Shown piece by piece: positions 1-64,000 of a stretch of 64,000 nt of DNA; positions within the stretch are counted from its first letter, which is position 1, and each line of letters opens with the position of its first letter. The notes below the pieces were generated by a model. It worked only from the letters and a program-made list of their open reading frames with translations. It made no database searches and had not been told where the DNA came from. The stretch is from Deroplatys truncata (lineage: Eukaryota; Arthropoda; Insecta; Mantodea; Mantidae). The stretch is taken from contig CM060978.1 in assembly GCA_030765065.1 (NCBI GenBank), forward strand, positions 111,643,692-111,707,691. Direction: 5' to 3'. The translations under genes were made by a program, and so were the position numbers.

Positions 1-49
1 GTGTCTGCGGTGGTCGGAGTCTGAATATGGAGACCGGAGGATGGCTTAA

Positions 50-330
50 GAGATAGCCAAAATCTTACTGCGTAAACGAAGTGGATCTAGTTAAAGCACA
101 TAATTTATACCAAAATGTTTGTGGCGTTAACCATTTCCGAGAGATTCTTTGTTATCGGTTTGAATTTAAAAAAGAAAACATTTCCCTCAAGAGCCAAACT
201 GCTATTTGCTTTTTTCTCTTGGCCAAGCGAAGAAAACGAATTTCAAAGCTATCAGATAGCGACCAGCTCTTAAAAGATTTGACTTTCGTTAGATTCTATT
301 ACATTCCCTAATCCAGTTGTACCTACAAGG
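50..330 (+). repeat. Dispersed repeat DR-1, 5' part of a copy split by a SINE
   Basis: The stretch that begins with a 'caaaatcttactgc' motif and runs through 'taaccatttccgagagattc' matches, with substitutions, 62860-62960 and the block at 13930-14050 inside the palindromic element. The same family resumes at about 880-985. I call this family DR-1. It has no supportable coding capacity; a 76-aa frame here resembles nothing and lies within the repeat. Confidence 0.6.
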
Positions 331-775
331 AAACACGCAATGGCCTACCTCTGTAGTGTGAGGGTAGCATGTCTGCCTCGCAGTCAAGTTTCGATTAACA
401 AGTTTCACAGTTATGAGCATTCAAATTTGTTGACTTTATTGTATTTATTGAATGGTATTTTGTTGCTGTGCTACCCTTAGTACCATTTTTAAGTGAAAAA
501 AAATATTGACAACTTTTTGCTCCTCGTCTCCATATTAACGAGGCATGTACTCTTAGTATATTTTTTATAAAAGAGATGTAATATGTGTTCGAATATCGGT
601 TAGGGTGAGTTAACCAGATAACGTTTTTGTTCGGGCAGTTGCCCTTATTCTGAGAAGACGAATGTCAAACTGAGCTCTAGGGACCCCGGGACCATTTGAG
701 CATCATTAATTCAACCACTTCATTCGTCGTCTGATATGGCTCGCCTTCCCGGTTAAGGTTAAGTAATCATCAAAG
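331..775 (+). repeat. tRNA-derived SINE (family S1), interrupted
   Basis: The 5' end ('tgtagtgtgagggtagc', then 'gtctgcctcg') and the 3' body ('atcggttagggtgag', 'ctgagaagacgaatgtc') match the intact SINE at 55335-55560. Between them, about 395-590, lies unrelated sequence that matches the inverted repeat at 1444-1560. The SINE is therefore split by a second insertion, and the pair sits inside a DR-1 copy. Confidence 0.6.
396..590 (+). repeat. Retroposon-like insertion inside the SINE; inverted partner at 1444-1560
   Basis: The block from 'cagttatgagcattcaaat' to 'acccttagtaccattttta' followed by an A-rich run is found in reverse complement at about 1444-1560, with roughly four fifths of bases matching by eye. 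The A-rich end following 'taccatttttaa' in both copies suggests the 3' end of a retroposon. No coding region is visible. Confidence 0.55.
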
Positions 776-879
776 CAAGAAATTGACATCTTGGTGGATA
801 ATATGTCCTTTACGACCAAAGCCAAAAAGAGAAAAAGAAAGAAAAAGAAATATGCAATAAAGTAATTTCTGCACGTGTT

Positions 880-985
880 TTTCTAGATTAACTTGAAGTA
901 GATAGGACTAGCGTTTGAGAATAGTTTGCAGAAGAGTGACTGGAGAAAGTAATGTGAGTGCAATGCCTCAGATATTCATTTAGCT
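880..985 (+). repeat. Dispersed repeat DR-1, 3' part
   Basis: The 'attaacttgaagtagat' to 'agtaatgtgagtgcaatgc' segment corresponds to 14254-14330 and 63140-63230. It is the downstream part of the copy that starts near position 50. Confidence 0.55.
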
Positions 986-1443
986 ATTTATTAACAGTTA
1001 CAATGTGGTACACTATCCACGAGTATAAAATAGTTACAGAAAATAAAAAACGAGACTGCATTGCTTCGATATTACGTTTTGGGTATCTGGGAGGGTGGCT
1101 CGGCGTACGCCCCTGCCCAGTCAAAGAGTAAAGATCTAGAAAGGATAGAGGTAACAACAAGGTAGGAAAGAAAGAAGGCCGGAGCAGGTTTCATGCGTCA
1201 TGCGGGTCGCTTTTTATCCGGACTACAGCGGTTTCCCGCAAATGATGGGGCTTCATTCATGTCGAGAGAAAATCGAATACAATGTCACGACGGGGGAGAG
1301 CACTTGTGGTTATCGTAAACACGGTGCTCTGCAACAAGTGACTTAGCTATACTGCCTTCGCTATTAACACGCACTACAAATCCCCCAGCTCTTTTATGAA
1401 AATGCATCCTTAATATGGAGAGGAGGTGCAAAAAGATTTCATT

Positions 1444-1560
1444 GTTTTTTGTTGTTTTTTTTATTTAAAAATGGTACTAAGGGTGGCACATAACAAAATT
1501 CCATACGATAAATACGTAAAGCACACAAATTTGAATGCTCATAACTGTAAAACGTTCAGA
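1444..1560 (-). repeat. Second, inverted copy of the 396-590 repeat
   Basis: Read on the minus strand this gives 'acagttatgagcattcaaat', then 'cacccttagtaccattttta', then an A-rich tail, matching 396-505. The two copies are about 0.94 kb apart in opposite orientation. Confidence 0.6.
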
Positions 1561-1599
1561 ATATTGATCCGAAATCCATTTTCAGATTGAAAATTCGCA

Positions 1600-4500
1600 A
1601 TTCATATTTAAACACTAAATTGAATTGTCGATATGCAAAGAAACTCATATTATAGTTATATTTTAGTCATCTGTAGCATCCCAGAGAAATCAAGCTACTG
1701 AGAACACTCTGACATTTTTGGATCGTCGAAACTAGATAGTGGATTGATAAGCACATTGAAATATGTACGCAAACACGCATAAAGAATGCAAAATTAATGT
1801 ATATACATCAGACGTAAAAACAAACTAAAATTAAACTATTTATATTGTAAGTTTTAGACAGTACGTTATTTTTATACACTTTAACGTCCTTTTTCAATTT
1901 AGATCTGCTGTAAACTATTCATGGCTGTTAACTGTATAAGTAGAGTTGTCCTGAGTTTTCATGCAAGAAGCTCTAATGTCTTATTGGTAAAGGATATCCT
2001 ACACGTGTGAATGCAGTTTCTCTACAGCAACAATCTATGCGTTTGTCACTATTTTGGTCATCTATTTGCTCTGTAATCCTTAAGGAGTATACTCAAGCGC
2101 ACCATTAATAGTGGTCTAAATACAAACCTTTGATTCTGAACTAACACCTCAACTTGTGTGTTTATTCTTGAATATGTGTCCGCCCTTAGGCATGGTATCC
2201 CCTTCCAATTCTGGTAAGAATCTACAAATACACCAACAAAGTGCCATTCGGGGATCTACTATTCTTCTGGAAACAATAAATTTGTTTTATTTCCTACTTT
2301 CTTTCCAAGCTCTGTCAATGGAACTATGAGTTAATATGCTGCACAAACGCATGCTATGAAAATTTAATGTGACTCTTGGATCATATCCAAAATCTGGCAC
2401 TTCAGTACACATAACTGTTGCGTCAGCAGAAATACTTAACACTGGTTGTCAAATTGGTTGCCCTCCATTACATTACATTACTATGCACTTCCAAAAGGAA
2501 ACCAGTTTAGAAATCGTAAATAAAGTTCTAGCCCTTGACAACATTCATTCAGAGTATGAGGTGTCTGAGCCTAAGAACCCATTCACAATGGAAAGTAAGC
2601 ATAGACGCAGCATAAGCGCAAGACTTTGCTCCCATTAAATAACACAAGCGCATTCACATGCGCTGCGTAATGTAAGAGTTTGCAAACCACAAACTTTAGG
2701 CTCGCGTTTTACATAGAGGAAGAATTCTGCATTTCTTTCTCCATATATTGATAGCTTCTGAATAACTCACGATTGCGATGCGAGATTTTACACCATCTAC
2801 TATACAATTGAGATGCTCTTCCATTTGACCACGCCAGGCCATTTTAAATGCTGACACTGTATTCACTTGATACAATACCTTTTATGTCCTATAAATTTAT
2901 AAAGACTGGAATAATTTCACTTTGGATATTATTGCTTTTGTTATTCAACTTGAAACGTGCGACACAGGTCCGCATTCAATTTATGGATCTAGAAACCCGT
3001 GCCAAGTTCTTGCGTTACGCCTACGGCAGAAATGTGAATGGCGTGAACACCTCCTGTCTGCGTTATATTAGTGTTACGTCTTCATTGTGAATGCGATTTA
3101 AACCTACAAGCATCTACATGCCAACAGACAGGTGGTGAAGCTGTTAGCTTGCAAGGCATCAGAATGGTTACATATAGTTTAAGCTACCCTCCTAGGATTT
3201 CATGCTTTCTAAATTGTCTTCAACATAGCAATTTTCGCTTTGTCGTGATACATAATCCATAAAATACATTTATCACTCTGGACGGCCCTTGATTTGGTGC
3301 ATTTCACAAAAAAGAACTGAACTAAATCATGTTTAAAGTGAGAATTTTATATTTACTGAGATGTTATATGGCATCCTCCATGTCATGCAGCTCTAGTTTT
3401 CCACAAGTCCTCATTCAAACATAATTTTGTCTTCTAGGTCCTCTGTGATCATTCAAAAGGAGCATTCTTCTCTTTCTCTGCGAGGTTCTCTGCTCTAAAG
3501 GGCTTCTTTGTATATCAATTGTTCCTGTATTTTTTAAGTGTCTCTAACTCAAGTCGTTTCTTTATTCAATACGATTGTAATATATTTCCTTCCCATTTCA
3601 CTCTGGCTTTTATTTCTTAATTTTTACTTTTTTGTGACACCTGAAAAACTATTGAATTCCAACCAAAAGTTTGAGATTTCACCAGAAATATATGTTTTAA
3701 TGCCAAGTCACACACACACACACACATTTTTTTCTAAACACGCACTTTTTCTGGGATCTTTAAAGCTTGTACTTCCAGTGAAATCTAGATATCGAGTTTT
3801 TGGATGATATATGTACTTCTACCTACTATAAATACGGACTACAGAGAATAAGAGAAAAGTAGAGCGCTCCTCAAGTCCTGTAATCATGACTTAGGATGAG
3901 AAACCTGAAGAAATCAACAGTCCAAACAAATTCCAGGTCCCCCTCCCCCACACACTTTAGTTCAACTTGATTAATATATGACACAATGTTTAGGAAGTAC
4001 TACGTCTGCAGTCATTTCGGTAAAATTCCGTAAATGAGTACTCACTTTGTGCGTTACGCTTTAATGAATTTCCCCTGTTATAAAGTATCAGGGAGGAAAA
4101 GAAGAAAAACAAAAAATACCGTCGTAATTACTGTTTTCCTTTCAGCAAGCCTCTTCCCATTTATTTGTGTCTGCCGTTGCGTGCCTTCCTAAATTAAACA
4201 TTTCATGTTTGACTGATTCCTCTTCTTAGCACATCTTCTAGTACAACACTACATAAACAGCATTCAAGAAACACTCTTCATTGAACCGTAGGAAGCAGAT
4301 TTAGGCTCGGTCGAGGTCGATAGAATTACAATACAAAATAAGTCCTATGATAAAATGTTCATTTTTTTCACATAACACCATCTGCTAGATAATCACTACT
4401 TAGGGTAATAACATTTGAATGCTTTATAATTTTATATGGTCTGCAACAAATGCTTGTCCCATAACCAGTGCGCTATCTTTAAAGAAAGTAAATCTACACA

Positions 4501-4640
4501 TTCCAAACAACAAAGAATGGTTCTCATAAGCTTAAAACGAATTAGCAATGAGGTTCCTTGGTTATTTATTTTTTTAATAAATTAACTGCAAATTTACAAT
4601 CTGTTCTTAGCAGAACATTTAGTAAAAGTAGTACTCTCTG
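1600..4640. other. No gene recognised; AT-rich intergenic DNA
   Basis: Short frames here (up to 89 aa) show no family signature, no promoter-to-ORF arrangement and no codon bias I can support. The only recognisable content is a DR-1 fragment at about 3640-3850, with a short CA run at 3711-3726. Confidence 0.5.
3640..3850 (-). repeat. DR-1 fragment with embedded CA run
   Basis: Motifs 'ccagtgaaatctagatatcg' and 'ggatctttaaagcttg' correspond to 'ccggtgaaatctcggtatcg' near 24675 and to the equivalent part of 13540-13620. A CA dinucleotide run occupies the same position where other DR-1 copies carry GT or CT microsatellites. Confidence 0.55.
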
Positions 4641-4645
4641 AAACA

Positions 4646-5110
4646 CTAAGGATAGCTAAAGTGGAATGGTAAGTCCAAAGTGTTACAGCACTGTAGACGG
4701 TCAATCGCGGTATTGTTGTCTAGTATATTGATGGCAAGAGAGTTCGGATGATTAGTTAAGAACTGCTGATGCAGAAGACCATGGGATGTGATTTCTTCTT
4801 TTATTGTAGAGGCGTGAAGATCGTTATGTAGCGTGGGTACCATATGTCCATACGGTCTAATGATGGTCATGTAGACTAACGTTTTGTTGTTGAGAATGCT
4901 TGTTCAATAACCAATATAATTTTCTTTTATTTTCATTATAACGTGTGTTTCCATGTTATGTGTTCATCTAAGTGCAATCCAAGATATTTTACAGTTAATG
5001 TTACAGGAATTTCTACATGATTTAGACATACTTTAGGGCACGTTCCACGACAAAGCAAATATGATATGGTGAGGTTTACTGGGTTTTTTTGTAGACTTTA
5101 AAGAATATTC
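4646..5110 (-). pseudogene. Jockey-type non-LTR retrotransposon, reverse transcriptase C-terminal fragment
   Basis: Reading the minus strand downwards from about 5110, several frames together give the thumb and tail of a jockey-like reverse transcriptase. First come a 'TVKYLG..LD...TWKTHV' type segment and a 'KTLVYMTIIRP' block. The tail follows with 'TLHNDLHASTIKEEI' and 'NHPNSLAINILDN', ending at 4646. At least two frameshifts or stops lie between 4870 and 5110. The residues normally found between the 'IIRP.' block and 'LHNDL' are missing, so an internal deletion is also likely. The 5' part of the element is absent, as expected for a truncated LINE copy. Assignment rests on recognised family motifs only. 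Confidence 0.65.
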
Positions 5111-5149
5111 AATATGTTTTAGAATGCTATCAGCAAAATGTATTAAGTT

Positions 5150-7425
5150 AATCCTTTATTTTACCTTTATTCTCTCTTTAAAGCATTCGTAGATTTCAAA
5201 TGCAGCAATTATATCAATGATTGTAAACGAGAAACAATGCAGTTAGCCTTGCTTAATTTGTATGGGTTTTTTTTTAAGAAACCTACACATACTCAGGTGA
5301 TAGAAGCAGGTTTCTGAGAAGCGGATTCAGGCAAGCACATGTATAATATTGTGTATATACTGCATAGAAAGTGCCGGGAAATTAGTTCTGTGCTAAAAAT
5401 GCTCGAATGATTGGCTATATTTAGAAACGCTCAATGATTTAAAGCATTATCAGGAAAAAATTGCATCTGGAAATTATTTTGTGTGCTTTACTAGTAAAGT
5501 AGTAGTAATTAGTAATAGTAGTAGTAATTAATTGTAATAACGTAACGTTTATCATATTTTAGACAGCACTTCTAATACAGAGCACACGAACTAAAAGCTT
5601 TAGATTATCGCACTAGTGTGATAACTTTTAGTGACCAACTTTGGTTTCAAGTCCAGTCACATGACAATTACCCTTTGTATTTGCACATGTTTAATGTCTC
5701 GACCTAATATGATTAGATTTTACTTTTCATTATGTTTTTTTTTCTCATGGAGCTCGTATTGTCTATTCAAAGCACAAATCGTCATACTTAAATGTATCAC
5801 AATTTGTTGTAGAGTTAACCTATACTTTATACTGCCACTTTCTTTGATCTAAAATGCTATTCTTTTACTAACCTACGTAAAAATTAAACAACAGAAATTA
5901 TGAATTCAAAAGAAACAGAATTGGAAGTGAAATTAAGAAGCACTAGAAATACCTGCTCAAAAAATTCAGAAAGCAATGTGATATAGCATTTAATTGCTTC
6001 ATTGCCTGGTGTAAGACAAAACACGGTGAAAATAATTTCACTGAAAATGACTGCCAGCGAATCAACAAAACATCTGACATTCACTTTTTTAACGTAATTT
6101 CTCTTGTTTCAATAACGCGTTCTAAACGTTATATCTGTTAGTTTCGGAATTAATGTAATATTATTCATATTTTACAAATTCGAGCGCTGTCTAAAAGTGT
6201 AGCATATATCACACGTATTAAAAGCAGTTTTATTTTGCTGAAGGAAGCATTCCTACTCCCAATATAAAACCCTACTTATACTTCTCATATAACCTACTAT
6301 TATTTTAGTGCAATATATTTTATTCTGTTTTAAACTTCTGTATTAGTCACTAAACAATTTTATAACAAAATTAGCTTCTATAAATTAAAATTAACATTGT
6401 GCATTATTGCCCTTATCATTAAGAATCCTGGTTGATTATTGCTTTCCCCATATAGGCAGTTGTGTATTAAGTACGTCTATTTGTGAGGACCCACCCGCCG
6501 AACACGTGATTTTCTCATTTAGGGGCTATGCTAAAAATTAACCATTATTGTTTATATTTTCTGTAGTATTATTCTAACAATAAACAAATTTGTTAATTTA
6601 ATTACAAAAATATTTAGATTAAGAAAAAGTAGACCAGAAAGGCTGTTAAATGGCTTAATGTATTTCTAATACACAAAAGAAAGTTGCCATAGAAATAACA
6701 AAATTAATCCTCTATTATTATTCCCGGAAAGTAAATTTTCTAAACATACGTAGCTCAATATATGCATACGTTCATAACAAAGAATAAACGTTCCAAAGGA
6801 AGACCTACTTTTTCATATTCTGTGAAATTTCAAACTATAATTATCTCGAAACTTTATTTTATTTTTATTATTTTTTTACTTAATGCCCTTTCCTTGTAAG
6901 CCCAGGTTGACCTCATCATTCAGAAGTGCGCGAGTAGAAGATATCAATATAAATCAGCCGAGTTCATAGAAACAGTATTGGTGATACTTACTTCGTAGAG
7001 TTTCAAGTCCTCAGATATTCCCTCTTTCTAGTAAACATTTCAAATATCTTCAAGGAGTATATTATAATTGAGTATTCACAAACGCGAATTTAGAGATTTT
7101 ACAATATCCTGCATTTTAAGTCGTAAGATTGTGGAAGATTAAAAACAGTGCCTTACAGGAGCGTTTGAAATATGCATTATATAGTATGAAGCAAAGAAAA
7201 TTACACCTACTTAAAAATGATCTGAACTTATTTTGTTTCGAGTTAATTTAAGTCTCATAACGGTAAGACAGAATATTGATGATCCATGATCTCTTGAGAG
7301 GATCAATATACAGACAAGCGAGAGATTTCAGATAACACAGACTCAAGATCACACACAGCACATTGTTCGGCGTGTAGTTTAATTCTTGGCCTTAGAGGTG
7401 TACAATTCCTGAATATTACATAAAA
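5150..7425. other. No gene recognised; AT-rich
   Basis: I see no coding region, RNA gene or repeat that can be supported. The region is strongly AT-rich, with many short homopolymer runs. Confidence 0.45.
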
Positions 7426-7429
7426 GTTT

Positions 7430-7935
7430 TTACTTTGTCCACCGAATAGAGGCAAAGGAACTACTGTACTCGACCAAATAATCCATATCGAGATTCACAG
7501 AAATATCTGATAAATACCAAACCATACTTAAGTACCGTATATTTTAAGGCCACAAGGCCACAATTTAACTCCCTCGTCTCAAATCACACTTTACATGGGA
7601 AGTTTCTCATTTTTTGTTTTCTAATTTTCTTAAAACTGATTCTTTGTATTAAAATTTTAGTTATTTCCAATATAAACAACACGCAAGCCGTTTTCGTTCT
7701 TTGGTACATCTTGCAAGAAAAAAGTCATTACAAACAAAAGGAGATATGGCCAATAGCCTTTTTCGTAACGTTAAACCCCCTAACAGACGACATTCTGCTG
7801 TTGCCTCTGCATTCTTTCTAGTGTGAAAATCGTTATTTGCAGGTAATTAACGTGAAGTAGATAGAGTTTCATATAAAATATAGTTATGTGTGTATTGATA
7901 ATGGCTAGAGAAAGTCATGCCATTTAACGCACCAG
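7430..7935 (+). repeat. Diverged DR-1 copy
   Basis: Order and content follow the DR-1 copy inside the palindromic element. 'tccatatcgagattcacag' matches the 'cgataccgagatttcacc' block; 'ctgataaataccaaacc' and 'ctttacatgggaa' come next; then 'attaacgtgaagtagatag' and 'gctagagaaagtcatgcc'. The copy is old and has indels. Confidence 0.55.
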
Positions 7936-7939
7936 ATTG

Positions 7940-9780
7940 TTTCCAACTTAAAATTTAAAAGTAGGATTACAGAACACCAAGTTCATGATTGAGAAGGTGA
8001 GATGGAGCATGAAGCTCCGTTCATTGAATTTATCAACCTGTTGAAACGTGCCTTTATATATGTCTTTTCCTCCTGTACGACGTGGTATCAGCACGGTGGT
8101 AACTACAGTGCCGCTTCGGACGAAGATAGATAGACCGAAGTGACCTAGCTGCATGCCCTCCATGATGTCCTGATTTAATCCAGTGTTTCCCTTGAAGTCT
8201 CATTGCAAAAAGCATTTAATGTGTTGCGAAGTTGGTGATTACCACATCAAACTGCGAGTGTAGCGGATCAAAATGCTAAACGTCATTTAAAGGAGAGGAA
8301 AACAAATTTGATTCAATTAAAACTGGCAAAATGAGTAAGGTTTTTTATATTCTCCCTTGATAATGAAAACTGCGACCAATTGATTGTGGCTTCGATAAAA
8401 TGAAATTAATTAAGACAACTGATTAAATTATAATCAACCTTTCAAACCAGTAGAAACTGAAGGTTTAAACAATTGATTTTAGAATGGTACCAACCATCAA
8501 GTACTTACAAGAGTACTAGAATGGATTAATCATCTGCGACGAACGAGTTCGGATGGAGTTCCCGAAGCCATGCTTCGTAAAAGCCAAACAGGAAAGAGAT
8601 CTCTGAGCCATCCAAGGAATCGCTGGACACAAAACGTGTCTGTAGACCGTAACAAGCCATTAGGTCTAAGGCTTGTACAGAAGAAGAATTAGAATGGTTG
8701 CACCTGTGATAGGTAGGGTTCTGTAGGTATCTGTTCAAGGCTTTTCTGGAACTCCTAAAAGTTTCTAATGCAAGTTTATGAACAGAATTGATAGACGCGA
8801 TCAATTGGAATTCAAAATTGTACGTGGAACAAAACACGACTAAACAACCGTTCTGCACGCGGAAGAAGAAAAACTCAGTTTAGTTTCGTAACAGTTTCTG
8901 TTGCCCAATTAGGCCTTTAAACTTTCGCCTTGAGGATTAAAAGCAGTTGAGTTGAGATTAGTGTTTTTGTGTTAGTGCTTTACTTCTGCCTGTCCCCTTA
9001 AATGGCTCTGACACGTGTAATACCCCCAAGACATATTTAGGTTTACTGACCATAAAATCATAGCCCTTCACATGCGGCTTGTGGTTTATTTAAGCCTTAC
9101 TGAACGATATATGATGGAAAACAGAAAATCATCTTAAACACGATTTATCAATTAGCAAATCCACGGAAGAGCTTAGCAGTTACAGGATCGCCAGCAGTAA
9201 ATGTTAAAAGTTATTTTGGAGCTAAGTCAACATTTCTTATACAGCAGCACAGATCCAAGCAGAGGTGAATATGCAGAATACAAAACCACTTGCAATGAAA
9301 ATATTTTGAAAGTGATTAAAATTTAAATTCCATAAAATACTCGAGTAGGTACACTATAGTGTGTTGTAAAGTTTTGTTTAAACAAAACTACAAAGTAAAT
9401 GTTATAATGGATTGAGAATCCTGCTGGGGGATACTTTTGGAGATAAGAGAAAACCGCAATCAATATTATTTAACATCACAGATTCACCAGAAAAAAAAAC
9501 GAATGTATGCATTCAGTGAGTATTTCTGATCACTCCTCTACCAGCTATACTTACAAAAGCTTATTATTTTATGTACTTCTTACTAAACGAAAGAACTTTA
9601 AATTCACACTTGCACATTTGGTTGTAAGGCACAGTGTGCAGGTGAAGAGAGCTTTAAAGAGCCTGTCGCTATATGATGGCTTTCAAATTACACCTTTTGC
9701 ATCACGAGGGGAGGAGAAACAAGACGAATAGTCTTTTAGTCCAGTTACAAAGTGTTAAATAGTTAAAAATTCAAACCAGT
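7940..9780. other. No gene recognised
   Basis: A 110-residue minus-strand frame at 8526-8858 is the longest open stretch, but it has no recognisable domain and no supporting splice or promoter signals. Nothing else can be supported. Confidence 0.4.
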
Positions 9781-9789
9781 AACAAGGAC

Positions 9790-10300
9790 TGTCTCGAAAA
9801 TGTCAACACGACAAAAAATGTTATTGGACAAGTTGTGTGTTGTAATGAGATCTACATTTCTTTGTCGAGTAAGATTTTGTCATTTCTTACGGTTTACCAG
9901 TCATTCATCATGAAGAGGACTTCACAGACTACTCTCAGAAACTTCAAGGTATGCATTTAATTTCTCATGAAAATATATTAAACACATGGTATTTTAATCA
10001 AAATCATATAGCCATTTTTGAGAAAATTAAAAAAAAAAACAAGCGTTTTCCAGCAAAGAGTTGGAAGATTCTGAACTTAAATACCAAACATGGTGTTTAA
10101 CGGACTTCTCGTTTTTGAGTTTTGCTATTCACAGCAAAATCTCGGGTTGGATTGTTTTTGGATCAAATATAATGCTTCCTCTAGAAAGTAAAAATGCAAA
10201 CATGTTAAAAAGCAATGATTGGACGGAACACCACCATATTAGAAGACTGCTGCATCCGGCTAAAATACTAACTACAAGATTTACGAAGAGTTGAGGAGTT
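9790..10300 (-). repeat. DR-1 copy adjoining the palindromic element
   Basis: The minus-strand DR-1 order is visible on the plus strand as 'agattttgtcatttcttacg', 'catgaagaggac', 'tgagaaaattaaaa', 'agattctgaacttaaatacc' and 'aacatggtgtttaacgg'. It matches 24290-24580 of the right arm. It lies just outside the target-site duplication at 10352. Confidence 0.6.
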
Positions 10301-10351
10301 TAAGAAGTGGCACATATAGATAATTAGTAATTTGCGAAAAGTTTTGTCTCC

Positions 10352-10357
10352 GATGAG
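10352..10357. repeat. Target-site duplication, left copy (GATGAG)
   Basis: GATGAG directly precedes the first base of the left arm (AGTAGAC). The same six bases directly follow the last base of the right arm at 27938-27943. The neighbouring bases differ, so the duplication is exactly 6 bp. Confidence 0.85.
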
Positions 10358-10378
10358 AGTAGACATATTAGGAGAGAT

Positions 10379-10437
10379 CCAGAACAATGGGCTATTGTTC
10401 TGGTCAGAACAAAGGAATCAATGACCTATTGTTCTGA
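10379..10437. repeat. Hairpin-forming sequences at the left tip
   Basis: 10379-10388 (CCAGAACAAT) and 10394-10403 (ATTGTTCTGG) are perfect inverted repeats around a 5-base loop. A second inverted pair follows directly: TCAGAACAA at 10404-10412 and TTGTTCTGA at 10429-10437. The right tip carries the same first hairpin and a slightly decayed second one. The four related CAGAACAA blocks could be recognition sites for a terminal-binding protein; that is inference. Confidence 0.7.
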
Positions 10438-10439
10438 CT

Positions 10440-10870
10440 TCAAGCCCCGCCCCCTCACTTTGAGGCCTCACATGCCGCCCTGGTCGCGTGCCGCTAGCCC
10501 CGCCCCCTCCCTTTGTGGGCTCACCTAATGCCGACTGGGTCTGTGTCGTCAGGTCCTCCCCCCTCCCCCATGTGGTCTGGTCACGTGCCGGTGGAACGCC
10601 CCCCCTCCCAACCCCATACGCTGGGTGGTACCCTCCCTCCCCTTTGTGTTCTGGTTGGTTCCCTGTGGATAGGTGGGAGAGTGTGTATTGTTCCTATACG
10701 GTGACTACATTCCCGCCCCCCTCATTGTGACTTGTCTAAATCTCTGCCGTGTGATTGGTTCCCCTGCGGATATGTGGGAGAGTGTGTATTGTTAGTATAC
10801 GCTGGTGACGTCACTCTGCTCTCATAGCGTCCTGTTTAAATCCCGCCCCTAGTAAGGTGTGTGGTAGGGA
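10440..10870. promoter_or_regulatory. GC-rich subterminal block with repeated promoter-like modules
   Basis: This block is sharply GC-rich against an AT-rich background. It contains two copies of a 'ccccgccccctc' module, each followed by a 'cctttgtgggctcac'-like sequence. It also has two copies of a 'tgggagagtgtgtattgtt' module, inverted CCAAT-type 'gattggttccc' and a perfect CRE-like 'tgacgtca'. An overlapping proline-rich frame has no coding support. The block is preserved at 27430-27855. I infer a subterminal promoter, enhancer or packaging-like region; function is unproven. Confidence 0.5.
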
Positions 10871-12106
10871 ATGTGATTCTCGATGCCTGCCGCACATCGG
10901 CAAAACGTTTGAGTACATAATTGTGTCAATCAATTAGATAATGTTCGTCCATGCATTAAACATTATTGAAAAAAAGAATCGCCATCATATTACTACTAAT
11001 GTCCTAACATTGCATATCTAATGAAACGATGCTCCTCGATCGATGAAAAACAATTAAGTATTTTTGATTGATTAATTGTATATGAATTGACTTGCGCACC
11101 TGCTTCTAAACCCCCATTTTTACATCTACTAATGCCCACAAATTACACTTCTAATGAAACGCGGCTAGTCGGTCGATGAAAACAATTAAGTATTTTTGAT
11201 TGATTAATGTAATTGATTCGCGCGCAACTGCTCGTCATCGTATATGTGTGGTAGCATGTGTATAATTATTACGAGTAATAACATTTATTTAATTCAACTT
11301 TTGAGGGAAAATATATTTTGGATTTATAAGAATATTACAACACTTAGATGAATCCATAGCTGAAAGGACAGAGTTGCCGTAACAGTCGTTATCGCGTGAT
11401 AATTTCACTGAAAACCCGCGCCCATTTCTTCCTCCACGAAACGTCTCACTCGAATGACCGGCTCTCGGTAATTGCAGTGACAAGTCGACTACGGCAAACC
11501 CTCCACTCGCGTTTCTACACCAGCGCGCCAGGTGGTAATATGAGTGAAACTGGTTTTTTCTCTCTGAACCAGCGAGGGTTTCCTCACGGCGCCCCTGGTG
11601 GTCATATCCGAAAGTTGTGAATTCGCCATATTTAAACTCAAGGTGCGCGCAAGGCGGCCATCTTAACTCTATATAATTCAGCGAAATATGATTCCGGAAA
11701 AAAATAAAGGCGAATTAACATTTTAGTTAAATAATACTCGTTTAACATGCGAGGTGCGTTCATATTGTCTCGTTATAATTCCGGAGGAATTGATTATGTA
11801 AAAAATAAATACGGTTAACATTATAGTTTAATATTATAAATGCTATTAAAAATAAAACGATTCGGTTAACATTATAGGTGAATATTACATACGTTATTAA
11901 AAAATAAATAAGGCTCTCGCTGATCGATGAATACAATTAAATATTTTTTATTAATTCATGTAATTGACTTGCGCACCTAGAGCTATCTCACTCATTTTCA
12001 ATAGAAATGTATATAGGTAGAGGCATTCGAGGAAAAATACAGAGCAGGGAATATCAAAAACAGACTTCGGCTCCAACACGTAAACTCTCCCTCTCTCCAT
12101 ACAGAA

Positions 12107-12225
12107 CCTTCACTCTCTGTCTCTCTCCCTCTCTCTCTCTCCCTCTACCTCTCCTTACAAGAAATTCGAAACATGCGCGAAGACCTCAAATATAAATTTG
12201 ATATTCGTTTTTAAATGTTCTCTCT

Positions 12226-12263
<38 letters not shown>

Positions 12264-12340
12264 TACAACAAATTCGAAACATGCGCGAGGACTTCAAATA
12301 TAAATTTGATATTCGTTTTTAAATGTTCTTTCTAAAGACG
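12107..12340. repeat. CT-rich microsatellite with a tandem duplicate
   Basis: CT-rich runs at about 12110-12155 and 12218-12262 each abut a near-identical 'aaattcgaaacatgcgcga' plus 'aaatttgatattcgttttta' segment. This makes a tandem duplication of roughly 110 bp. The right arm shows the same arrangement as GA runs near 25995-26130, with different run lengths. Confidence 0.65.
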
Positions 12341-12479
12341 TAGCGAACTTTGAGAAATTCAACGAATTATTCACTTGCGTACCCTGCTTGAAAGAAATAT
12401 GCTGTACAACCCTGAAGAACGCCTGCGGACTTCTCGGAAGAAGACATGTAGACACTCATTAGAGGACAATGGCAGGCGC

Positions 12480-12600
12480 TTCCACGTCATTAAACATCTT
12501 AAGAGGGTTAGAAGAATGCAAAACAGGGTCCTGTATAGAGCCATTAGTGGACAATGGCAGACGTTTCCCCTTCATTAAACATCCTAAGTGCTCTGAAAAA
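12480..12600. repeat. Short tandem duplication
   Basis: 'caatggcaggcgcttcca' with 'attaaacatcttaag' is followed by a second copy, 'caatggcagacgtttccc' with 'attaaacatcctaag'. The duplication is shared with the right arm at 25670-25795, so it predates formation of the palindrome. Confidence 0.6.
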
Positions 12601-13504
12601 CCACAGACCCTCTGGGTAAATAACTATTAGCGATACAATAGAATTTCTTAATGGCTTCCTCTGTGCAGAAATTCCATCACAAACCGTGGAAAACCAAGTC
12701 TAGTCATGTTTTAAGCTTACCACAAAAATTATTTCCCCGATAATTAATATAAATACTACATGAAGGTTATTAATGATTAAGTTTCATAGCTCTTATTTCT
12801 TTCAATAAAATATTGAATATAACTCAAGCGTTAGGAATATGAAACGGTGAGAAGCACTATTATAATTATAATTAAACGTATACTGTATAGGTTCTGTACT
12901 TAAACATTCGATTGTATCTTTGTCATTATTTAAATACTCACATACAAGAATTGCATGCATGATATAAAAAATTAAACTGATTTTTTTTCGGTATGTTAAA
13001 CAAAGAAATATGATTTGGCGAGAGTAAAAAGTATTCAGAACGGTGAATATTACATATGTTATTAAAAATAAAATAAATAGGTTAACATTACAGTTAAATA
13101 TTACATACGCTATTAAAAATAAATAAGGCTCTCGCTGATCGATGAAAACTATTAAATATTTTTTATTAATTAATTGTATATGAATTGACTTGCGGATTTG
13201 GTTGGTGACGTATGTGCGTGATTATTACGCGTGTATAACTATTACGACTAAAAGCATTTGTTTAATTCTAAATAAATAATGAAATATGGAGCCTATCCTA
13301 AACAATCATCGTTACTCTTAATTTATTCCATTTAAAAAGATTGGCTTATTCTCTTAGTAAACATAGGACGAGAACGATTTTAAATACCTCATCCATTCGA
13401 GAGATATTTTTTGAATATTCCAGCATGTTAAATATAAACTTAATACACACACAAAAATTCATTTCAAGTAATATTTTTCGACATTAAGATTTGCGAATGA
13501 GTTT

Positions 13505-15245
13505 TTACTTTCTCTACTACGTATAGTAAGTAGAGGAAGTGTTGTATTCCACCCAAAAAATCGATACCGAGATTTCACCGGAAATACATGTTTTGAGACC
13601 CTCTGAATCCGAAAAAAGCGTGGCTGTCTGCGAGTGTGCCTGTGAAGCATAACTCAGAAACGAAGAGACGGATAAAACACCAAACTTGGTATTTAGGTTC
13701 AGTATCTTCCAGAGATGCGACACGAAGGTTTTAAAGAAAATGCCCCGCACCAGACTACCCTTTACATGGAACATTTTTCGAAAATTTTAATTTTCTCAAA
13801 ACTGGGTCTAACGATATTGAATAAAATATTATATGTTTAAGATATTGTAATGAGAATTGAAATGTATATCTCGAATTTTCTGGGAATGTCTCCAAAAGTA
13901 TTCTTCATTCTGAACGACTTTTGCAAAACTGATAAACCATAAGAGATAGACAAAATTTTACTACACAAAAAATGGAGATCGCGTTAAAATACATAATTTA
14001 TATCATATACATTCTTGTTGTTGAGTAAACCGTTTTCGAGATATTGCTTGTTATTCCCTTAAAATTTACAATACTTATACTTTTTCTCAAATTCGTTATT
14101 CTTGTTTTTATGTCCTGGACATGCAAAGAGAATGGGATGCGCCACATAGCAACCAGCGTTAAAATGTTTGACTATCGCTTAAAACCTACCATATTCACCT
14201 TGTATCGACATGAAAATTACCAATAACATTGACATCTCGATATCTCGATTAACATGAAGCATATGGAGAATAAGCGATTGTAAAAATAGTTTGTACAAGA
14301 GTAGAGAAAGTCATGTGAGTGTAACACATCAGATTTTTGATATTGGGTTAAATTTTCAAATACTTTTAACTTTTCTCAAGCAGTAACTCGCTATTCATTT
14401 TTCCCGCGGTAATGCATAGACAATAGAATACTAAAGCCATCACATAGCATCAGACTTTTTTTAATTATACTTTTTCTCAAATTCGTTATTCTTGTTTTTA
14501 TGTCCTGGACATGCAAAGAGAATGGAATGCGTCACATAGCAACCAGCGTTAAAATATTTGACTAACGCTTAAAACCTACCATATTCACCTTGTATCGACA
14601 TGAAAATTACCAATAACATTGACATCTCGATATCTCGATTAACATGAAGCATATGGAGAATAAGCGATTGTAAAAATAGTTTGTACAAGAGTAGAGAAAG
14701 TCATGTGAGTGTGACACATCAGATTTTTGATATTGGGTTAAATTTTCAAATACTTTTAACTTTTCTCAAGCGGTAACTCGCTATTCGTTTTTCCCGCGGT
14801 AATGCATAGAGAATAGAATTCTAAAGCCATCACATAGCATCAGGCTTTTTTTAATTATACTTTTTCTCAAATTCGTTATTCTTGTTTTTATGTCCTTGCA
14901 TGCAAAGAGAATGGAATGCGTCACATAGCAACCAGCGTTAAAATATTTGACTATCGCTTAAAACCTACCATATTCCCCTTGCATCGACATGAAAATTACC
15001 AATAACATTGACATCTCGATATCTCGATTAACATGAAGCATATAGAGAATAAGCACTTGTAAAATAGTTTGTACAAGAGTAGAGAAAGTCATGTGAGTGT
15101 AACACATCAGAATTTTGATATTGGTTAAAATTTTCAAATACTTTTAACTTTTCTCAAATGATAACTCGCTATTCGTTTTTCCCGTGATAATGCATAGAGA
15201 ATAGAATTCTAAAGCCATCACATAGCATCAGGCTTTTTTTAAACA
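13505..15245 (+). repeat. DR-1 copy in the left arm with three tandem ~390-bp units
   Basis: The block starts at a 'ctctactacgtatagtaag' quasi-palindrome and shares its order with the dispersed DR-1 copies outside the element. From about 14080 a unit of 385-393 bp is repeated three times. Unit starts are near 14080, 14467 and 14860. Each opens with 'ctcaaattcgttattcttg' and ends 'cacatagcatcagg' plus a T run. The right arm has only two units. Confidence 0.75.
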
Positions 15246-15615
15246 TCTGTGACGTGTCTATTCACAATCGAAAGGTCGCTGGTTCGAGGAAAATTATATC
15301 AACAGAAACAATACATTATTTTCACCCTGTGATTATTTTGGTAATGTAACAATAATTAACAATGAATTTTAGCGGTACATGTAAAAAATAAAATATATTT
15401 TTTATTTCTAGCGTCATATGCAGAATCATTTCCCTTACGACGAGGTGGCGTGATCGATGGATTTCCCCTTAACAGGTTTAGGCTTGCTTACGAAATCCCC
15501 CTGTGCGAGACTAGCATTTTCCCTCTCGTACTCGAATTTTTGGAGTAGCCAATCAAAATCGTTGTATTATATACCATCACACCTCTCACCCCTTCAGCTT
15601 TTATCGGGGAAATGA

Positions 15616-15650
15616 TATAAAAGCAGTAGCTTCTCCGACGATTTTCACTG
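15616..15650 (+). promoter_or_regulatory. Core promoter of gene A, left arm
   Basis: TATAAAAG at 15616-15623 is followed by the initiator-like TCACTG at 15645-15650. The spacing places transcription start near 15647, about 31 bases after the first TATA base and 75 bases before the ATG. The arrangement is conserved in the right arm. Confidence 0.7.
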
Positions 15651-15721
15651 TATTGTGACAACACAGCGAGCTAAGACCTCTGCAAACTTTTCTCATTCAA
15701 AGTGAAATTTCAACGAACATC

Positions 15722-17077
15722 ATGTCTGGTAAGTTGTAACAAAACACTTCATTTACTTTAAAAGTTAAATTATTACTCTGTACATTTAACTTATATTTGC
15801 GTTCATGTTTTTAATGTATGGCATTTATATGCGAATAGCTGAGCATTCTAAAAGTTAATAGCTAGACAGGTGAATTTTCTGAAATGTGAACAGTTTAGTT
15901 AAGTATTCATTTTTAGGCAAGCTTATTCTACATTTAATAGCTAACTGCGCGAATTCTCAAAATGGGAACAATTTAGTTAAGTATTCACCTTGTTGAGTAA
16001 TTATTATTCCAGATATTTAAATACAGGATTTCACAGAGTGAATTATATTCCTTTTGGGGAAAAATACAGTTATTTGAATACCTTATTATCGTTTTGCTTT
16101 AGAATATTACAAAAAGTCTGTTGCGCGAATCATTCGCTCTAACAAAGTAAATATTTACATTATATTAAAACATTTAAATCGAAAAATACAGTACTTAATG
16201 AACTCCATTAGTGAATCAGAACCTCAATTATGTTTACACATATTATCATTTTCAGAAAAAAAGTTAATAATTTTGTAACTTTCAAATAAATGAAATTTTG
16301 TTATGCAACACATTCTCTAATAAAGAATATGTTTTTTTCTCTTCCTTATGCAGCAAGTTTGACATCTCAACTTAACACATTGGCTGAGGGTAGCATTTAC
16401 CCTGCCGTTCAAAGACTACAAGATCTTCAGCCAGAGGAGCCTTATAATATAAAATCCTTAAGAAAAATTGATACGCGATACGGTGCTAGAGTGGTTGCGC
16501 TTTTAGATGATAAGCAAGTGTTTCTACCGACAAGATATTCAACCCTAACAAGCCAACAGCTGGAGGAAATGCCAGGGAAGTTTCAAATGGTATATCATGG
16601 AGTAGTACCAGTCGGCAAGTTTATGACATGTAAATTGTCTTTTCTTCCCGTTAAGGTTTGTAGAAATAATTCAGCTATGCTTTCAAAGCTTCATTTAGAG
16701 TTACATTCGTTGAGTTTATAAATTCACACTTCACTAGGATAACATTTGTCTAAAGTATACATCACTATGTAAAAAAAATAGTCTGGGCGAGGATCTGCAG
16801 AAAGATGTTTAAAGGTCTATTCACTGATTCTTTACCTCAAAGCAGATACCTACAGCAAGTTTCAAATAATTTGCAGTAGGATAGCAGTTGTCAAAAGCAT
16901 GCATTACTGTATTAAAAAAATATGTGTAAATAAGGTCTAGATTGTACTCTGAGTGATTTCGTGCAGAAAGAAGTTTAATACCCCTTGCAATGATTCTCCA
17001 CATCGAAGTATATACCTACAACAGGCTGCAAATAATGTGAATGTGTGTTACAGGAATGCCCAGATGAATGTAAATGA
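15722..17077 (+). CDS. Gene A, left arm: small three-exon protein, unidentified (possible OB-fold)
   Basis: My model has exon 1 at 15722-15728 (ATG TCT G, then a GTAAGT donor), exon 2 at 16354-16655 (after an ATGCAG acceptor) and exon 3 at 17054-17077. Phases join cleanly to give 110 residues ending ...ECPDECK. If the second intron is retained, the frame would instead stop at 16721. The core, about residues 33-64, has a 'TRYGARVVALLDD' beta-hairpin pattern followed by 'VFLPTRY'. A 'FQMVYHG' strand comes later. This alternation of short beta-strands resembles small insect proteins that I suspect have an OB fold and bind single-stranded DNA; that is inference, not recognition of a named family. 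The gene converges on gene B. Reading frame, splice sites and promoter are all kept in the right-arm copy, which supports a real gene. Confidence 0.7.
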
Positions 17078-17553
17078 AGAGGAAGAACGAGATAGCTTAA
17101 AACATCATAAACAGAAATGTGATAGGAACATTCTCAACACCTCTCAGTGACCTCGATCAATGAAGAATTGCACCCCGTACAGCATGGAACATGCATGGAA
17201 AAACATTCGCGTGTGTAGAATATAGCAATAATATATAAATTATGTACTCATTATTACTGCTATACCCGCCCTATACCTTTGATTTCATAAATAATTTCAT
17301 AATTGTTTAAGGAGAATGCAATGTCTTAAAAACATTGATGCTACCTGAAATCTAAACAAGAAATTATTGAACTATTACTGAAAGAGACTTGAATAAATGG
17401 GAATCTAGAAGCCAGAACCATCTTAATATTGGACTGTATGATATGAGGTGTATAAAAAGATTAATAAAAAAATGAGACCTATGTAATATAAACAACATTT
17501 ATTTTTTATAAACATTATCCTATTACATTCCTATACAAAAAAATACATATTTC

Positions 17554-17754
17554 CTAAAGACAAAGGTGATAGTCTAGACATTCAGTTATATAATCATATA
17601 CGTCACACAGAAAGAGACCTGCATTATCCATAACAAAAACTAAACATTTCAACAATGCCTGGATGATGTATTTTATAAGTACAAGTTTTTGATATTTCAA
17701 AGTTCCTGTTATCCAGGGCCGTGATTGATTAACACAATTTCTCGATCCAGTCAT
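17554..17754 (-). CDS. Gene C, left arm: 66-aa frame overlapping the gene B stop
   Basis: The ATG overlaps the stop of gene B as ATGA (17751-17754), a stop-restart arrangement. The 66 residues are basic at the N-terminus, with hydrophobic patches in the middle and acidic and tyrosine-rich residues towards the end; there is no recognised domain. In the right arm the matching frame loses one base in a T-run near 20990 and ends early. C may be a second cistron of the gene B transcript or a chance frame. The evidence is only the overlap and its length, so confidence is low. Confidence 0.3.
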   Translation of the reverse strand: MTGSRNCVNQSRPWITGTLKYQKLVLIKYIIQALLKCLVFVMDNAGLFLCDVYDYITECLDYHLCL

Positions 17755-18218
17755 GCTATAACTTTAGAAACTTTCAGCTTACTTGTAATTTCTTCAATCT
17801 CTTGTGTGTGACTATTATTACCAGCGTCTCTCGATGCAATTAGTAACCTCAATATATTTACTAGTCTATTCGGATTTTCAAGCGTAGATATCACTGAATC
17901 ATCATAATATGAAGATTTCATATTCTCGCGACTTCCGCTGTATCCAGATTTTTCACCAACAGTAGTCTCCAGTGAAGGACAGAGGCTTGATCCGGTATAA
18001 CATCCCCCTCTATACATCTTCGGATCTTCGAGTGTAGGAGAGAGAGTCGATCCAGTATAACATGTTGCTCTATGAAGCTTAAATCTTGACAAAGAACGAT
18101 TCTTAAAAATCCGCGTGCATATACAGCATCTAATAACGCGTTTTCCTCCATGTGTAATGTATGAAAAATTAAGTTTCTCATTCGTTAGTTGCACAGATTT
18201 TCTCTGGCAGTAGCTCAT
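17751..18218 (-). CDS. Gene B, left arm: zinc-finger-like protein, 155 aa
   Basis: This is a single open frame. Residues 31-53 form C-x2-C-x14-H-x3-C (C31, C34, H49, C53) with aromatic and basic residues between, close to a C2H2/C2HC finger but with a long inner loop. A 12-residue repeat CYTGSxLxPxLE follows at 53-64 and 73-84. The C-terminus (about 115-155) is predicted to be helical from its leucine-rich 'NRLVNILRLLIASRD' segment. It is probably a nucleic-acid-binding protein acting in the nucleus, but I do not recognise the family. It runs towards gene A, and their 3' ends lie within about 500 bp, with AATAAA-type signals near 17490. The right-arm copy differs at few residues and has one extra tyrosine codon, so the frame has been kept in both arms. 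Confidence 0.65.
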   Translation of the reverse strand: MSYCQRKSVQLTNEKLNFSYITHGGKRVIRCCICTRIFKNRSLSRFKLHRATCYTGSTLSPTLEDPKMYRGGCYTGSSLCPSLETTVGEKSGYSGSRENMKSSYYDDSVISTLENPNRLVNILRLLIASRDAGNNSHTQEIEEITSKLKVSKVIA

Positions 18219-18280
18219 GCTAAAACTAAAAGAAATTAAATGAATACGTGAATGCTAACGCTCGAAGGAATTAAAAGCGA

Positions 18281-18315
18281 ATGAATGAATTCATAACACG
18301 CAACTATGTATATAT
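18281..18315 (-). promoter_or_regulatory. Core promoter of gene B, left arm
   Basis: TATATA at 18309-18314 on the minus strand is followed about 28 bases later by an initiator-like TCATTC. The same pair is at 20310-20341 in the right arm. The 5' leader then runs about 65 bases to the gene B ATG. Confidence 0.55.
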
Positions 18316-18630
18316 CCAGGGTGAGGACGGCGGAGGGAATCGCGATCTATGCATAGCAGCGGTAAAGGATACTCTCTTGAAACATTAGTCATCTAGACAA
18401 CTATTGTTCACGGAGCCAGTAGACGTCAGGTTGAATGGGACAGACCTCAGGTTCAAATCTTTAAGGGGTACGGGCCCCGCCCTTTTGCCTGCCATGTCTC
18501 CTAAACCATCCTAACAGCGTAACATTACATTACAACGCCGCGTAAACAGAACATGGCGAGTGCGAGCATGGAAAAAGGATGCTCTCTGGAAACACTCGTC
18601 ATCTGCACAACGGATTGTTCCTATCATTTC

Positions 18631-18870
18631 ACTATTTCAGACCGTTCAATATCGTGACGCGTCTCTGTCATCTACATTTCGATGAATTTTTACCTCCTAA
18701 ATTAAGGTTTGGTGCTCTGTATAGATTTGCACAACTTGCATTACGCTGTGTGTCCCTAGCGTTTCCAGCTCCTGAATTGTTCCATTTAGTGGACTACCTC
18801 TACCATCTTCATGTCAACGATCTGTTACTCTGAATTAAAGTTTGGGTCTGTATAGATCTGTACAACTTGC
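18631..18870. other. Unique part of the palindrome spacer
   Basis: Sequence between the left arm and the minisatellite. It contains two copies of a 'ctgtatagatytgyacaact' plus 'tgcattacgct' phrase (about 18718-18755 and 18847-18880). The second runs into the first minisatellite unit, so the array may have grown from this phrase. No gene is supported. Confidence 0.5.
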
Positions 18871-19955
18871 ATTACGCTATGTAACAGTCTCATCACGCTA
18901 TGTAACGACCTGATCACGCTATGTAACAGTCTCATCACGCTATGTAACAACCTGATCACGCTATGTAACAGACTCATCACGCTGTGTAACAGACTCATCA
19001 CGCTATGTAACAGACTCATCACACTATGTAACAGACTCATCACGCTACGTAACAACCTGATCACGATATGTAACAGACGCATCACGCTATGTAACAACCT
19101 GATCACGCTATGTAACAGACTCATCACGCTATGTAACAACCTGATCACGCTATGTAACAGTCTCATCACGCTATGTAACAGACTCATCACGCTATGTAAC
19201 AGACTCATCACGCTACGTAACAACCTGATCACGATATGTAACAGACGCATCACGCAATGTAACAACCTGATCACGCTATGTAACAGACTCATCACGCTAT
19301 GTAACAACCTGATCACGCTATGTAACAGTCTCATCACGCTATGTAACAGACCTATCACGCTATGTAACAACCTCATCACGCTATGTAACAGACTCATCAC
19401 GCTATGTAACAGACTCATCACGCTGCGTAACAACCTGATCACGCTATGTAACAGACTCATCACGCTATGTAACAACCTGATCAAGCTATGTAACAGTCTC
19501 ATCACGCTATGTAACAGACTCATCACGCTATGTAACAAACTCATCACGCTACGTAACAGACTCATCACGCTATGTAACAGACTCATCACGCTATGTAACA
19601 ACCTGATCACGCTATGTAACAGACTCATCACGCTATGTAACAGACTCATCACGCTATGTAACAGACTCATCACGCTATGTAACAACCTGATCACGATATG
19701 CAACAACCTGATCACGCTATGTAACAGTCTCATCACGCTATGTAACAACCTGATCACGCTATGTAACAGACTCATCACGCTATGTAACAACCTGATCACG
19801 CTATGTAACAGTCACATCACGCTATGTAACAGTCTCATCACGCTATGTAACAGACTCATCACGCTATGTAACAGACTCATCACGCTATGTAACAACCTGA
19901 TCACGATATGTAACAGACTCATCACGCTATGTAACAACCTGATCACGCTATGTAA
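18871..19955. repeat. 21-bp minisatellite at the centre of the palindrome (about 52 copies)
   Basis: The unit CACGCTATGTAACAGACTCA(T) repeats head to tail for about 1085 bp. Three variants dominate, ending AGACTCAT, AACCTGAT and AGTCTCAT. A longer periodicity is visible: a block starting 'cacgctacgtaacaacc' at 19041 recurs at 19209, which is 168 bp or 8 units later, with the same order of variants. Because 21 is divisible by three, the minus strand is open through most of the array as a seven-residue LLHSVxx repeat; I do not treat that as a gene. Confidence 0.9.
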
Positions 19956-20309
19956 TAACGCCTGGAAATGATAGGAACAATCCGTTGTGCAGATGACGAG
20001 TGCTTCCAGAGGGCACCCTTTTCCACGAATGTTTCCAGAGAGCATCCTTTTTCCATGCTCGCACTCGCCATGTTCTGTTTACGCGGCGTTGTAATGTAAT
20101 GTTACGCTGTTAGGATGGTTTAGGAGACATGACAGGCAAAAGGGCGGGGCCCGTACCCCTTAAAGATTTGAACCTGAGGTCTGTCCCATTCAACCTGACG
20201 TCTACTGGCTCCGTGAACAATAGTTGTCTAGATGACTAATGTTTCAAGACAGTATCCTTTCCCGCTGCTATGCATAGATCGCGATTCCCTCCGCCGTCCT
20301 CACCCTGGA

Positions 20310-20342
20310 TATATACATAGTTGCGTGTTATGAATTCATTCA
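20310..20342 (+). promoter_or_regulatory. Core promoter of gene B, right arm
   Basis: TATATA starts at 20310 and an initiator-like TCATTC lies at 20336-20341. The leader then runs to the ATG at 20406 and includes two TTTTAG motifs just before it. Those could be an acceptor site if an upstream non-coding exon exists. Confidence 0.55.
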
Positions 20343-20405
20343 TTCGCTTTTAATTCCTTCGAGCGTTAGCATTCACGTATTCATTTAATTTCTTTTAGTT
20401 TTAGC

Positions 20406-20876
20406 ATGAGCCACTGCCGGAGAAAATCTGTGCAACTAACGAATGAGAAACTTAATTTTTCATACATTACACATGGAGGAAAACGCGTTATTGGATGCTG
20501 TATATGCACGCGGATTTTTAAGAATCGTTCTTTGTCAAGATTTAAGCTTCATAGAGCAACATGTTATACTGGATCGTCTCTCTCCCCTACACTCGAAGAT
20601 CCGAAGATGTATAGAGGGGGATGTTATACCGGATCAAGCCTCTGTCCTTCACTGGAGACTACTGTTGGTGAAAAATCTGGATACAGCGGAAGTCGCGAGA
20701 ATATGAAATCTTATTATTATTATGATGATTCAGTGATATCTACGCTTGAAAATCCGAATAGACTAGTAAATATATTGAGGTTACTAATTGCATCGAGAGA
20801 CGCTGGTAATAATAGTCACACACAAGAGATTGAGGAAATTACAAGTAAGCTGAAAGCTTCTAAAGTTATAGCATGA
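20406..20876 (+). CDS. Gene B, right arm: zinc-finger-like protein, 156 aa
   Basis: Second copy of gene B. The C-x2-C-x14-H-x3-C finger, both CYTGS-type repeats and the leucine-rich C-terminal helix are all kept. Differences from the left copy are a handful of substitutions (for example R to G just before the first finger cysteine) and one extra tyrosine in the YYYYDD run. No stops or frameshifts have arisen despite clear nucleotide divergence between arms. That is consistent with constraint or recent gene conversion. The family is unrecognised; a nucleic-acid-binding role is inferred from the finger only. Confidence 0.65.
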   Translation: MSHCRRKSVQLTNEKLNFSYITHGGKRVIGCCICTRIFKNRSLSRFKLHRATCYTGSSLSPTLEDPKMYRGGCYTGSSLCPSLETTVGEKSGYSGSRENMKSYYYYDDSVISTLENPNRLVNILRLLIASRDAGNNSHTQEIEEITSKLKASKVIA

Positions 20877-21073
20877 CAGGATCGAGAAATTGTGTTAATC
20901 AATCACGGCCCTGGATAACAGGAACTTTGAAATATCAAAAACTTGTACTTATAAAATACATCATCCAGACATTGTTGAGATGTTTAGTTTTTTTATGGAT
21001 AATGCAGGTCTCTTTCTGTGTGATGTATATGATTATATAACTGAATGTCTAGACTATCACCTTTGTCTTTAGG
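20873..21073 (+). pseudogene. Gene C, right arm: frameshifted copy
   Basis: The ATG again overlaps the gene B stop (ATGA). A single-base loss in the T-run near 20990, relative to the left arm, shifts the frame and ends it early. If C is real it is functional only in the left arm; if it was never coding, this simply reflects lack of constraint. Confidence 0.3.
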
Positions 21074-21549
21074 AAATATGTATGTTTTTTGTATAGGAAT
21101 GTAATAGGATAATGTTTATAAAAAATAAATGTTGTTTGTATTACATAGGTCTCATTTTTTTATTAATCTTTTTATACACCTCATATCATACAGTCCAATA
21201 TTAAGATGGTTATGGCTTCTAGATTCCCATTTATTCAAGTCTCTTTCAGTAATAGTTCAATAATTTTTTGTTTAGATTTCAGGTAGCATCAACGTTTTTA
21301 AGATATTGCATTCTCCTTAAACAATTATGAAATTATTTATGAAATCAAAGGTATAGGGCGGGTATAGCAGTAATAATGAGTACATAATTTATATATTATT
21401 GCTATATTCTACACACACGAATGTTTTTCCATGCATGTTCCATGCTGTACGGGGTGCAATTCTTCATTGATCGAGGTCACTGAGAGGTGTTGAGAATGTT
21501 CCTATCACATTTCTGTTTATGATGTTTTAAGCTATCTCGTTCTTCCTCT

Positions 21550-22917
21550 TCATTTACATTCATCTTGGCATTCCTGTAACACACATTCACATTATTTGCA
21601 GCTTGTTGTAGGTATATACTTCGATGTGGAGAATCATTGCAAGGGGTATTAAACTTCTTTCTGCACGAAATCACTCAGAGTACAATCTAGACCTTATTTA
21701 CACATATTTTATTTAATACAGCAATGCATGCTTTTGACAACTGCTATCCTACTGCAAATTATTTGAAACTTGCTGTAGGTATCTGCTTTGAGGTAAAGAA
21801 TCAGTGAATAGACCATTAAACTTCTTTCTGCAGATCCTCGCCCAGACTACATCCAAGGCGTTTTTTTTACTTAGTGATGTATACTTTAGACAAATGTTAT
21901 CCTAGTGAAGTGTGAATTTATAAACTCAACGAATGTAACTCTAAATGAAGCTTTGAAAGCATAGTTGAATTATTTCTACAAACCTTAACGGGAAGAAAAG
22001 ACAATTTACATGTCTTAAACTTGCCGACTGGTACTACTTCATGATATACCATTTGAAACTTCCCTGGCATTTCCTCCAGCTGTTGGCTTGTTAGGGTTGA
22101 ATATCTTGTCGGTAGAAACACTTGCTTATCATCTAAAAGCGCAACCACTCTAGCACCGTATCGCGTATCAATTTTTCTTAAGGATTTTATATTATAAGGC
22201 TCCTCTGGCTGAAGATCTTGTAGTCTTTGAACGGCAGGGTAAATGCTACCCTCAGCCAAAGTGTTAAGTTGAGATGTCAAACTTGCTGCATTAGGAAGAG
22301 AAAAAAGTATATTCTTTATTAGAGAATGTGTTGCATAACAAAATTTCATTTATTTGAAAGTTACAAAATTATTAACTTTTTTTCTGAAAATGATAATATG
22401 TGTAAACATAATTGAGGTTCTGATTCACTAATGGAGTTCATTAAGTACTGTATTTTTCGATTTAAATGTTTTAATATAATGTAAATATTTACTTTGTTAG
22501 AGCGAATGATTCGCGCAACAGACTTTTTGTAAAATTCTAAAGCAAAACGTTAATAAGGTATTCAAATAACTGTATTTTTCCCCAAAAGGAATATAATTCA
22601 CTCTGTGAAATCCTGTATTTAAATATCTGGAATAATAATTACTCAACAAGGTGAATACTTAACTAAATTGTTCCCATTTTGAGAATTAGCGCAGTTAGCT
22701 ATTAAATGTAGAATAAGCTTGCCTAAAAATGAATACTTAACTAAACTGTTCACATTTCAGAAAATTCACCTGTCTAGCTATTAACTTTTAGAATGCTCAG
22801 CTATTCGCATATAAATGCCATACATTAAAAACAAGAACGCAAATATAAGTTAAATGTACAGAGTAATAATTTAACTTTTAAAGTAAATGAAGTGTTTTGT
22901 TACAACTTACCAGACAT
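21550..22917 (-). CDS. Gene A, right arm: small three-exon protein, unidentified (possible OB-fold)
   Basis: Exons on the minus strand are 22917-22911, 22285-21984 and 21573-21550, with the same lengths, phases and splice dinucleotides as the left copy. The protein is again 110 residues and ends ECQDECK. Changes relative to the left arm are few (G to E after 'VYH', M to K in the following strand, P to Q near the end). The intron sequences have diverged at least as much. Retention of the frame and all splice sites in both copies is the best evidence that this is a genuine spliced gene. Function is not established; a possible OB-fold or single-strand-binding role is inference from the strand pattern. 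Confidence 0.7.
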
Positions 22918-22987
22918 GATGTTCGTTGAAATTTCACTTTGAATGAGAAAAGTTTGCAGAGGTCTTAGCTCGCTGTGTTGTCACAAT

Positions 22988-23023
22988 ACAGTGAAAATCG
23001 TCGGAGAAGCTACTGCTTTTATA
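22988..23023 (-). promoter_or_regulatory. Core promoter of gene A, right arm
   Basis: Minus-strand TATAAAAG at 23023-23016, followed by TCACTG about 31 bases downstream, is identical in layout to 15616-15650. Confidence 0.7.
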
Positions 23024-23399
23024 TCATTTCCCCGATAAAAGCTGAAGGGGTGAGAGGTGTGATGGTATATAATACAACGATTTTGATTGGCTACTCCAAA
23101 AATTCGAGTACGAGAGGGAAAATGCTAGTCTCGCACAGGGGCATTTCGTAAGCAAGCCTAAACCTGTTATGGGGAAATCCATCGATCACGCCACCTCGTC
23201 GTAAGGGAAATGATTCTGCATATGACGCTAGAAATAAAAAATATATTTTATTTTTTACATGTACCGCTAAAATTCATTGTTAATTATTGTTACATTACCA
23301 AAATAATCACAGGGTGAAAATAATGTATTGTTTCTGTTGATATAATTTTCCTCGAACCAGCGACCTTTCGATTGTGAATAGACACGTCACAGATGTTTA

Positions 23400-24760
23400 A
23401 AAAAAAGCCTGATGCTATGTGATGGCTTTGGAATTCTATTCTCTATGCATTACCACGGGAAAAACGAATAGCGAGTTATCATTTGAGAAAAGTTAAAAGT
23501 ATTTGAAAATTTTAACCAATATCAAAATTCTGATGTGTTACACTCACATGACTTTCTCTACTCTTGTACAAACTATTTTACAAGTGCTTATTCTCTATAT
23601 GCTTCATGTTAATCGAGATATCGAGATGTCAATGTTATTGGTAATTTTCATGTCGATGCAAGGGGAATATGGTAGATTTTAAGCGATAGTCAAATATTTT
23701 AACGCTGGTTGCTATGTGACGCATTCCATTCTCTTTGCATGTCCAGGACATAAAAACAAGAATAACGAATTTGAGAAAAAGTATAATTAAAAAAAGCCTG
23801 ATGCTATGTGATGGCTTTAGGATTCTATTGTCTATGCATTACCGCGGGAAAAATGAATAGCGAGTTACTGCTTGAGAAAAGTTAAAAGTATTTGAAAATT
23901 TAACCCAATATCAAAAATCTGATGTGTTACACTCACATGACTTTCTCTACTCTTGTACAAACTATTTTTACAATCGCTTATTCTCCATATGCTTCATGTT
24001 AATCGAGATATCGAGATGTCAATGTTATTGGTAATTTTCATGTCGATACAAGGTGAATATGGTAGGTTTTAAGCGATAGTCAAATATTTTAACGCTGGTT
24101 GCTATGTGGCGCATCCCCATTCTCTTTGCATGTCCAGGACATAAAAACAAGAATAACGAATTTGAGAAAAAATATAAGTATTGGAAATTTTAAGGGAATA
24201 ACAAGCAATATCTCGAAAACGGTTTACTCAACAACAAGAATGTATATGATATAAATTATGTATTTTAACGCGATCTCCATTTTTTTGTGTAGTAAAATTT
24301 TGTCTATCTCTTATGGTTTATCAGTTTTGCATAAGTCGTTCAGAATGAAGAATACTTTTGGAGACATTCCCAGAAAATTCGAGATATACATTTCAATTCT
24401 CATTACAATATCCTATACTTGTAATATTTTATTCAATATCGTTAGACCCAGTTTTGAGAAAATTAAAATTTTCGAAAAATGTTCCATATAAAGGGTAGTC
24501 TGGTGCGGCGCATTTTCTTTAAAACCTTCGTGTCGCATCTCTGGAAGATACTGAATCTAAATACCAAGTTTGGTGTTTTATCCGTCTCTTCGTTTCTGAG
24601 TTATGCTTCACAGGCACACTCGCAGACAGCCATGCTTTTTTTCGGATTCAGAGGGTCTCAAAACATGTATTTCCGGTGAAATCTCGGTATCGATTTTTTT
24701 GGGTAGAATACAACACTTCCTCTACTTACTATACGTAGTAGAGAAAGTAAAAACTCATTC
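23400..24760 (-). repeat. DR-1 copy in the right arm with two tandem ~390-bp units
   Basis: Mirror of 13505-15245 but with two units (starts near 24170 and 23780 on the minus strand) instead of three. Open frames in it (for example a 102-aa frame at 24603-24911) have no domain signature and simply cross the repeat. Confidence 0.75.
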
Positions 24761-24999
24761 GCAAATACTTAATGTCGCAAAAATATTACTTGAAATGAAT
24801 TTTTGTGTGTGTATTAAGTTTATATTTAACATGCTGGAATATTCAAAAAATATCTCTCGAATGGATGAGGTATTTAAAATCGTTCTCGACCTATGTTTAC
24901 TAAGAGAATAAGCCAATCTTTTTAAATGGAATAAATTAAGAGTAACGAGGATTGTTTAGGATAGGCTCCATATTTCATTATTTATTTAGAATTAAACAA

Positions 25000-27430
25000 A
25001 TGCTATTAGTCGTAATAGTTATACACGCGTAATAATCACGCACATACGTCACCAACCAAATCCGCAAGTCAATTCATATACAATTAATTAATAAAAAATA
25101 TTTAATTGTTTTCATCGATCAGCGAGAGCCTTATTTATTTTTAATAGCGTATGTAATATTTAACTATAATGTTAACCTATTTATTTTATTTTTAATAACA
25201 TATGTAATATTCACCGTTCTGAATACTTTTTACTCTCGCCAAATCATATTTCTTTGTTTAACATACCGAAAAAAAATCAGTTTAATTTTTTATATCATGC
25301 ATGCAATTCTTGTATGTGAGTATTTAAATAATGACAAAGATGCAATCGAATGTTTAAGTACAGAACCTATACAGTATACGTTTAATTATAATTATAATAG
25401 TGCTTCTCACCGTTTCATATTCCTAACGCTTGAGTCATATTCAATATTTTATTGAAAGAAATAAGAGCTATGAAACTTAATCATTAATAACCTTCATGTA
25501 GAATTTATATTAATTATCGGGGAAATAATTTTTGTGGTAAGCTTAAAACATGACTAGACTTGGTTTTCCACGGTTTGTGATGGAATTTCTGCACAGAGGA
25601 AGCCATTAAGAAATTCTATTGTATCGCTAATAGTTATTTACCCAGAGGGTCTGTGGTTTTTCAGAGCACTTAGGATGTTTAATGAAGGGGAAACGTCTGC
25701 CATTGTCCACTAATGGCTCTATACAGGACCCTGTTTTACATTCTTCAAACCCTCTTAAGATGTTTAATGACGTGGAAGCGTCTGCCATTGTCCTCTAATG
25801 AGTGTCTACATGTCTTCTTCCGAGAAGTCCGCAGGCGTTCTTCAGGGTTGTACAGCATATTTCTTTCAAGCAGGGTACGCAAGTGAATAATTCGTTGAAT
25901 TTCTCAAAGTTCGCTACGTCTTTAGAAAGAACATTTAAAAACGAATATCAAATTTATATTTGAGGTCCTCGCGCATGTTTCGAATTTCTTGTAAAGAGAG
26001 AGAGAGAGAGAGAGGGAGAGAGAACATTTAAAAACGAATATCAAATTTATATTTGAGGTCTTCGCGCATGTTTCGAATTTCTTGTAAGGAGAGGTAGAGG
26101 GAGAGAGAGAGACAGAGAGTGAAGGTTCTGTATGGAGAGAGGGAGAGTTTACGTGTTGGAGCCGAAGTCTGTTTTTGATATTCCCTGCTCTGTATTTTTC
26201 CTCGAATGCCTCTACCTATATACATTTCCATTGAAAATGAGTGAGATAGCTCTAGGTGCGCAAGTCAATTACATGAATTAATAAAAAATATTTAATTGTA
26301 TTCATCGATCAGCGAGAGCCTTATTTATTTTTAATAACGTATGTAATATTTAACTATAATGTTAACCGCATTTATTTATTTTTTTAATAACATATGTAAT
26401 ATTCACCTATAATGTTAACCGAATCGTTTTATTTTTAATAGCATTTATAATATTAAACTATAATGTTAACCGTATTTATTTTTTTCATAATCAATTCCTC
26501 CGGAATTATAACGAGACAATATGAACGCACCTCGCATGTTAAACGAGTATTATTTAACTAAAATGTTAATTCGCCTTTATTTTTTTCCGGAATCATATTT
26601 CGCTGAATTATATAGAGCTAAGATGGCCGCCTTGCGCGCACCTTGAGTTTAAATATGGCGAATTCACAACTTTCGGATATGACCACCAGGGGCGCCGTGA
26701 GGAAACCCTCGCTGGTTCAGAGAGAAAAAACCAGTTTCACTCATATTACCACCTGGCGCGCTGGTGTAGGTTGCGAACTGAAACGCGAGTGGAGGGCGTG
26801 CCGTAGTCGACTTGTCACTACACTGGCCGAGAATCGTTCACACCAGTCTGGCGCTCCATGGAGGAAAGGGCTCTGCGCGGGTTTTCAGCGAAATTATCAC
26901 ACGATAACGACTGTTACGGCAACTCTGTCCTTTCAGCTATGGATTCATCTAAGTGTTGTAATATTCTTATAAATCCAAAATACATTTTCCCTCAAAAGTA
27001 GAATTAAATAAATGTTATTACTCGTAATAATTATACACATGCTACCATACATATACGATGACGAACAGTTGCGCGCGAATCAATTACATTAATCAATCAA
27101 AAATACTTAATTGTTTTCATCGACCGACTAGCCGCGTTTCATTAGAAGTGTAATTTGTGGGCATTAGTGGATTTAAAAATGGGGGTTTAGAAGCAGGTGC
27201 GCAAGTCAATTCATATACAATTAATCAATCAAAAATACTTAATTGTTTTTCATCGATCGAGGAGCATCGTTTCATTAGATATGCAATGTTAGGACATTAG
27301 TAGTAATATGATGGCGATTCTTTTTTCAATAATGTTTAATGCATGGACGAACATTATCTAATTGATTGACACAATTATGTACTCAAACGTTTTGCCGATG
27401 TGCGGCAGGCATCGAGAATCACATTCCCTA
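25000..27430. other. Outer right arm: repeats, no additional gene seen
   Basis: Mirror of 10870-13300. It holds the four AT-rich motifs (near 25080, 26260, 27070 and 27210), GA-rich microsatellites near 25995-26130 and the short tandem duplication at 25670-25795. A 109-aa frame at 26643-26972 is not preserved in the left arm, so I do not call it. Confidence 0.5.
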
Positions 27431-27855
27431 CCACACACCTTACTAGGGGCGGGATTTAAACAGGACGCTATGAGAGCAGAGTGACGTCACCAGCGTATAC
27501 TAACAATACACACTCTCCCACATATCCGCAGGGGAACCAATCACACGGCAGAGATTTAGACAAGTCACAATGAGGGGGGCGGGAATGTAGTCACCGTATA
27601 GGAACAATTCACACTCTCCCACCTATCCACAGGGAACCAACCAGAACACAAAGGGGAGGGAGGGTACCACCCAGCGTATGGGGTTGGGAGGGGGGGCAGG
27701 CCACCGGCACGTGACCAGACCACATGGGGGAGGGGGGAGGACCTGACGACACAGACCCAGTCGGCATTAGGTGAGCCCACAAAGGGAGGGGGCGGGGCTA
27801 GCGGCACGCGACCAGGGCGGGATGTGAGGCCTCAAAGGGAGGGGGCGGGGCTTGA
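27430..27855. promoter_or_regulatory. GC-rich subterminal block, right arm
   Basis: Mirror of 10440-10870, with the same GC boxes, CRE-like palindrome and duplicated 'aacaatacacactctccca' modules. It is about 98 percent identical by eye. Confidence 0.5.
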
Positions 27856-27894
27856 AGTCAGATCAATAGGTCATTAATTCCTTTTTCCTGACCA

Positions 27895-27919
27895 GAACAA
27901 TAGCCCATTGTTCTGGATC
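27895..27919. repeat. Right tip hairpin
   Basis: CCAGAACAAT and ATTGTTCTGG flank the 5-base loop AGCCC. This is the reverse complement of the left tip hairpin at 10379-10403. Confidence 0.7.
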
Positions 27920-27937
27920 TCTCCTAATATGTCTACT

Positions 27938-27943
27938 GATGAG
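27938..27943. repeat. Target-site duplication, right copy (GATGAG)
   Basis: Directly follows the terminal GTCTACT of the right arm and equals 10352-10357. Confidence 0.85.
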
Positions 27944-28454
27944 CATGTGTCGACCGCGAAATACAATATGCATTTGTATATTAAAGAACCAAGTGTTTCT
28001 GTGCACGTGTTCTTGTGTTTTTCCAGGTTTTTAGTTTCATTAGTGCTATAACTTTTTTCAAAAATTGCCCTGATTTTAACAATGTTTTCTGTGTGGCGTT
28101 AATAAAATTATTTCGTGCACATTTAATAGAGTAAATGTTTGGGGTAATATCCGAAATGTCGGTTTTGATCTATAGTGGAAAAAAATGTAAAAACAGGAGT
28201 TATCTACATTTTTACTGAACTTCACCATTAACGTCTCAGCTTTAACGGCTTCAAAAAATTATTTCACGGTCCGTTTAAACCATATGTCGGTGAAATTGCG
28301 ATATATTATATCAAAGTTTTTACTCTACTAAATGCATGTTTAAGCAACGTGTATAAAAAATTGAAAAATGGTGCAGATTAAAAAAAAAGGATTAAATAAC
28401 ACGATTTAAAAAAAAATACCCAATGTATAATATTGTTTCTTAGTTTATTTTGTG

Positions 28455-28712
28455 ATGTTTAACGCCCGTTCTTACTACACATGTCACCACAGGTGGTGAT
28501 CATGATACATGAAATGATAATTAGGAAGGAAACTTTCTTTATGAAAATGTTCCAGGCCTACGCTTTAGGTATCTCCTTGGAATTTTCTAGTTATGAGGAC
28601 TGAGAAAAACCTAGAAAAAACTTAAGTCAGGAAGAACAGTTCTAACTGAGCTGAACAGCGGACCTTCCGTTCATGAGTCCGTGCTTTAATGATCTCGGCC
28701 ACGCGCGACGGT
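28455..28712 (-). repeat. tRNA-derived SINE (family S2)
   Basis: The minus-strand 5' end reads 'gcgtggccgagatcattaaa', an A-box region of class II tRNA type. A tRNA-like stretch with 'gaaggtccgctgttcagctc' follows as the B-box region. The body ends 'gggcgttaaacatcac' plus an A-rich tail. The tRNA part is degenerate and lacks a closed cloverleaf, so it is a SINE and not a tRNA gene. Confidence 0.65.
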
Positions 28713-31005
28713 TAGTTTGCATATTAAAATTTGGGAATAATTTCCTCTTCAATAATTTGGCTGTTAGAATTTCTGAAAGTGGAGATGACTACTTTTAGGG
28801 ACGCAGTATGCCCCAAAAACGACAAGTGGCATAATTTTGGACTTTCTGCTAGGAAACACAAACACTAATGAAAACGAAAAGTTCATAATCAAAATTTGTG
28901 TACGATGGTCGAAGAATCCCTCTTATTAGTTATCCCAGTTGCTATATACTAAGCAGAGGTAAAAGCGAGAGAATCACAAAGAGATAATTAACAACAGGTA
29001 TTTTTGTACATGCACTAATCCATTGAAAGCGATGAGCTCTTTGTTAAGTTGGCCAGACAAGAGGAGTTGTTATGTGTGTCCCACCCAACAAACAGACAAC
29101 TTTCGCCTGTCCCCATTAGAATGCCTCTATGTATGTGTAAAGTGCGTGAACATATGCGTGCGTGCGTGTGTGCGTGTGTGTAAGCCGCGTGACGAAACGC
29201 AGCGCAGCACCTCCCTCTTTCCATGATTTAACCGACGTTATGCAGGATCAGAAAGTCGTGAATTATCAAGAGGATAACGAAGGTCACGGATGGTCCTCCT
29301 GGCAGTGCTAAACAAGCGATTATCCATCAAGTAGGAAAGAAACACAAGAGTAGGTTTTATTGCCTTGTCCTCTCATTTTTTATGGGGAACTTCTTTTGCA
29401 TTCATGTCCCAACAGATGATGTACACCGATTGCCCAGAATTATTCTGACACAGCAATTCTTTGTTTTCCATGCCGATCCTAGCTAACTAAACTGCATTAG
29501 TAACACAGAAATCAAAGAAATCAGCTGTTATTACCCCACCAAGTGAACAAGCATCACGAGCAGACGGACCGGTTCACCCATCAGGTCTACTGGCCTGAAT
29601 TTTATTGCACCCTGAGAAGCGCATTCATTGTAGTTGGGTGTACCTAGACACCATGAAAGACGTTTTAGCAGAATATTGGTAAAAGCATTCCTGGTTACAA
29701 AGAAAACTCAAATGAATATTGCTGTCTTTAGTGATAATTCTCTTGTATCTAATATAGGAATTAGCACATTTCAAGGTAAAATGTTTATAATTAAATAAAA
29801 AAAAGAGTTGCTTGATATAATCGTCCTGGAGTAGCATAAGCTACAATTACTTACTCCTTGGCAGGGTTGCCTGGAATTTTAGGGGACTCGGATAATTCGC
29901 CTAGGCAACAAAATACCAACATTATGTAATTTACCAAGATCTATCGTTTTATACTATTCTCGACGACACAGTTGCCGCTACCTACCCATTATTGTACAAA
30001 TTATGCACGATTGTGAATTTAAATTGGGAAGGGAGGAGCCGCCACCTTTACTTTCAGAGGTCCGTTCACAACACGTTTTCGTTAACTTTTTAACCAATTC
30101 TGTTCATCAATATTTTCCATGCACATAAGCAAAATAGCATGTTTATAAATCTTTTGCCACGTTTATGAACAGTTCTGTGTTTTTGAATGACATTGTTCAT
30201 TAACTTTTTAGATTTTCGTTCACACTAGCTTGGACATTTGACCGCCACATGAGATTTTATTTTCGATTAGCGAAATTAATTTTATTGCTAGAACTTCGCA
30301 CTGAAATACGAGAAATATTAGCATGTAATGGTTTGTAAAGTGAAGTGCTGGCACCTAAAATCTATAGCTTTAATATGTAGAACGTCTGCAAGATGCCCTG
30401 TTTGTCGGCCTGCAGTTCAAAGACAAGAATGCTATGAATAATGGTATATGGAAATTACCTCTTAAAATAAATTGCAAAGCTACTTTCTTTAGGTTCAGGT
30501 GTGTCTGTTCAGCCGTTTACCCTTCATCGTTCTCTAGAAGAATACAAATTTCCAGCTTTGAGAATTAAAAGGTGCCATATAAGGTCTAAATATAATTTTG
30601 TGTTGATAGCTCACACTTTGTGTTTCTTTATTTAATACATTTCAGTGGTATGTATGGATTTTATACATGGTATGTATGGATTTTATACATGCTATAAAAT
30701 ACATTCTGTGCTTCTGGCTCAAAGCATTTGACAAATTTTGCTGAATCATGAATTACAAATTCAGGTTGTATTTTTTTTCTTTTTAATTTCCAAATTTAAC
30801 TCTGCATCTCTTGCAAATACACCTTTAACATCTGCGCGTTTCTTTAACTTTACTCATTATAATAAACAATGCTGCAGCAGTATTTTCTTCTTCCAGATAC
30901 GTCCATTGTAATTTCTTACAGCTTGTTTCATTGTGAACAGAAGTTTGGTAGCTTTATTAAGTAATGGTTTGTTTAACAGTATTTCTTACATAAGTATGAA
31001 GGCTT
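28713..31005. other. No gene recognised
   Basis: TG-rich microsatellite-like sequence at about 29110-29185 and a perfect 22-bp tandem duplication at 30647-30690 are the only structures I can point to. The remaining frames are short and without signatures. Confidence 0.4.
30647..30690. repeat. Perfect tandem duplication of 22 bp
   Basis: GGTATGTATGGATTTTATAC plus AT occurs twice head to tail (30647-30668 and 30669-30690) without a mismatch. Confidence 0.9.
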
Positions 31006-31009
31006 TCAC

Positions 31010-31412
31010 GGCCGGAGTTAATCGATAAAATATTAAAATCTTCCGGACTGGAAGGCCGTGGTCTAAGGGTAAAACTAATAGCACCCGAGGTTTCGGTCAA
31101 CTCTGTGGTTGCCATCTTCAAGAGTGTAACACCCAGGACAGCTTGATAACGACTGCCAACTAGGCAACTTATGTTCCGCAATTTATAGCTCACGCCAAGG
31201 TCAAAACTGCCGCATGATTAGTGGGTCTGCAGTGGCGTGTCATCGCTGGTATCCACGTGCGATTGAGCTTAAATTTTTCTTCCTTTTTATTAAAGTTGTT
31301 GGAGTGTTTATAAATTTCAATTGCTTCTATATGAAGTCTAGTGTGATAATATTTTGTGAAGATAGTACTTGCGTGTCTTCATATAGGATACGATGACCCA
31401 TAGTAACAAAAT
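31010..31412 (-). pseudogene. Penelope-like element 3' end: GIY-YIG C-terminus plus end repeat
   Basis: On the minus strand, about 31412-31335 reads 'MGHRILYEDTQVLSSQ'-like sequence. A frame change near 31330 follows, and then 31327-31190 is open and ends in a stop: 'EAIEIYKH.NNFN' and 'FKLNRTWIPA'. This is the characteristic tail of the GIY-YIG endonuclease domain of Penelope-like elements. The next ~180 bases contain 'ttgaagatggcaacc' and 'gttgaccgaaacctcggg', the kind of conserved sequence found in Penelope end repeats. They resemble a decayed hammerhead core. The reverse transcriptase and most of the endonuclease are missing. Confidence 0.65.
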
Positions 31413-31439
31413 GTTCAGACTACACGCGTTCAAAAACTA

Positions 31440-32940
31440 ATATACCTCCACTAATTAATCAAATTAACAACACGATAGCTGAAACCCCTCAGGCCAAGGC
31501 GGAGGTCTTGGTATCGAATCTTGAAGACACCTTCAAGCCCAACCCCCTAAGGGGGCAAGCTAATCAAATACAAGAAATTGAGAACGAAATAGATCAAACA
31601 GACTATTCAATCACACATAATAAAATGCGAAAAACTAATGTAGGTGAAATAGCTCGGATCATCGCCCACCTGCCCAATAGGAAGGCTCCCGAGCCTGACG
31701 AAATACCCAATGCAGTTCTAAAGAATCTCCCGCGGGGAGCGCTACTGCTCATAGCCAAAATATTTAATTACACCCTAGACAAAGGTAGATTCCCGCCACA
31801 AAGGAAAGTGGCACAAATTATAATGCTCCCGAAGCAAAACAAAATCTAAAGTTAACAGCAAGCTACAGGCCAATTAGCCTATTATACACAATTGGGAAAG
31901 TATTAGAAAAAGTGATTATAATACGAATGAATTCACACATTCTGAAAAACAACCTTCTAGTCCCAGAACAATTTAGTTTAAGGTCCCAGCACTCGACGAC
32001 GCTTAAACTTTTACGGTTAACAGAATTAATCACCAAAGGTTTCAATGCCAATAAATCAACGGGAGCCATTTTCTTAGATATCGAGCGTGCTTTTGATAAG
32101 GTATGGCATGCGGGCCCCGTTCATAAACTCAAGTCACTCAACTTTGCAGACTCTATGATAGCTCTTATCAGAGATTACCTTAGCGAACGTCAGTTTCGAG
32201 CAGCGGTGGAGAATTCCTCCTCCTCCCTTAGACCTATCAGGGCGGGAGTTCCACAAGGAAGTTTGCTCGAACCGACACTCCTTAATCTATACATTAAGGA
32301 CATGCCAGAACTCACACGTACTGAAAAATACATATACGCCGATGATACGGCGTTAGTAACGCAGTCCACACAGTCCAGGATATTACACCTACGGCTCCCG
32401 AATGCCCTAAATGAGTTAGAGCCATTGTACACAAAATGGCGAATTAAAATAAACACCAACAAATGCCAGTCAATTTTTACCAAAAGAGTGCACCACAGAC
32501 TACCCAGACATGCGCAACCGTCCTTGGCATACAAGGGCGAAAGAACAGTGTGGAAGAACCAGGTAACCTATTTAGGTGTTACTATGGACCAAGGTCTCAC
32601 CTGGAAACAACACATAAATAGCGTAAGGGCAAAGGCCAATGACCAGCTAAACAAACTCTACCCTACCATTAACAGCAACAGCCAACTTCAACTAAACATG
32701 TGCCTCACGGTATATAAAACGCTAATAAGTCCCATAATAACTTATGCAGCACCAGTTTGGGGATATGCTGCAAAGTCACACCTACATAGGCTACAAACCC
32801 TTTAAAGCAGAATAATTAGAGTTATAGCGAAACTCCCGCCGGTCCCTCCGGCGTATCTGCTTCACGAGGAGCTAAAGCTTCACTCTATAGAAGAATTCAT
32901 TAAGCTACAAAGCTATAACATACAACGGGAAGAACAAAAA
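31440..32940 (+). pseudogene. Jockey-type non-LTR retrotransposon reverse transcriptase, broken
   Basis: The first frame (31508-31849) carries the fingers region with 'LPNRKAPEPDEIPN', a variant of the usual APGPDGI motif, then 'RKVAQIIMLPKQNK'. A frameshift near 31850 moves the coding to 31912-32805. That part has 'GAIFLDIERAFDKVWH' (catalytic D), 'AGVPQGSLLEP', YADD at the active site, and a 'TYLGVTMDQGLTWKQHI' thumb. A stop at 32805 interrupts the tail, which continues in frame as 'SRIIRVIAKLP' to about 32980. There is no endonuclease or ORF1, so the copy is 5'-truncated. It is dead as written. It lies between two inverted Penelope-type ends. Confidence 0.85.
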
Positions 32941-32979
32941 TTTCAACCCTCTAATCCGAGATTTAGGCAATTACAATAA

Positions 32980-33960
32980 CGACAGGAATAAACACAAAAG
33001 ATCGTTTTCACTATTTGATAGAAACATTGGCCTGGGGAACCAGAGATCAATATCAAAGACTTCCTAGACGCTCTAATAAGAACGTAATTAAACACAAAGA
33101 CACACACACTAGCCATTGTATGGTCACTATCTGAACTGACACAGTGGCCCTTGAAGTCCTTGCTCTTTGAGTCAAGGCGGCCCCGGGGGAGGGGCACCCC
33201 CTCCAGAGTAACGTCTGAGTGCAGCCATGATTGGGTAGGCTGCGTTTTAGGCGGGCACTCAACATATGCAACCACGGCAAATCAAATGGATATGACTGGA
33301 AAACCCTAAATTAGTATCAATAACACCAATTTAAAGACACGGCTTACCGCCAAGAACACACTAAACATTACGATATATAGCATGATAGTACCAACCAATA
33401 TTGATGACGAGGCTTACAGCCAAACCATAGCAAGTATACTAATCCTAAACAATTTATTGTTTCAGATTGACTACAGATCTCGAGGCCCAAGAAGGACAGC
33501 TTCGCATGTGTTTCAACGCTGCCTGAGGTCTAAGCAGCAAACTAATTTCACTAATATAATAAACACCAATGACTATGTCCATCTATATTTCAGGGCAGCA
33601 AACAAGTTACGACCAGTAATGACAGGGTCTCCATCCGCAGACGCATCACCCTAATTTCTTTAATACCTCACTCTGAATTCCCAAGAGCGTAAGCAGGGCC
33701 TAGGCCGAACTGACGTCCTGGCTCTCATTTCTCCTGGGTGAGGTTCCTTGAACCGGCCATTATATCCGCTCCCAGAATGCGCAGGTGCAATAGCGGTACT
33801 GCTGCATTTTCTCACCTGAATTACTTCTCTTTCATTCTTCATGTTTCCTTCCGGTGGAGAAGTTTTTTAGTGGGTATGGCCACCTACTGGCGAGCCCCAC
33901 ACTCTCAGCCATCCGACTCCCATCGGAGCTGAGGTTAGCACGTAAGAAGAGTTTTTGTCC
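32980..33960. other. No gene recognised between the jockey tail and the Penelope-type end
   Basis: Frames of 60-110 aa are present on both strands, but none has a recognised domain. A local GC-rich 'ggccccgggggaggggcacc' patch lies near 33180. I cannot say whether this belongs to the jockey 3' UTR or to the Penelope-like element. Confidence 0.35.
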
Positions 33961-33964
33961 TCCA

Positions 33965-34120
33965 CTCGAAAAAGCCCAGTTGGCATTCGTTATCAAGCTG
34001 TCCTGGGTGTTACACTCTTGAAGATGGCAACCAAAGAGTTGACCGAAACGTTGGGTGCTAGTAATTTTATCCTTAGACCACGATCTTCCAGACCGGAAGA
34101 CTTTAGTATTTTATCGAGTA
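33965..34120 (+). repeat. Penelope-type end repeat, inverted relative to 31010-31170
   Basis: 'cagctgtcct'-like sequence from 'ttatcaagctgtcctggg' through 'cttgaagatggcaacc', 'gagttgaccgaaacg' and 'gatcttccagaccggaag' matches the reverse complement of 31015-31166 with few changes. No coding sequence precedes it that I can assign to the GIY-YIG domain. Confidence 0.65.
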
Positions 34121-34439
34121 TTTATTAACTTAAGTGTGAGTTCACTCACCTTAAGAATCCAGAATTTATCTGCCGGCCTTCTTCTTCTTTGAACAATGTG
34201 AAGTAATGGTTTTCCTTTCACAACCAACTTTAAATTCCTCAGGAAACAACAATGTGAATCCGGTATTAGGTTTATGTTCCCAAGCTGTTGTTTGTCGTCT
34301 ACAATATGGAAAACCCATATTCTTTTAGTAGTAAGTATTGGTGTTGCTGCAACTCATTATCCATATTTTCTTATCTTATAATAAAATCAATGAAAAACAG
34401 TTTAAAATAATTTGTTTAAAAGCAAAAGAACCAAACTCA

Positions 34440-34511
34440 GTTTCAATTCTATATGCCTGCGTTGCATCTCTCAGTTAAAAGAGATGCAACGCAGGCATAT
34501 AGAATTGAAAC
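34440..34511. repeat. Perfect hairpin: 32-bp arms, 8-base loop
   Basis: 34440-34471 and 34480-34511 are exact reverse complements around the loop CAGTTAAA (34472-34479). The bases just outside do not pair. It is not part of any repeat recognised elsewhere in the window. Confidence 0.95.
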
Positions 34512-35745
34512 ACAATTGTATGCTAGTTAGAAGACAACCAACACCAGCAGCCCCCTCCCCGTATGTCACCGGGTTGGTCTTCCGCTGAGTTTGTAATTCG
34601 CCACCCACTTTATTACATAAGATAAAGGCTCAAAGTTTGCGCATTGACTGTGGAAGGAAAATTTAGCCCTTCCCTTCTCCTTGCATCCTTAGATAAAGTT
34701 GAATTACAAGGTTGGCTAAGCAGTTATATCAGAGGGATTCACACTGACGTACTTCTTATATATGACCTACAGACAAACCAGCTTACTGAACTCTATGTAT
34801 ACATTACGCACTCTTTTTCTATGTCTATTTCACATTATAGGTTCAACTGATGATACATTAGCAGGGAACATTAAACATCAAAGAATCAATGAAGGTCTAA
34901 AAATGAGAAAGCCTTAGTGAGTATGATGCGACAAACTCTCGTGTACCTGCACTGTGTTGTGGAGGTAATTGCTTCAGATTGGCGCCAACTTTACTCCCAA
35001 GAACAACATCATATAGTAAATTGTAGATTCTTATATAGCGCCACCGGATGCCGGGACATGTTAACTTGCTGGAGTTTTGTAGCACACCAGGATATACAAA
35101 AGGAAGGAAAAAGAATCAGGATTAGGATAACACCAGTAGCTTTGTTAGCTGGAGAATGTTTCAGATACTGTTGGTTTCTTTGAAATCTACCGTCAAATTT
35201 TAGTCTGAAATTAGCTTTGTGCTACTTGCATAGTGTTAGATTCTGAGTTTTATAAAACTTCTTAAGGCAATGGTGCAGCCAGGGTTAGGTTCTAAGAGGC
35301 GTTTGAACATGTTAATGCACTACTGCAGCGTCGCTTTGTCTGTTCACGTAACAATTCACGATTGCTGCATTATGGCCTTGAAATATTATGTTAGAATAAA
35401 ATGTTTTCAGATCAAACATACAGTTCACCTTTGTGCAAAATTAAGGGTAGTGTATATAACTAAGTCTCCTAGAAGCTTATGATATTTGGGCAAACTTACG
35501 GATTTGAAATCTGGCTTATATATTTAAGAGGCACCTGTTCATACATTTCGAATTTGGTGGAAATCGAAACAAAATTAAGGGTAATTTATGGAGAACCTCA
35601 AAGAATTTACATTTAGGCAAACCGCTGCAAGTACAAGAACTTGAGGATTTATTGAATCTTGTTTTGTTTAATATGAATAGAAAATTAAGGGTATCTATGT
35701 GGAAATGTTAAAAAAACGTATAATTCGTAGTACTACTTCCCAAAT
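34512..35745. other. No gene recognised
   Basis: Short frames only. A recurring 'aaaattaaggg' phrase occurs three times (about 35440, 35570 and 35680), spaced roughly 110-130 bp, and may mark a decayed tandem repeat. Confidence 0.35.
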
Positions 35746-35746
35746 T

Positions 35747-35810
35747 TTTATTATTATTAGCATCATATTATTATTATTATTATTATTATTACTATTATTA
35801 TTATTATTAA
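35747..35810. repeat. TTA trinucleotide microsatellite
   Basis: Near-perfect TTA repeats with one ACT interruption. Confidence 0.9.
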
Positions 35811-35859
35811 AATAGTTTGTCGAATTATTTCTGTAACAAAGATGAACGCACCTGAAATT

Positions 35860-36630
35860 TAATGTCATGCATGCATTTACCACCTAATTGGAAACCATTT
35901 ATGTAAATACGAGTATATTGTAATAAAAAGGACCAAAATAGAAGGTCTTTGTCCCACAATAAAACGAAAAGTACATTATCAGAATTGTAAACGTCTCCAA
36001 GAATGGCATAACATTGTATGCCTGTGTTCGTTGGTACAACGGGTAAAGACCAGCAGTGATGTCGACAATGTTGAGGAGAGGGAACTCGATAACTATTCAA
36101 ACTGCCGTTTGGTCAACAGTTCCATTCTTGAGCGAAGGTTTGTCCATCATTAGACATTAGTGGAAATCAGCCGCTGCCAAACTTTAAAGTGGGGAATTCA
36201 TGTATGCATTCCCATGCTCCTCCAGACGTTGAAGTTAGTGTGTACCTACACACATCCACTTCTACCATCTTCTGTTCAAAATTCATTAATCCTAGGAACC
36301 ACCTAACACAAACGCGTCTCATGTCCAAGTGATGTGGTAGAATTGAAAACGTGCTGCTGTGGGAAATGTGTAACATGTCTGCAAATCTGTCATTGTTATC
36401 AGTCGGTCTTCACGAACAGTAGTGCCAGAGCTGCGTGAATCATTGTTTCGATTACTGCTGTTTTTGGAACACCTGGACTGCCCTGTTTTGTTGTAGAAAC
36501 ACCGCCCTCCTTAAATTCCTTGAACCATCAAAGTGCTGTGGATTGTGCAGAACACCATCACCATATGCCTTCTGCAACAATCTTTAAGCTTCCATACCGG
36601 ATTTCTGTAAACGAAAGTAAAACTTCAAAG
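35860..36630 (-). pseudogene. Possible heavily decayed mariner-like transposase
   Basis: On the minus strand, about 36630-36440 reads with stops removed as 'EIRYGSLKIVAEG', 'WFKEFKEGG' and 'GSPGVPKTAVIETMI'. This is the layout of the second helix-turn-helix and linker of mariner-type transposases. Further down, 'FVLLWDKDLLFWSFL' (about 35970-35930) could be the strand around the first catalytic aspartate. Stops and frame changes are frequent and no inverted termini were found, so this is tentative. Confidence 0.35.
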
Positions 36631-36696
36631 CAACATATCTGTTATTCACGAATCCACTCCATTTTTGTGCGTCCGTGTGTGTGTATGGCGTGCATG

Positions 36697-36722
36697 CATA
36701 TATATATATATATATATATATT
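36697..36722. repeat. TA dinucleotide microsatellite
   Basis: Uninterrupted TA run following a GT-rich stretch. Confidence 0.9.
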
Positions 36723-36823
36723 CATAATTATATACAAAAATCTTAAAAATGTTAATACATTACTTTGAGTTGCTATTTTTTCTTTCTTCGGTCCATCATG
36801 CATTTTAACACCGTGGTTATTTA

Positions 36824-37476
36824 TGCATGGTAGGTCATAACAAATTCATATAACTTTATTTTTCTAAACCATTTTTCTCTTACTCTCCCCATATATTCTC
36901 CTATTCTTTTTATATCCCTCTCCTTTTGTATTTTCATTAATCTAACTTTTAATACTTCTTTGTTAACATTCTCCCATTCTTTAGGTAAAAACTGCCACGA
37001 CTTAGTTTCTTCACATTCAAGTATATAATGCAAATCATTATCTGCCTCTCCACAAAGAGGACATCTATCCAAAATCGCTCCCTTCCTATCTCCCCTTAGC
37101 CTATGTGCACTTAATCTAGACCAGGCCCACCCATCTCTCACTAACCTATTACCTACATCCACATACTTCTCCCTTCCCCAGTCCACCTTTAATTGTCTAT
37201 ATAGTTCCAAACTTTTCTTTCCTTCCAGACTTTGAAATAATTCTTGTTTCTCTATTTCTTCTACTCTGTTCCTCACTTCTTTCCAGAAACCTTTAAATAA
37301 CCCCTCTCTCTCTCCTCCCATAAATTACCAATTCCCATTTCCTGTAAAATTCTCTTTATTCCTTGAGCCCAGTTCATCCCATCATTGGATTTTTCTTGTA
37401 TTATTAAACATTGCTTCAAGATATTCTCGTCCAATGATTTCAACCTATGCCAAAATTTAAGTATCCTTTCTACTAT
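36824..37476 (-). pseudogene. Non-LTR reverse transcriptase remnant, C-terminal part
   Basis: Downstream part of the reverse transcriptase that begins at 38534. 37476-37330 reads 'IVERILKFWHRLKS' onwards. A one-base shift in the GA-rich stretch near 37310 moves coding to the frame ending at 36821. That frame has a tail zinc knuckle, 'CPLCGEADNDLHYILEC' (C-x2-C-x7-H-x4-C), typical of several LINE reverse-transcriptase C-termini. The family cannot be fixed from this part alone. It is separated from its upstream half by the insertion at 37477-38244. Confidence 0.65.
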
Positions 37477-38244
37477 GAGGCAATATTTTATATCACAACA
37501 CTGTGAATGCAAGAGTGATTGTAGTGTAAATTAATGTTATTGTATGTACAGATTTTGTTAGCCATAAGTATTGTTAGGAAATAAGTTTACACGGCCTCAC
37601 TGAAACTGACAATAGAAGTGGGTAACAATAAGCCGAGAGGGTGAGTTGTTTATCACTAAGAAGAGACAAACAAATGACGTCAGGGTAGCGTGACTTTCTT
37701 TAGAAATGGAAGGAATATTTTCCCTAGAGTATATATGTTAGTAATAGTGATTGGCTGAAAAAACAGACGCTAATGTTTGCGCGATTTGGTAACCAATAGC
37801 AGCTCTATTATAATGTTTAGGCAATTCGGGGAGAAGGAGTATATATTCTCGAGCCATAAGCAAGTATCACGCAGTTCTAAGGAATCTCTCGTGAGGTGTA
37901 CGTCATACAGTTTGGAAGAATCTCTCGCGAGGTATACGTCATAAAGTTAGTTACAAAATGTGAAGTACGCGGCAACTAATACGACAGTAATTACATTCGG
38001 AAATATAAAGATTAAATATGTGAATTATTAATTAAGTGTGACGGCAATAAAAGTGTAGAAACAAATTATTTTATCAGTGTTATCTTTTAGCAACAACTCC
38101 TTTCCGTTTACACGCCTTGCTCAGAGGTACTTGCTCGACTGAGTAATAATAGCTAGCCGGAGAACAAAGAACCCAACAATTAAAATAATAAAACAATAAC
38201 AGGCGCTCAGCAAATAAGATAACACGAGCCAGATTACTGCGACA
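37477..38244 (+). mobile_element. LTR-like repeat family LB, copy 1, inserted in a reverse transcriptase
   Basis: Bounded by ACTAT at 37472-37476 and 38245-38249. Removing the element and one ACTAT restores a continuous minus-strand frame across the junction (…KDMIVERIL…), which fixes both ends. The interior has a TG...CA-bounded core (TGTTAGG at 37572 to TTTACA at 38112). The core contains a TATA motif (GTATATATTC near 37838), two copies of a 36-bp-type repeat unit and AATAAA near 38046, as in an LTR. Sequence outside the core is also shared with the other copies, so this is not a plain solo LTR. It has no coding capacity. Confidence 0.7.
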
Positions 38245-38534
38245 ACTATCATGTCCTTGCTACCTACTCTTCCTAACTCCAACATTGCTGCTCCATTTGG
38301 TGATGAAATAGATAAACCTAACGTACATTTACAGAACGATCTATGTGCTTTATCAATCATCTCCCATCCTTTGTCACTTCCCCAAATCTCTGATCCATAC
38401 ACCATTTTTGCTTCAACTACAGCTTTGTAAACCCTTTCCAACCATTTAATGTGCATATCTGATATTTCGTTTAAGCATATTCTTATAGCAGTCATTGCTA
38501 ATCTTCCCTTAGCTAAGGCACTTAACAGATGCAT
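38245..38534 (-). pseudogene. Non-LTR reverse transcriptase remnant, upstream part
   Basis: Minus-strand frame with a thumb-domain pattern: 'MHIKWLERVYKAVVEAKMVYGSEIWG' type residues, followed by 'AHRSFCKCTLGLS' and 'AMLELGRVGSKDM'. It continues in frame into 37476 once the LB insertion is removed. The fingers and palm (including the catalytic aspartates) are not present upstream, so the copy is 5'-truncated. Confidence 0.7.
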
Positions 38535-38559
38535 GCGCGAGTAAACTTCTGCTTTTGTC

Positions 38560-41500
38560 CACCAATCAGGACTGATCCATTTTTATCATGTAACTTCGTT
38601 TGAACAATGCTCATTTGCTGTGCGCAATAGAGAAAACTCAAGTTTTTGTTGACTTCCCTCGTATGTCCTTTTTTTTTGCCCCCATACTTTGAGGTCATTG
38701 CTTAATCAAATCGTTTTGCATTTTAGAAAGTTCTGCATATGAGAACCGATTACAAGCATCTTTCAAATGTATCGACAACTCTACTTGGCACCCTTTTAAG
38801 ATAAAATTTCAGTACAGCAGGTACAATGTTTCGTATAAAATCGAATGGTTTTTAAGATCCTCTTCATGTAAGCTAACCTTAATCTTGTTCCAACTTCAAC
38901 TAAGTTTTTCAAAACCTTTCATTGAAAAGTTCAACTACGTCGCATAGCAGTTACTGTAAATGTTTAGCAGGACCGCGTTATAAACTATCCTTCAACTTTG
39001 AATGTGTCAAGCTCTATACAAATTCTAATTCTAAGTGCAGCGATCCGTAGGATGTTTCCACCCTCATAGATGTTGTGTGATACCGTAGTATCGACGGGCA
39101 TATATAAATAATTCAATAAAGAAACAATACTAAGATAGAGAAATAATTGCAACAAATAATTATCCATTTTTAAATCAATATATAATGTAATATGTCTGAG
39201 TTGAAAGATTTGTCCGGAAAGAAGAAGGTAATTAGGAAGTCAGGTTAACGAAAGTCATTAGTATCAGCTGAGAATAGAACACATCGTAAAAGGTTCCTGG
39301 ATCGCAGTTAGGCTTATAAGTTCAGCACGTTGAATAGTCACGTAGGCAAATTCTGCAAATGAGAAAGGTGAATGAAATTCTCAGAATTACGGGAGGTACC
39401 CTAGTAACAAGGAAACAGAAGGACACGTAAGATTTTCAGTATTGTCTCGATCGTGAAATAATGTTGGAAGGAAGTAATATGTAGACGGAGCTGAAATTAG
39501 TAAATGTTCGTGCAGTTTAAATCAGCGAGTACCGGTACTGGTACTGGCACACACTCTTTCTTGAGATTTATTCAGTTAGTGATGCTATTGCTCGTGCGCC
39601 CAGCGACGAGCTTGTGCGAGTAAGATTTAGCGGCTGTTGCGAGGGATCTTTCCGTAAGCATTTTAGCGACTCACGGCAAGTTACGCTTTTAGTTTCTTTT
39701 ATTACGGAAACAGTTATTTCAAACCGTGAAATTGATACTGCAGAAGTTAGCAGGTATAATAATTCGATTGTTATAGTTTCTAGTGCTACAATTCAGAGTC
39801 AGTCTAATTCATCTCAAACGGTTAGCAACCTGTGTTATCCTTCACATTACACTCACGCATACTTTGAGAAAGTCTCGTAGCTCTACCACTGGAGCAGGTG
39901 GAGCCGAGCTATGAGAACGGCATCATCAGAATAAGGTAAAGTATATTGCATAAAAATTGACGTCCTCCGTCGAGTATCAGAACCAGCCACCTAATATGGC
40001 TGGTTGTGGATCAACTGATTGGTAAGGCAAATACGATTTATGCAATAAATTCACATTATTACATTAGAGATGTATCCGGGGAGCTGAGAGCTGTTCCTGA
40101 AATCCATGCATACACACAACTACTAATATATTTCCTACTATGTAATCGGACAATATACCTTTGAATCTCAAAAGCTCTTAAATTATATGGTATGGGACAC
40201 TAGTTAAAAACAGAGTCTTTGCACTTTGAATATGTCAGAAACGTTTAAGACTTTTAATTTTATCAGAAGATTTTGAATTATGGATAACTGAAGTTTTGCA
40301 CAATATTACTCAAAATGGTGCGCCCAAACATTCGCCATAACTTACTGCAGCTATTGCAGTATTAATCAGTCTTGCAGAGCTACATCATATGGCAGCTCCA
40401 CATGACGTTGATTTAAGTAAATTGAAAGATATATGGAAATAGAGTGGCTGTATGTTATTTTAGAATCGCCCTAGTTATCCTTGTAATTCTGAATCTATTG
40501 GTGATCGTAGTTCATAATTTCGATGTACATCCTCACTAATTTATGTGCAGAAATTTCTCTAAGTCATCATCACATTCAACTCTTGTATATGACGTTTCGC
40601 TTGCTCTACGAAATGACTGTAACTCGTGACGAAACAGAACATGTCTCAGTACAGAAACCGTCATTCATTTATTTTACTACGCAATTTCGCTATGTGGAGT
40701 AAAACTCTCAGAATGGACCACAAATTGCATTCAAACTATCGAACTTTTCTGAGAAAAGGGCGGGGAGATAATTCCAGTGCCTCAGGGAATGACGAAAAAA
40801 AATATAAAAAAGGAAAAGAACGTAATATCTTCCGGGGAAGCTGAGAACAAGGGGCTGGTCTGTTTCCGAATCTAAAATTGACCTCGAAGCGGTTTTGCGA
40901 AACGATGCTGTCCATGAGCAGATAAGCGGGCCAGCTGGTGGATCACATTCCCAACACTCTTCTTTTTTCTGCTTGGCCCAAATGGCGCCATAACAACCAT
41001 ACTCCTTTCCTCGCCAGTCCATAACTTTTTTTTGTATCTACTTCATTACGAACCCTTTAAAGTTGAAGGTAAGACACTGCTTTCCCAATTAACTTTTCCA
41101 TGTTTTGTTTATTGAACTGCTGCAATATTAGCAATTCAAATGCTGAGCTTGTATTGTAAATCAAAAGTTGCTGAATTTATTATAGATTCATTAATTAAAC
41201 AAAGCTACTAAAACAGAATCTATCGACAGGAATGTTCTTCTTTCTTCCAAACCAAGGAAGATATTGCGTTCCTTTCTGTGGTAGGATCGAAATATCCAGT
41301 AATTAGACTTGAAATCTTTCAATCAAGAATATTTCTGTCCAGAAGTAAATATACAAAGGATAAGAATCAAATCTGAATTAACTTTCCAACTTAGCCTTCA
41401 CAAGGTCAGTGTGAAAACAAAAGTTTTAATATGAATCAACTTATAGTGCAGTTACATGGAAGCCCGAAATAAGTATTCGCAACTCTGCAAGTCGTCTTGG

Positions 41501-41890
41501 TCAATGCGCTTTCAAGGATCTCGTTCATAAGGAAACCCCTTCTTTTGGAAACTCCTTCGGCAGTAGCTTATTATTCAAACCACGTAGCCAAACAATATTT
41601 CAGCAACAGAATGTCATCTGAAAGAGCAATTAAATTAGTATGTTATGCAGCAAACATGTAGAGAAATCCAATGCCAGATACATACATAGCTGCCCTGAAA
41701 AAGTGTGGCAATGTGAAAATGGTTTTATAATTCGAGATTGTGTCAACTAATATTTTACAGAAAATTCATCTTGAGATCTTTGTCGGCAATTCGTGTGAAG
41801 AATAAAACCAATTCTAGTAATAAATAAATGTCTCTGTAAATAGAAGCTGATGACAGGCAGATCGCATTAGCAAAAAGTAGATATTAGGAA
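38560..41890. other. No gene recognised
   Basis: Several frames of 60-104 aa, none with a family signature. An 88-aa frame at 39614-39880 has no start context, promoter or domain that would justify a call. No repeats shared with the rest of the window were noticed. Confidence 0.4.
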
Positions 41891-42094
41891 TGTGAATATC
41901 ATAACAAAGCAGAAAAGGAGGATGCACCAACTTCCTTATCGATTTTTTTTAAATTTCCATTTATACCCCACCTTTAACTACCTTGGTATTATCGGCGGTC
42001 TCTCCTTTGGAACCTATTACCTATTGGCAATGTCGTTAACTCCTACTCTCTTATCGTTGGGTTTTGTGCACTTTTTGGGTTTTAATCATTAAAT

Positions 42095-42096
42095 CA

Positions 42097-42153
<57 letters not shown>
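42095..42153. repeat. TC/AC compound microsatellite
   Basis: A TC run followed by an AC run, abutting the 3' side of the SINE at 42154-42291. Confidence 0.9.
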
Positions 42154-42155
<2 letters not shown>

Positions 42156-42291
42156 TCACACTTCCAGACTCTAGGGAGGATAGGGAATTATCTTGGCCAA
42201 AGAAATATTCCCACTCCCAGCCGGGAATCGAGCCCGGGTCCCCTCGCAAAGCAGGCAGATAATCTACCGACTGAGCTACAAGGCCAGCCAT
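42154..42291 (-). repeat. tRNA-derived SINE (family S3)
   Basis: The minus strand starts 'ggctggccttgtagctcag' with an A-box 'tagctcagtcgg'. It has a good B-box 'ggctcgattcc' about 45 bases later, and then a non-tRNA body 'gggagtgggaatatttc'. The acceptor ends do not pair fully and the transcript runs on into the body, so this is a SINE head rather than a tRNA gene. Confidence 0.65.
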
Positions 42292-42299
42292 ATATAGAA

Positions 42300-44040
42300 T
42301 TTTGTGGGTATAAACGAGGATCACATACACGTCGTATTGTAAACGCGTAGCGCTGCCTACTTCGTCATTTGTTCTACAGAAGTTGCCTTTTGTTTGAAAT
42401 GCGGAAGCGTAGAGTGTAGAATTATTTTATTCTGATTTGTGCAGGCAATAAGCTTGATCGCAAGCTTAGTCCAGAAGATAGAACAATTCTTTTGTAAAAG
42501 ATATGGGGCAATGCAAGAAATGTATGAAAAAGCCATCAATAAACGCAAGTTGACCTTTCTGAAATTTCTAAATTTATCGTGCTCCACAAAGAATATCCAT
42601 ATTAATCTCAGATCATATAGCATTTTGCGGATCATACTGGGTGCAGATGTTGGGACTCAAAATAACTAATCAGTATAAGGTGAATAGAGCAAAGGTCCGG
42701 AAACTTCCTAATCCAGGTAGTTCATCCTATCAGAGTTTTGAACTCGAGTGCTCCGTGTTGGATGACATAATAATAAGAAGCATAAATAAATAGAGCTTTA
42801 ATACCAATTAGTCAAAGTATAATCATAGCAGCCTAGTGTACCAACCTTCGGCAAATTTAGCTTGAGGGAGGTCAAACTAACGCTTCGTCAATTTTTGCAG
42901 TATCGTCAACGACAATCACATTAAAATGACGGTTCGTTAACTATAACGACTCGTTACACAAGTTTGAGAAGTTTGGCAACAGTAATGTTTACTACATATT
43001 TTTTAATTGGCTGAGATTGTGACTTCGAAAATAAAACAGAAGCGCAACGCATATGTTTAAATTACCACCGTCACCAGGTACAAAATGCCTTTTCCCTGTC
43101 TAGAACAGCATTCTCAACCAACTGTTGTCAAATATAAGCTGCCAAGAGTAGAACCTGACCAGCGTACCACAATATTGGTAATTAGTAAACTTGTAATGCA
43201 AACCGTCTAAATATACTATATACTTTGGCATCGTGCCCACCGGGTGACAAAATGGACACAAGTTCAGTCAATGGTGTCTGCAGCGCCAGGAAAGTTTGCA
43301 ATTGCACAAAATTCTGGAATCATTCTGCCCTAAGGAAGCAATTGCTTCTGTTTCTTTCTCCACTGTGAATTTCGAAATTCCGTTGCAGTCACCATTAATA
43401 CGAAATAACCCCCTGGAGAAATATTTGAATGTTACCATAACTGTTGAATCGGTGAAAGTAACAGTTTCTGTTCGCAGGGTAGTCTATCTCGGTTCAGTTG
43501 CTCCAATATTTTCAATACCCCTGTTTTGATAATCTGTAACGAGTCACAAATTTTACATCATCCACTTCGTAGATATGGTTATTTCTATCCCGTATAACAC
43601 GTTCTGGATCCATATTTTCAATGAATTCGTTGAACAGCGTTTCAAACCGAAAACATTCATGTTCCGTTACTGGAATGAAAGTAAATGCGATGCCGTTTCT
43701 CAAGAGCTAGAGTACTTACATATGCTTTAACTAGAATTGACGGACCGTCAATGATTTGAAGGCAGGAAAATCGAGGCTCAAAAGTTGGCGGGAACTTCGG
43801 CTATCAAAAGGATGACGCACATTGGTGAAACGAAACTTCCGCCTTTAACGAGCCGTCAACGGTTTGCCGATCTTCAAATGCCTTGTTTCCCTTCCAACAC
43901 TCTGTCTCCCCTTAAGAGGGGGAGGAAGAAAGAAAAGAAAAAAAGCATTTGTATGTAGTAGTTTATAAATAACAAAAAATGTAGCAGACAAACCTACATA
44001 TAGGTGTAGAATTATAACAAATATTCACTTTAACACTCAA
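42300..44040. other. No gene recognised
   Basis: No supportable coding region or repeat. The phrase 'ttcgttaactataacgactcgtta' near 42930 and similar 'cgagccgtcaacggtttgcc' near 43850 suggest degenerate repeats, but not enough to define a unit. Confidence 0.35.
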
Positions 44041-44049
44041 ATAGACCTT

Positions 44050-45100
44050 TTTATTTAAACAATTATTTTGGAGCGAGTTTCAGGGGTCTAAAAGTATATA
44101 TTCCCGATGAAATATCGATATCAAATTTTGGATAAAACAATGATTTCTCTCTCCGCAACAGATAAGCGGTAGCGAAAGCTAAAACAATGATAAGTGCTTT
44201 CCGTAATGGCTTTAATACACATATTGTTGTGCCTACATAGCAGGGGGCACTCCCCCCCCCCCAAAGTTACGAGAAATAATTAGACTACTGGTTATTATTG
44301 CTCTACCAAAAGAAAATTACAACTGTACTTTTAACAAATATTTCATGTTTAAGAAATAAGAAATTTTCTTTTAGGCAAAAGTGTCATTAAAATTCACACG
44401 AAAATTCAGTACACTACTATTTCCCCCAAGCAGAAACTGAAATGACGCCCCTGCTGCATAGAAATTAAACACGACGCTAATAGGACAGTCAAATGTCTGA
44501 AAAGAAGCTGTAAGCCAGATTTGATATTCATGCTTTGGCATGTCTAATGAAAAAATTGTGTAGCTTTGAAATGCTGGAAAACTCTAACCAACAACAGCAA
44601 ATATGTCGTAAGTAGCCAAGATTAAAAAACATTTTAACACAAGTTTTATATTTTAAATAACTGCATTCTTTTTCTGGAGTTAATTCACAGACTATTCACA
44701 GAAAATTCAAGTAATACATTTTATACCTTATGCCAGTGTGTATAAGTTATACATTTTATTTAAAATCGTTAAAGCCATCTTTGAGACTACCAAAAATAAC
44801 AATAAACTTGCATGTCGTAATATATAGTTTAGGGTGGCAATTTTATAGAAAATCTTGATATTACTTCTTTGAACGATACTGAGAAGTTTGGTATTTGCCT
44901 ATAAAATATTTGTTTTTGAGTTATGCTGCGTCCTCTCTCTCTCTCTCTCTCCTCTCCTCTCCCATATACACACAAACACATACGCGCGCGTAAATGCCTT
45001 TTTGGGTACAAGGAATCTCAAAATGTGTATTTCTGGTGAAAACTCGAAATCTAATTTTTAGGTAGAGAACAGTCCTTCCTACATGGCAGAGATGTGTTAT
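44050..45100 (-). repeat. DR-1 fragments with a CT/AC microsatellite
   Basis: A small fragment at about 44080-44140 ('ccgatgaaatatcgatatc') and a longer minus-oriented copy at about 44850-45070 match DR-1. Motifs in the longer copy are 'gagttatgctgcg', then a CT run at 44935-44965 and a short AC stretch, then 'ggtgaaaactcgaaatc'. The microsatellite sits at the same point of the repeat as in the copies at 3711 and 60796. Confidence 0.55.
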
Positions 45101-45156
45101 GGTAAGTAATAATAAATAAATAAATAATTGTTTAGGGCTTTGCAGATTCGATTTTC

Positions 45157-45168
45157 GAGCTTGACCTC
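45157..45168. repeat. Target-site duplication of the LINE, 3' side
   Basis: GAGCTTGACCTC, identical to 51225-51236. Confidence 0.85.
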
Positions 45169-45589
45169 TGATGATGATGATGATATGCGGCTTAAGGGCG
45201 CTAAACTGCTGAGGTCATCAGCGCCCTTACAATGTATAAAATATAAAGTCAAAAGATAAAAACAAGTAAAAGAACCGCATAATTAAAAAACGGGACGTAA
45301 ACCCGCGATGTCCAAAAGGCTAAAAATAACAATAAGATAACAATAACAATAATGATAACAATAACAATAACAACAAGAATAACAATAACAACAATAAAAT
45401 CAATAACAACAACAATAACAATACAAATATCTGAAAAAACCAACACACTAAAAGCATAGGCAATAAACGATTAAAACGTGTCAAAATCTATGGAATGCGA
45501 GGGACATGAGCGCCATATGTCCACTGGGGAATAGAGTCCCCATAAAAACTGACAGAATAAAAGTAATAAGTTAAAAGACGCTCAACGCA
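45169..45589 (-). other. LINE 3' UTR and TCA-repeat tail
   Basis: Contains a long stretch of TTGTTAT-type repeats on the minus strand (plus strand 45325-45425). A palindromic 'gcgctgatgacctcag' / 'ttagcgccc' hairpin-like end lies just before the TCA repeats, which would serve as the reverse transcriptase recognition tail. That role is inferred from the position. Confidence 0.65.
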
Positions 45590-48500
45590 TTAAATGCGCA
45601 GATTAAAATCACTGTCATGAATAAAACGTAAAACACATTCCACAGCATGCGTGTCGTCTGCCAAAACGTTGGCTAAGCCAACAGGCAGACCTACACGAGC
45701 ACGCAATGCAGCTAAAACCTGACACTCTGTTAAAATGTGACGCACCGTTAAGGGCACGTCACACTGCCCACAGAGTGGTGCGGGGTCACCACTGAGCAAA
45801 TACCTATGACTAAAAACACAATGTCCAATTCGTAAACGGGCTAAAAGTACCTCCTCCCGACGTGAAGAACGAGAAGAGGTACCCCAGATTAACGGGAGAG
45901 GCTTAACCTCCCGCAACTTGTTCCCCCGGAGGGCCGTCCACTCATCGCGCCAGCGCGAGAGGATGCGGCGACGTAAAATAGCACACGAATCTGACGAGGG
46001 AACTACAGAGGTAAAAAATCTGGGTAATAAAATCGCCGATTTCGCAGCGGCGTCGGCAGACTCGTTACCTGAGATGCCCACATGACCTGGAATCCACATG
46101 AAGGAGACGCTGATGCCAGAGACACCGAGCGAGTGGAGCAGGTCATGTATGCGCTGTACGAGTGGGTGGTAATGGTACAGCGCATGAATAGCCTGAAGGG
46201 CACTCAGAGAGTCCGTACAAATAAAACAGTGCCGTAAGGCGTGCCGCTGAATGAATAAAACAGATTGATAAATGCTAAAAAGTTCGGCCGTAAAAATTGA
46301 ACATTGTTGAGGTAAACGAAAAGTAAAACTCTGTACACCAAAAACAAAGGCACATCCTACTCCAACATCAGTCTTAGACCCATCAGTATATATAAAATGA
46401 CAGTCCCCGAACTGCGCCTGTAGTTCTAAAAAGGCGGATCTAAGAACAGAAGCAGGGGTCGCATTTTTCGGCATCGACGTTAGCCCAAGGTGGATGTGGG
46501 CCTCAGCGCGCGACCATGGAGGAAAACGCGTTTCCCCTCGGGTAAGGGCCGGCGCTGGCGTAACGTCCAAATGCCGAAGTAGCAGTCGAAATCGAACCCC
46601 TGGGGGGAGCAATGCAGAGGAGCTAACGAAATATTGACGATCTAGCGAATCCTCGTAAAAGACATCGAAGGACGGGTGGTTAGGCAAGCTTGAGAGCCGA
46701 CAAGCATAGCAACATAAGAGCAGCTCACGCCTGAAAGACAGCGGAGGCTCTGCAGCCTCAGCGTAAAGACTGGGCACGGGGCTAGTTGGAAAGGCCCCTG
46801 TAGCGACTCTAATACCACGATGATGAATGGGATTCAAACGACGTAACACAGATGGACGTGCCGACGAATAAACTATACACCCGTAATCAAGTTTGGATCG
46901 GACCAAAGAGCGATAAAGGCGAAGAAGGACGGTCCGATCAGCTCCCCAGGATGTGCCACTTAAAACACGTAAAAGATTAAGAGAACGGTCACACTTGGCT
47001 TTTAAAAAGGAAACGTGCGAGGTCCAACACAACTTCCTGTCAAAAATCAACCCCAAAAATTTCGCCTCGTCTGCAAACGGAAGTATCCCTGGCCCAAGAT
47101 GGAGAGAGGGCGGAGGGAAATACTTCCGGCGCCAGAAGTTGATGCAGACGGATTTCTCGGCGGAGAAATTAAAGCCGTTGGCGTTACTCCAGGCGTAGAG
47201 ACGGTCGATACAGCTCTGGAGACGGCGTTCGAGTAGACAGGTCCGCCGTGAACTGCAATAAATAGCGAAATCGTCAACAAAAAGGGACGATGAAATGCCA
47301 GGTGGAATACAATCAACAATGGGGTTGATAGCAATCGCAAAAAGTGTGACACTGAGTACAGAGCCCTGCGGTACTCCGTTCTCTTGAATAAAACGACGAG
47401 ATAAAACCGAGCCCACACGTACACGAAAGACGCGGTCCGTCATAAACTCCCGAAGAAATATGGGAAGACGACCGCGGCTATTCCAATCGTGAAGTGTACG
47501 TAAAATGCCGCCCCTCCAACAAGTGTCATAAGCTTTCTCCAGGTCAAAAAATACAGCCACGGTTTGACACTTTCTCAGAAATCCATTCATAATATGCGTC
47601 GACAAGGACACCAGGTGGTCGACGGTAGAGCGATAGCGACGAAACCCGCACTGAGCGTTCGCTAGAAGTTTCTGAGACTCAAGCCACCATGTCAACCGCC
47701 CGTTGATCATGCGCTCCATCACCTTACAAATGCAACTGGTGAGGGAGATAGGGCGGTAGCTGGAAGGTAGTTGGCGATCCTTCCCAGGCTTAAGTATAGG
47801 GACAATGGTGGCTTCGCGCCAAACAGAAGGAAAAATGCCGTCTTGCCAAATACGGTTATAGACCTGTAAGAGAAAGAGTTTACTGTCGGCTGAAAGGGTC
47901 TTTAACATCAGGACATGAATGCCGTCCGGCCCGGGAGCGGAGTGCCGAGAGCAATGAAGAGCGTGCTCCAGCTCCCTCATTGTGAATAGTTCGTTATAGC
48001 ATTCATCATTAGCAGACCGAAAAGTATATGATGCGGAATCCTGCCGGTCTTTAATAGAGCGAAAGCCGGCGGAATAATGGTCTGAACTGGAAACCGCCTC
48101 AAAGGCAGAACCCAGAGTGTTAGCGATGGCAGCCGGATCCACTATGGTGGCATTAGAAACCTGAAGGCCAGAAACAGTACAATGTGACACTTTACCTGAG
48201 AAGCGACGAAGTTTATCCCAAACAACGGATGAAGGCGTAAAACGATTAAAAGACTCGACAAAACGAGCCCAAGATGCCTTCTTGCTATCCTGAATAATGC
48301 GACGAGCCCTGGCGCGCGATTGTTTAAAAGTCACCAAATTATCAAGTGTAGGGTGGCGCCGAAACACCCTAAGTGCAGTCCTACGGGCACGAACGGCGTC
48401 CCGACAATCCTCGTTCCACCACGGAACAGGTGGCCGCCGAGGTTGGGAGGATGAACGGGGTATTGCACGTTCGGCGGCTGAGTAAATAATAGACGTAAGG

Positions 48501-49279
48501 TGCTGCACTAGTTGATTAATGTCGGAGAAGGGCTGGTCGTCAAAATGCACGAGGCTGGAATACAAGCTCCAGTCGGCTTTTGCGAATATCCAGGTAGGTA
48601 CTCTGGAATGCTGTACGTGGTGCGACAGAAGAGAAACGATGCAGGGGTAATGGTCGCTGGAGTAGGTGTCAGCGACGACGTTCCACTGAAGACGACGTGC
48701 AAGCTGGAGTGAGCAGATGGCAAGGTCCAGGTGAGAAAATGTACCAGAAGAATCAGAAATGAAAGTAGGTGCACCTGTATTGAGGATGGAAAGATTGAAC
48801 TGATAAAAAATGTCGGAAAGAAGAGTTCCCCTCGCACAAGCCCTTGGCGAACCCCATAGTGGGTGATGGGCATTAAAATCTCCCAACAGAAGAAATGGTG
48901 TTGGGAGAGCGGACAGGAGAGCTCGAATGTCCGCGGGAGCGAGGGGAGACGATGGAGGTGTATACACAGAACAAACAGAAAAGAAAAAACCGGGTAACTG
49001 CAGTCTAATGGCAACAGCTTGCAAGTCGGACGTAAGTGTGATAGGATGAAAATGAACGTCATTACGCACCAACAACATGACACCTCCATGAGCAGGAGCA
49101 CCCTCCTCCGGTTCAAGATCGTAGCGAACCGGAGTGTACCCTCGGAGATCGAAAGGGTCGTGAGGGCGAAGCTTGGTCTCCTGCAAACACACGACCATAG
49201 GTGAATGGGAACGCAATAAAAGTTGCAGTTCCGCCCTATGCGATCGTACACCACGTACATTCCAGCTCAGGATAGCCAT
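45590..49279 (-). CDS. LINE ORF2: endonuclease, reverse transcriptase, RNase H (1229 aa)
   Basis: An apurinic-like endonuclease occupies about residues 1-220: N7 in WNVRG, E34 in QETK, GDFNAHH at 133, SHLDLA at 182 and SDH at 208-210. The reverse transcriptase spans about 440-760: APGPDGI at 448, FFDLEKAYD with D579, GVPQGS at 635 and FVDD at 667-670 in place of the more usual YADD or FADD. RNase H spans about 960-1085, with acidic residues D966, E999, D1023 and D1076 and the 'WIPGHVGISGNESAD' block. A C-terminal CGQC...H...C knuckle follows. It acts by target-primed reverse transcription of its own RNA. The start at 49279 lies 20 bases after the ORF1 stop, so reinitiation is likely. No stop or frameshift is present. 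Confidence 0.95.
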   Translation of the reverse strand: MAILSWNVRGVRSHRAELQLLLRSHSPMVVCLQETKLRPHDPFDLRGYTPVRYDLEPEEGAPAHGGVMLLVRNDVHFHPITLTSDLQAVAIRLQLPGFFFSVCSVYTPPSSPLAPADIRALLSALPTPFLLLGDFNAHHPLWGSPRACARGTLLSDIFYQFNLSILNTGAPTFISDSSGTFSHLDLAICSLQLARRLQWNVVADTYSSDHYPCIVSLLSHHVQHSRVPTWIFAKADWSLYSSLVHFDDQPFSDINQLVQHLTSIIYSAAERAIPRSSSQPRRPPVPWWNEDCRDAVRARRTALRVFRRHPTLDNLVTFKQSRARARRIIQDSKKASWARFVESFNRFTPSSVVWDKLRRFSGKVSHCTVSGLQVSNATIVDPAAIANTLGSAFEAVSSSDHYSAGFRSIKDRQDSASYTFRSANDECYNELFTMRELEHALHCSRHSAPGPDGIHVLMLKTLSADSKLFLLQVYNRIWQDGIFPSVWREATIVPILKPGKDRQLPSSYRPISLTSCICKVMERMINGRLTWWLESQKLLANAQCGFRRYRSTVDHLVSLSTHIMNGFLRKCQTVAVFFDLEKAYDTCWRGGILRTLHDWNSRGRLPIFLREFMTDRVFRVRVGSVLSRRFIQENGVPQGSVLSVTLFAIAINPIVDCIPPGISSSLFVDDFAIYCSSRRTCLLERRLQSCIDRLYAWSNANGFNFSAEKSVCINFWRRKYFPPPSLHLGPGILPFADEAKFLGLIFDRKLCWTSHVSFLKAKCDRSLNLLRVLSGTSWGADRTVLLRLYRSLVRSKLDYGCIVYSSARPSVLRRLNPIHHRGIRVATGAFPTSPVPSLYAEAAEPPLSFRRELLLCCYACRLSSLPNHPSFDVFYEDSLDRQYFVSSSALLPPGVRFRLLLRHLDVTPAPALTRGETRFPPWSRAEAHIHLGLTSMPKNATPASVLRSAFLELQAQFGDCHFIYTDGSKTDVGVGCAFVFGVQSFTFRLPQQCSIFTAELFSIYQSVLFIQRHALRHCFICTDSLSALQAIHALYHYHPLVQRIHDLLHSLGVSGISVSFMWIPGHVGISGNESADAAAKSAILLPRFFTSVVPSSDSCAILRRRILSRWRDEWTALRGNKLREVKPLPLIWGTSSRSSRREEVLLARLRIGHCVFSHRYLLSGDPAPLCGQCDVPLTVRHILTECQVLAALRARVGLPVGLANVLADDTHAVECVLRFIHDSDFNLRI

Positions 49280-49299
49280 GAATAAAAGGGATAAACTGT

Positions 49300-50616
49300 C
49301 TACTTAGAAAGGCGGCTTAAAATTACCTTCTGTTTAACCTTTGGGCTCGGGCTTTTTGTATGGAGTTGGTCAGACTCCATAGCTTCCTCGGAGGGAGGGC
49401 CCACGCGCTCAGTGCCAGAAACCGATTCAAGCGCCGTGAATCGGTTCTGGGTGGCGATGGGTGAGGGGTGCCGCTGAGCGCGGCTTGTCCCAGGACCTTC
49501 CTGGGACAGCGACCTCCGAGGAGGAGAAGGTGAACTTTTGCTACCGCGCGCACGCGGAGGGTCTTTCAAGAAATCTTCCCTACGTAGTTTCTGCTTGGGC
49601 TTCTTTTCAGCGGCTTGCGACTTCATTGACTTTGGACCAGGTTTATAAGGCTTGGTAACAGTAGCTTTAATAGACGGCCGGATGGTAGTGGCGGTTAATC
49701 CAGTCAAGGTCCAGGTCTGAGTTTCGGCATCTACTCGTGGTACTGGCGAGGCAACAACAGAACTAAATGTGCCAGATCGCAGGAGTGAAGGTTGGCGCGC
49801 ATGGTAACGCCTCCGGGCTTCAGCGAAGGAGAGTTTTTCCTTTACCCGGATCTCCTGGATCGCCTTCTCGTCCAAGTACCGCGGACAGTCGGCAAACGAA
49901 GCAGAATGAGACCCTTTGCAATTAACGCAGACGGGGGCTGTTGAACAGGTACCTTCGTGTGAGGGCTGGCTACATGTTGCACAGATGTTAACGGCACTCT
50001 TACATGAGACTTGCGTATGCCCAAAACGTTGGCATTTAAAACAACGCAGAGGTCTAGGAATATAAGGCCTCACAGAAATCCGTTCGTACCCTGCGGAAAT
50101 GCTCGTGGGCAGATCGACGCCATCAAATGTAATAAACAGGGTACGAGTGGGTACCAATACGCCGTCGCGTTTGGCCTGCACTCGATGGACCGCTGTCACC
50201 TTCTGGTCTGCAAGATATTCTACCAGGTCCTCGTCCGATATACCATCGAGGCTATGGGTGGTAATAACGCCTCGACAGGAATTCAATGTGCGGTGCTTCT
50301 CGACACGGATAGGATAGCCGTGGAGAAGCGTAGCGCGCAACAAGGTCTTACTTTGCAGATCGGATTTCGTTTGGGCTAATAAGGAACCATTCCGTAGACG
50401 AGTGCAGGACTGAACCGCACCAGCAATTGCATCAATGCCCTTTTGAATGATGAAAGGGTTCACCTTCTCAAAGCTTTGTCCTTCTTCGGTTCGTGAAATG
50501 ACCAAGTAACAACCAGTTGTCGGTGGTGTCACTTCTGTTACATAGACTTTTCGGCGCTTGTTAGTAGTAATGGAGGAAGGGTGCTCCATAGCGAAATAAA
50601 TCCTCCACCATTGCAA
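49300..50616 (-). CDS. LINE ORF1: gag-like RNA-binding protein (up to 438 aa)
   Basis: The N-terminal half (about 20-185) has an RRM-like alternation of strands and helices. Three zinc knuckles follow: C192-x2-C195-x4-H200-x4-C205, C212-x2-C215-x4-H220-x3-C224 and C230-x2-C233-x3-H237-x6-C244. The C-terminal third is basic and rich in proline, serine and lysine. Its role is to coat the element RNA and form the transposition particle. The first ATG is at 50616; a second in-frame ATG at codon 10 (50589) is an equally plausible start. It is intact and directly upstream of ORF2. Confidence 0.9.
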   Translation of the reverse strand: MQWWRIYFAMEHPSSITTNKRRKVYVTEVTPPTTGCYLVISRTEEGQSFEKVNPFIIQKGIDAIAGAVQSCTRLRNGSLLAQTKSDLQSKTLLRATLLHGYPIRVEKHRTLNSCRGVITTHSLDGISDEDLVEYLADQKVTAVHRVQAKRDGVLVPTRTLFITFDGVDLPTSISAGYERISVRPYIPRPLRCFKCQRFGHTQVSCKSAVNICATCSQPSHEGTCSTAPVCVNCKGSHSASFADCPRYLDEKAIQEIRVKEKLSFAEARRRYHARQPSLLRSGTFSSVVASPVPRVDAETQTWTLTGLTATTIRPSIKATVTKPYKPGPKSMKSQAAEKKPKQKLRREDFLKDPPRARGSKSSPSPPRRSLSQEGPGTSRAQRHPSPIATQNRFTALESVSGTERVGPPSEEAMESDQLHTKSPSPKVKQKVILSRLSK

Positions 50617-51224
50617 CCGTCTCCGACCTCGGGCTCTGACTTCTCGGGCGTTACCCCGGCTTGGGTGAGTGGCCTATCTATACCAGACTCACCCCAGGGT
50701 CACACCTCCCAGAACATAGACAGAGGGACCCAATCGCCGTCAGAAGTCAGCAGCTCATGCAATGGCCCCCCCGCGGGACTGCAGTTGAACAGCGGATACG
50801 AACACATACCCTACATGACGACCCCGGGTGGTGGGGATGACGCCATTACCCACTCACCCAGCTGCGCACGCGGTGCGCGGGTATCCGTCAGGCTGTGTCC
50901 ACGGAGGATTTAAATAAAAAGATAAAAGAAACTAAAACAGTGTGGGCGTTTCGCACGCAAGGTAGGCCGGCGGGGAAGAAAAAGAGATATGCGAATGTCA
51001 TGGTGCGAAATGGCCGGAAAGTGATAAGGGAAGAAAGAAACGATGGTGAGGTGCGGTATGAATGGAATGTAAAGAACGCACGAGAGCCTACCTTGTGTCC
51101 ACCGGTCACTTGAAGAACCCACCTCGACCGGATGGGGGTGAGGGGATGAATGTGGCGATGAATGGCTCGGGAACCCCCGGGTGCGCCAAAAACCCGTACT
51201 CACATAAGGTGAGCCCCTGAGGGG
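50617..51224 (-). promoter_or_regulatory. LINE 5' UTR with presumed internal promoter
   Basis: GC-richer than the surroundings. The 5' terminus on the minus strand begins 'cccctcaggggctcacctta' directly against the target duplication, so the element is full length or very nearly so. Such elements carry an internal RNA polymerase II promoter at the 5' end; no specific box is claimed here. Confidence 0.6.
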
Positions 51225-51236
51225 GAGCTTGACCTC
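51225..51236. repeat. Target-site duplication of the LINE, 5' side
   Basis: GAGCTTGACCTC, identical to 45157-45168. Confidence 0.85.
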
Positions 51237-51239
51237 AAA

Positions 51240-52870
51240 GGACGCTTTGAGTAACCGATTAAATTAAGATGGTTTTTGTAGTATGGATCGATGCTCCAGC
51301 TACAATTTTGGAAAGAATTGTACAGTTTAAGGAATTCCATTTGAAAGGGGCACACAGGTGTGGAGAATTTGGGAAACACTGTCCAGGAGCATTCTTTTCC
51401 CACAGAATTTCATCTTCTAGAACTGCTGGAAGAATCTTCAGAATGATAACGGGCAACAGCAGCTGCAGCAGGCTGTTTTTGCGAGCGCTTAGAACATTGG
51501 AACATACTGTGGAGATTCTGGTTTAGGACATCCTTGTCTCCCAAAGCTGTGTACATAAATTCACAGTGCTAAATTTACCTTGTGCTTCGCATGTTCAATA
51601 GAACAAGTCAAGCAAGTTTGGAGAAGTTCTTGTGTTACTTGTCAACAGAAGATGAGTCGTTTTCATTGGAAGTTTAGCTCCAGCAATTTTACCAGAAAAC
51701 ATTTTGTTCGCTTCTTGAATAATTTTTCCATACATCAAAGACTAGCCATTATAAAAATGTTTACTATACGTATCCAAAAAGAAATTCACCACTTCCCCCC
51801 CAACACTAACCTTGCAACTCTGAACTTCTAATTCCACTACCTTCACATAAGAGCTGTAAACCAAACATTTCTGGTAATTGTTGATTTCAGATGAATGCTA
51901 CTACTGGGTATAATGGCCTGCTTGAAGCCTATAAACGCAAGATTATCAAACGATTGTTGTGAAATTTTGTGTACAATATACCTTAGCTCACACTTCGTAT
52001 AACTATCTCAGTTCACTTCGAAAACAGGCAACAACATCACTTTCTACAAACGGGGAAGAGGCTACAATAGAGCTCTAAAAATATAAACATTTCGTTTATA
52101 GGGATTTTTTAAACTCTTTAAATAAAATTTTATAAGTAAAGCATTACTAAAAATTTGGTTATTCACAAAATTTAGATACAATCAATCAATATTTAAGCAG
52201 TTATACAGCATTTTCTTTGCTATTAATTGTGCACAGAAATAATTTTCTATGAGAAACAGTATAGCACCTATATCATTGCAAGCATGAGGAAGACGCATAA
52301 GTTCGTGTAATCTTAAAGCTTTTACGTATGTTTTAATTTGCTCAACGTAACAGAGAAACGAGCTTTACTATCCATTTACGAAACAACTCATGACATGTAA
52401 ATTGCACAAGAGAAGGAGAGATAGGGGGCGATAAAAGATGAGAGAATGAGAGCGGAAGCGAAAGTGAAAAACAAGAGAAAAAGGAGGGATAGAGAAGGAA
52501 AGTGAGAAACGGGGACAAAGGATGTGAAAGAGGGAAGGCGAGTCGCAAGTCAGACAAGACAGACGGAAGAGTTTAACTCAATCACGTAAGCATAATTATG
52601 TATATGGATTCTGCTAGCTCATGAATAAAACTAACAAATATCTTGCATTTAATTTATGGATAAATAACAGATGACTGCGTAATAGACTAACTATGACACT
52701 AGTATACACATATTGACAATTTCTGTACGTTTGTATATATAGAATGTTCCCGAATCCCCACCAACTTGCTGAAGTAGTTCGTAATTTGTACGGCCGGTAA
52801 AGTTTGAAGTGGTTCATTTGTTGGTAGTTGGTAGATGCTTCATATTTATCTGCACAACGTATGGGAGCCA
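51240..52870. other. No gene recognised
   Basis: Short frames on both strands without signatures. A GA-rich low-complexity stretch runs from about 52410 to 52560. Confidence 0.4.
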
Positions 52871-52873
52871 ATT

Positions 52874-53852
52874 TGTCGCGGTCACTTCGTGTTATCTTTT
52901 TACTGAGCGCCTGTTATTGTTTTATTATTTTGCATTTTGGGTTCATTGTCCTCCGGCTAGCTATTATTATTATTCAGTCGAGCAAATCTCTTGAACAGGG
53001 TGTGTAAACGGAAAGGATTTATTACTGAAAGATAACACTGATAAAAGAATTTGTTTTTACACTTTTATTGCCGTCGCACATTATTCATTTCACATATAAT
53101 TACTCTTGATACACGCCCGACTGAAACTGTTATATTTTCTAATGTTACTATACTCACTTATTTACTGCACATTATTAATTCGCGTATTTCACATTTGTAA
53201 CTAACTTTACGACGCGAGAGATTCTGTAGAATTGCGCGACGTATAACGCGTAAATGATTTTCTTAAACTGTGCGACGTATAACCTGCTAATACTTCTGTT
53301 GAACTGAGCGACGTATAACCTGTGTATGATTCTGTTGGACTGAACGACGTATTACCCGCGAGTGCTTCTGTTGGACTGAGCGACGTATTACCCGCGAATG
53401 CTTCTGTTGGACTGTACGACGTGTAATGCACGAATGTTTCTGTTGGGCTGGGCAATACTTGCCTCTGGCTTTAGCTTTTTATACTCCCTCACCCGATATG
53501 CCTAAAGATTATAACCGAGCTGCTATTGGTTAATAAAACGCGCCAACATTAGCGTCTATTTTTATATCCAATCAAAAATACGAAAACATATACCCTAGGG
53601 AAGAAATTCCCGCCATTTCTAATAAAAGCGCGCCAATCTGACGTCATTTGCTTGTCTCTAATAATTGATAAACAACTCACCCCCTCGCTCATTGTTACCC
53701 GCTCTTATTGTCAGTTTCAGTGAGGCCGTGTAAACTTATTTCCTAACAATGTTTATAATTAACAAACATCTCAAATCAATATCATACAATAATGCTTATT
53801 TACACTAGAATCACTCTGGCATTTACATTGTTGTGATACAAATTACTGCCAC
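52874..53852 (-). mobile_element. LTR-like repeat family LB, copy 2 (inverted)
   Basis: Reverse-complement relative of 37477-38244. The core is bounded by TGTTAGG (near 53749 on the minus strand) and TTTACA (near 53010). It contains a TATA motif and the AATAAA-type signal. This copy is longer because it holds about six 36-bp units (53210-53455) where copy 1 has two. An exact target duplication was not found, so its ends may have decayed. Confidence 0.65.
53210..53455. repeat. 36-bp tandem repeat inside LB copy 2
   Basis: About six units of 36 bp of the type 'tgagcgacgtataacctg' plus 'tgtatgattctgttggac'. The minus strand is open through them as a 12-residue SPTE...YTS repeat, a consequence of the length being a multiple of three. 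Confidence 0.85.
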
Positions 53853-54082
53853 AAGTTGTAGGGGTTTCGGGAGTGGTACAAATCAGTTGCGAATTGTGGA
53901 TCTGTACATACATGAATACGTCAAGTACAGCATGCATTACAGATATAGAAGTCTACAAACGTGAGTGAATTTGGAAGGCTTTCGTTAGAAACCCGTCGCT
54001 CTAACCACCTGTACAAAAAACATAGCTGAGGCTTGTAGGTCTTCAGGTGTCTTCATTCATGATGAATGGCACAGATGGTAAT

Positions 54083-54083
54083 A

Positions 54084-54136
<53 letters not shown>
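54083..54136. repeat. TAA trinucleotide microsatellite
   Basis: Almost uninterrupted TAA repeats between LB copies 2 and 3. Confidence 0.95.
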
Positions 54137-54140
<4 letters not shown>

Positions 54141-54389
54141 GTAATGCATAGCAAACATTTCATTAGTTTGGTGTTCAATTATAAACATTACAATCATCTG
54201 ACACATATAATTAATAATCCATATACAGTATGTTGCTTAGATCGGTGTAACAATCAAAGCTAAATGTTAGCACATCAAATACATTTGCTTTGTAAGAGGA
54301 GATAGTGTGTAAGCAATACCAGAACGCTTTTAAACAACAGCAAGCAGTCCTACTAGTCCCACGTAATTCATTGATAAGACTATACATTT

Positions 54390-55214
54390 GAGGCAGTATT
54401 TTATATCACAACACTGTGAATGCCAGAGTGATTGTAGTGTAAATTAACATTATTGTATGACAATGATTTGAGATGTTTGTTAATTATAAGCATTGTTAGG
54501 AAATAAGTTTACACGGCCTCACTGAAACTGACAATAGGAGCGGGTAACAATGTAGCGAGGGGGTGAGTTGTTTATGAATTATAAGAGACAAACAAATGAC
54601 GTCAGAGTAGCGTGCTTTTCTTTAGAAATGGAGGAAATATCTTCCCTAGAGCATATGTGTTCGTAATTTTGATTGGATATAAAAATAGACGCTAATGTTG
54701 GCGCGCTTTATTAACCAATAGCAGCTCTGTTATAATCTTTAGGCATATCGGGGTGAGGGAGTATAAATTCTGAAGCCAGAGCCGGGTAACGCACAGTTTA
54801 AGAGAATCATTCACGCGTTACACGTCGCACAGTTCAACAGAATCATTCACGGGTTACACATCGCACAGTTCTACAGAATCTCTCACGTCGTAAAGCTAGT
54901 TATAAAATGTGAAATACGCGAATTAATAATAAGTGATTATAGTTACATTCGAAAATATAACAGTTTCAGTCAGGCGTGTATCAAAAGTAAATCTGTGAAA
55001 TTAATGAAATGTGACGGCAATAAAAGTGTAAAAACAAATTCTTTTATCAGTGTTATCTTTTAGTAACAACTCCTTTCCGTTTACACATCCTGTTTAAGAG
55101 ATTTGCTCGACTGGGTAATAATAGCTAGCCGGATGACAAAAAACCCAAAATTCAAAAATAGTAAAACAATAACAGGCGCTCAGCAAATAAGATAACACGA
55201 ACGATACCGCGACA
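54390..55214 (+). mobile_element. LTR-like repeat family LB, copy 3
   Basis: Flanked by CATTT at 54385-54389 and 55215-55219 (ACATTT if the end base is assigned to the target). It starts GAGGCAGTATTTTATATCAC and ends ATACCGCGACA. The core runs TGTTAGG (54492) to TTTACA (about 55086), with 'gagtataaattc' as TATA, about three 36-bp-type units and 'ggcaataaaag' as polyadenylation signal. Confidence 0.75.
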
Positions 55215-55334
55215 CATTTTGCATTGCTATCCCTGATGTCATTTGTGTTGCCTATTCGAACAAATGGACGGTGATTCGGGAACATCGTACAGAATATAAA
55301 GAAGCTAAAAAATAACACAAGGCATATTGCTCCA

Positions 55335-55560
55335 CCCCTGTGGTGTGAGGGTAGCTGTCTGCCTCGTATTCGAAAGGTCCCGAGTTCGATTCTCGGTTAG
55401 AGTGATTACCTGGATAAGGTGTTTCTCTGCGGTTTTACCCTATCCTGAGAAGATGAAAGTCGGGTAACTAAGCTATAGGTATCTATTCAAGCATTTCGTT
55501 CATTCACCGTACAATATGACTACCCTGTTAAAGGACGTTAAACTTAAACTTAAAAAATAA
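55335..55560 (+). repeat. tRNA-derived SINE (family S1), intact copy
   Basis: A-box region 'tggtgtgagggtagc', B-box 'gagttcgattctc', body 'ttacctggataaggtg' and 'ctgagaagatgaaagtcgg', and 3' end 'ggacgttaaacttaaac' plus an A-rich tail. The same family is split at 331-775. Confidence 0.75.
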
Positions 55561-57090
55561 AACTATACAAAATTCTATGAAACAATGGCAGTACCTGTTC
55601 TGAATTACAGGTGTGAAAACTGCGCCCAACTCTCTAGGAGAAATCTAAAATCCTAGCTATTGAAATTACATTTTTAAGAGAGTTAATGATGTACAGTATG
55701 GTGCAAAATAAGTGCCGATGCTTTTGGTTTCCTATAGTGTTTTTCTTTATTTAACGTTGGCAGAATCTCATCAATTGTGTTCCACACCTATCGGATGTGT
55801 CAGTCTCTTATTGTTTTGAGCAAAGTAAGCGGCATCTTACTTGAATAGCTGCAAGGTACTGCCAGGCACTCGCCAAATCTGCCCGTCTCTTATTATTTGA
55901 TGTCAAAAGTCCGGCACTCATACCCTAACCAATAACAGTGATCGATATCCGTCTTGGGAGCAAAGAGACACGGGGTGAGAGACAAAAATTACTGCTAGGT
56001 ATTTAATTTTATCTTGTAGAGCTTAAAAGCCACGAGATAAATCATAAAATTACAATTTAAAATTAAGTGGATGCAAATCATAAGAGCACACTAAAATTAC
56101 AAATAATTAATAAAGTGAAGTGGTTGGATGAAATTGGCTTGTAAACAATGTCTTCTTTAATATAAACTTCATTTGAAAGGAACAAAGGATATGGAGAACA
56201 AATCGAAAACTATTGCCCTTAATGAGCAAAATTATAACGCAGGGAGTGCTACGGAGCTATGTAAAATCTTTGCAGTCTTTCCAAGAACGCGTCAAACTGG
56301 CGGAATAAATACAAAGAATGTGGTTAGTGGACACGCAAACCAGGTAGCCCATTTAATTATAAATGCATAGTGCAGTCCGCATGGCAACAGAGATGCTTAA
56401 AAATTACGTATACCAACACAATTAAACTAATTCATTCAAATACTCTCAATTAATCCAATGAATTTAACATTTCTTTAAATGATAAAAGTAAAATGCTTGA
56501 TTTATAAGGATTATCGTGATAGGATAAAGTGAGAAAGTCCATACGGAGTGCATTATACATTTAAAATTAAATACATCACCTGGTTTGTGTGTCCATTAAC
56601 CCCGTTCGTGGCATTTGTATTACCAGTTTGATCCTGTTTTTGGATATACTCCGTAGCGCTATAACCTTGCTCATTAAGGACAATAATTTTCGTTTTTTTT
56701 CATATGCTTTGTTTCTTTCAAATGACATATATAATAAAGTGGACATTGTTTACAATGCAATTTATCCAATCACACTACATAATGTTTGTCTTACTCAGCC
56801 CCCCCCCCACCGGCTTTCTTCGCTCCTGAGCCGGAAATCGACCGTTCATTGGTTAGAGTTTGAGTGCCAGACTTCTGACATCAAACGATAATATACGGAC
56901 ATATCTGGTGAGTGTCTGGCGATTGCCTTCTAGCCACTCAGGTAAAATGTTTCCATTTCCCACAATTTTCGCCGCTCACTTTTTTTTCCAATCAATAAGA
57001 TATTAGCACAATAATGTAGGTTTGGAACACAACTGATAAGGGAATTCTGCCAACATTAAATAAATAAAAAGACTATAGGAAACCTTTCAC
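55561..57090. other. No gene recognised
   Basis: AT-rich, with short frames up to 100 aa and no signatures. 'gtttcctatagtg' near 55730 and its reverse complement near 57072, each next to 'atttaacgttggcagaatc' / 'gattctgccaac'-type sequence, form an inverted repeat about 1.3 kb apart. This may mark the ends of an unidentified DNA element. Confidence 0.4.
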
Positions 57091-57099
57091 AAATTACTT

Positions 57100-58005
57100 A
57101 AATGTAAATAATGATTGTAATATGAATATGCATTTTTATGTGACATTGATTTCAGATGTTTATTAATTGTAATTATTATTGGGAAATAAGTTTATATGGC
57201 CTTACTGAAACTGTCAATAATAGCGCAATAATGCAGCGAGGGGGGGTGAGCTGTTTATCATTATTGGAAACGAGGAAGATACGTAATGTTGGCGCGTTTT
57301 TCCGTTTAGAACCTTCTGGAATATTTTCTCCCTAGAGCATATGTATTCATAATTTTAATTGGATATTAAAATAGACGCTAATGTTGGCGCGTTTTATTAG
57401 CCAATTGCAGTTCAGTTATAATCTTTAGGCGTATCTGGATGAAGGAGTATAAATAGGGTAGGTTAGAGGTAGCTTGAGGCCAGTTCATCAAAATTCTGTG
57501 TACACTACACGTCGTCTTCAGTCAGTCAATTCGTCGAAAGTATTTGTACGGCAAACGTCGGGTATCGATTCACAAGTTACGCGCAGCAGAATTATGAATA
57601 ATCTGAAGTGTTGTAAGGTTAATTATACAAAAGGTTGAAGTACGTGGATTAAAAGTGATCAGTAAGAAGTTATTATAACAGTTTCAGTTTGGCGAGTGTT
57701 AAGATCAATGTATAAATGTGATAGTTAACGTGTTTGACAATAAATGTGTTAAACAAATTTCTTCATCAGTGTTATATTTGGATCAAAGATTCCTTTCCGT
57801 TTACACAACCCTGATCAAGAGACATGTTCGACTGAAATAATAGCTAGCCGGAGGACAGTAAACAAAACTTAAAATTCTTTCAAACACTAATACTACCACA
57901 AATTGCTAACACTAGATGGAGCTACAAACCGAACAAATGAATGACGTCACAAGATGGCTTCAACACACGTGATGTAAACAAACATTATAAGTAATACCGT
58001 CGCAA
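57100..58005 (+). mobile_element. LTR-like repeat family LB, copy 4 (diverged)
   Basis: Shares the 'ggaaataagtttatatggcc' start of the core (57178), the 'gaaggagtataaatag' TATA region, 'gacaataaatg' and 'tcctttccgtttacac' (57795-57809). It then has the flanking 'aataatagctagccggagga' and ends near 'taccgtcgc' at about 57998. It is more diverged than copies 1-3 and boundaries are approximate. Confidence 0.6.
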
Positions 58006-58009
58006 ATTG

Positions 58010-60730
58010 GCTACCACAACGTGGGGCTACAATAATGTTAAATAATATAACATTAATACCGTTACACATTTTGTAAACTTTTAACAGTAAAGCAGCTTTA
58101 CCTAAAGCAATAAAATGGACGATACTTTTATAATTGAAGCTGTATTTACATGTCATATTTGCAGAGCATTAGAACAACCACCAACGAAAAATAAGTATAG
58201 AGTATTGTTACGTTAATTGCTTATACACAGGTTTATTTTAGCATCCTTTTTTAAGTTCAAGTCACGTGACGTTCCATCATAATCCCAGCTTTAAGCGTAT
58301 TCGATTTGAATTTTCGGCCAAATTTCGAAGAAAAAAAAAGTAACTTTTTCATGGAAAAAATCTAAATACTGCAGAATCTGGATCCATTTCCGATTTTGGC
58401 TTTCTGGCCATTTAAATGGCCAAGCGAGACGATTAAACCATTAAATGGATGAGCGAAGGTGTACAAGTGTGTGTGCGTGTGCGTGTGCGCGCGCGCAAGT
58501 AGCATATGACATTTTAAAACTTGATTTTCTCGTCATCTTGTTTTCTTCCTTTTGCCACTTTAAAATGTTCCCCCTTTATTTTTAAAGTTCCTTTCATATT
58601 TTCAATATGTATTCTTTGAAGAGAAGAAGAGAAGAGAATTTTCTTGATATTAGTAGAGAATTTTAGAAAATTTTACATTTTTACTACTTTTTCCACTAGC
58701 ATTTTCTAATGATGATATACATTTAATCTTCGACTGCAAATAACTATAATAAAAGAATAATATGCCAAATTTAAAAGTGTAAAATTGTCAAATATCCATT
58801 CACTGGATCGTATAACATAGGATTATCATGTTTTGAAACTTCTTCCAAACTTACGGGTACATATATAGAACTATGGTAATAAGTTTTCTGCCGTAATCAT
58901 GAACAAATCTGTGACAAAAATGTCAGCTAAATTGGTTGGAATTTGTAGAAATTAGCAATTTCACTACCAAGTACCTTTAGGGTTAGAAGGCGTTAGCAGG
59001 GTGTTTACGGCAATACCTCTTATTACATTAGAATATAAACTGCAGTGTTAAAATGTTGGCGCATCTTTAGTATTAGCGAAACTCGGCAATGGTAGTAGTG
59101 TGATGTTCATTACGCCACAGTATGTCACCCTATCATTGCACAAGCTCTGTCCCTCTGTTTGACAAGAAAACACAGGACGACACGTGTCCAGGCGTGTACA
59201 GTGCGTTTGGAGAAAGTTGCTTATTATTACAGGCCAATGGCGCACAAAATTAGCAGTGTGAATGGCGCAGGCGTATGTACATCATGTCCGGTAATATCAC
59301 GTGATATTTCATAAACATCATCCAGCAAAGAGTCACTGAACTTTATCCAATACATACACTCCCTTCCGGAAAAGGAGTTTCATTTCGTGATATTGTCATT
59401 TTATGCATGCGCCAAGAGTACAGACAGAGTATCCAGTAGGTATATAGACAATAATGGTAATCACTTGCCTATGCCTCACCCCCTCTCTTGTGAATAAAAA
59501 CAGAACTCGACGAAGGTTTAATCGTTTACCAGTAGATCTCGCAGCTCTGCTTGCATTATTGCGTACAAATTACATAGATTTACCCCCTGTCTCTCTCTCC
59601 TCCAAATTCTCCAACCACTATTCTCTCTGTGCAACTTGAAAACGGATAATTACGCTCTTTTAGAGTCTTTATAAAAATTAAAACATAACCAGAAGGTTTA
59701 GTAGTTTAGAAAATGCTCCTGTTTCTTGTGCTTGTTGTGCAATCGGAAGCTCGTATACTGTTTCCCCATTGTAACCAAAATGCCTGTAATTTAGTGAATA
59801 ACTGCTGTGTGTACATGAATAATATTAACCAAAATTTGGTTGTTTCTTCTTAAATGAGCTTAGTATGTAACAAAACATATTAGAAGGAAATGTTTTAAGT
59901 AAATGATTCCCCAAATTCAATAGTAAACGAGATATTTCAGTTCTCTGATTTCGTACCCTTGACACTAAACTCCCGGAGGATCTGATGTCATTTCCTGGTT
60001 TCCGTACAACATAGGAAACAGCGTAATTCTGAAAGAACATTAAAACTCTCGTGTTTAATTTGTATATTACCATACTAAAATCACAATTTTAGTATCGGTT
60101 ATCTAAGCAAAATAGGAACAAGAAGTTGCACAAACAGGGGAAGGAGGTGGAGGAGGAGAAGAAGAAGAAGAAGAATCTCCAGAGTTAACAACACACAAGG
60201 GACTGTGGGTTCTGGTAAATCAGTTTTCTTGCATGGTTTTAATAACTTTTTAAAGGCAAAATACATTTCAGCTTATTACAGTTTTCTGGGTATACTAAAA
60301 GATAATGTAAACCATCTAGTTTAATCTGTATTCAAATTACGTATTTGCTGCAGACTGGCATGAAATAATAAACGTTATTGAAGAGTGTTGAGGCAAAATG
60401 CTTCTAAGTAACTAAACACTTTTATAAATTTGTAAATCTGGTCACCCTAGCCGGGAAACAAGTGCAGAATGTTAACGAATTGTCGAGACAAGCTCATCTG
60501 GAAGGTAAGAACCACTTTTAACAGATCTTAATAAAGACCAGATCCTTTCCATTTACCTAGAGCTGTAGGTACCTCAGAATGGGGATTATCTGCTACGGTA
60601 ATCGATTCTAGCTCGCCCAGGAAGATTGTCATAAAATGCTTTTGATGTTTTTACTTTAAAGAAGATTAAGGAAAAGTTATGTTTAATAATGCTAGTTGCC
60701 ATTTTAGAAATCCATTCCCGAGGAGAGATT
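58010..60730. other. No gene recognised
   Basis: Short frames only. There is a GT/GC alternating stretch near 58467-58495. Nothing else is supported. Confidence 0.4.
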
Positions 60731-60734
60731 GGAA

Positions 60735-60792
60735 TGAGAGAGAGAGAGAGAGAGAGAGGACAGGTGAAACAACAAAAAATTTTAGAAACAGA

Positions 60793-60854
<62 letters not shown>

Positions 60855-61170
60855 CAGCATAACTCAGAAATGAAAGGTCCGATAAATACCAAACTTGGTA
60901 CTTCGATTCAGCATCTACCGAACATGTGACACGAAGATTTAAAAAAGCGCCCCCACACCAAACAACTCTTTACATTAAAAAAAATTTAATTTTCGATTTT
61001 CTCTAAAATGGCCATAACGGTTTTTATTAACATCCCCTATGTTTAAGATATTTACAATGATAAATACAATGTACGTATATACCTCGAACTTTCTAGGAAG
61101 TCTCTGAAGCGCTCTTCATTCGGAAGGAATTTTGTACACTTTTGTGCAACTGGTAGATCTCTTTAAAACC
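60735..61170 (+). repeat. DR-1 copy with GA and GT microsatellites
   Basis: A GA run (60737-60759) and a 57-bp GT run (60796-60852) are followed by 'cagcataactcagaaatg', 'aaataccaaacttggtac' and 'catgtgacacgaag', matching 13640-13730. Related DR-1 text continues to about 61170. Confidence 0.7.
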
Positions 61171-61680
61171 CAATTTATTTCAAACTAGTGAAATACCCAG
61201 CGCTGCCCATGGTTTGACGGTTTATTCCTACAATATTGTGTTATTTAGCAAAATAATTCATAAAATAGGCCCATTCATACTGAAAAGCCCTATAAATTGC
61301 CTCTAATCAAACATTTTCTAGCCTCCTTCTATTGAGATGCTTTTGAGTGTTTCCACCCCTTAAATAATGAATAGAACAATATTTATCTTTATTTAAGAAA
61401 CATTTAGAAAACAGGCCAGTTGAGTCTCCAGATTGCCTGCCTCCGAAGATATTTCAACCTCCACTTCCGTTAGGGATCGATTACTGTGACCATCCAATAA
61501 AGATGATTGTTATTTAGGAGAAGTATTGACAAAGCAGTCCCATTCGTGCTTTAAAGTCTACAAATGACCTCTTTCCGAACATTTTCTACCCTAGGGTTTG
61601 GTTTTGCGAGGTAACCTCCTTAGTATTTTTACTTTTATCCTAAGGATTATGACTTCCGGCTGGTCGAAACGGTGTAATTA
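61171..61680. other. No gene recognised
   Basis: No supportable feature; the phrase 'cctctaatcaaacattttcta' recurs as 'cctctttccgaacattttcta' about 250 bp later (61303 and 61569), suggesting an old tandem duplication. Confidence 0.35.
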
Positions 61681-61684
61681 AATT

Positions 61685-61976
61685 AAATTGAGTTTTTATT
61701 TATCGCCGCTCTTTAACTGCTATGGTCCTTAGCGTCCCATTCTATATTGGACCTGAAAGACCGTAAATTTTGCTCAGAGGCCTCTTTATCAGGCTTGAGG
61801 TTCTTTTACATGCCGTAAATCTACGACGCGGGACCACCGGCTTTACTTCCCTTCCGAAGGAAGCCATGCTAAGTATTTTTACGCCCGAAAAAATCCATCG
61901 CCTTCCGCCGGTAATGAACCTGCAACTTTGGGAACTAGAGGCTAGCATGGTAACCACTACACCACGGAGGACGACA
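61685..61976 (-). repeat. tRNA-derived SINE (family S4)
   Basis: The minus strand begins 'cctccgtggtgtagtggtta', with the A-box in 'gtgtagtggttac' and the B-box in 'gcaggttcattacc'. The non-tRNA body 'ttcgggcgtaaaaatactta' follows. It ends near 'gacgctaaggaccatag' and an A-rich tail. A 105-aa minus frame here merely crosses the SINE. Confidence 0.7.
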
Positions 61977-62000
61977 CAACGGTGTAGAAGTTTATAATTA

Positions 62001-62014
62001 CCCACCCACCCACC

Positions 62015-62047
<33 letters not shown>
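62001..62047. repeat. CCCA/CA compound microsatellite
   Basis: A CCCA run grading into a CA run, next to the head of the SINE at 61976. Confidence 0.9.
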
Positions 62048-62629
62048 TTTTATAAACATGGATAAACAAATTCTGAAATATTATTTTTTCTAAACTGTGA
62101 ACCTGGGCTACGGTGGAAGTTCAGCAGCAGTAGCAAGTAGTATTTAGTCTGGTTTGGTGAGTTGCTGCTATCACAGTCTATTATAATACAGTTGGAAACT
62201 TGGTTAATTGTCCAACCAAGCGATAGTAGCGCCTCTTATATTTGCGCAACATAGCCATAGATGACTGCAATAATGCATGATCAGTGTTAGAGAGAAGATC
62301 AACGAATGATAAGTTATACATTCCTGTATCCTTTGGAATGGTAGTATGCATTAGCTAAACTTTTGAATTTGGTACTTTTACTTGTGAATTATTTTGTGAG
62401 GTCGTGAAAGCGCAAGTGAATGTTATTCTTATGTTGGCAACGATTATCAATGAGAAAGATATAGACGGTCTTGCGGGCTTTTGAGGCATCAGATAAAATT
62501 AAATAATTAATCGTGTAAAAAGGTGGCGAAATTTCGAATTGTAAGCTAGACAATAAGTTTCGCTTTGTATCAAAGATTACTTGAGCGAAGTTTGGACGAA
62601 ATCTGAACAACGATGTAGAAGCTTATGGC

Positions 62630-62650
62630 GGGGCGGGGGGGGGGGGGGGC
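62630..62650. repeat. Poly-G tract
   Basis: About 20 G bases with one C, on an AT-rich background. Confidence 0.85.
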
Positions 62651-62689
62651 AAACGATGCAAGACGAAAATTCTCAAGGAATCCCTCACC

Positions 62690-63390
62690 TATTACATTGA
62701 CATTTTTTCGAACAGTTTGATTTTCTGAAAAGCGGCTAACGATTTGGATTAAAATGCCATACGTTTAAGTTAAGTTCTAAAGTAATGCATCTTTAATTTT
62801 CTGAAATAGCCTCCGAGGTGCTCTTCATTCTAAATAATTTATTCATAATTGTAAACCATAAAGGATAGACAAAATCTTACTGCACAAAGGTAAATCACAC
62901 AGTTTGTTAACTTTTTTCCGTGAAGTTAACCATTTCCGAGATATTCTTCGTTATTGGTTTAAATTCTCAAATACTTGTATTTTTCTCAAATGGAAAGTCG
63001 TTATTCACTCCCCCTCCCCCTCCAGGTCATGCAAAGAGCATGGAATTTCAGAGCCATCCCATAGCGACACGCTTTAAAAATCTGACTCTGTCTACCGTAT
63101 CGTACAACGGAATATGTAAAAGTGGAATGAAAGTTTATCCGGATTAACAAGAAGTGGTGAGAATAACAAGCTTTTGCAAGAATAGTTTGTAGAAAAGGGA
63201 GAAAAGAAAGTCGTGTGAACGTAATACATCAGATAATAAATGTCGTCCCTCGTGATGTCATGGAAACAGATGGAATTTCTAAGCCACCATATAGCGATCC
63301 GGTCTCCGAGTATCGATTTAGTTTTCTCTATACCCCTGTACCTTCTGCAAAGGTTTGTCTTAATTAACATGAAGTACATAGAAAAATAGT
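62690..63390 (+). repeat. DR-1 copy
   Basis: 'cgaacagtttgattttctga', 'ataaaggatagacaaaatc', 'aaccatttccgagatattc', 'tcatgcaaagagcatgg' and 'aagaatagtttgtagaaa' follow the order of 13760-14330 inside the palindromic element. A G/C-rich insertion ('ccccctccccctcc') replaces a short stretch. Confidence 0.65.
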
Positions 63391-63419
63391 CTTCGTAAGG
63401 TTACTCTGTAGAAGCTATA

Positions 63420-64000
63420 TACGAGGGCCACTATTTATATTTTGAACCTAATAATTAAAACAAGTAATTTCTGATTGAAAACTGCTTTATTGTTTTTCAA
63501 AATATTCTCCTTTATGATCAATACACTTTTGCATCCGTTTGAACCATTTGTCAAAGCATTTATTGAGACACCTCCAAAACATGGTTTTTGAAGGCATCAA
63601 CGGCTTCTTCTGCCAACGAAAATCGTTGTCCACGAAATTTATTCTTGATGCTCGGGAACAAAAAGAAGTCATTGAATGCCAAATCAGGACTGTACGGCGG
63701 ATGACCTATCAACTCGATTTTTTTGAATCTTCAAATACTCTGTTATTAAACGAGATGTGTGCGCGCTCGCATTGTCTTGCTGAAGAACGATCCTACGGTT
63801 CTTGTTGGTTTTCCTTACTTCACGGAAGACTTCCGGCAAACAAATAGTTGTGTACCATTCGGCATTGACCGTTTTACGTTCCTCTAAAAGGCACTGTTGC
63901 TACATGGCCAGTTTTGCTGAAAAAGCAGGCGACCATTTGTTTCGAAGTGCTTCGAGTGCGAACAACTTTTGTTGGATTTGCTTCATCTTGAAACACCCAT
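63420..64000 (-). pseudogene. Mariner transposase, C-terminal part (cut by window end)
   Basis: The minus strand from 64000 down shows 'WVFQDEANPTKVVR' and 'STSKQMVACFF', the stretch after the first catalytic aspartate. Next come 'RRIVLQQDNASAHTS' with the second aspartate, 'HPPYSPDLAFNDFF' with the third (D,D34D spacing) and 'KNKFRGQRFSLAEEAVDAF'. At least two frameshifts (near 63890 and in the A-run near 63717) and a stop in the tail make it non-functional. The sequence 'tatacgagggccactattta' at 63419-63438 is the likely terminal inverted repeat next to a TA. Confidence 0.8.

What the first reader, a model, noticed from the sequence alone, without database searches (positions are those of the whole stretch)
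10352..27943. Almost fully palindromic 17.6-kb element with Polinton-type target duplication but no Polinton core genes
Seen directly: GATGAG on both sides, AG...CT ends, inverted arms of 8273 and 7973 bp and a short spacer. Polintons are known for 6-bp duplications, AG ends, 15-20 kb size and TIRs of usually a few hundred bases; here the TIRs take up 92 percent of the element and the usual replication and capsid genes are missing. The divergence between arms excludes a simple assembly fold-back. Inference: a new class of Polinton-derived or virus-derived foldback element that relies on an integrase supplied elsewhere and may replicate through a hairpin intermediate.
Basis: partly seen in the sequence, partly recalled or inferred. 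Interest (0 to 1): 0.92.

Follow-up and report, generated by a model that had tools for sequence, protein, structure and literature searches.

The report
Mirror-image satellite of a Polinton virus
A 17.6-kb mobile DNA element in what is likely an insect genome consists of two mirror-image arms built largely from one end of a virus-like Polinton, shares its tips with full Polintons in the same genome, and is likely copied and inserted by their enzymes, with its two halves probably made identical in each round.

Summary
The element (10358-27937) has the 6-bp duplication GATGAG, AGTAG tips and arms of 8273 and 7973 bp. The same genome (4.29 Gb) holds more copies of these tips. Of 12 other tip pairs examined, 7 carry the Polinton gene set (capsid, PLA2, ATPase, integrase, polymerase), and one is a second palindrome with 99.4% identical arms. 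All 11 insertions with both ends held (window included) have perfect 6-bp duplications. The outer 5.7 kb of each arm is colinear with the polymerase-side Polinton end. The inner part carries two genes not found in those Polintons: an OB-fold, ssDNA-binding-like protein predicted to be spliced behind the Polinton's first exon, and a finger protein ending in the tail of a Polinton gene. Of 150 scored copies of the OB gene, 120 sit in inverted pairs, against 6 of 97 capsid genes. Five copies share one palindrome junction, yet arms group by copy in the tree (9 of 12 copies; 3 unresolved). So the palindrome is inherited and its arms re-equalised. Helper dependence and hairpin repair are inferred. 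This is a new variant: a Polinton-derived mirror-image satellite.

The parts
10352..10357 (.). target site duplication GATGAG, left
   Evidence: sequence
27938..27943 (.). target site duplication GATGAG, right
   Evidence: sequence
10358..18630 (+). left arm, 8273 bp
   Evidence: inverted BLASTN match to 27937-19965
19965..27937 (-). right arm, 7973 bp
10358..10362 (+). tip AGTAG; an (AGT)2 end motif is reported for vertebrate Mavericks in PMC8097293
10379..10438 (+). two adjacent subterminal hairpins, nearly invariant in the 12 other left tips fetched
   Evidence: (z -4.0)
10358..16082 (+). stretch colinear, with gaps, with the polymerase-side end of full Polintons (75-95% identity by main block); stops inside the predicted intron of gene 1
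13502..15260 (+). dispersed repeat inside the arm, also at other places in the window (61-80%) and at the same position in the Polintons compared; includes a 390-bp tandem (3 copies left arm; the right arm lacks about one)
15722..15728 (+). gene 1 predicted exon 1 (ATGTCTG), shared with the Polinton polymerase-side leader; TATA-like box near 15619 (by eye)
   Evidence: sequence
15729..16353 (+). predicted intron of gene 1 (GTAAG...AG); Polinton homology ends at 16082
   Evidence: sequence
16354..16721 (+). gene 1 exon 2: predicted OB-fold, ssDNA-binding-like protein (124 aa after splicing), left arm
21921..22289 (-). gene 1 exon 2, right arm copy
17751..18218 (-). gene 2: 155 aa, CxxC-x12-HxxxxC finger (by eye) near N-terminus, last 41 aa homologous to the C-terminus of the Polinton ORF upstream of integrase, left arm
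20406..20876 (+). gene 2, right arm copy (156 aa, open)
18631..19964 (.). spacer (loop) with 21-bp array 18870-19955; among the loci held, the array motif is found only in pieces of elements that carry gene 1
11395..11498 (.). patch of 26 arm differences; the left version resembles other elements (best 91-96%), the right version is the odd one (at most 80%)

Best explanation
The element is a non-autonomous, mirror-image derivative of a Polinton family that lives in the same genome and has the same tips and 6-bp duplications; it is likely replicated by those Polintons' polymerase and inserted by their integrase, and its two arms are probably made identical in each round when the single strand folds into one long hairpin whose mismatches are repaired. 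SHOWN: structure, tips, duplications; full Polintons with the same tips; colinearity of each arm with the polymerase-side Polinton half, with other genes where polymerase and integrase would stand; many copies of gene 1 in inverted pairs; one palindrome junction shared by five copies; arms grouping by copy. INFERRED: (1) gene 1 codes for an ssDNA-binding protein that coats displaced strands; (2) tips and subterminal hairpins are the sites read by the helper's polymerase and integrase; (3) the first palindrome arose by snap-back copying of one end; (4) arms are equalised during replication, not after insertion.
For: Same tips and 6-bp TSDs: 11 of 11 insertions with both ends held, window included. 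Seven of 12 fetched tip pairs carry capsid, PLA2, ATPase, integrase, a 201-aa ORF and polymerase; Pfam was run on two of them (C14:9.87 and C1:191: DJR capsid E 4.7e-109 and 1.6e-110, PLA2, Pox_A32, rve), the other five rest on tblastn with the C14 proteins. TIRs are 435-690 bp in the 5 of 7 measured, two of them cut by the stretch. Arm 10358-16082 and then 17750-17877 match the polymerase-side half in the same order and strand. Gene 1: 60 +/- pairs, no other arrangement within 20 kb, 30 of 150 unpaired; capsid gene control: 3 pairs, 91 of 97 unpaired. Arms differ 0-1.52% within 12 copies, median between copies 2.44%; 34 variants private to one copy but in both arms, 65 private to one arm, 4 where arms differ at a site also variable elsewhere; 9 of 12 arm pairs are sisters (4 with support above the tool's star, 1 identical, 4 with bootstrap 91-94), 3 unresolved. 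Of the five copies with the same junction, four have sister arms and one is unresolved. Even spread of arm differences. Gene 1 model: strand order as in OB folds, Foldseek E 1.3e-4 to a phage SSB model.
Confidence: 0.68

Rival explanations
1. Each palindrome is made anew by snap-back copying of one end of an asymmetric master element, and palindromes do not breed palindromes.
For: Arm differences look like drift from identical arms. Two asymmetric elements exist with genes 1 and 2 on one side and integrase (in C1:163.0 also polymerase) remnants on the other (C1:163.0, C16:469.2). Three inverted capsid-gene pairs hint at fresh mirror copies of the other end.
Against: Five of five copies read in the window's clade share the same arm/loop junction on both sides, which fresh folding would not give.
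Confidence: 0.15
2. Palindromes are inherited, but the arms are kept alike after insertion by ordinary arm-to-arm gene conversion in the chromosome, as in Y-chromosome palindromes (recalled).
For: Would also give both-arm private variants (34 sites).
Against: In the window arm differences are not clustered: variance/mean 1.13; the longest run without a difference, 435 bases, is reached in 32% of random placements. Four of 12 copies differ by under 0.2% between arms, as young insertions would.
Confidence: 0.12
3. It is a classical foldback DNA transposon of another superfamily (P/Galileo, Mutator, hAT) with chance Polinton features.
For: Long, internally repetitive arms with a short middle resemble those elements.
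Against: Tips, 6-bp TSD, first exon and about 5.7 kb of each arm are shared with full Polintons.
Confidence: 0.01
4. Assembly artefact or two neighbouring insertions tail to tail.
For: Palindromes are a known artefact of chimeric reads (recalled).
Against: Direct TSD outside, arms differ by 1.24%, no tips at the centre, the same junction in five loci on two contigs, 60 inverted pairs.
Confidence: 0.01

Closest known systems
Polinton/Maverick (adintovirus-like) elements
   Same: Tips of AGTAG type, 6-bp TSD, total size, subterminal sequence, leader exon and polymerase-side end shared with full Polintons in the same genome.
   Different: No polymerase, integrase, ATPase or capsid sequence detected. 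TIRs take 92% of the element; intact vertebrate Mavericks have TIRs of 46-1447 bp (PMC8097293, passages read).
Mothra / RPA-carrying non-autonomous Helitrons of rice (PMC4683698, abstract and section list seen)
   Same: High-copy non-autonomous relative of a self-replicating element that keeps the termini, has tandem repeats, and has a putative mother element that encodes an RPA-like ssDNA-binding protein but no RepHel.
   Different: Helitron, no palindrome described in the abstract. Here the gene follows a leader exon taken from the Polinton and is present twice in mirror image.
Snap-back defective genomes of viruses (AAV snapback genomes, PMC8235507, seen in search listing only; adenovirus cases recalled)
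   Same: Inverted duplication of one genome end around a loop; likely needs a helper.
   Different: Here the palindrome is fixed in a lineage, inserted in chromosomes and amplified, with one shared junction.
Foldback / Galileo-type transposons (PMC4168063, PMC3573991; search listings only)
   Same: Very long, internally repetitive inverted arms.
   Different: Tips and relatives differ; Galileo is placed in the P superfamily in those listings, and its TSD length differs (recalled).

Membership tests
Polinton/Maverick | 6-bp target site duplication | tested here: met
   window and 10 of 10 other insertions with both ends held
Polinton/Maverick | AG/AGT-type tips | tested here: met
   AGTAGA in the window; (AGT)2 and (AG)3 end motifs named for vertebrate Mavericks in PMC8097293; five of the six letters of (AGT)2 match
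Polinton/Maverick | protein-primed family B polymerase | tested here: not met
   tblastn of the Polinton polymerase ORF against the element: no match at E <= 1e-3; none in ORFs scanned
Polinton/Maverick | RVE integrase | tested here: not met
   no tblastn match at E <= 1e-3
Polinton/Maverick | DJR capsid protein and packaging ATPase | tested here: not met
   no tblastn match at E <= 1e-3
Polinton/Maverick | TIRs of tens to about 1500 bp (as in vertebrate Mavericks) | tested here: not met
   about 8 kb against 46-1447 bp
Foldback transposon (general form) | long inverted arms with short middle | tested here: met
   92.4% arm
Foldback of P/Mutator/hAT superfamilies | TSD of 7-10 bp (recalled) and termini of those superfamilies | tested here: not met
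   6 bp, tips shared with Polintons
Snap-back defective viral genome | inverted duplication of one end | tested here: met
   arms match the polymerase-side end
Snap-back defective viral genome | arises afresh from the parent | tested here: not met
   one junction shared by 5 of 5 copies read in the window's clade
ssDNA-binding protein (gene 1) | OB fold | tested here: inconclusive
   strand order fits, Foldseek E 1.3e-4 to a phage SSB model, PDB weak
ssDNA-binding protein (gene 1) | binds single-stranded DNA | not testable with these tools
   needs purified protein

The most novel reading that the evidence does not exclude
A heritable hairpin lifestyle: a family of virus-derived elements whose real unit of inheritance is half an element, since in every replication round one arm is rewritten from the other through a full-length hairpin. 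The family brings its own ssDNA-binding protein, keeps a satellite array as the loop, and parasitises Polintons the way satellites parasitise helper viruses.
Probability: 0.45. Interest if true: 0.93.

Novelty: new variant of a known kind. Interest (0 to 1): 0.84.

Why it matters
Polintons are thought to replicate through protein-primed, strand-displacement synthesis, but no animal Polinton replication cycle has been watched (recalled). A high-copy mirror-image satellite with one conserved junction, loops of 305-3401 bp and arms re-equalised by copy would be a natural record of that replication: it predicts full-length hairpin intermediates. It would also show that Polintons, like viruses, breed parasites, and that a large palindrome can be a stable, amplifiable form of eukaryotic mobile DNA.

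Tried and rejected
Gene 1 and gene 2 had no relatives at E <= 0.01 in the protein database, and none was found in viral contigs for gene 1 or the tip. Pfam scans of 33 ORF queries (31 distinct ORFs of the left arm and spacer) gave nothing at or above a curated cut-off; DUF948 at 2.6e-5 on the array ORF is below its cut-off and comes from the repeat. Smaller ORFs and right-arm ORFs were not scanned by Pfam. PHROGs had nothing for genes 1 and 2; the Rfam and tRNA scans of the window were empty. My first idea that the dispersed repeat at 13.5-15.2 kb was inserted into the satellite was dropped: the Polintons compared have it at the same place. A link between the gene 2 finger and the Polinton polymerase ORF was not supported. 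The 906-aa Polinton ORF had no polymerase match in Pfam at E <= 0.1, in NCBIfam at E <= 1 or in the PDB sequence search at E <= 1. I call it polymerase from motifs read by eye (DINNLYG, NNAVYGK, YTDTDS; recalled). The empty-site search did not complete. In the VIA list no family stands out. The structure of gene 2 was not predicted.
Full report
Observation. The element at 10358-27937 is real as described: GATGAG on both sides, inverted tips, arms of 8273 and 7973 bp, spacer of 1334 bp. Arms differ at 122 aligned sites. One 104-bp patch holds 26 of these. The rest (96 of 7755, 1.24%) is spread much as a Poisson process would spread it (variance/mean 1.13; longest run without a difference 435 bases, reached in 32% of 2000 random placements). 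This is the picture of arms that were identical once and then drifted.

Same genome. The window lies in a 4.29-Gb assembly of 818 contigs. The 300-bp tip gives 40 scored rows of 2915 first-look candidates (a capped list). By eye these hold the window and 14 other inverted pairs; 10 rows are unpaired. Ten of the 12 had both ends held, and all 10 have a perfect 6-bp duplication: GCCGTG, GACGCT, TATATA, GATGTA, CATGAG, GTCGCG, CGCTGG, GTGAGG, CATATT, CATCCC. One of them (C16:469.2) has a changed left tip (AGAGA). A pair of subterminal hairpins is nearly invariant in the 12 left tips.

What the 12 are. Seven are Polintons with capsid, PLA2, ATPase, integrase, a 201-aa ORF and polymerase; several have one or more interrupted frames. 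Pfam was run on two of the seven (C14:9.87 and C1:191: PF21738 capsid, PLA2 with Adeno_PX, Pox_A32, rve); the other five were read by tblastn with the C14 proteins. TIRs are 435-690 bp where I measured them (5 of 7; two cut by the stretch). The capsid search returned 1358 proteins, 120 listed; 10 of the 120 rows name an organism, each an insect, so the host is likely an insect; it is not named. One of the 12 is a second palindrome (C7:201.2, arms 99.4% over 7793 bp) with genes 1 and 2 at 92-93% protein identity in the left copy; its right copy of gene 1 is broken. Two are asymmetric (C1:163.0, C16:469.2), with genes 1 and 2 on one side and remnants of integrase (in C1:163.0 also of polymerase) on the other. 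One is a 5-kb short form (C4:203.56). One is complex and only partly held (C13:47.3: gene 2 but no gene 1 match in the 10 kb held).

How the satellite half was built. From the tip inward, 10358-16082 matches the polymerase-side Polinton end with some gaps, including the leader exon ATGTCTG and the first part of the intron. Then comes sequence not found in the Polintons, with gene 1. Then 17750-17877 matches, in the same order and strand, the C-terminal tail of the Polinton ORF that sits just upstream of integrase (33 of 41 residues, 80%). Then come the N-terminal part of gene 2, not found in the Polintons either, and the 21-bp array. So polymerase and integrase stand replaced and the half is mirrored. 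tblastn of the C14 capsid, PLA2, ATPase, integrase and polymerase proteins against the whole window gives no match at E <= 1e-3; only the 41-residue tail matches, in both arms. The array motif occurs in the window spacer and in 12 fetched loci, all pieces of elements that carry gene 1, and in none of the Polinton loci held.

Abundance and arrangement. Gene 1 gives 150 scored rows of 7169 candidates (capped list). Of the 150, 120 form 60 +/- pairs 2.7-12.7 kb apart, none forms any other arrangement within 20 kb, and 30 have no partner in the list. The capsid gene, as a control, gives 97 scored rows of 13320 candidates; only 6 are in pairs (3 pairs, all -/+). Candidate numbers are loose first-look counts and not copy numbers, so I cannot say whether satellites outnumber Polintons.

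Inheritance of the palindrome. In 12 copies (10 chosen from the gene-1 list, plus the window and C7:201) I compared about 1.07 kb around gene 1. Arms differ by 0-1.52% within a copy; the median between copies is 2.44% and the minimum 0.56%. In 3 copies (WIN, C16_252, C16_427) one arm is closer to another copy than to its partner, and in 2 (C6_49, C7_201) there is a tie. The site counts are clearer: 34 variants are private to one copy and in both arms, 65 are private to one arm, and 4 separate arms at a site that also varies elsewhere. In the tree 9 of 12 arm pairs are sisters (bootstrap 91-100 or identical) and 3 are unresolved, none contradicted with support. I read six loops fetched, that of the window, and part of the C7:201 loop. 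The window, C4_200, C16_86, C16_427 and C16_252 have the same arm/loop junction on both sides, with loops of 305-3401 bp; four of these five have sister arms and C16_252 is unresolved. C2_11 has another junction, and for C12_2 and C7_201 the script found no inverted pair in the piece given. The ends of one palindrome, C16_86, were not found where the window has its tips. So within the window's clade the palindrome is inherited as such, and yet the arms were made equal again in the lines of descent.

Mechanism. The simplest process that does both is replication through a single strand that folds back on itself: the two arms pair, mismatch repair makes them equal, and copying restores the duplex. 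Protein-primed strand displacement, expected for Polintons, would make such strands. This chain is inferred. Chromosomal gene conversion after insertion, and fresh snap-back at each birth, are the rivals; the even divergence in the window speaks against the first, the shared junction against the second.

Selection. For gene 1, changes shared by at least two rows are 17 synonymous to 9 replacement; singletons are 7 to 11, several of them in one broken copy. This hints at constraint while the element was active (Fisher p 0.12). The copies came from a list ranked by protein score, so this is weak.

Known or new. Searches for Polinton with palindrome, foldback, non-autonomous, snapback, adintovirus or ssDNA-binding terms listed no paper whose title or abstract start describes such an element; one search found nothing, and of the larger result sets only the top rows were seen. 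The nearest functional parallel is the rice Mothra Helitron family with an RPA-like gene (PMC4683698, abstract). By gene content the element is not a Polinton, but a Polinton-derived satellite.

Noticed in passing
window 45590-50616 (-): LINE-type retrotransposon: 1229-aa ORF with endonuclease, reverse transcriptase and RNase H, preceded by a 438-aa ORF.
   Followed up: no
window 31019-31165 and 33974-34120: 147-bp inverted repeat (90%) around an ORF with reverse transcriptase (31912-32805).
   Followed up: no
window 37476-38244, 52870-55218, 57101-57874: A dispersed repeat family with 36-bp tandem units in several orientations.
   Followed up: no
G000 C9:40749603/40764353, C4:95173183/95185028, C10:54203724/54213077: Capsid genes in inverted -/+ pairs with equal scores in each pair: possibly mirror-image Polintons of the other end.
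   Followed up: no
L017/L018 (C1:163.0) and L033/L034 (C16:469.2): Asymmetric elements with genes 1 and 2 on one side, integrase (C1:163.0: also polymerase) remnants on the other, and the 21-bp array: recombinants or ancestors of the palindromes.
   Followed up: partly
L035 (C4:203.56): A 5-kb element with the same tips, TIR of about 965 bp, TSD CATCCC and no hit to any of the tested genes.
   Followed up: partly
window 11395-11498 and the matching right-arm stretch: A patch with 26 arm differences; the right arm's version is at most 80% like any fetched relative, as if converted from a distant copy.
   Followed up: partly
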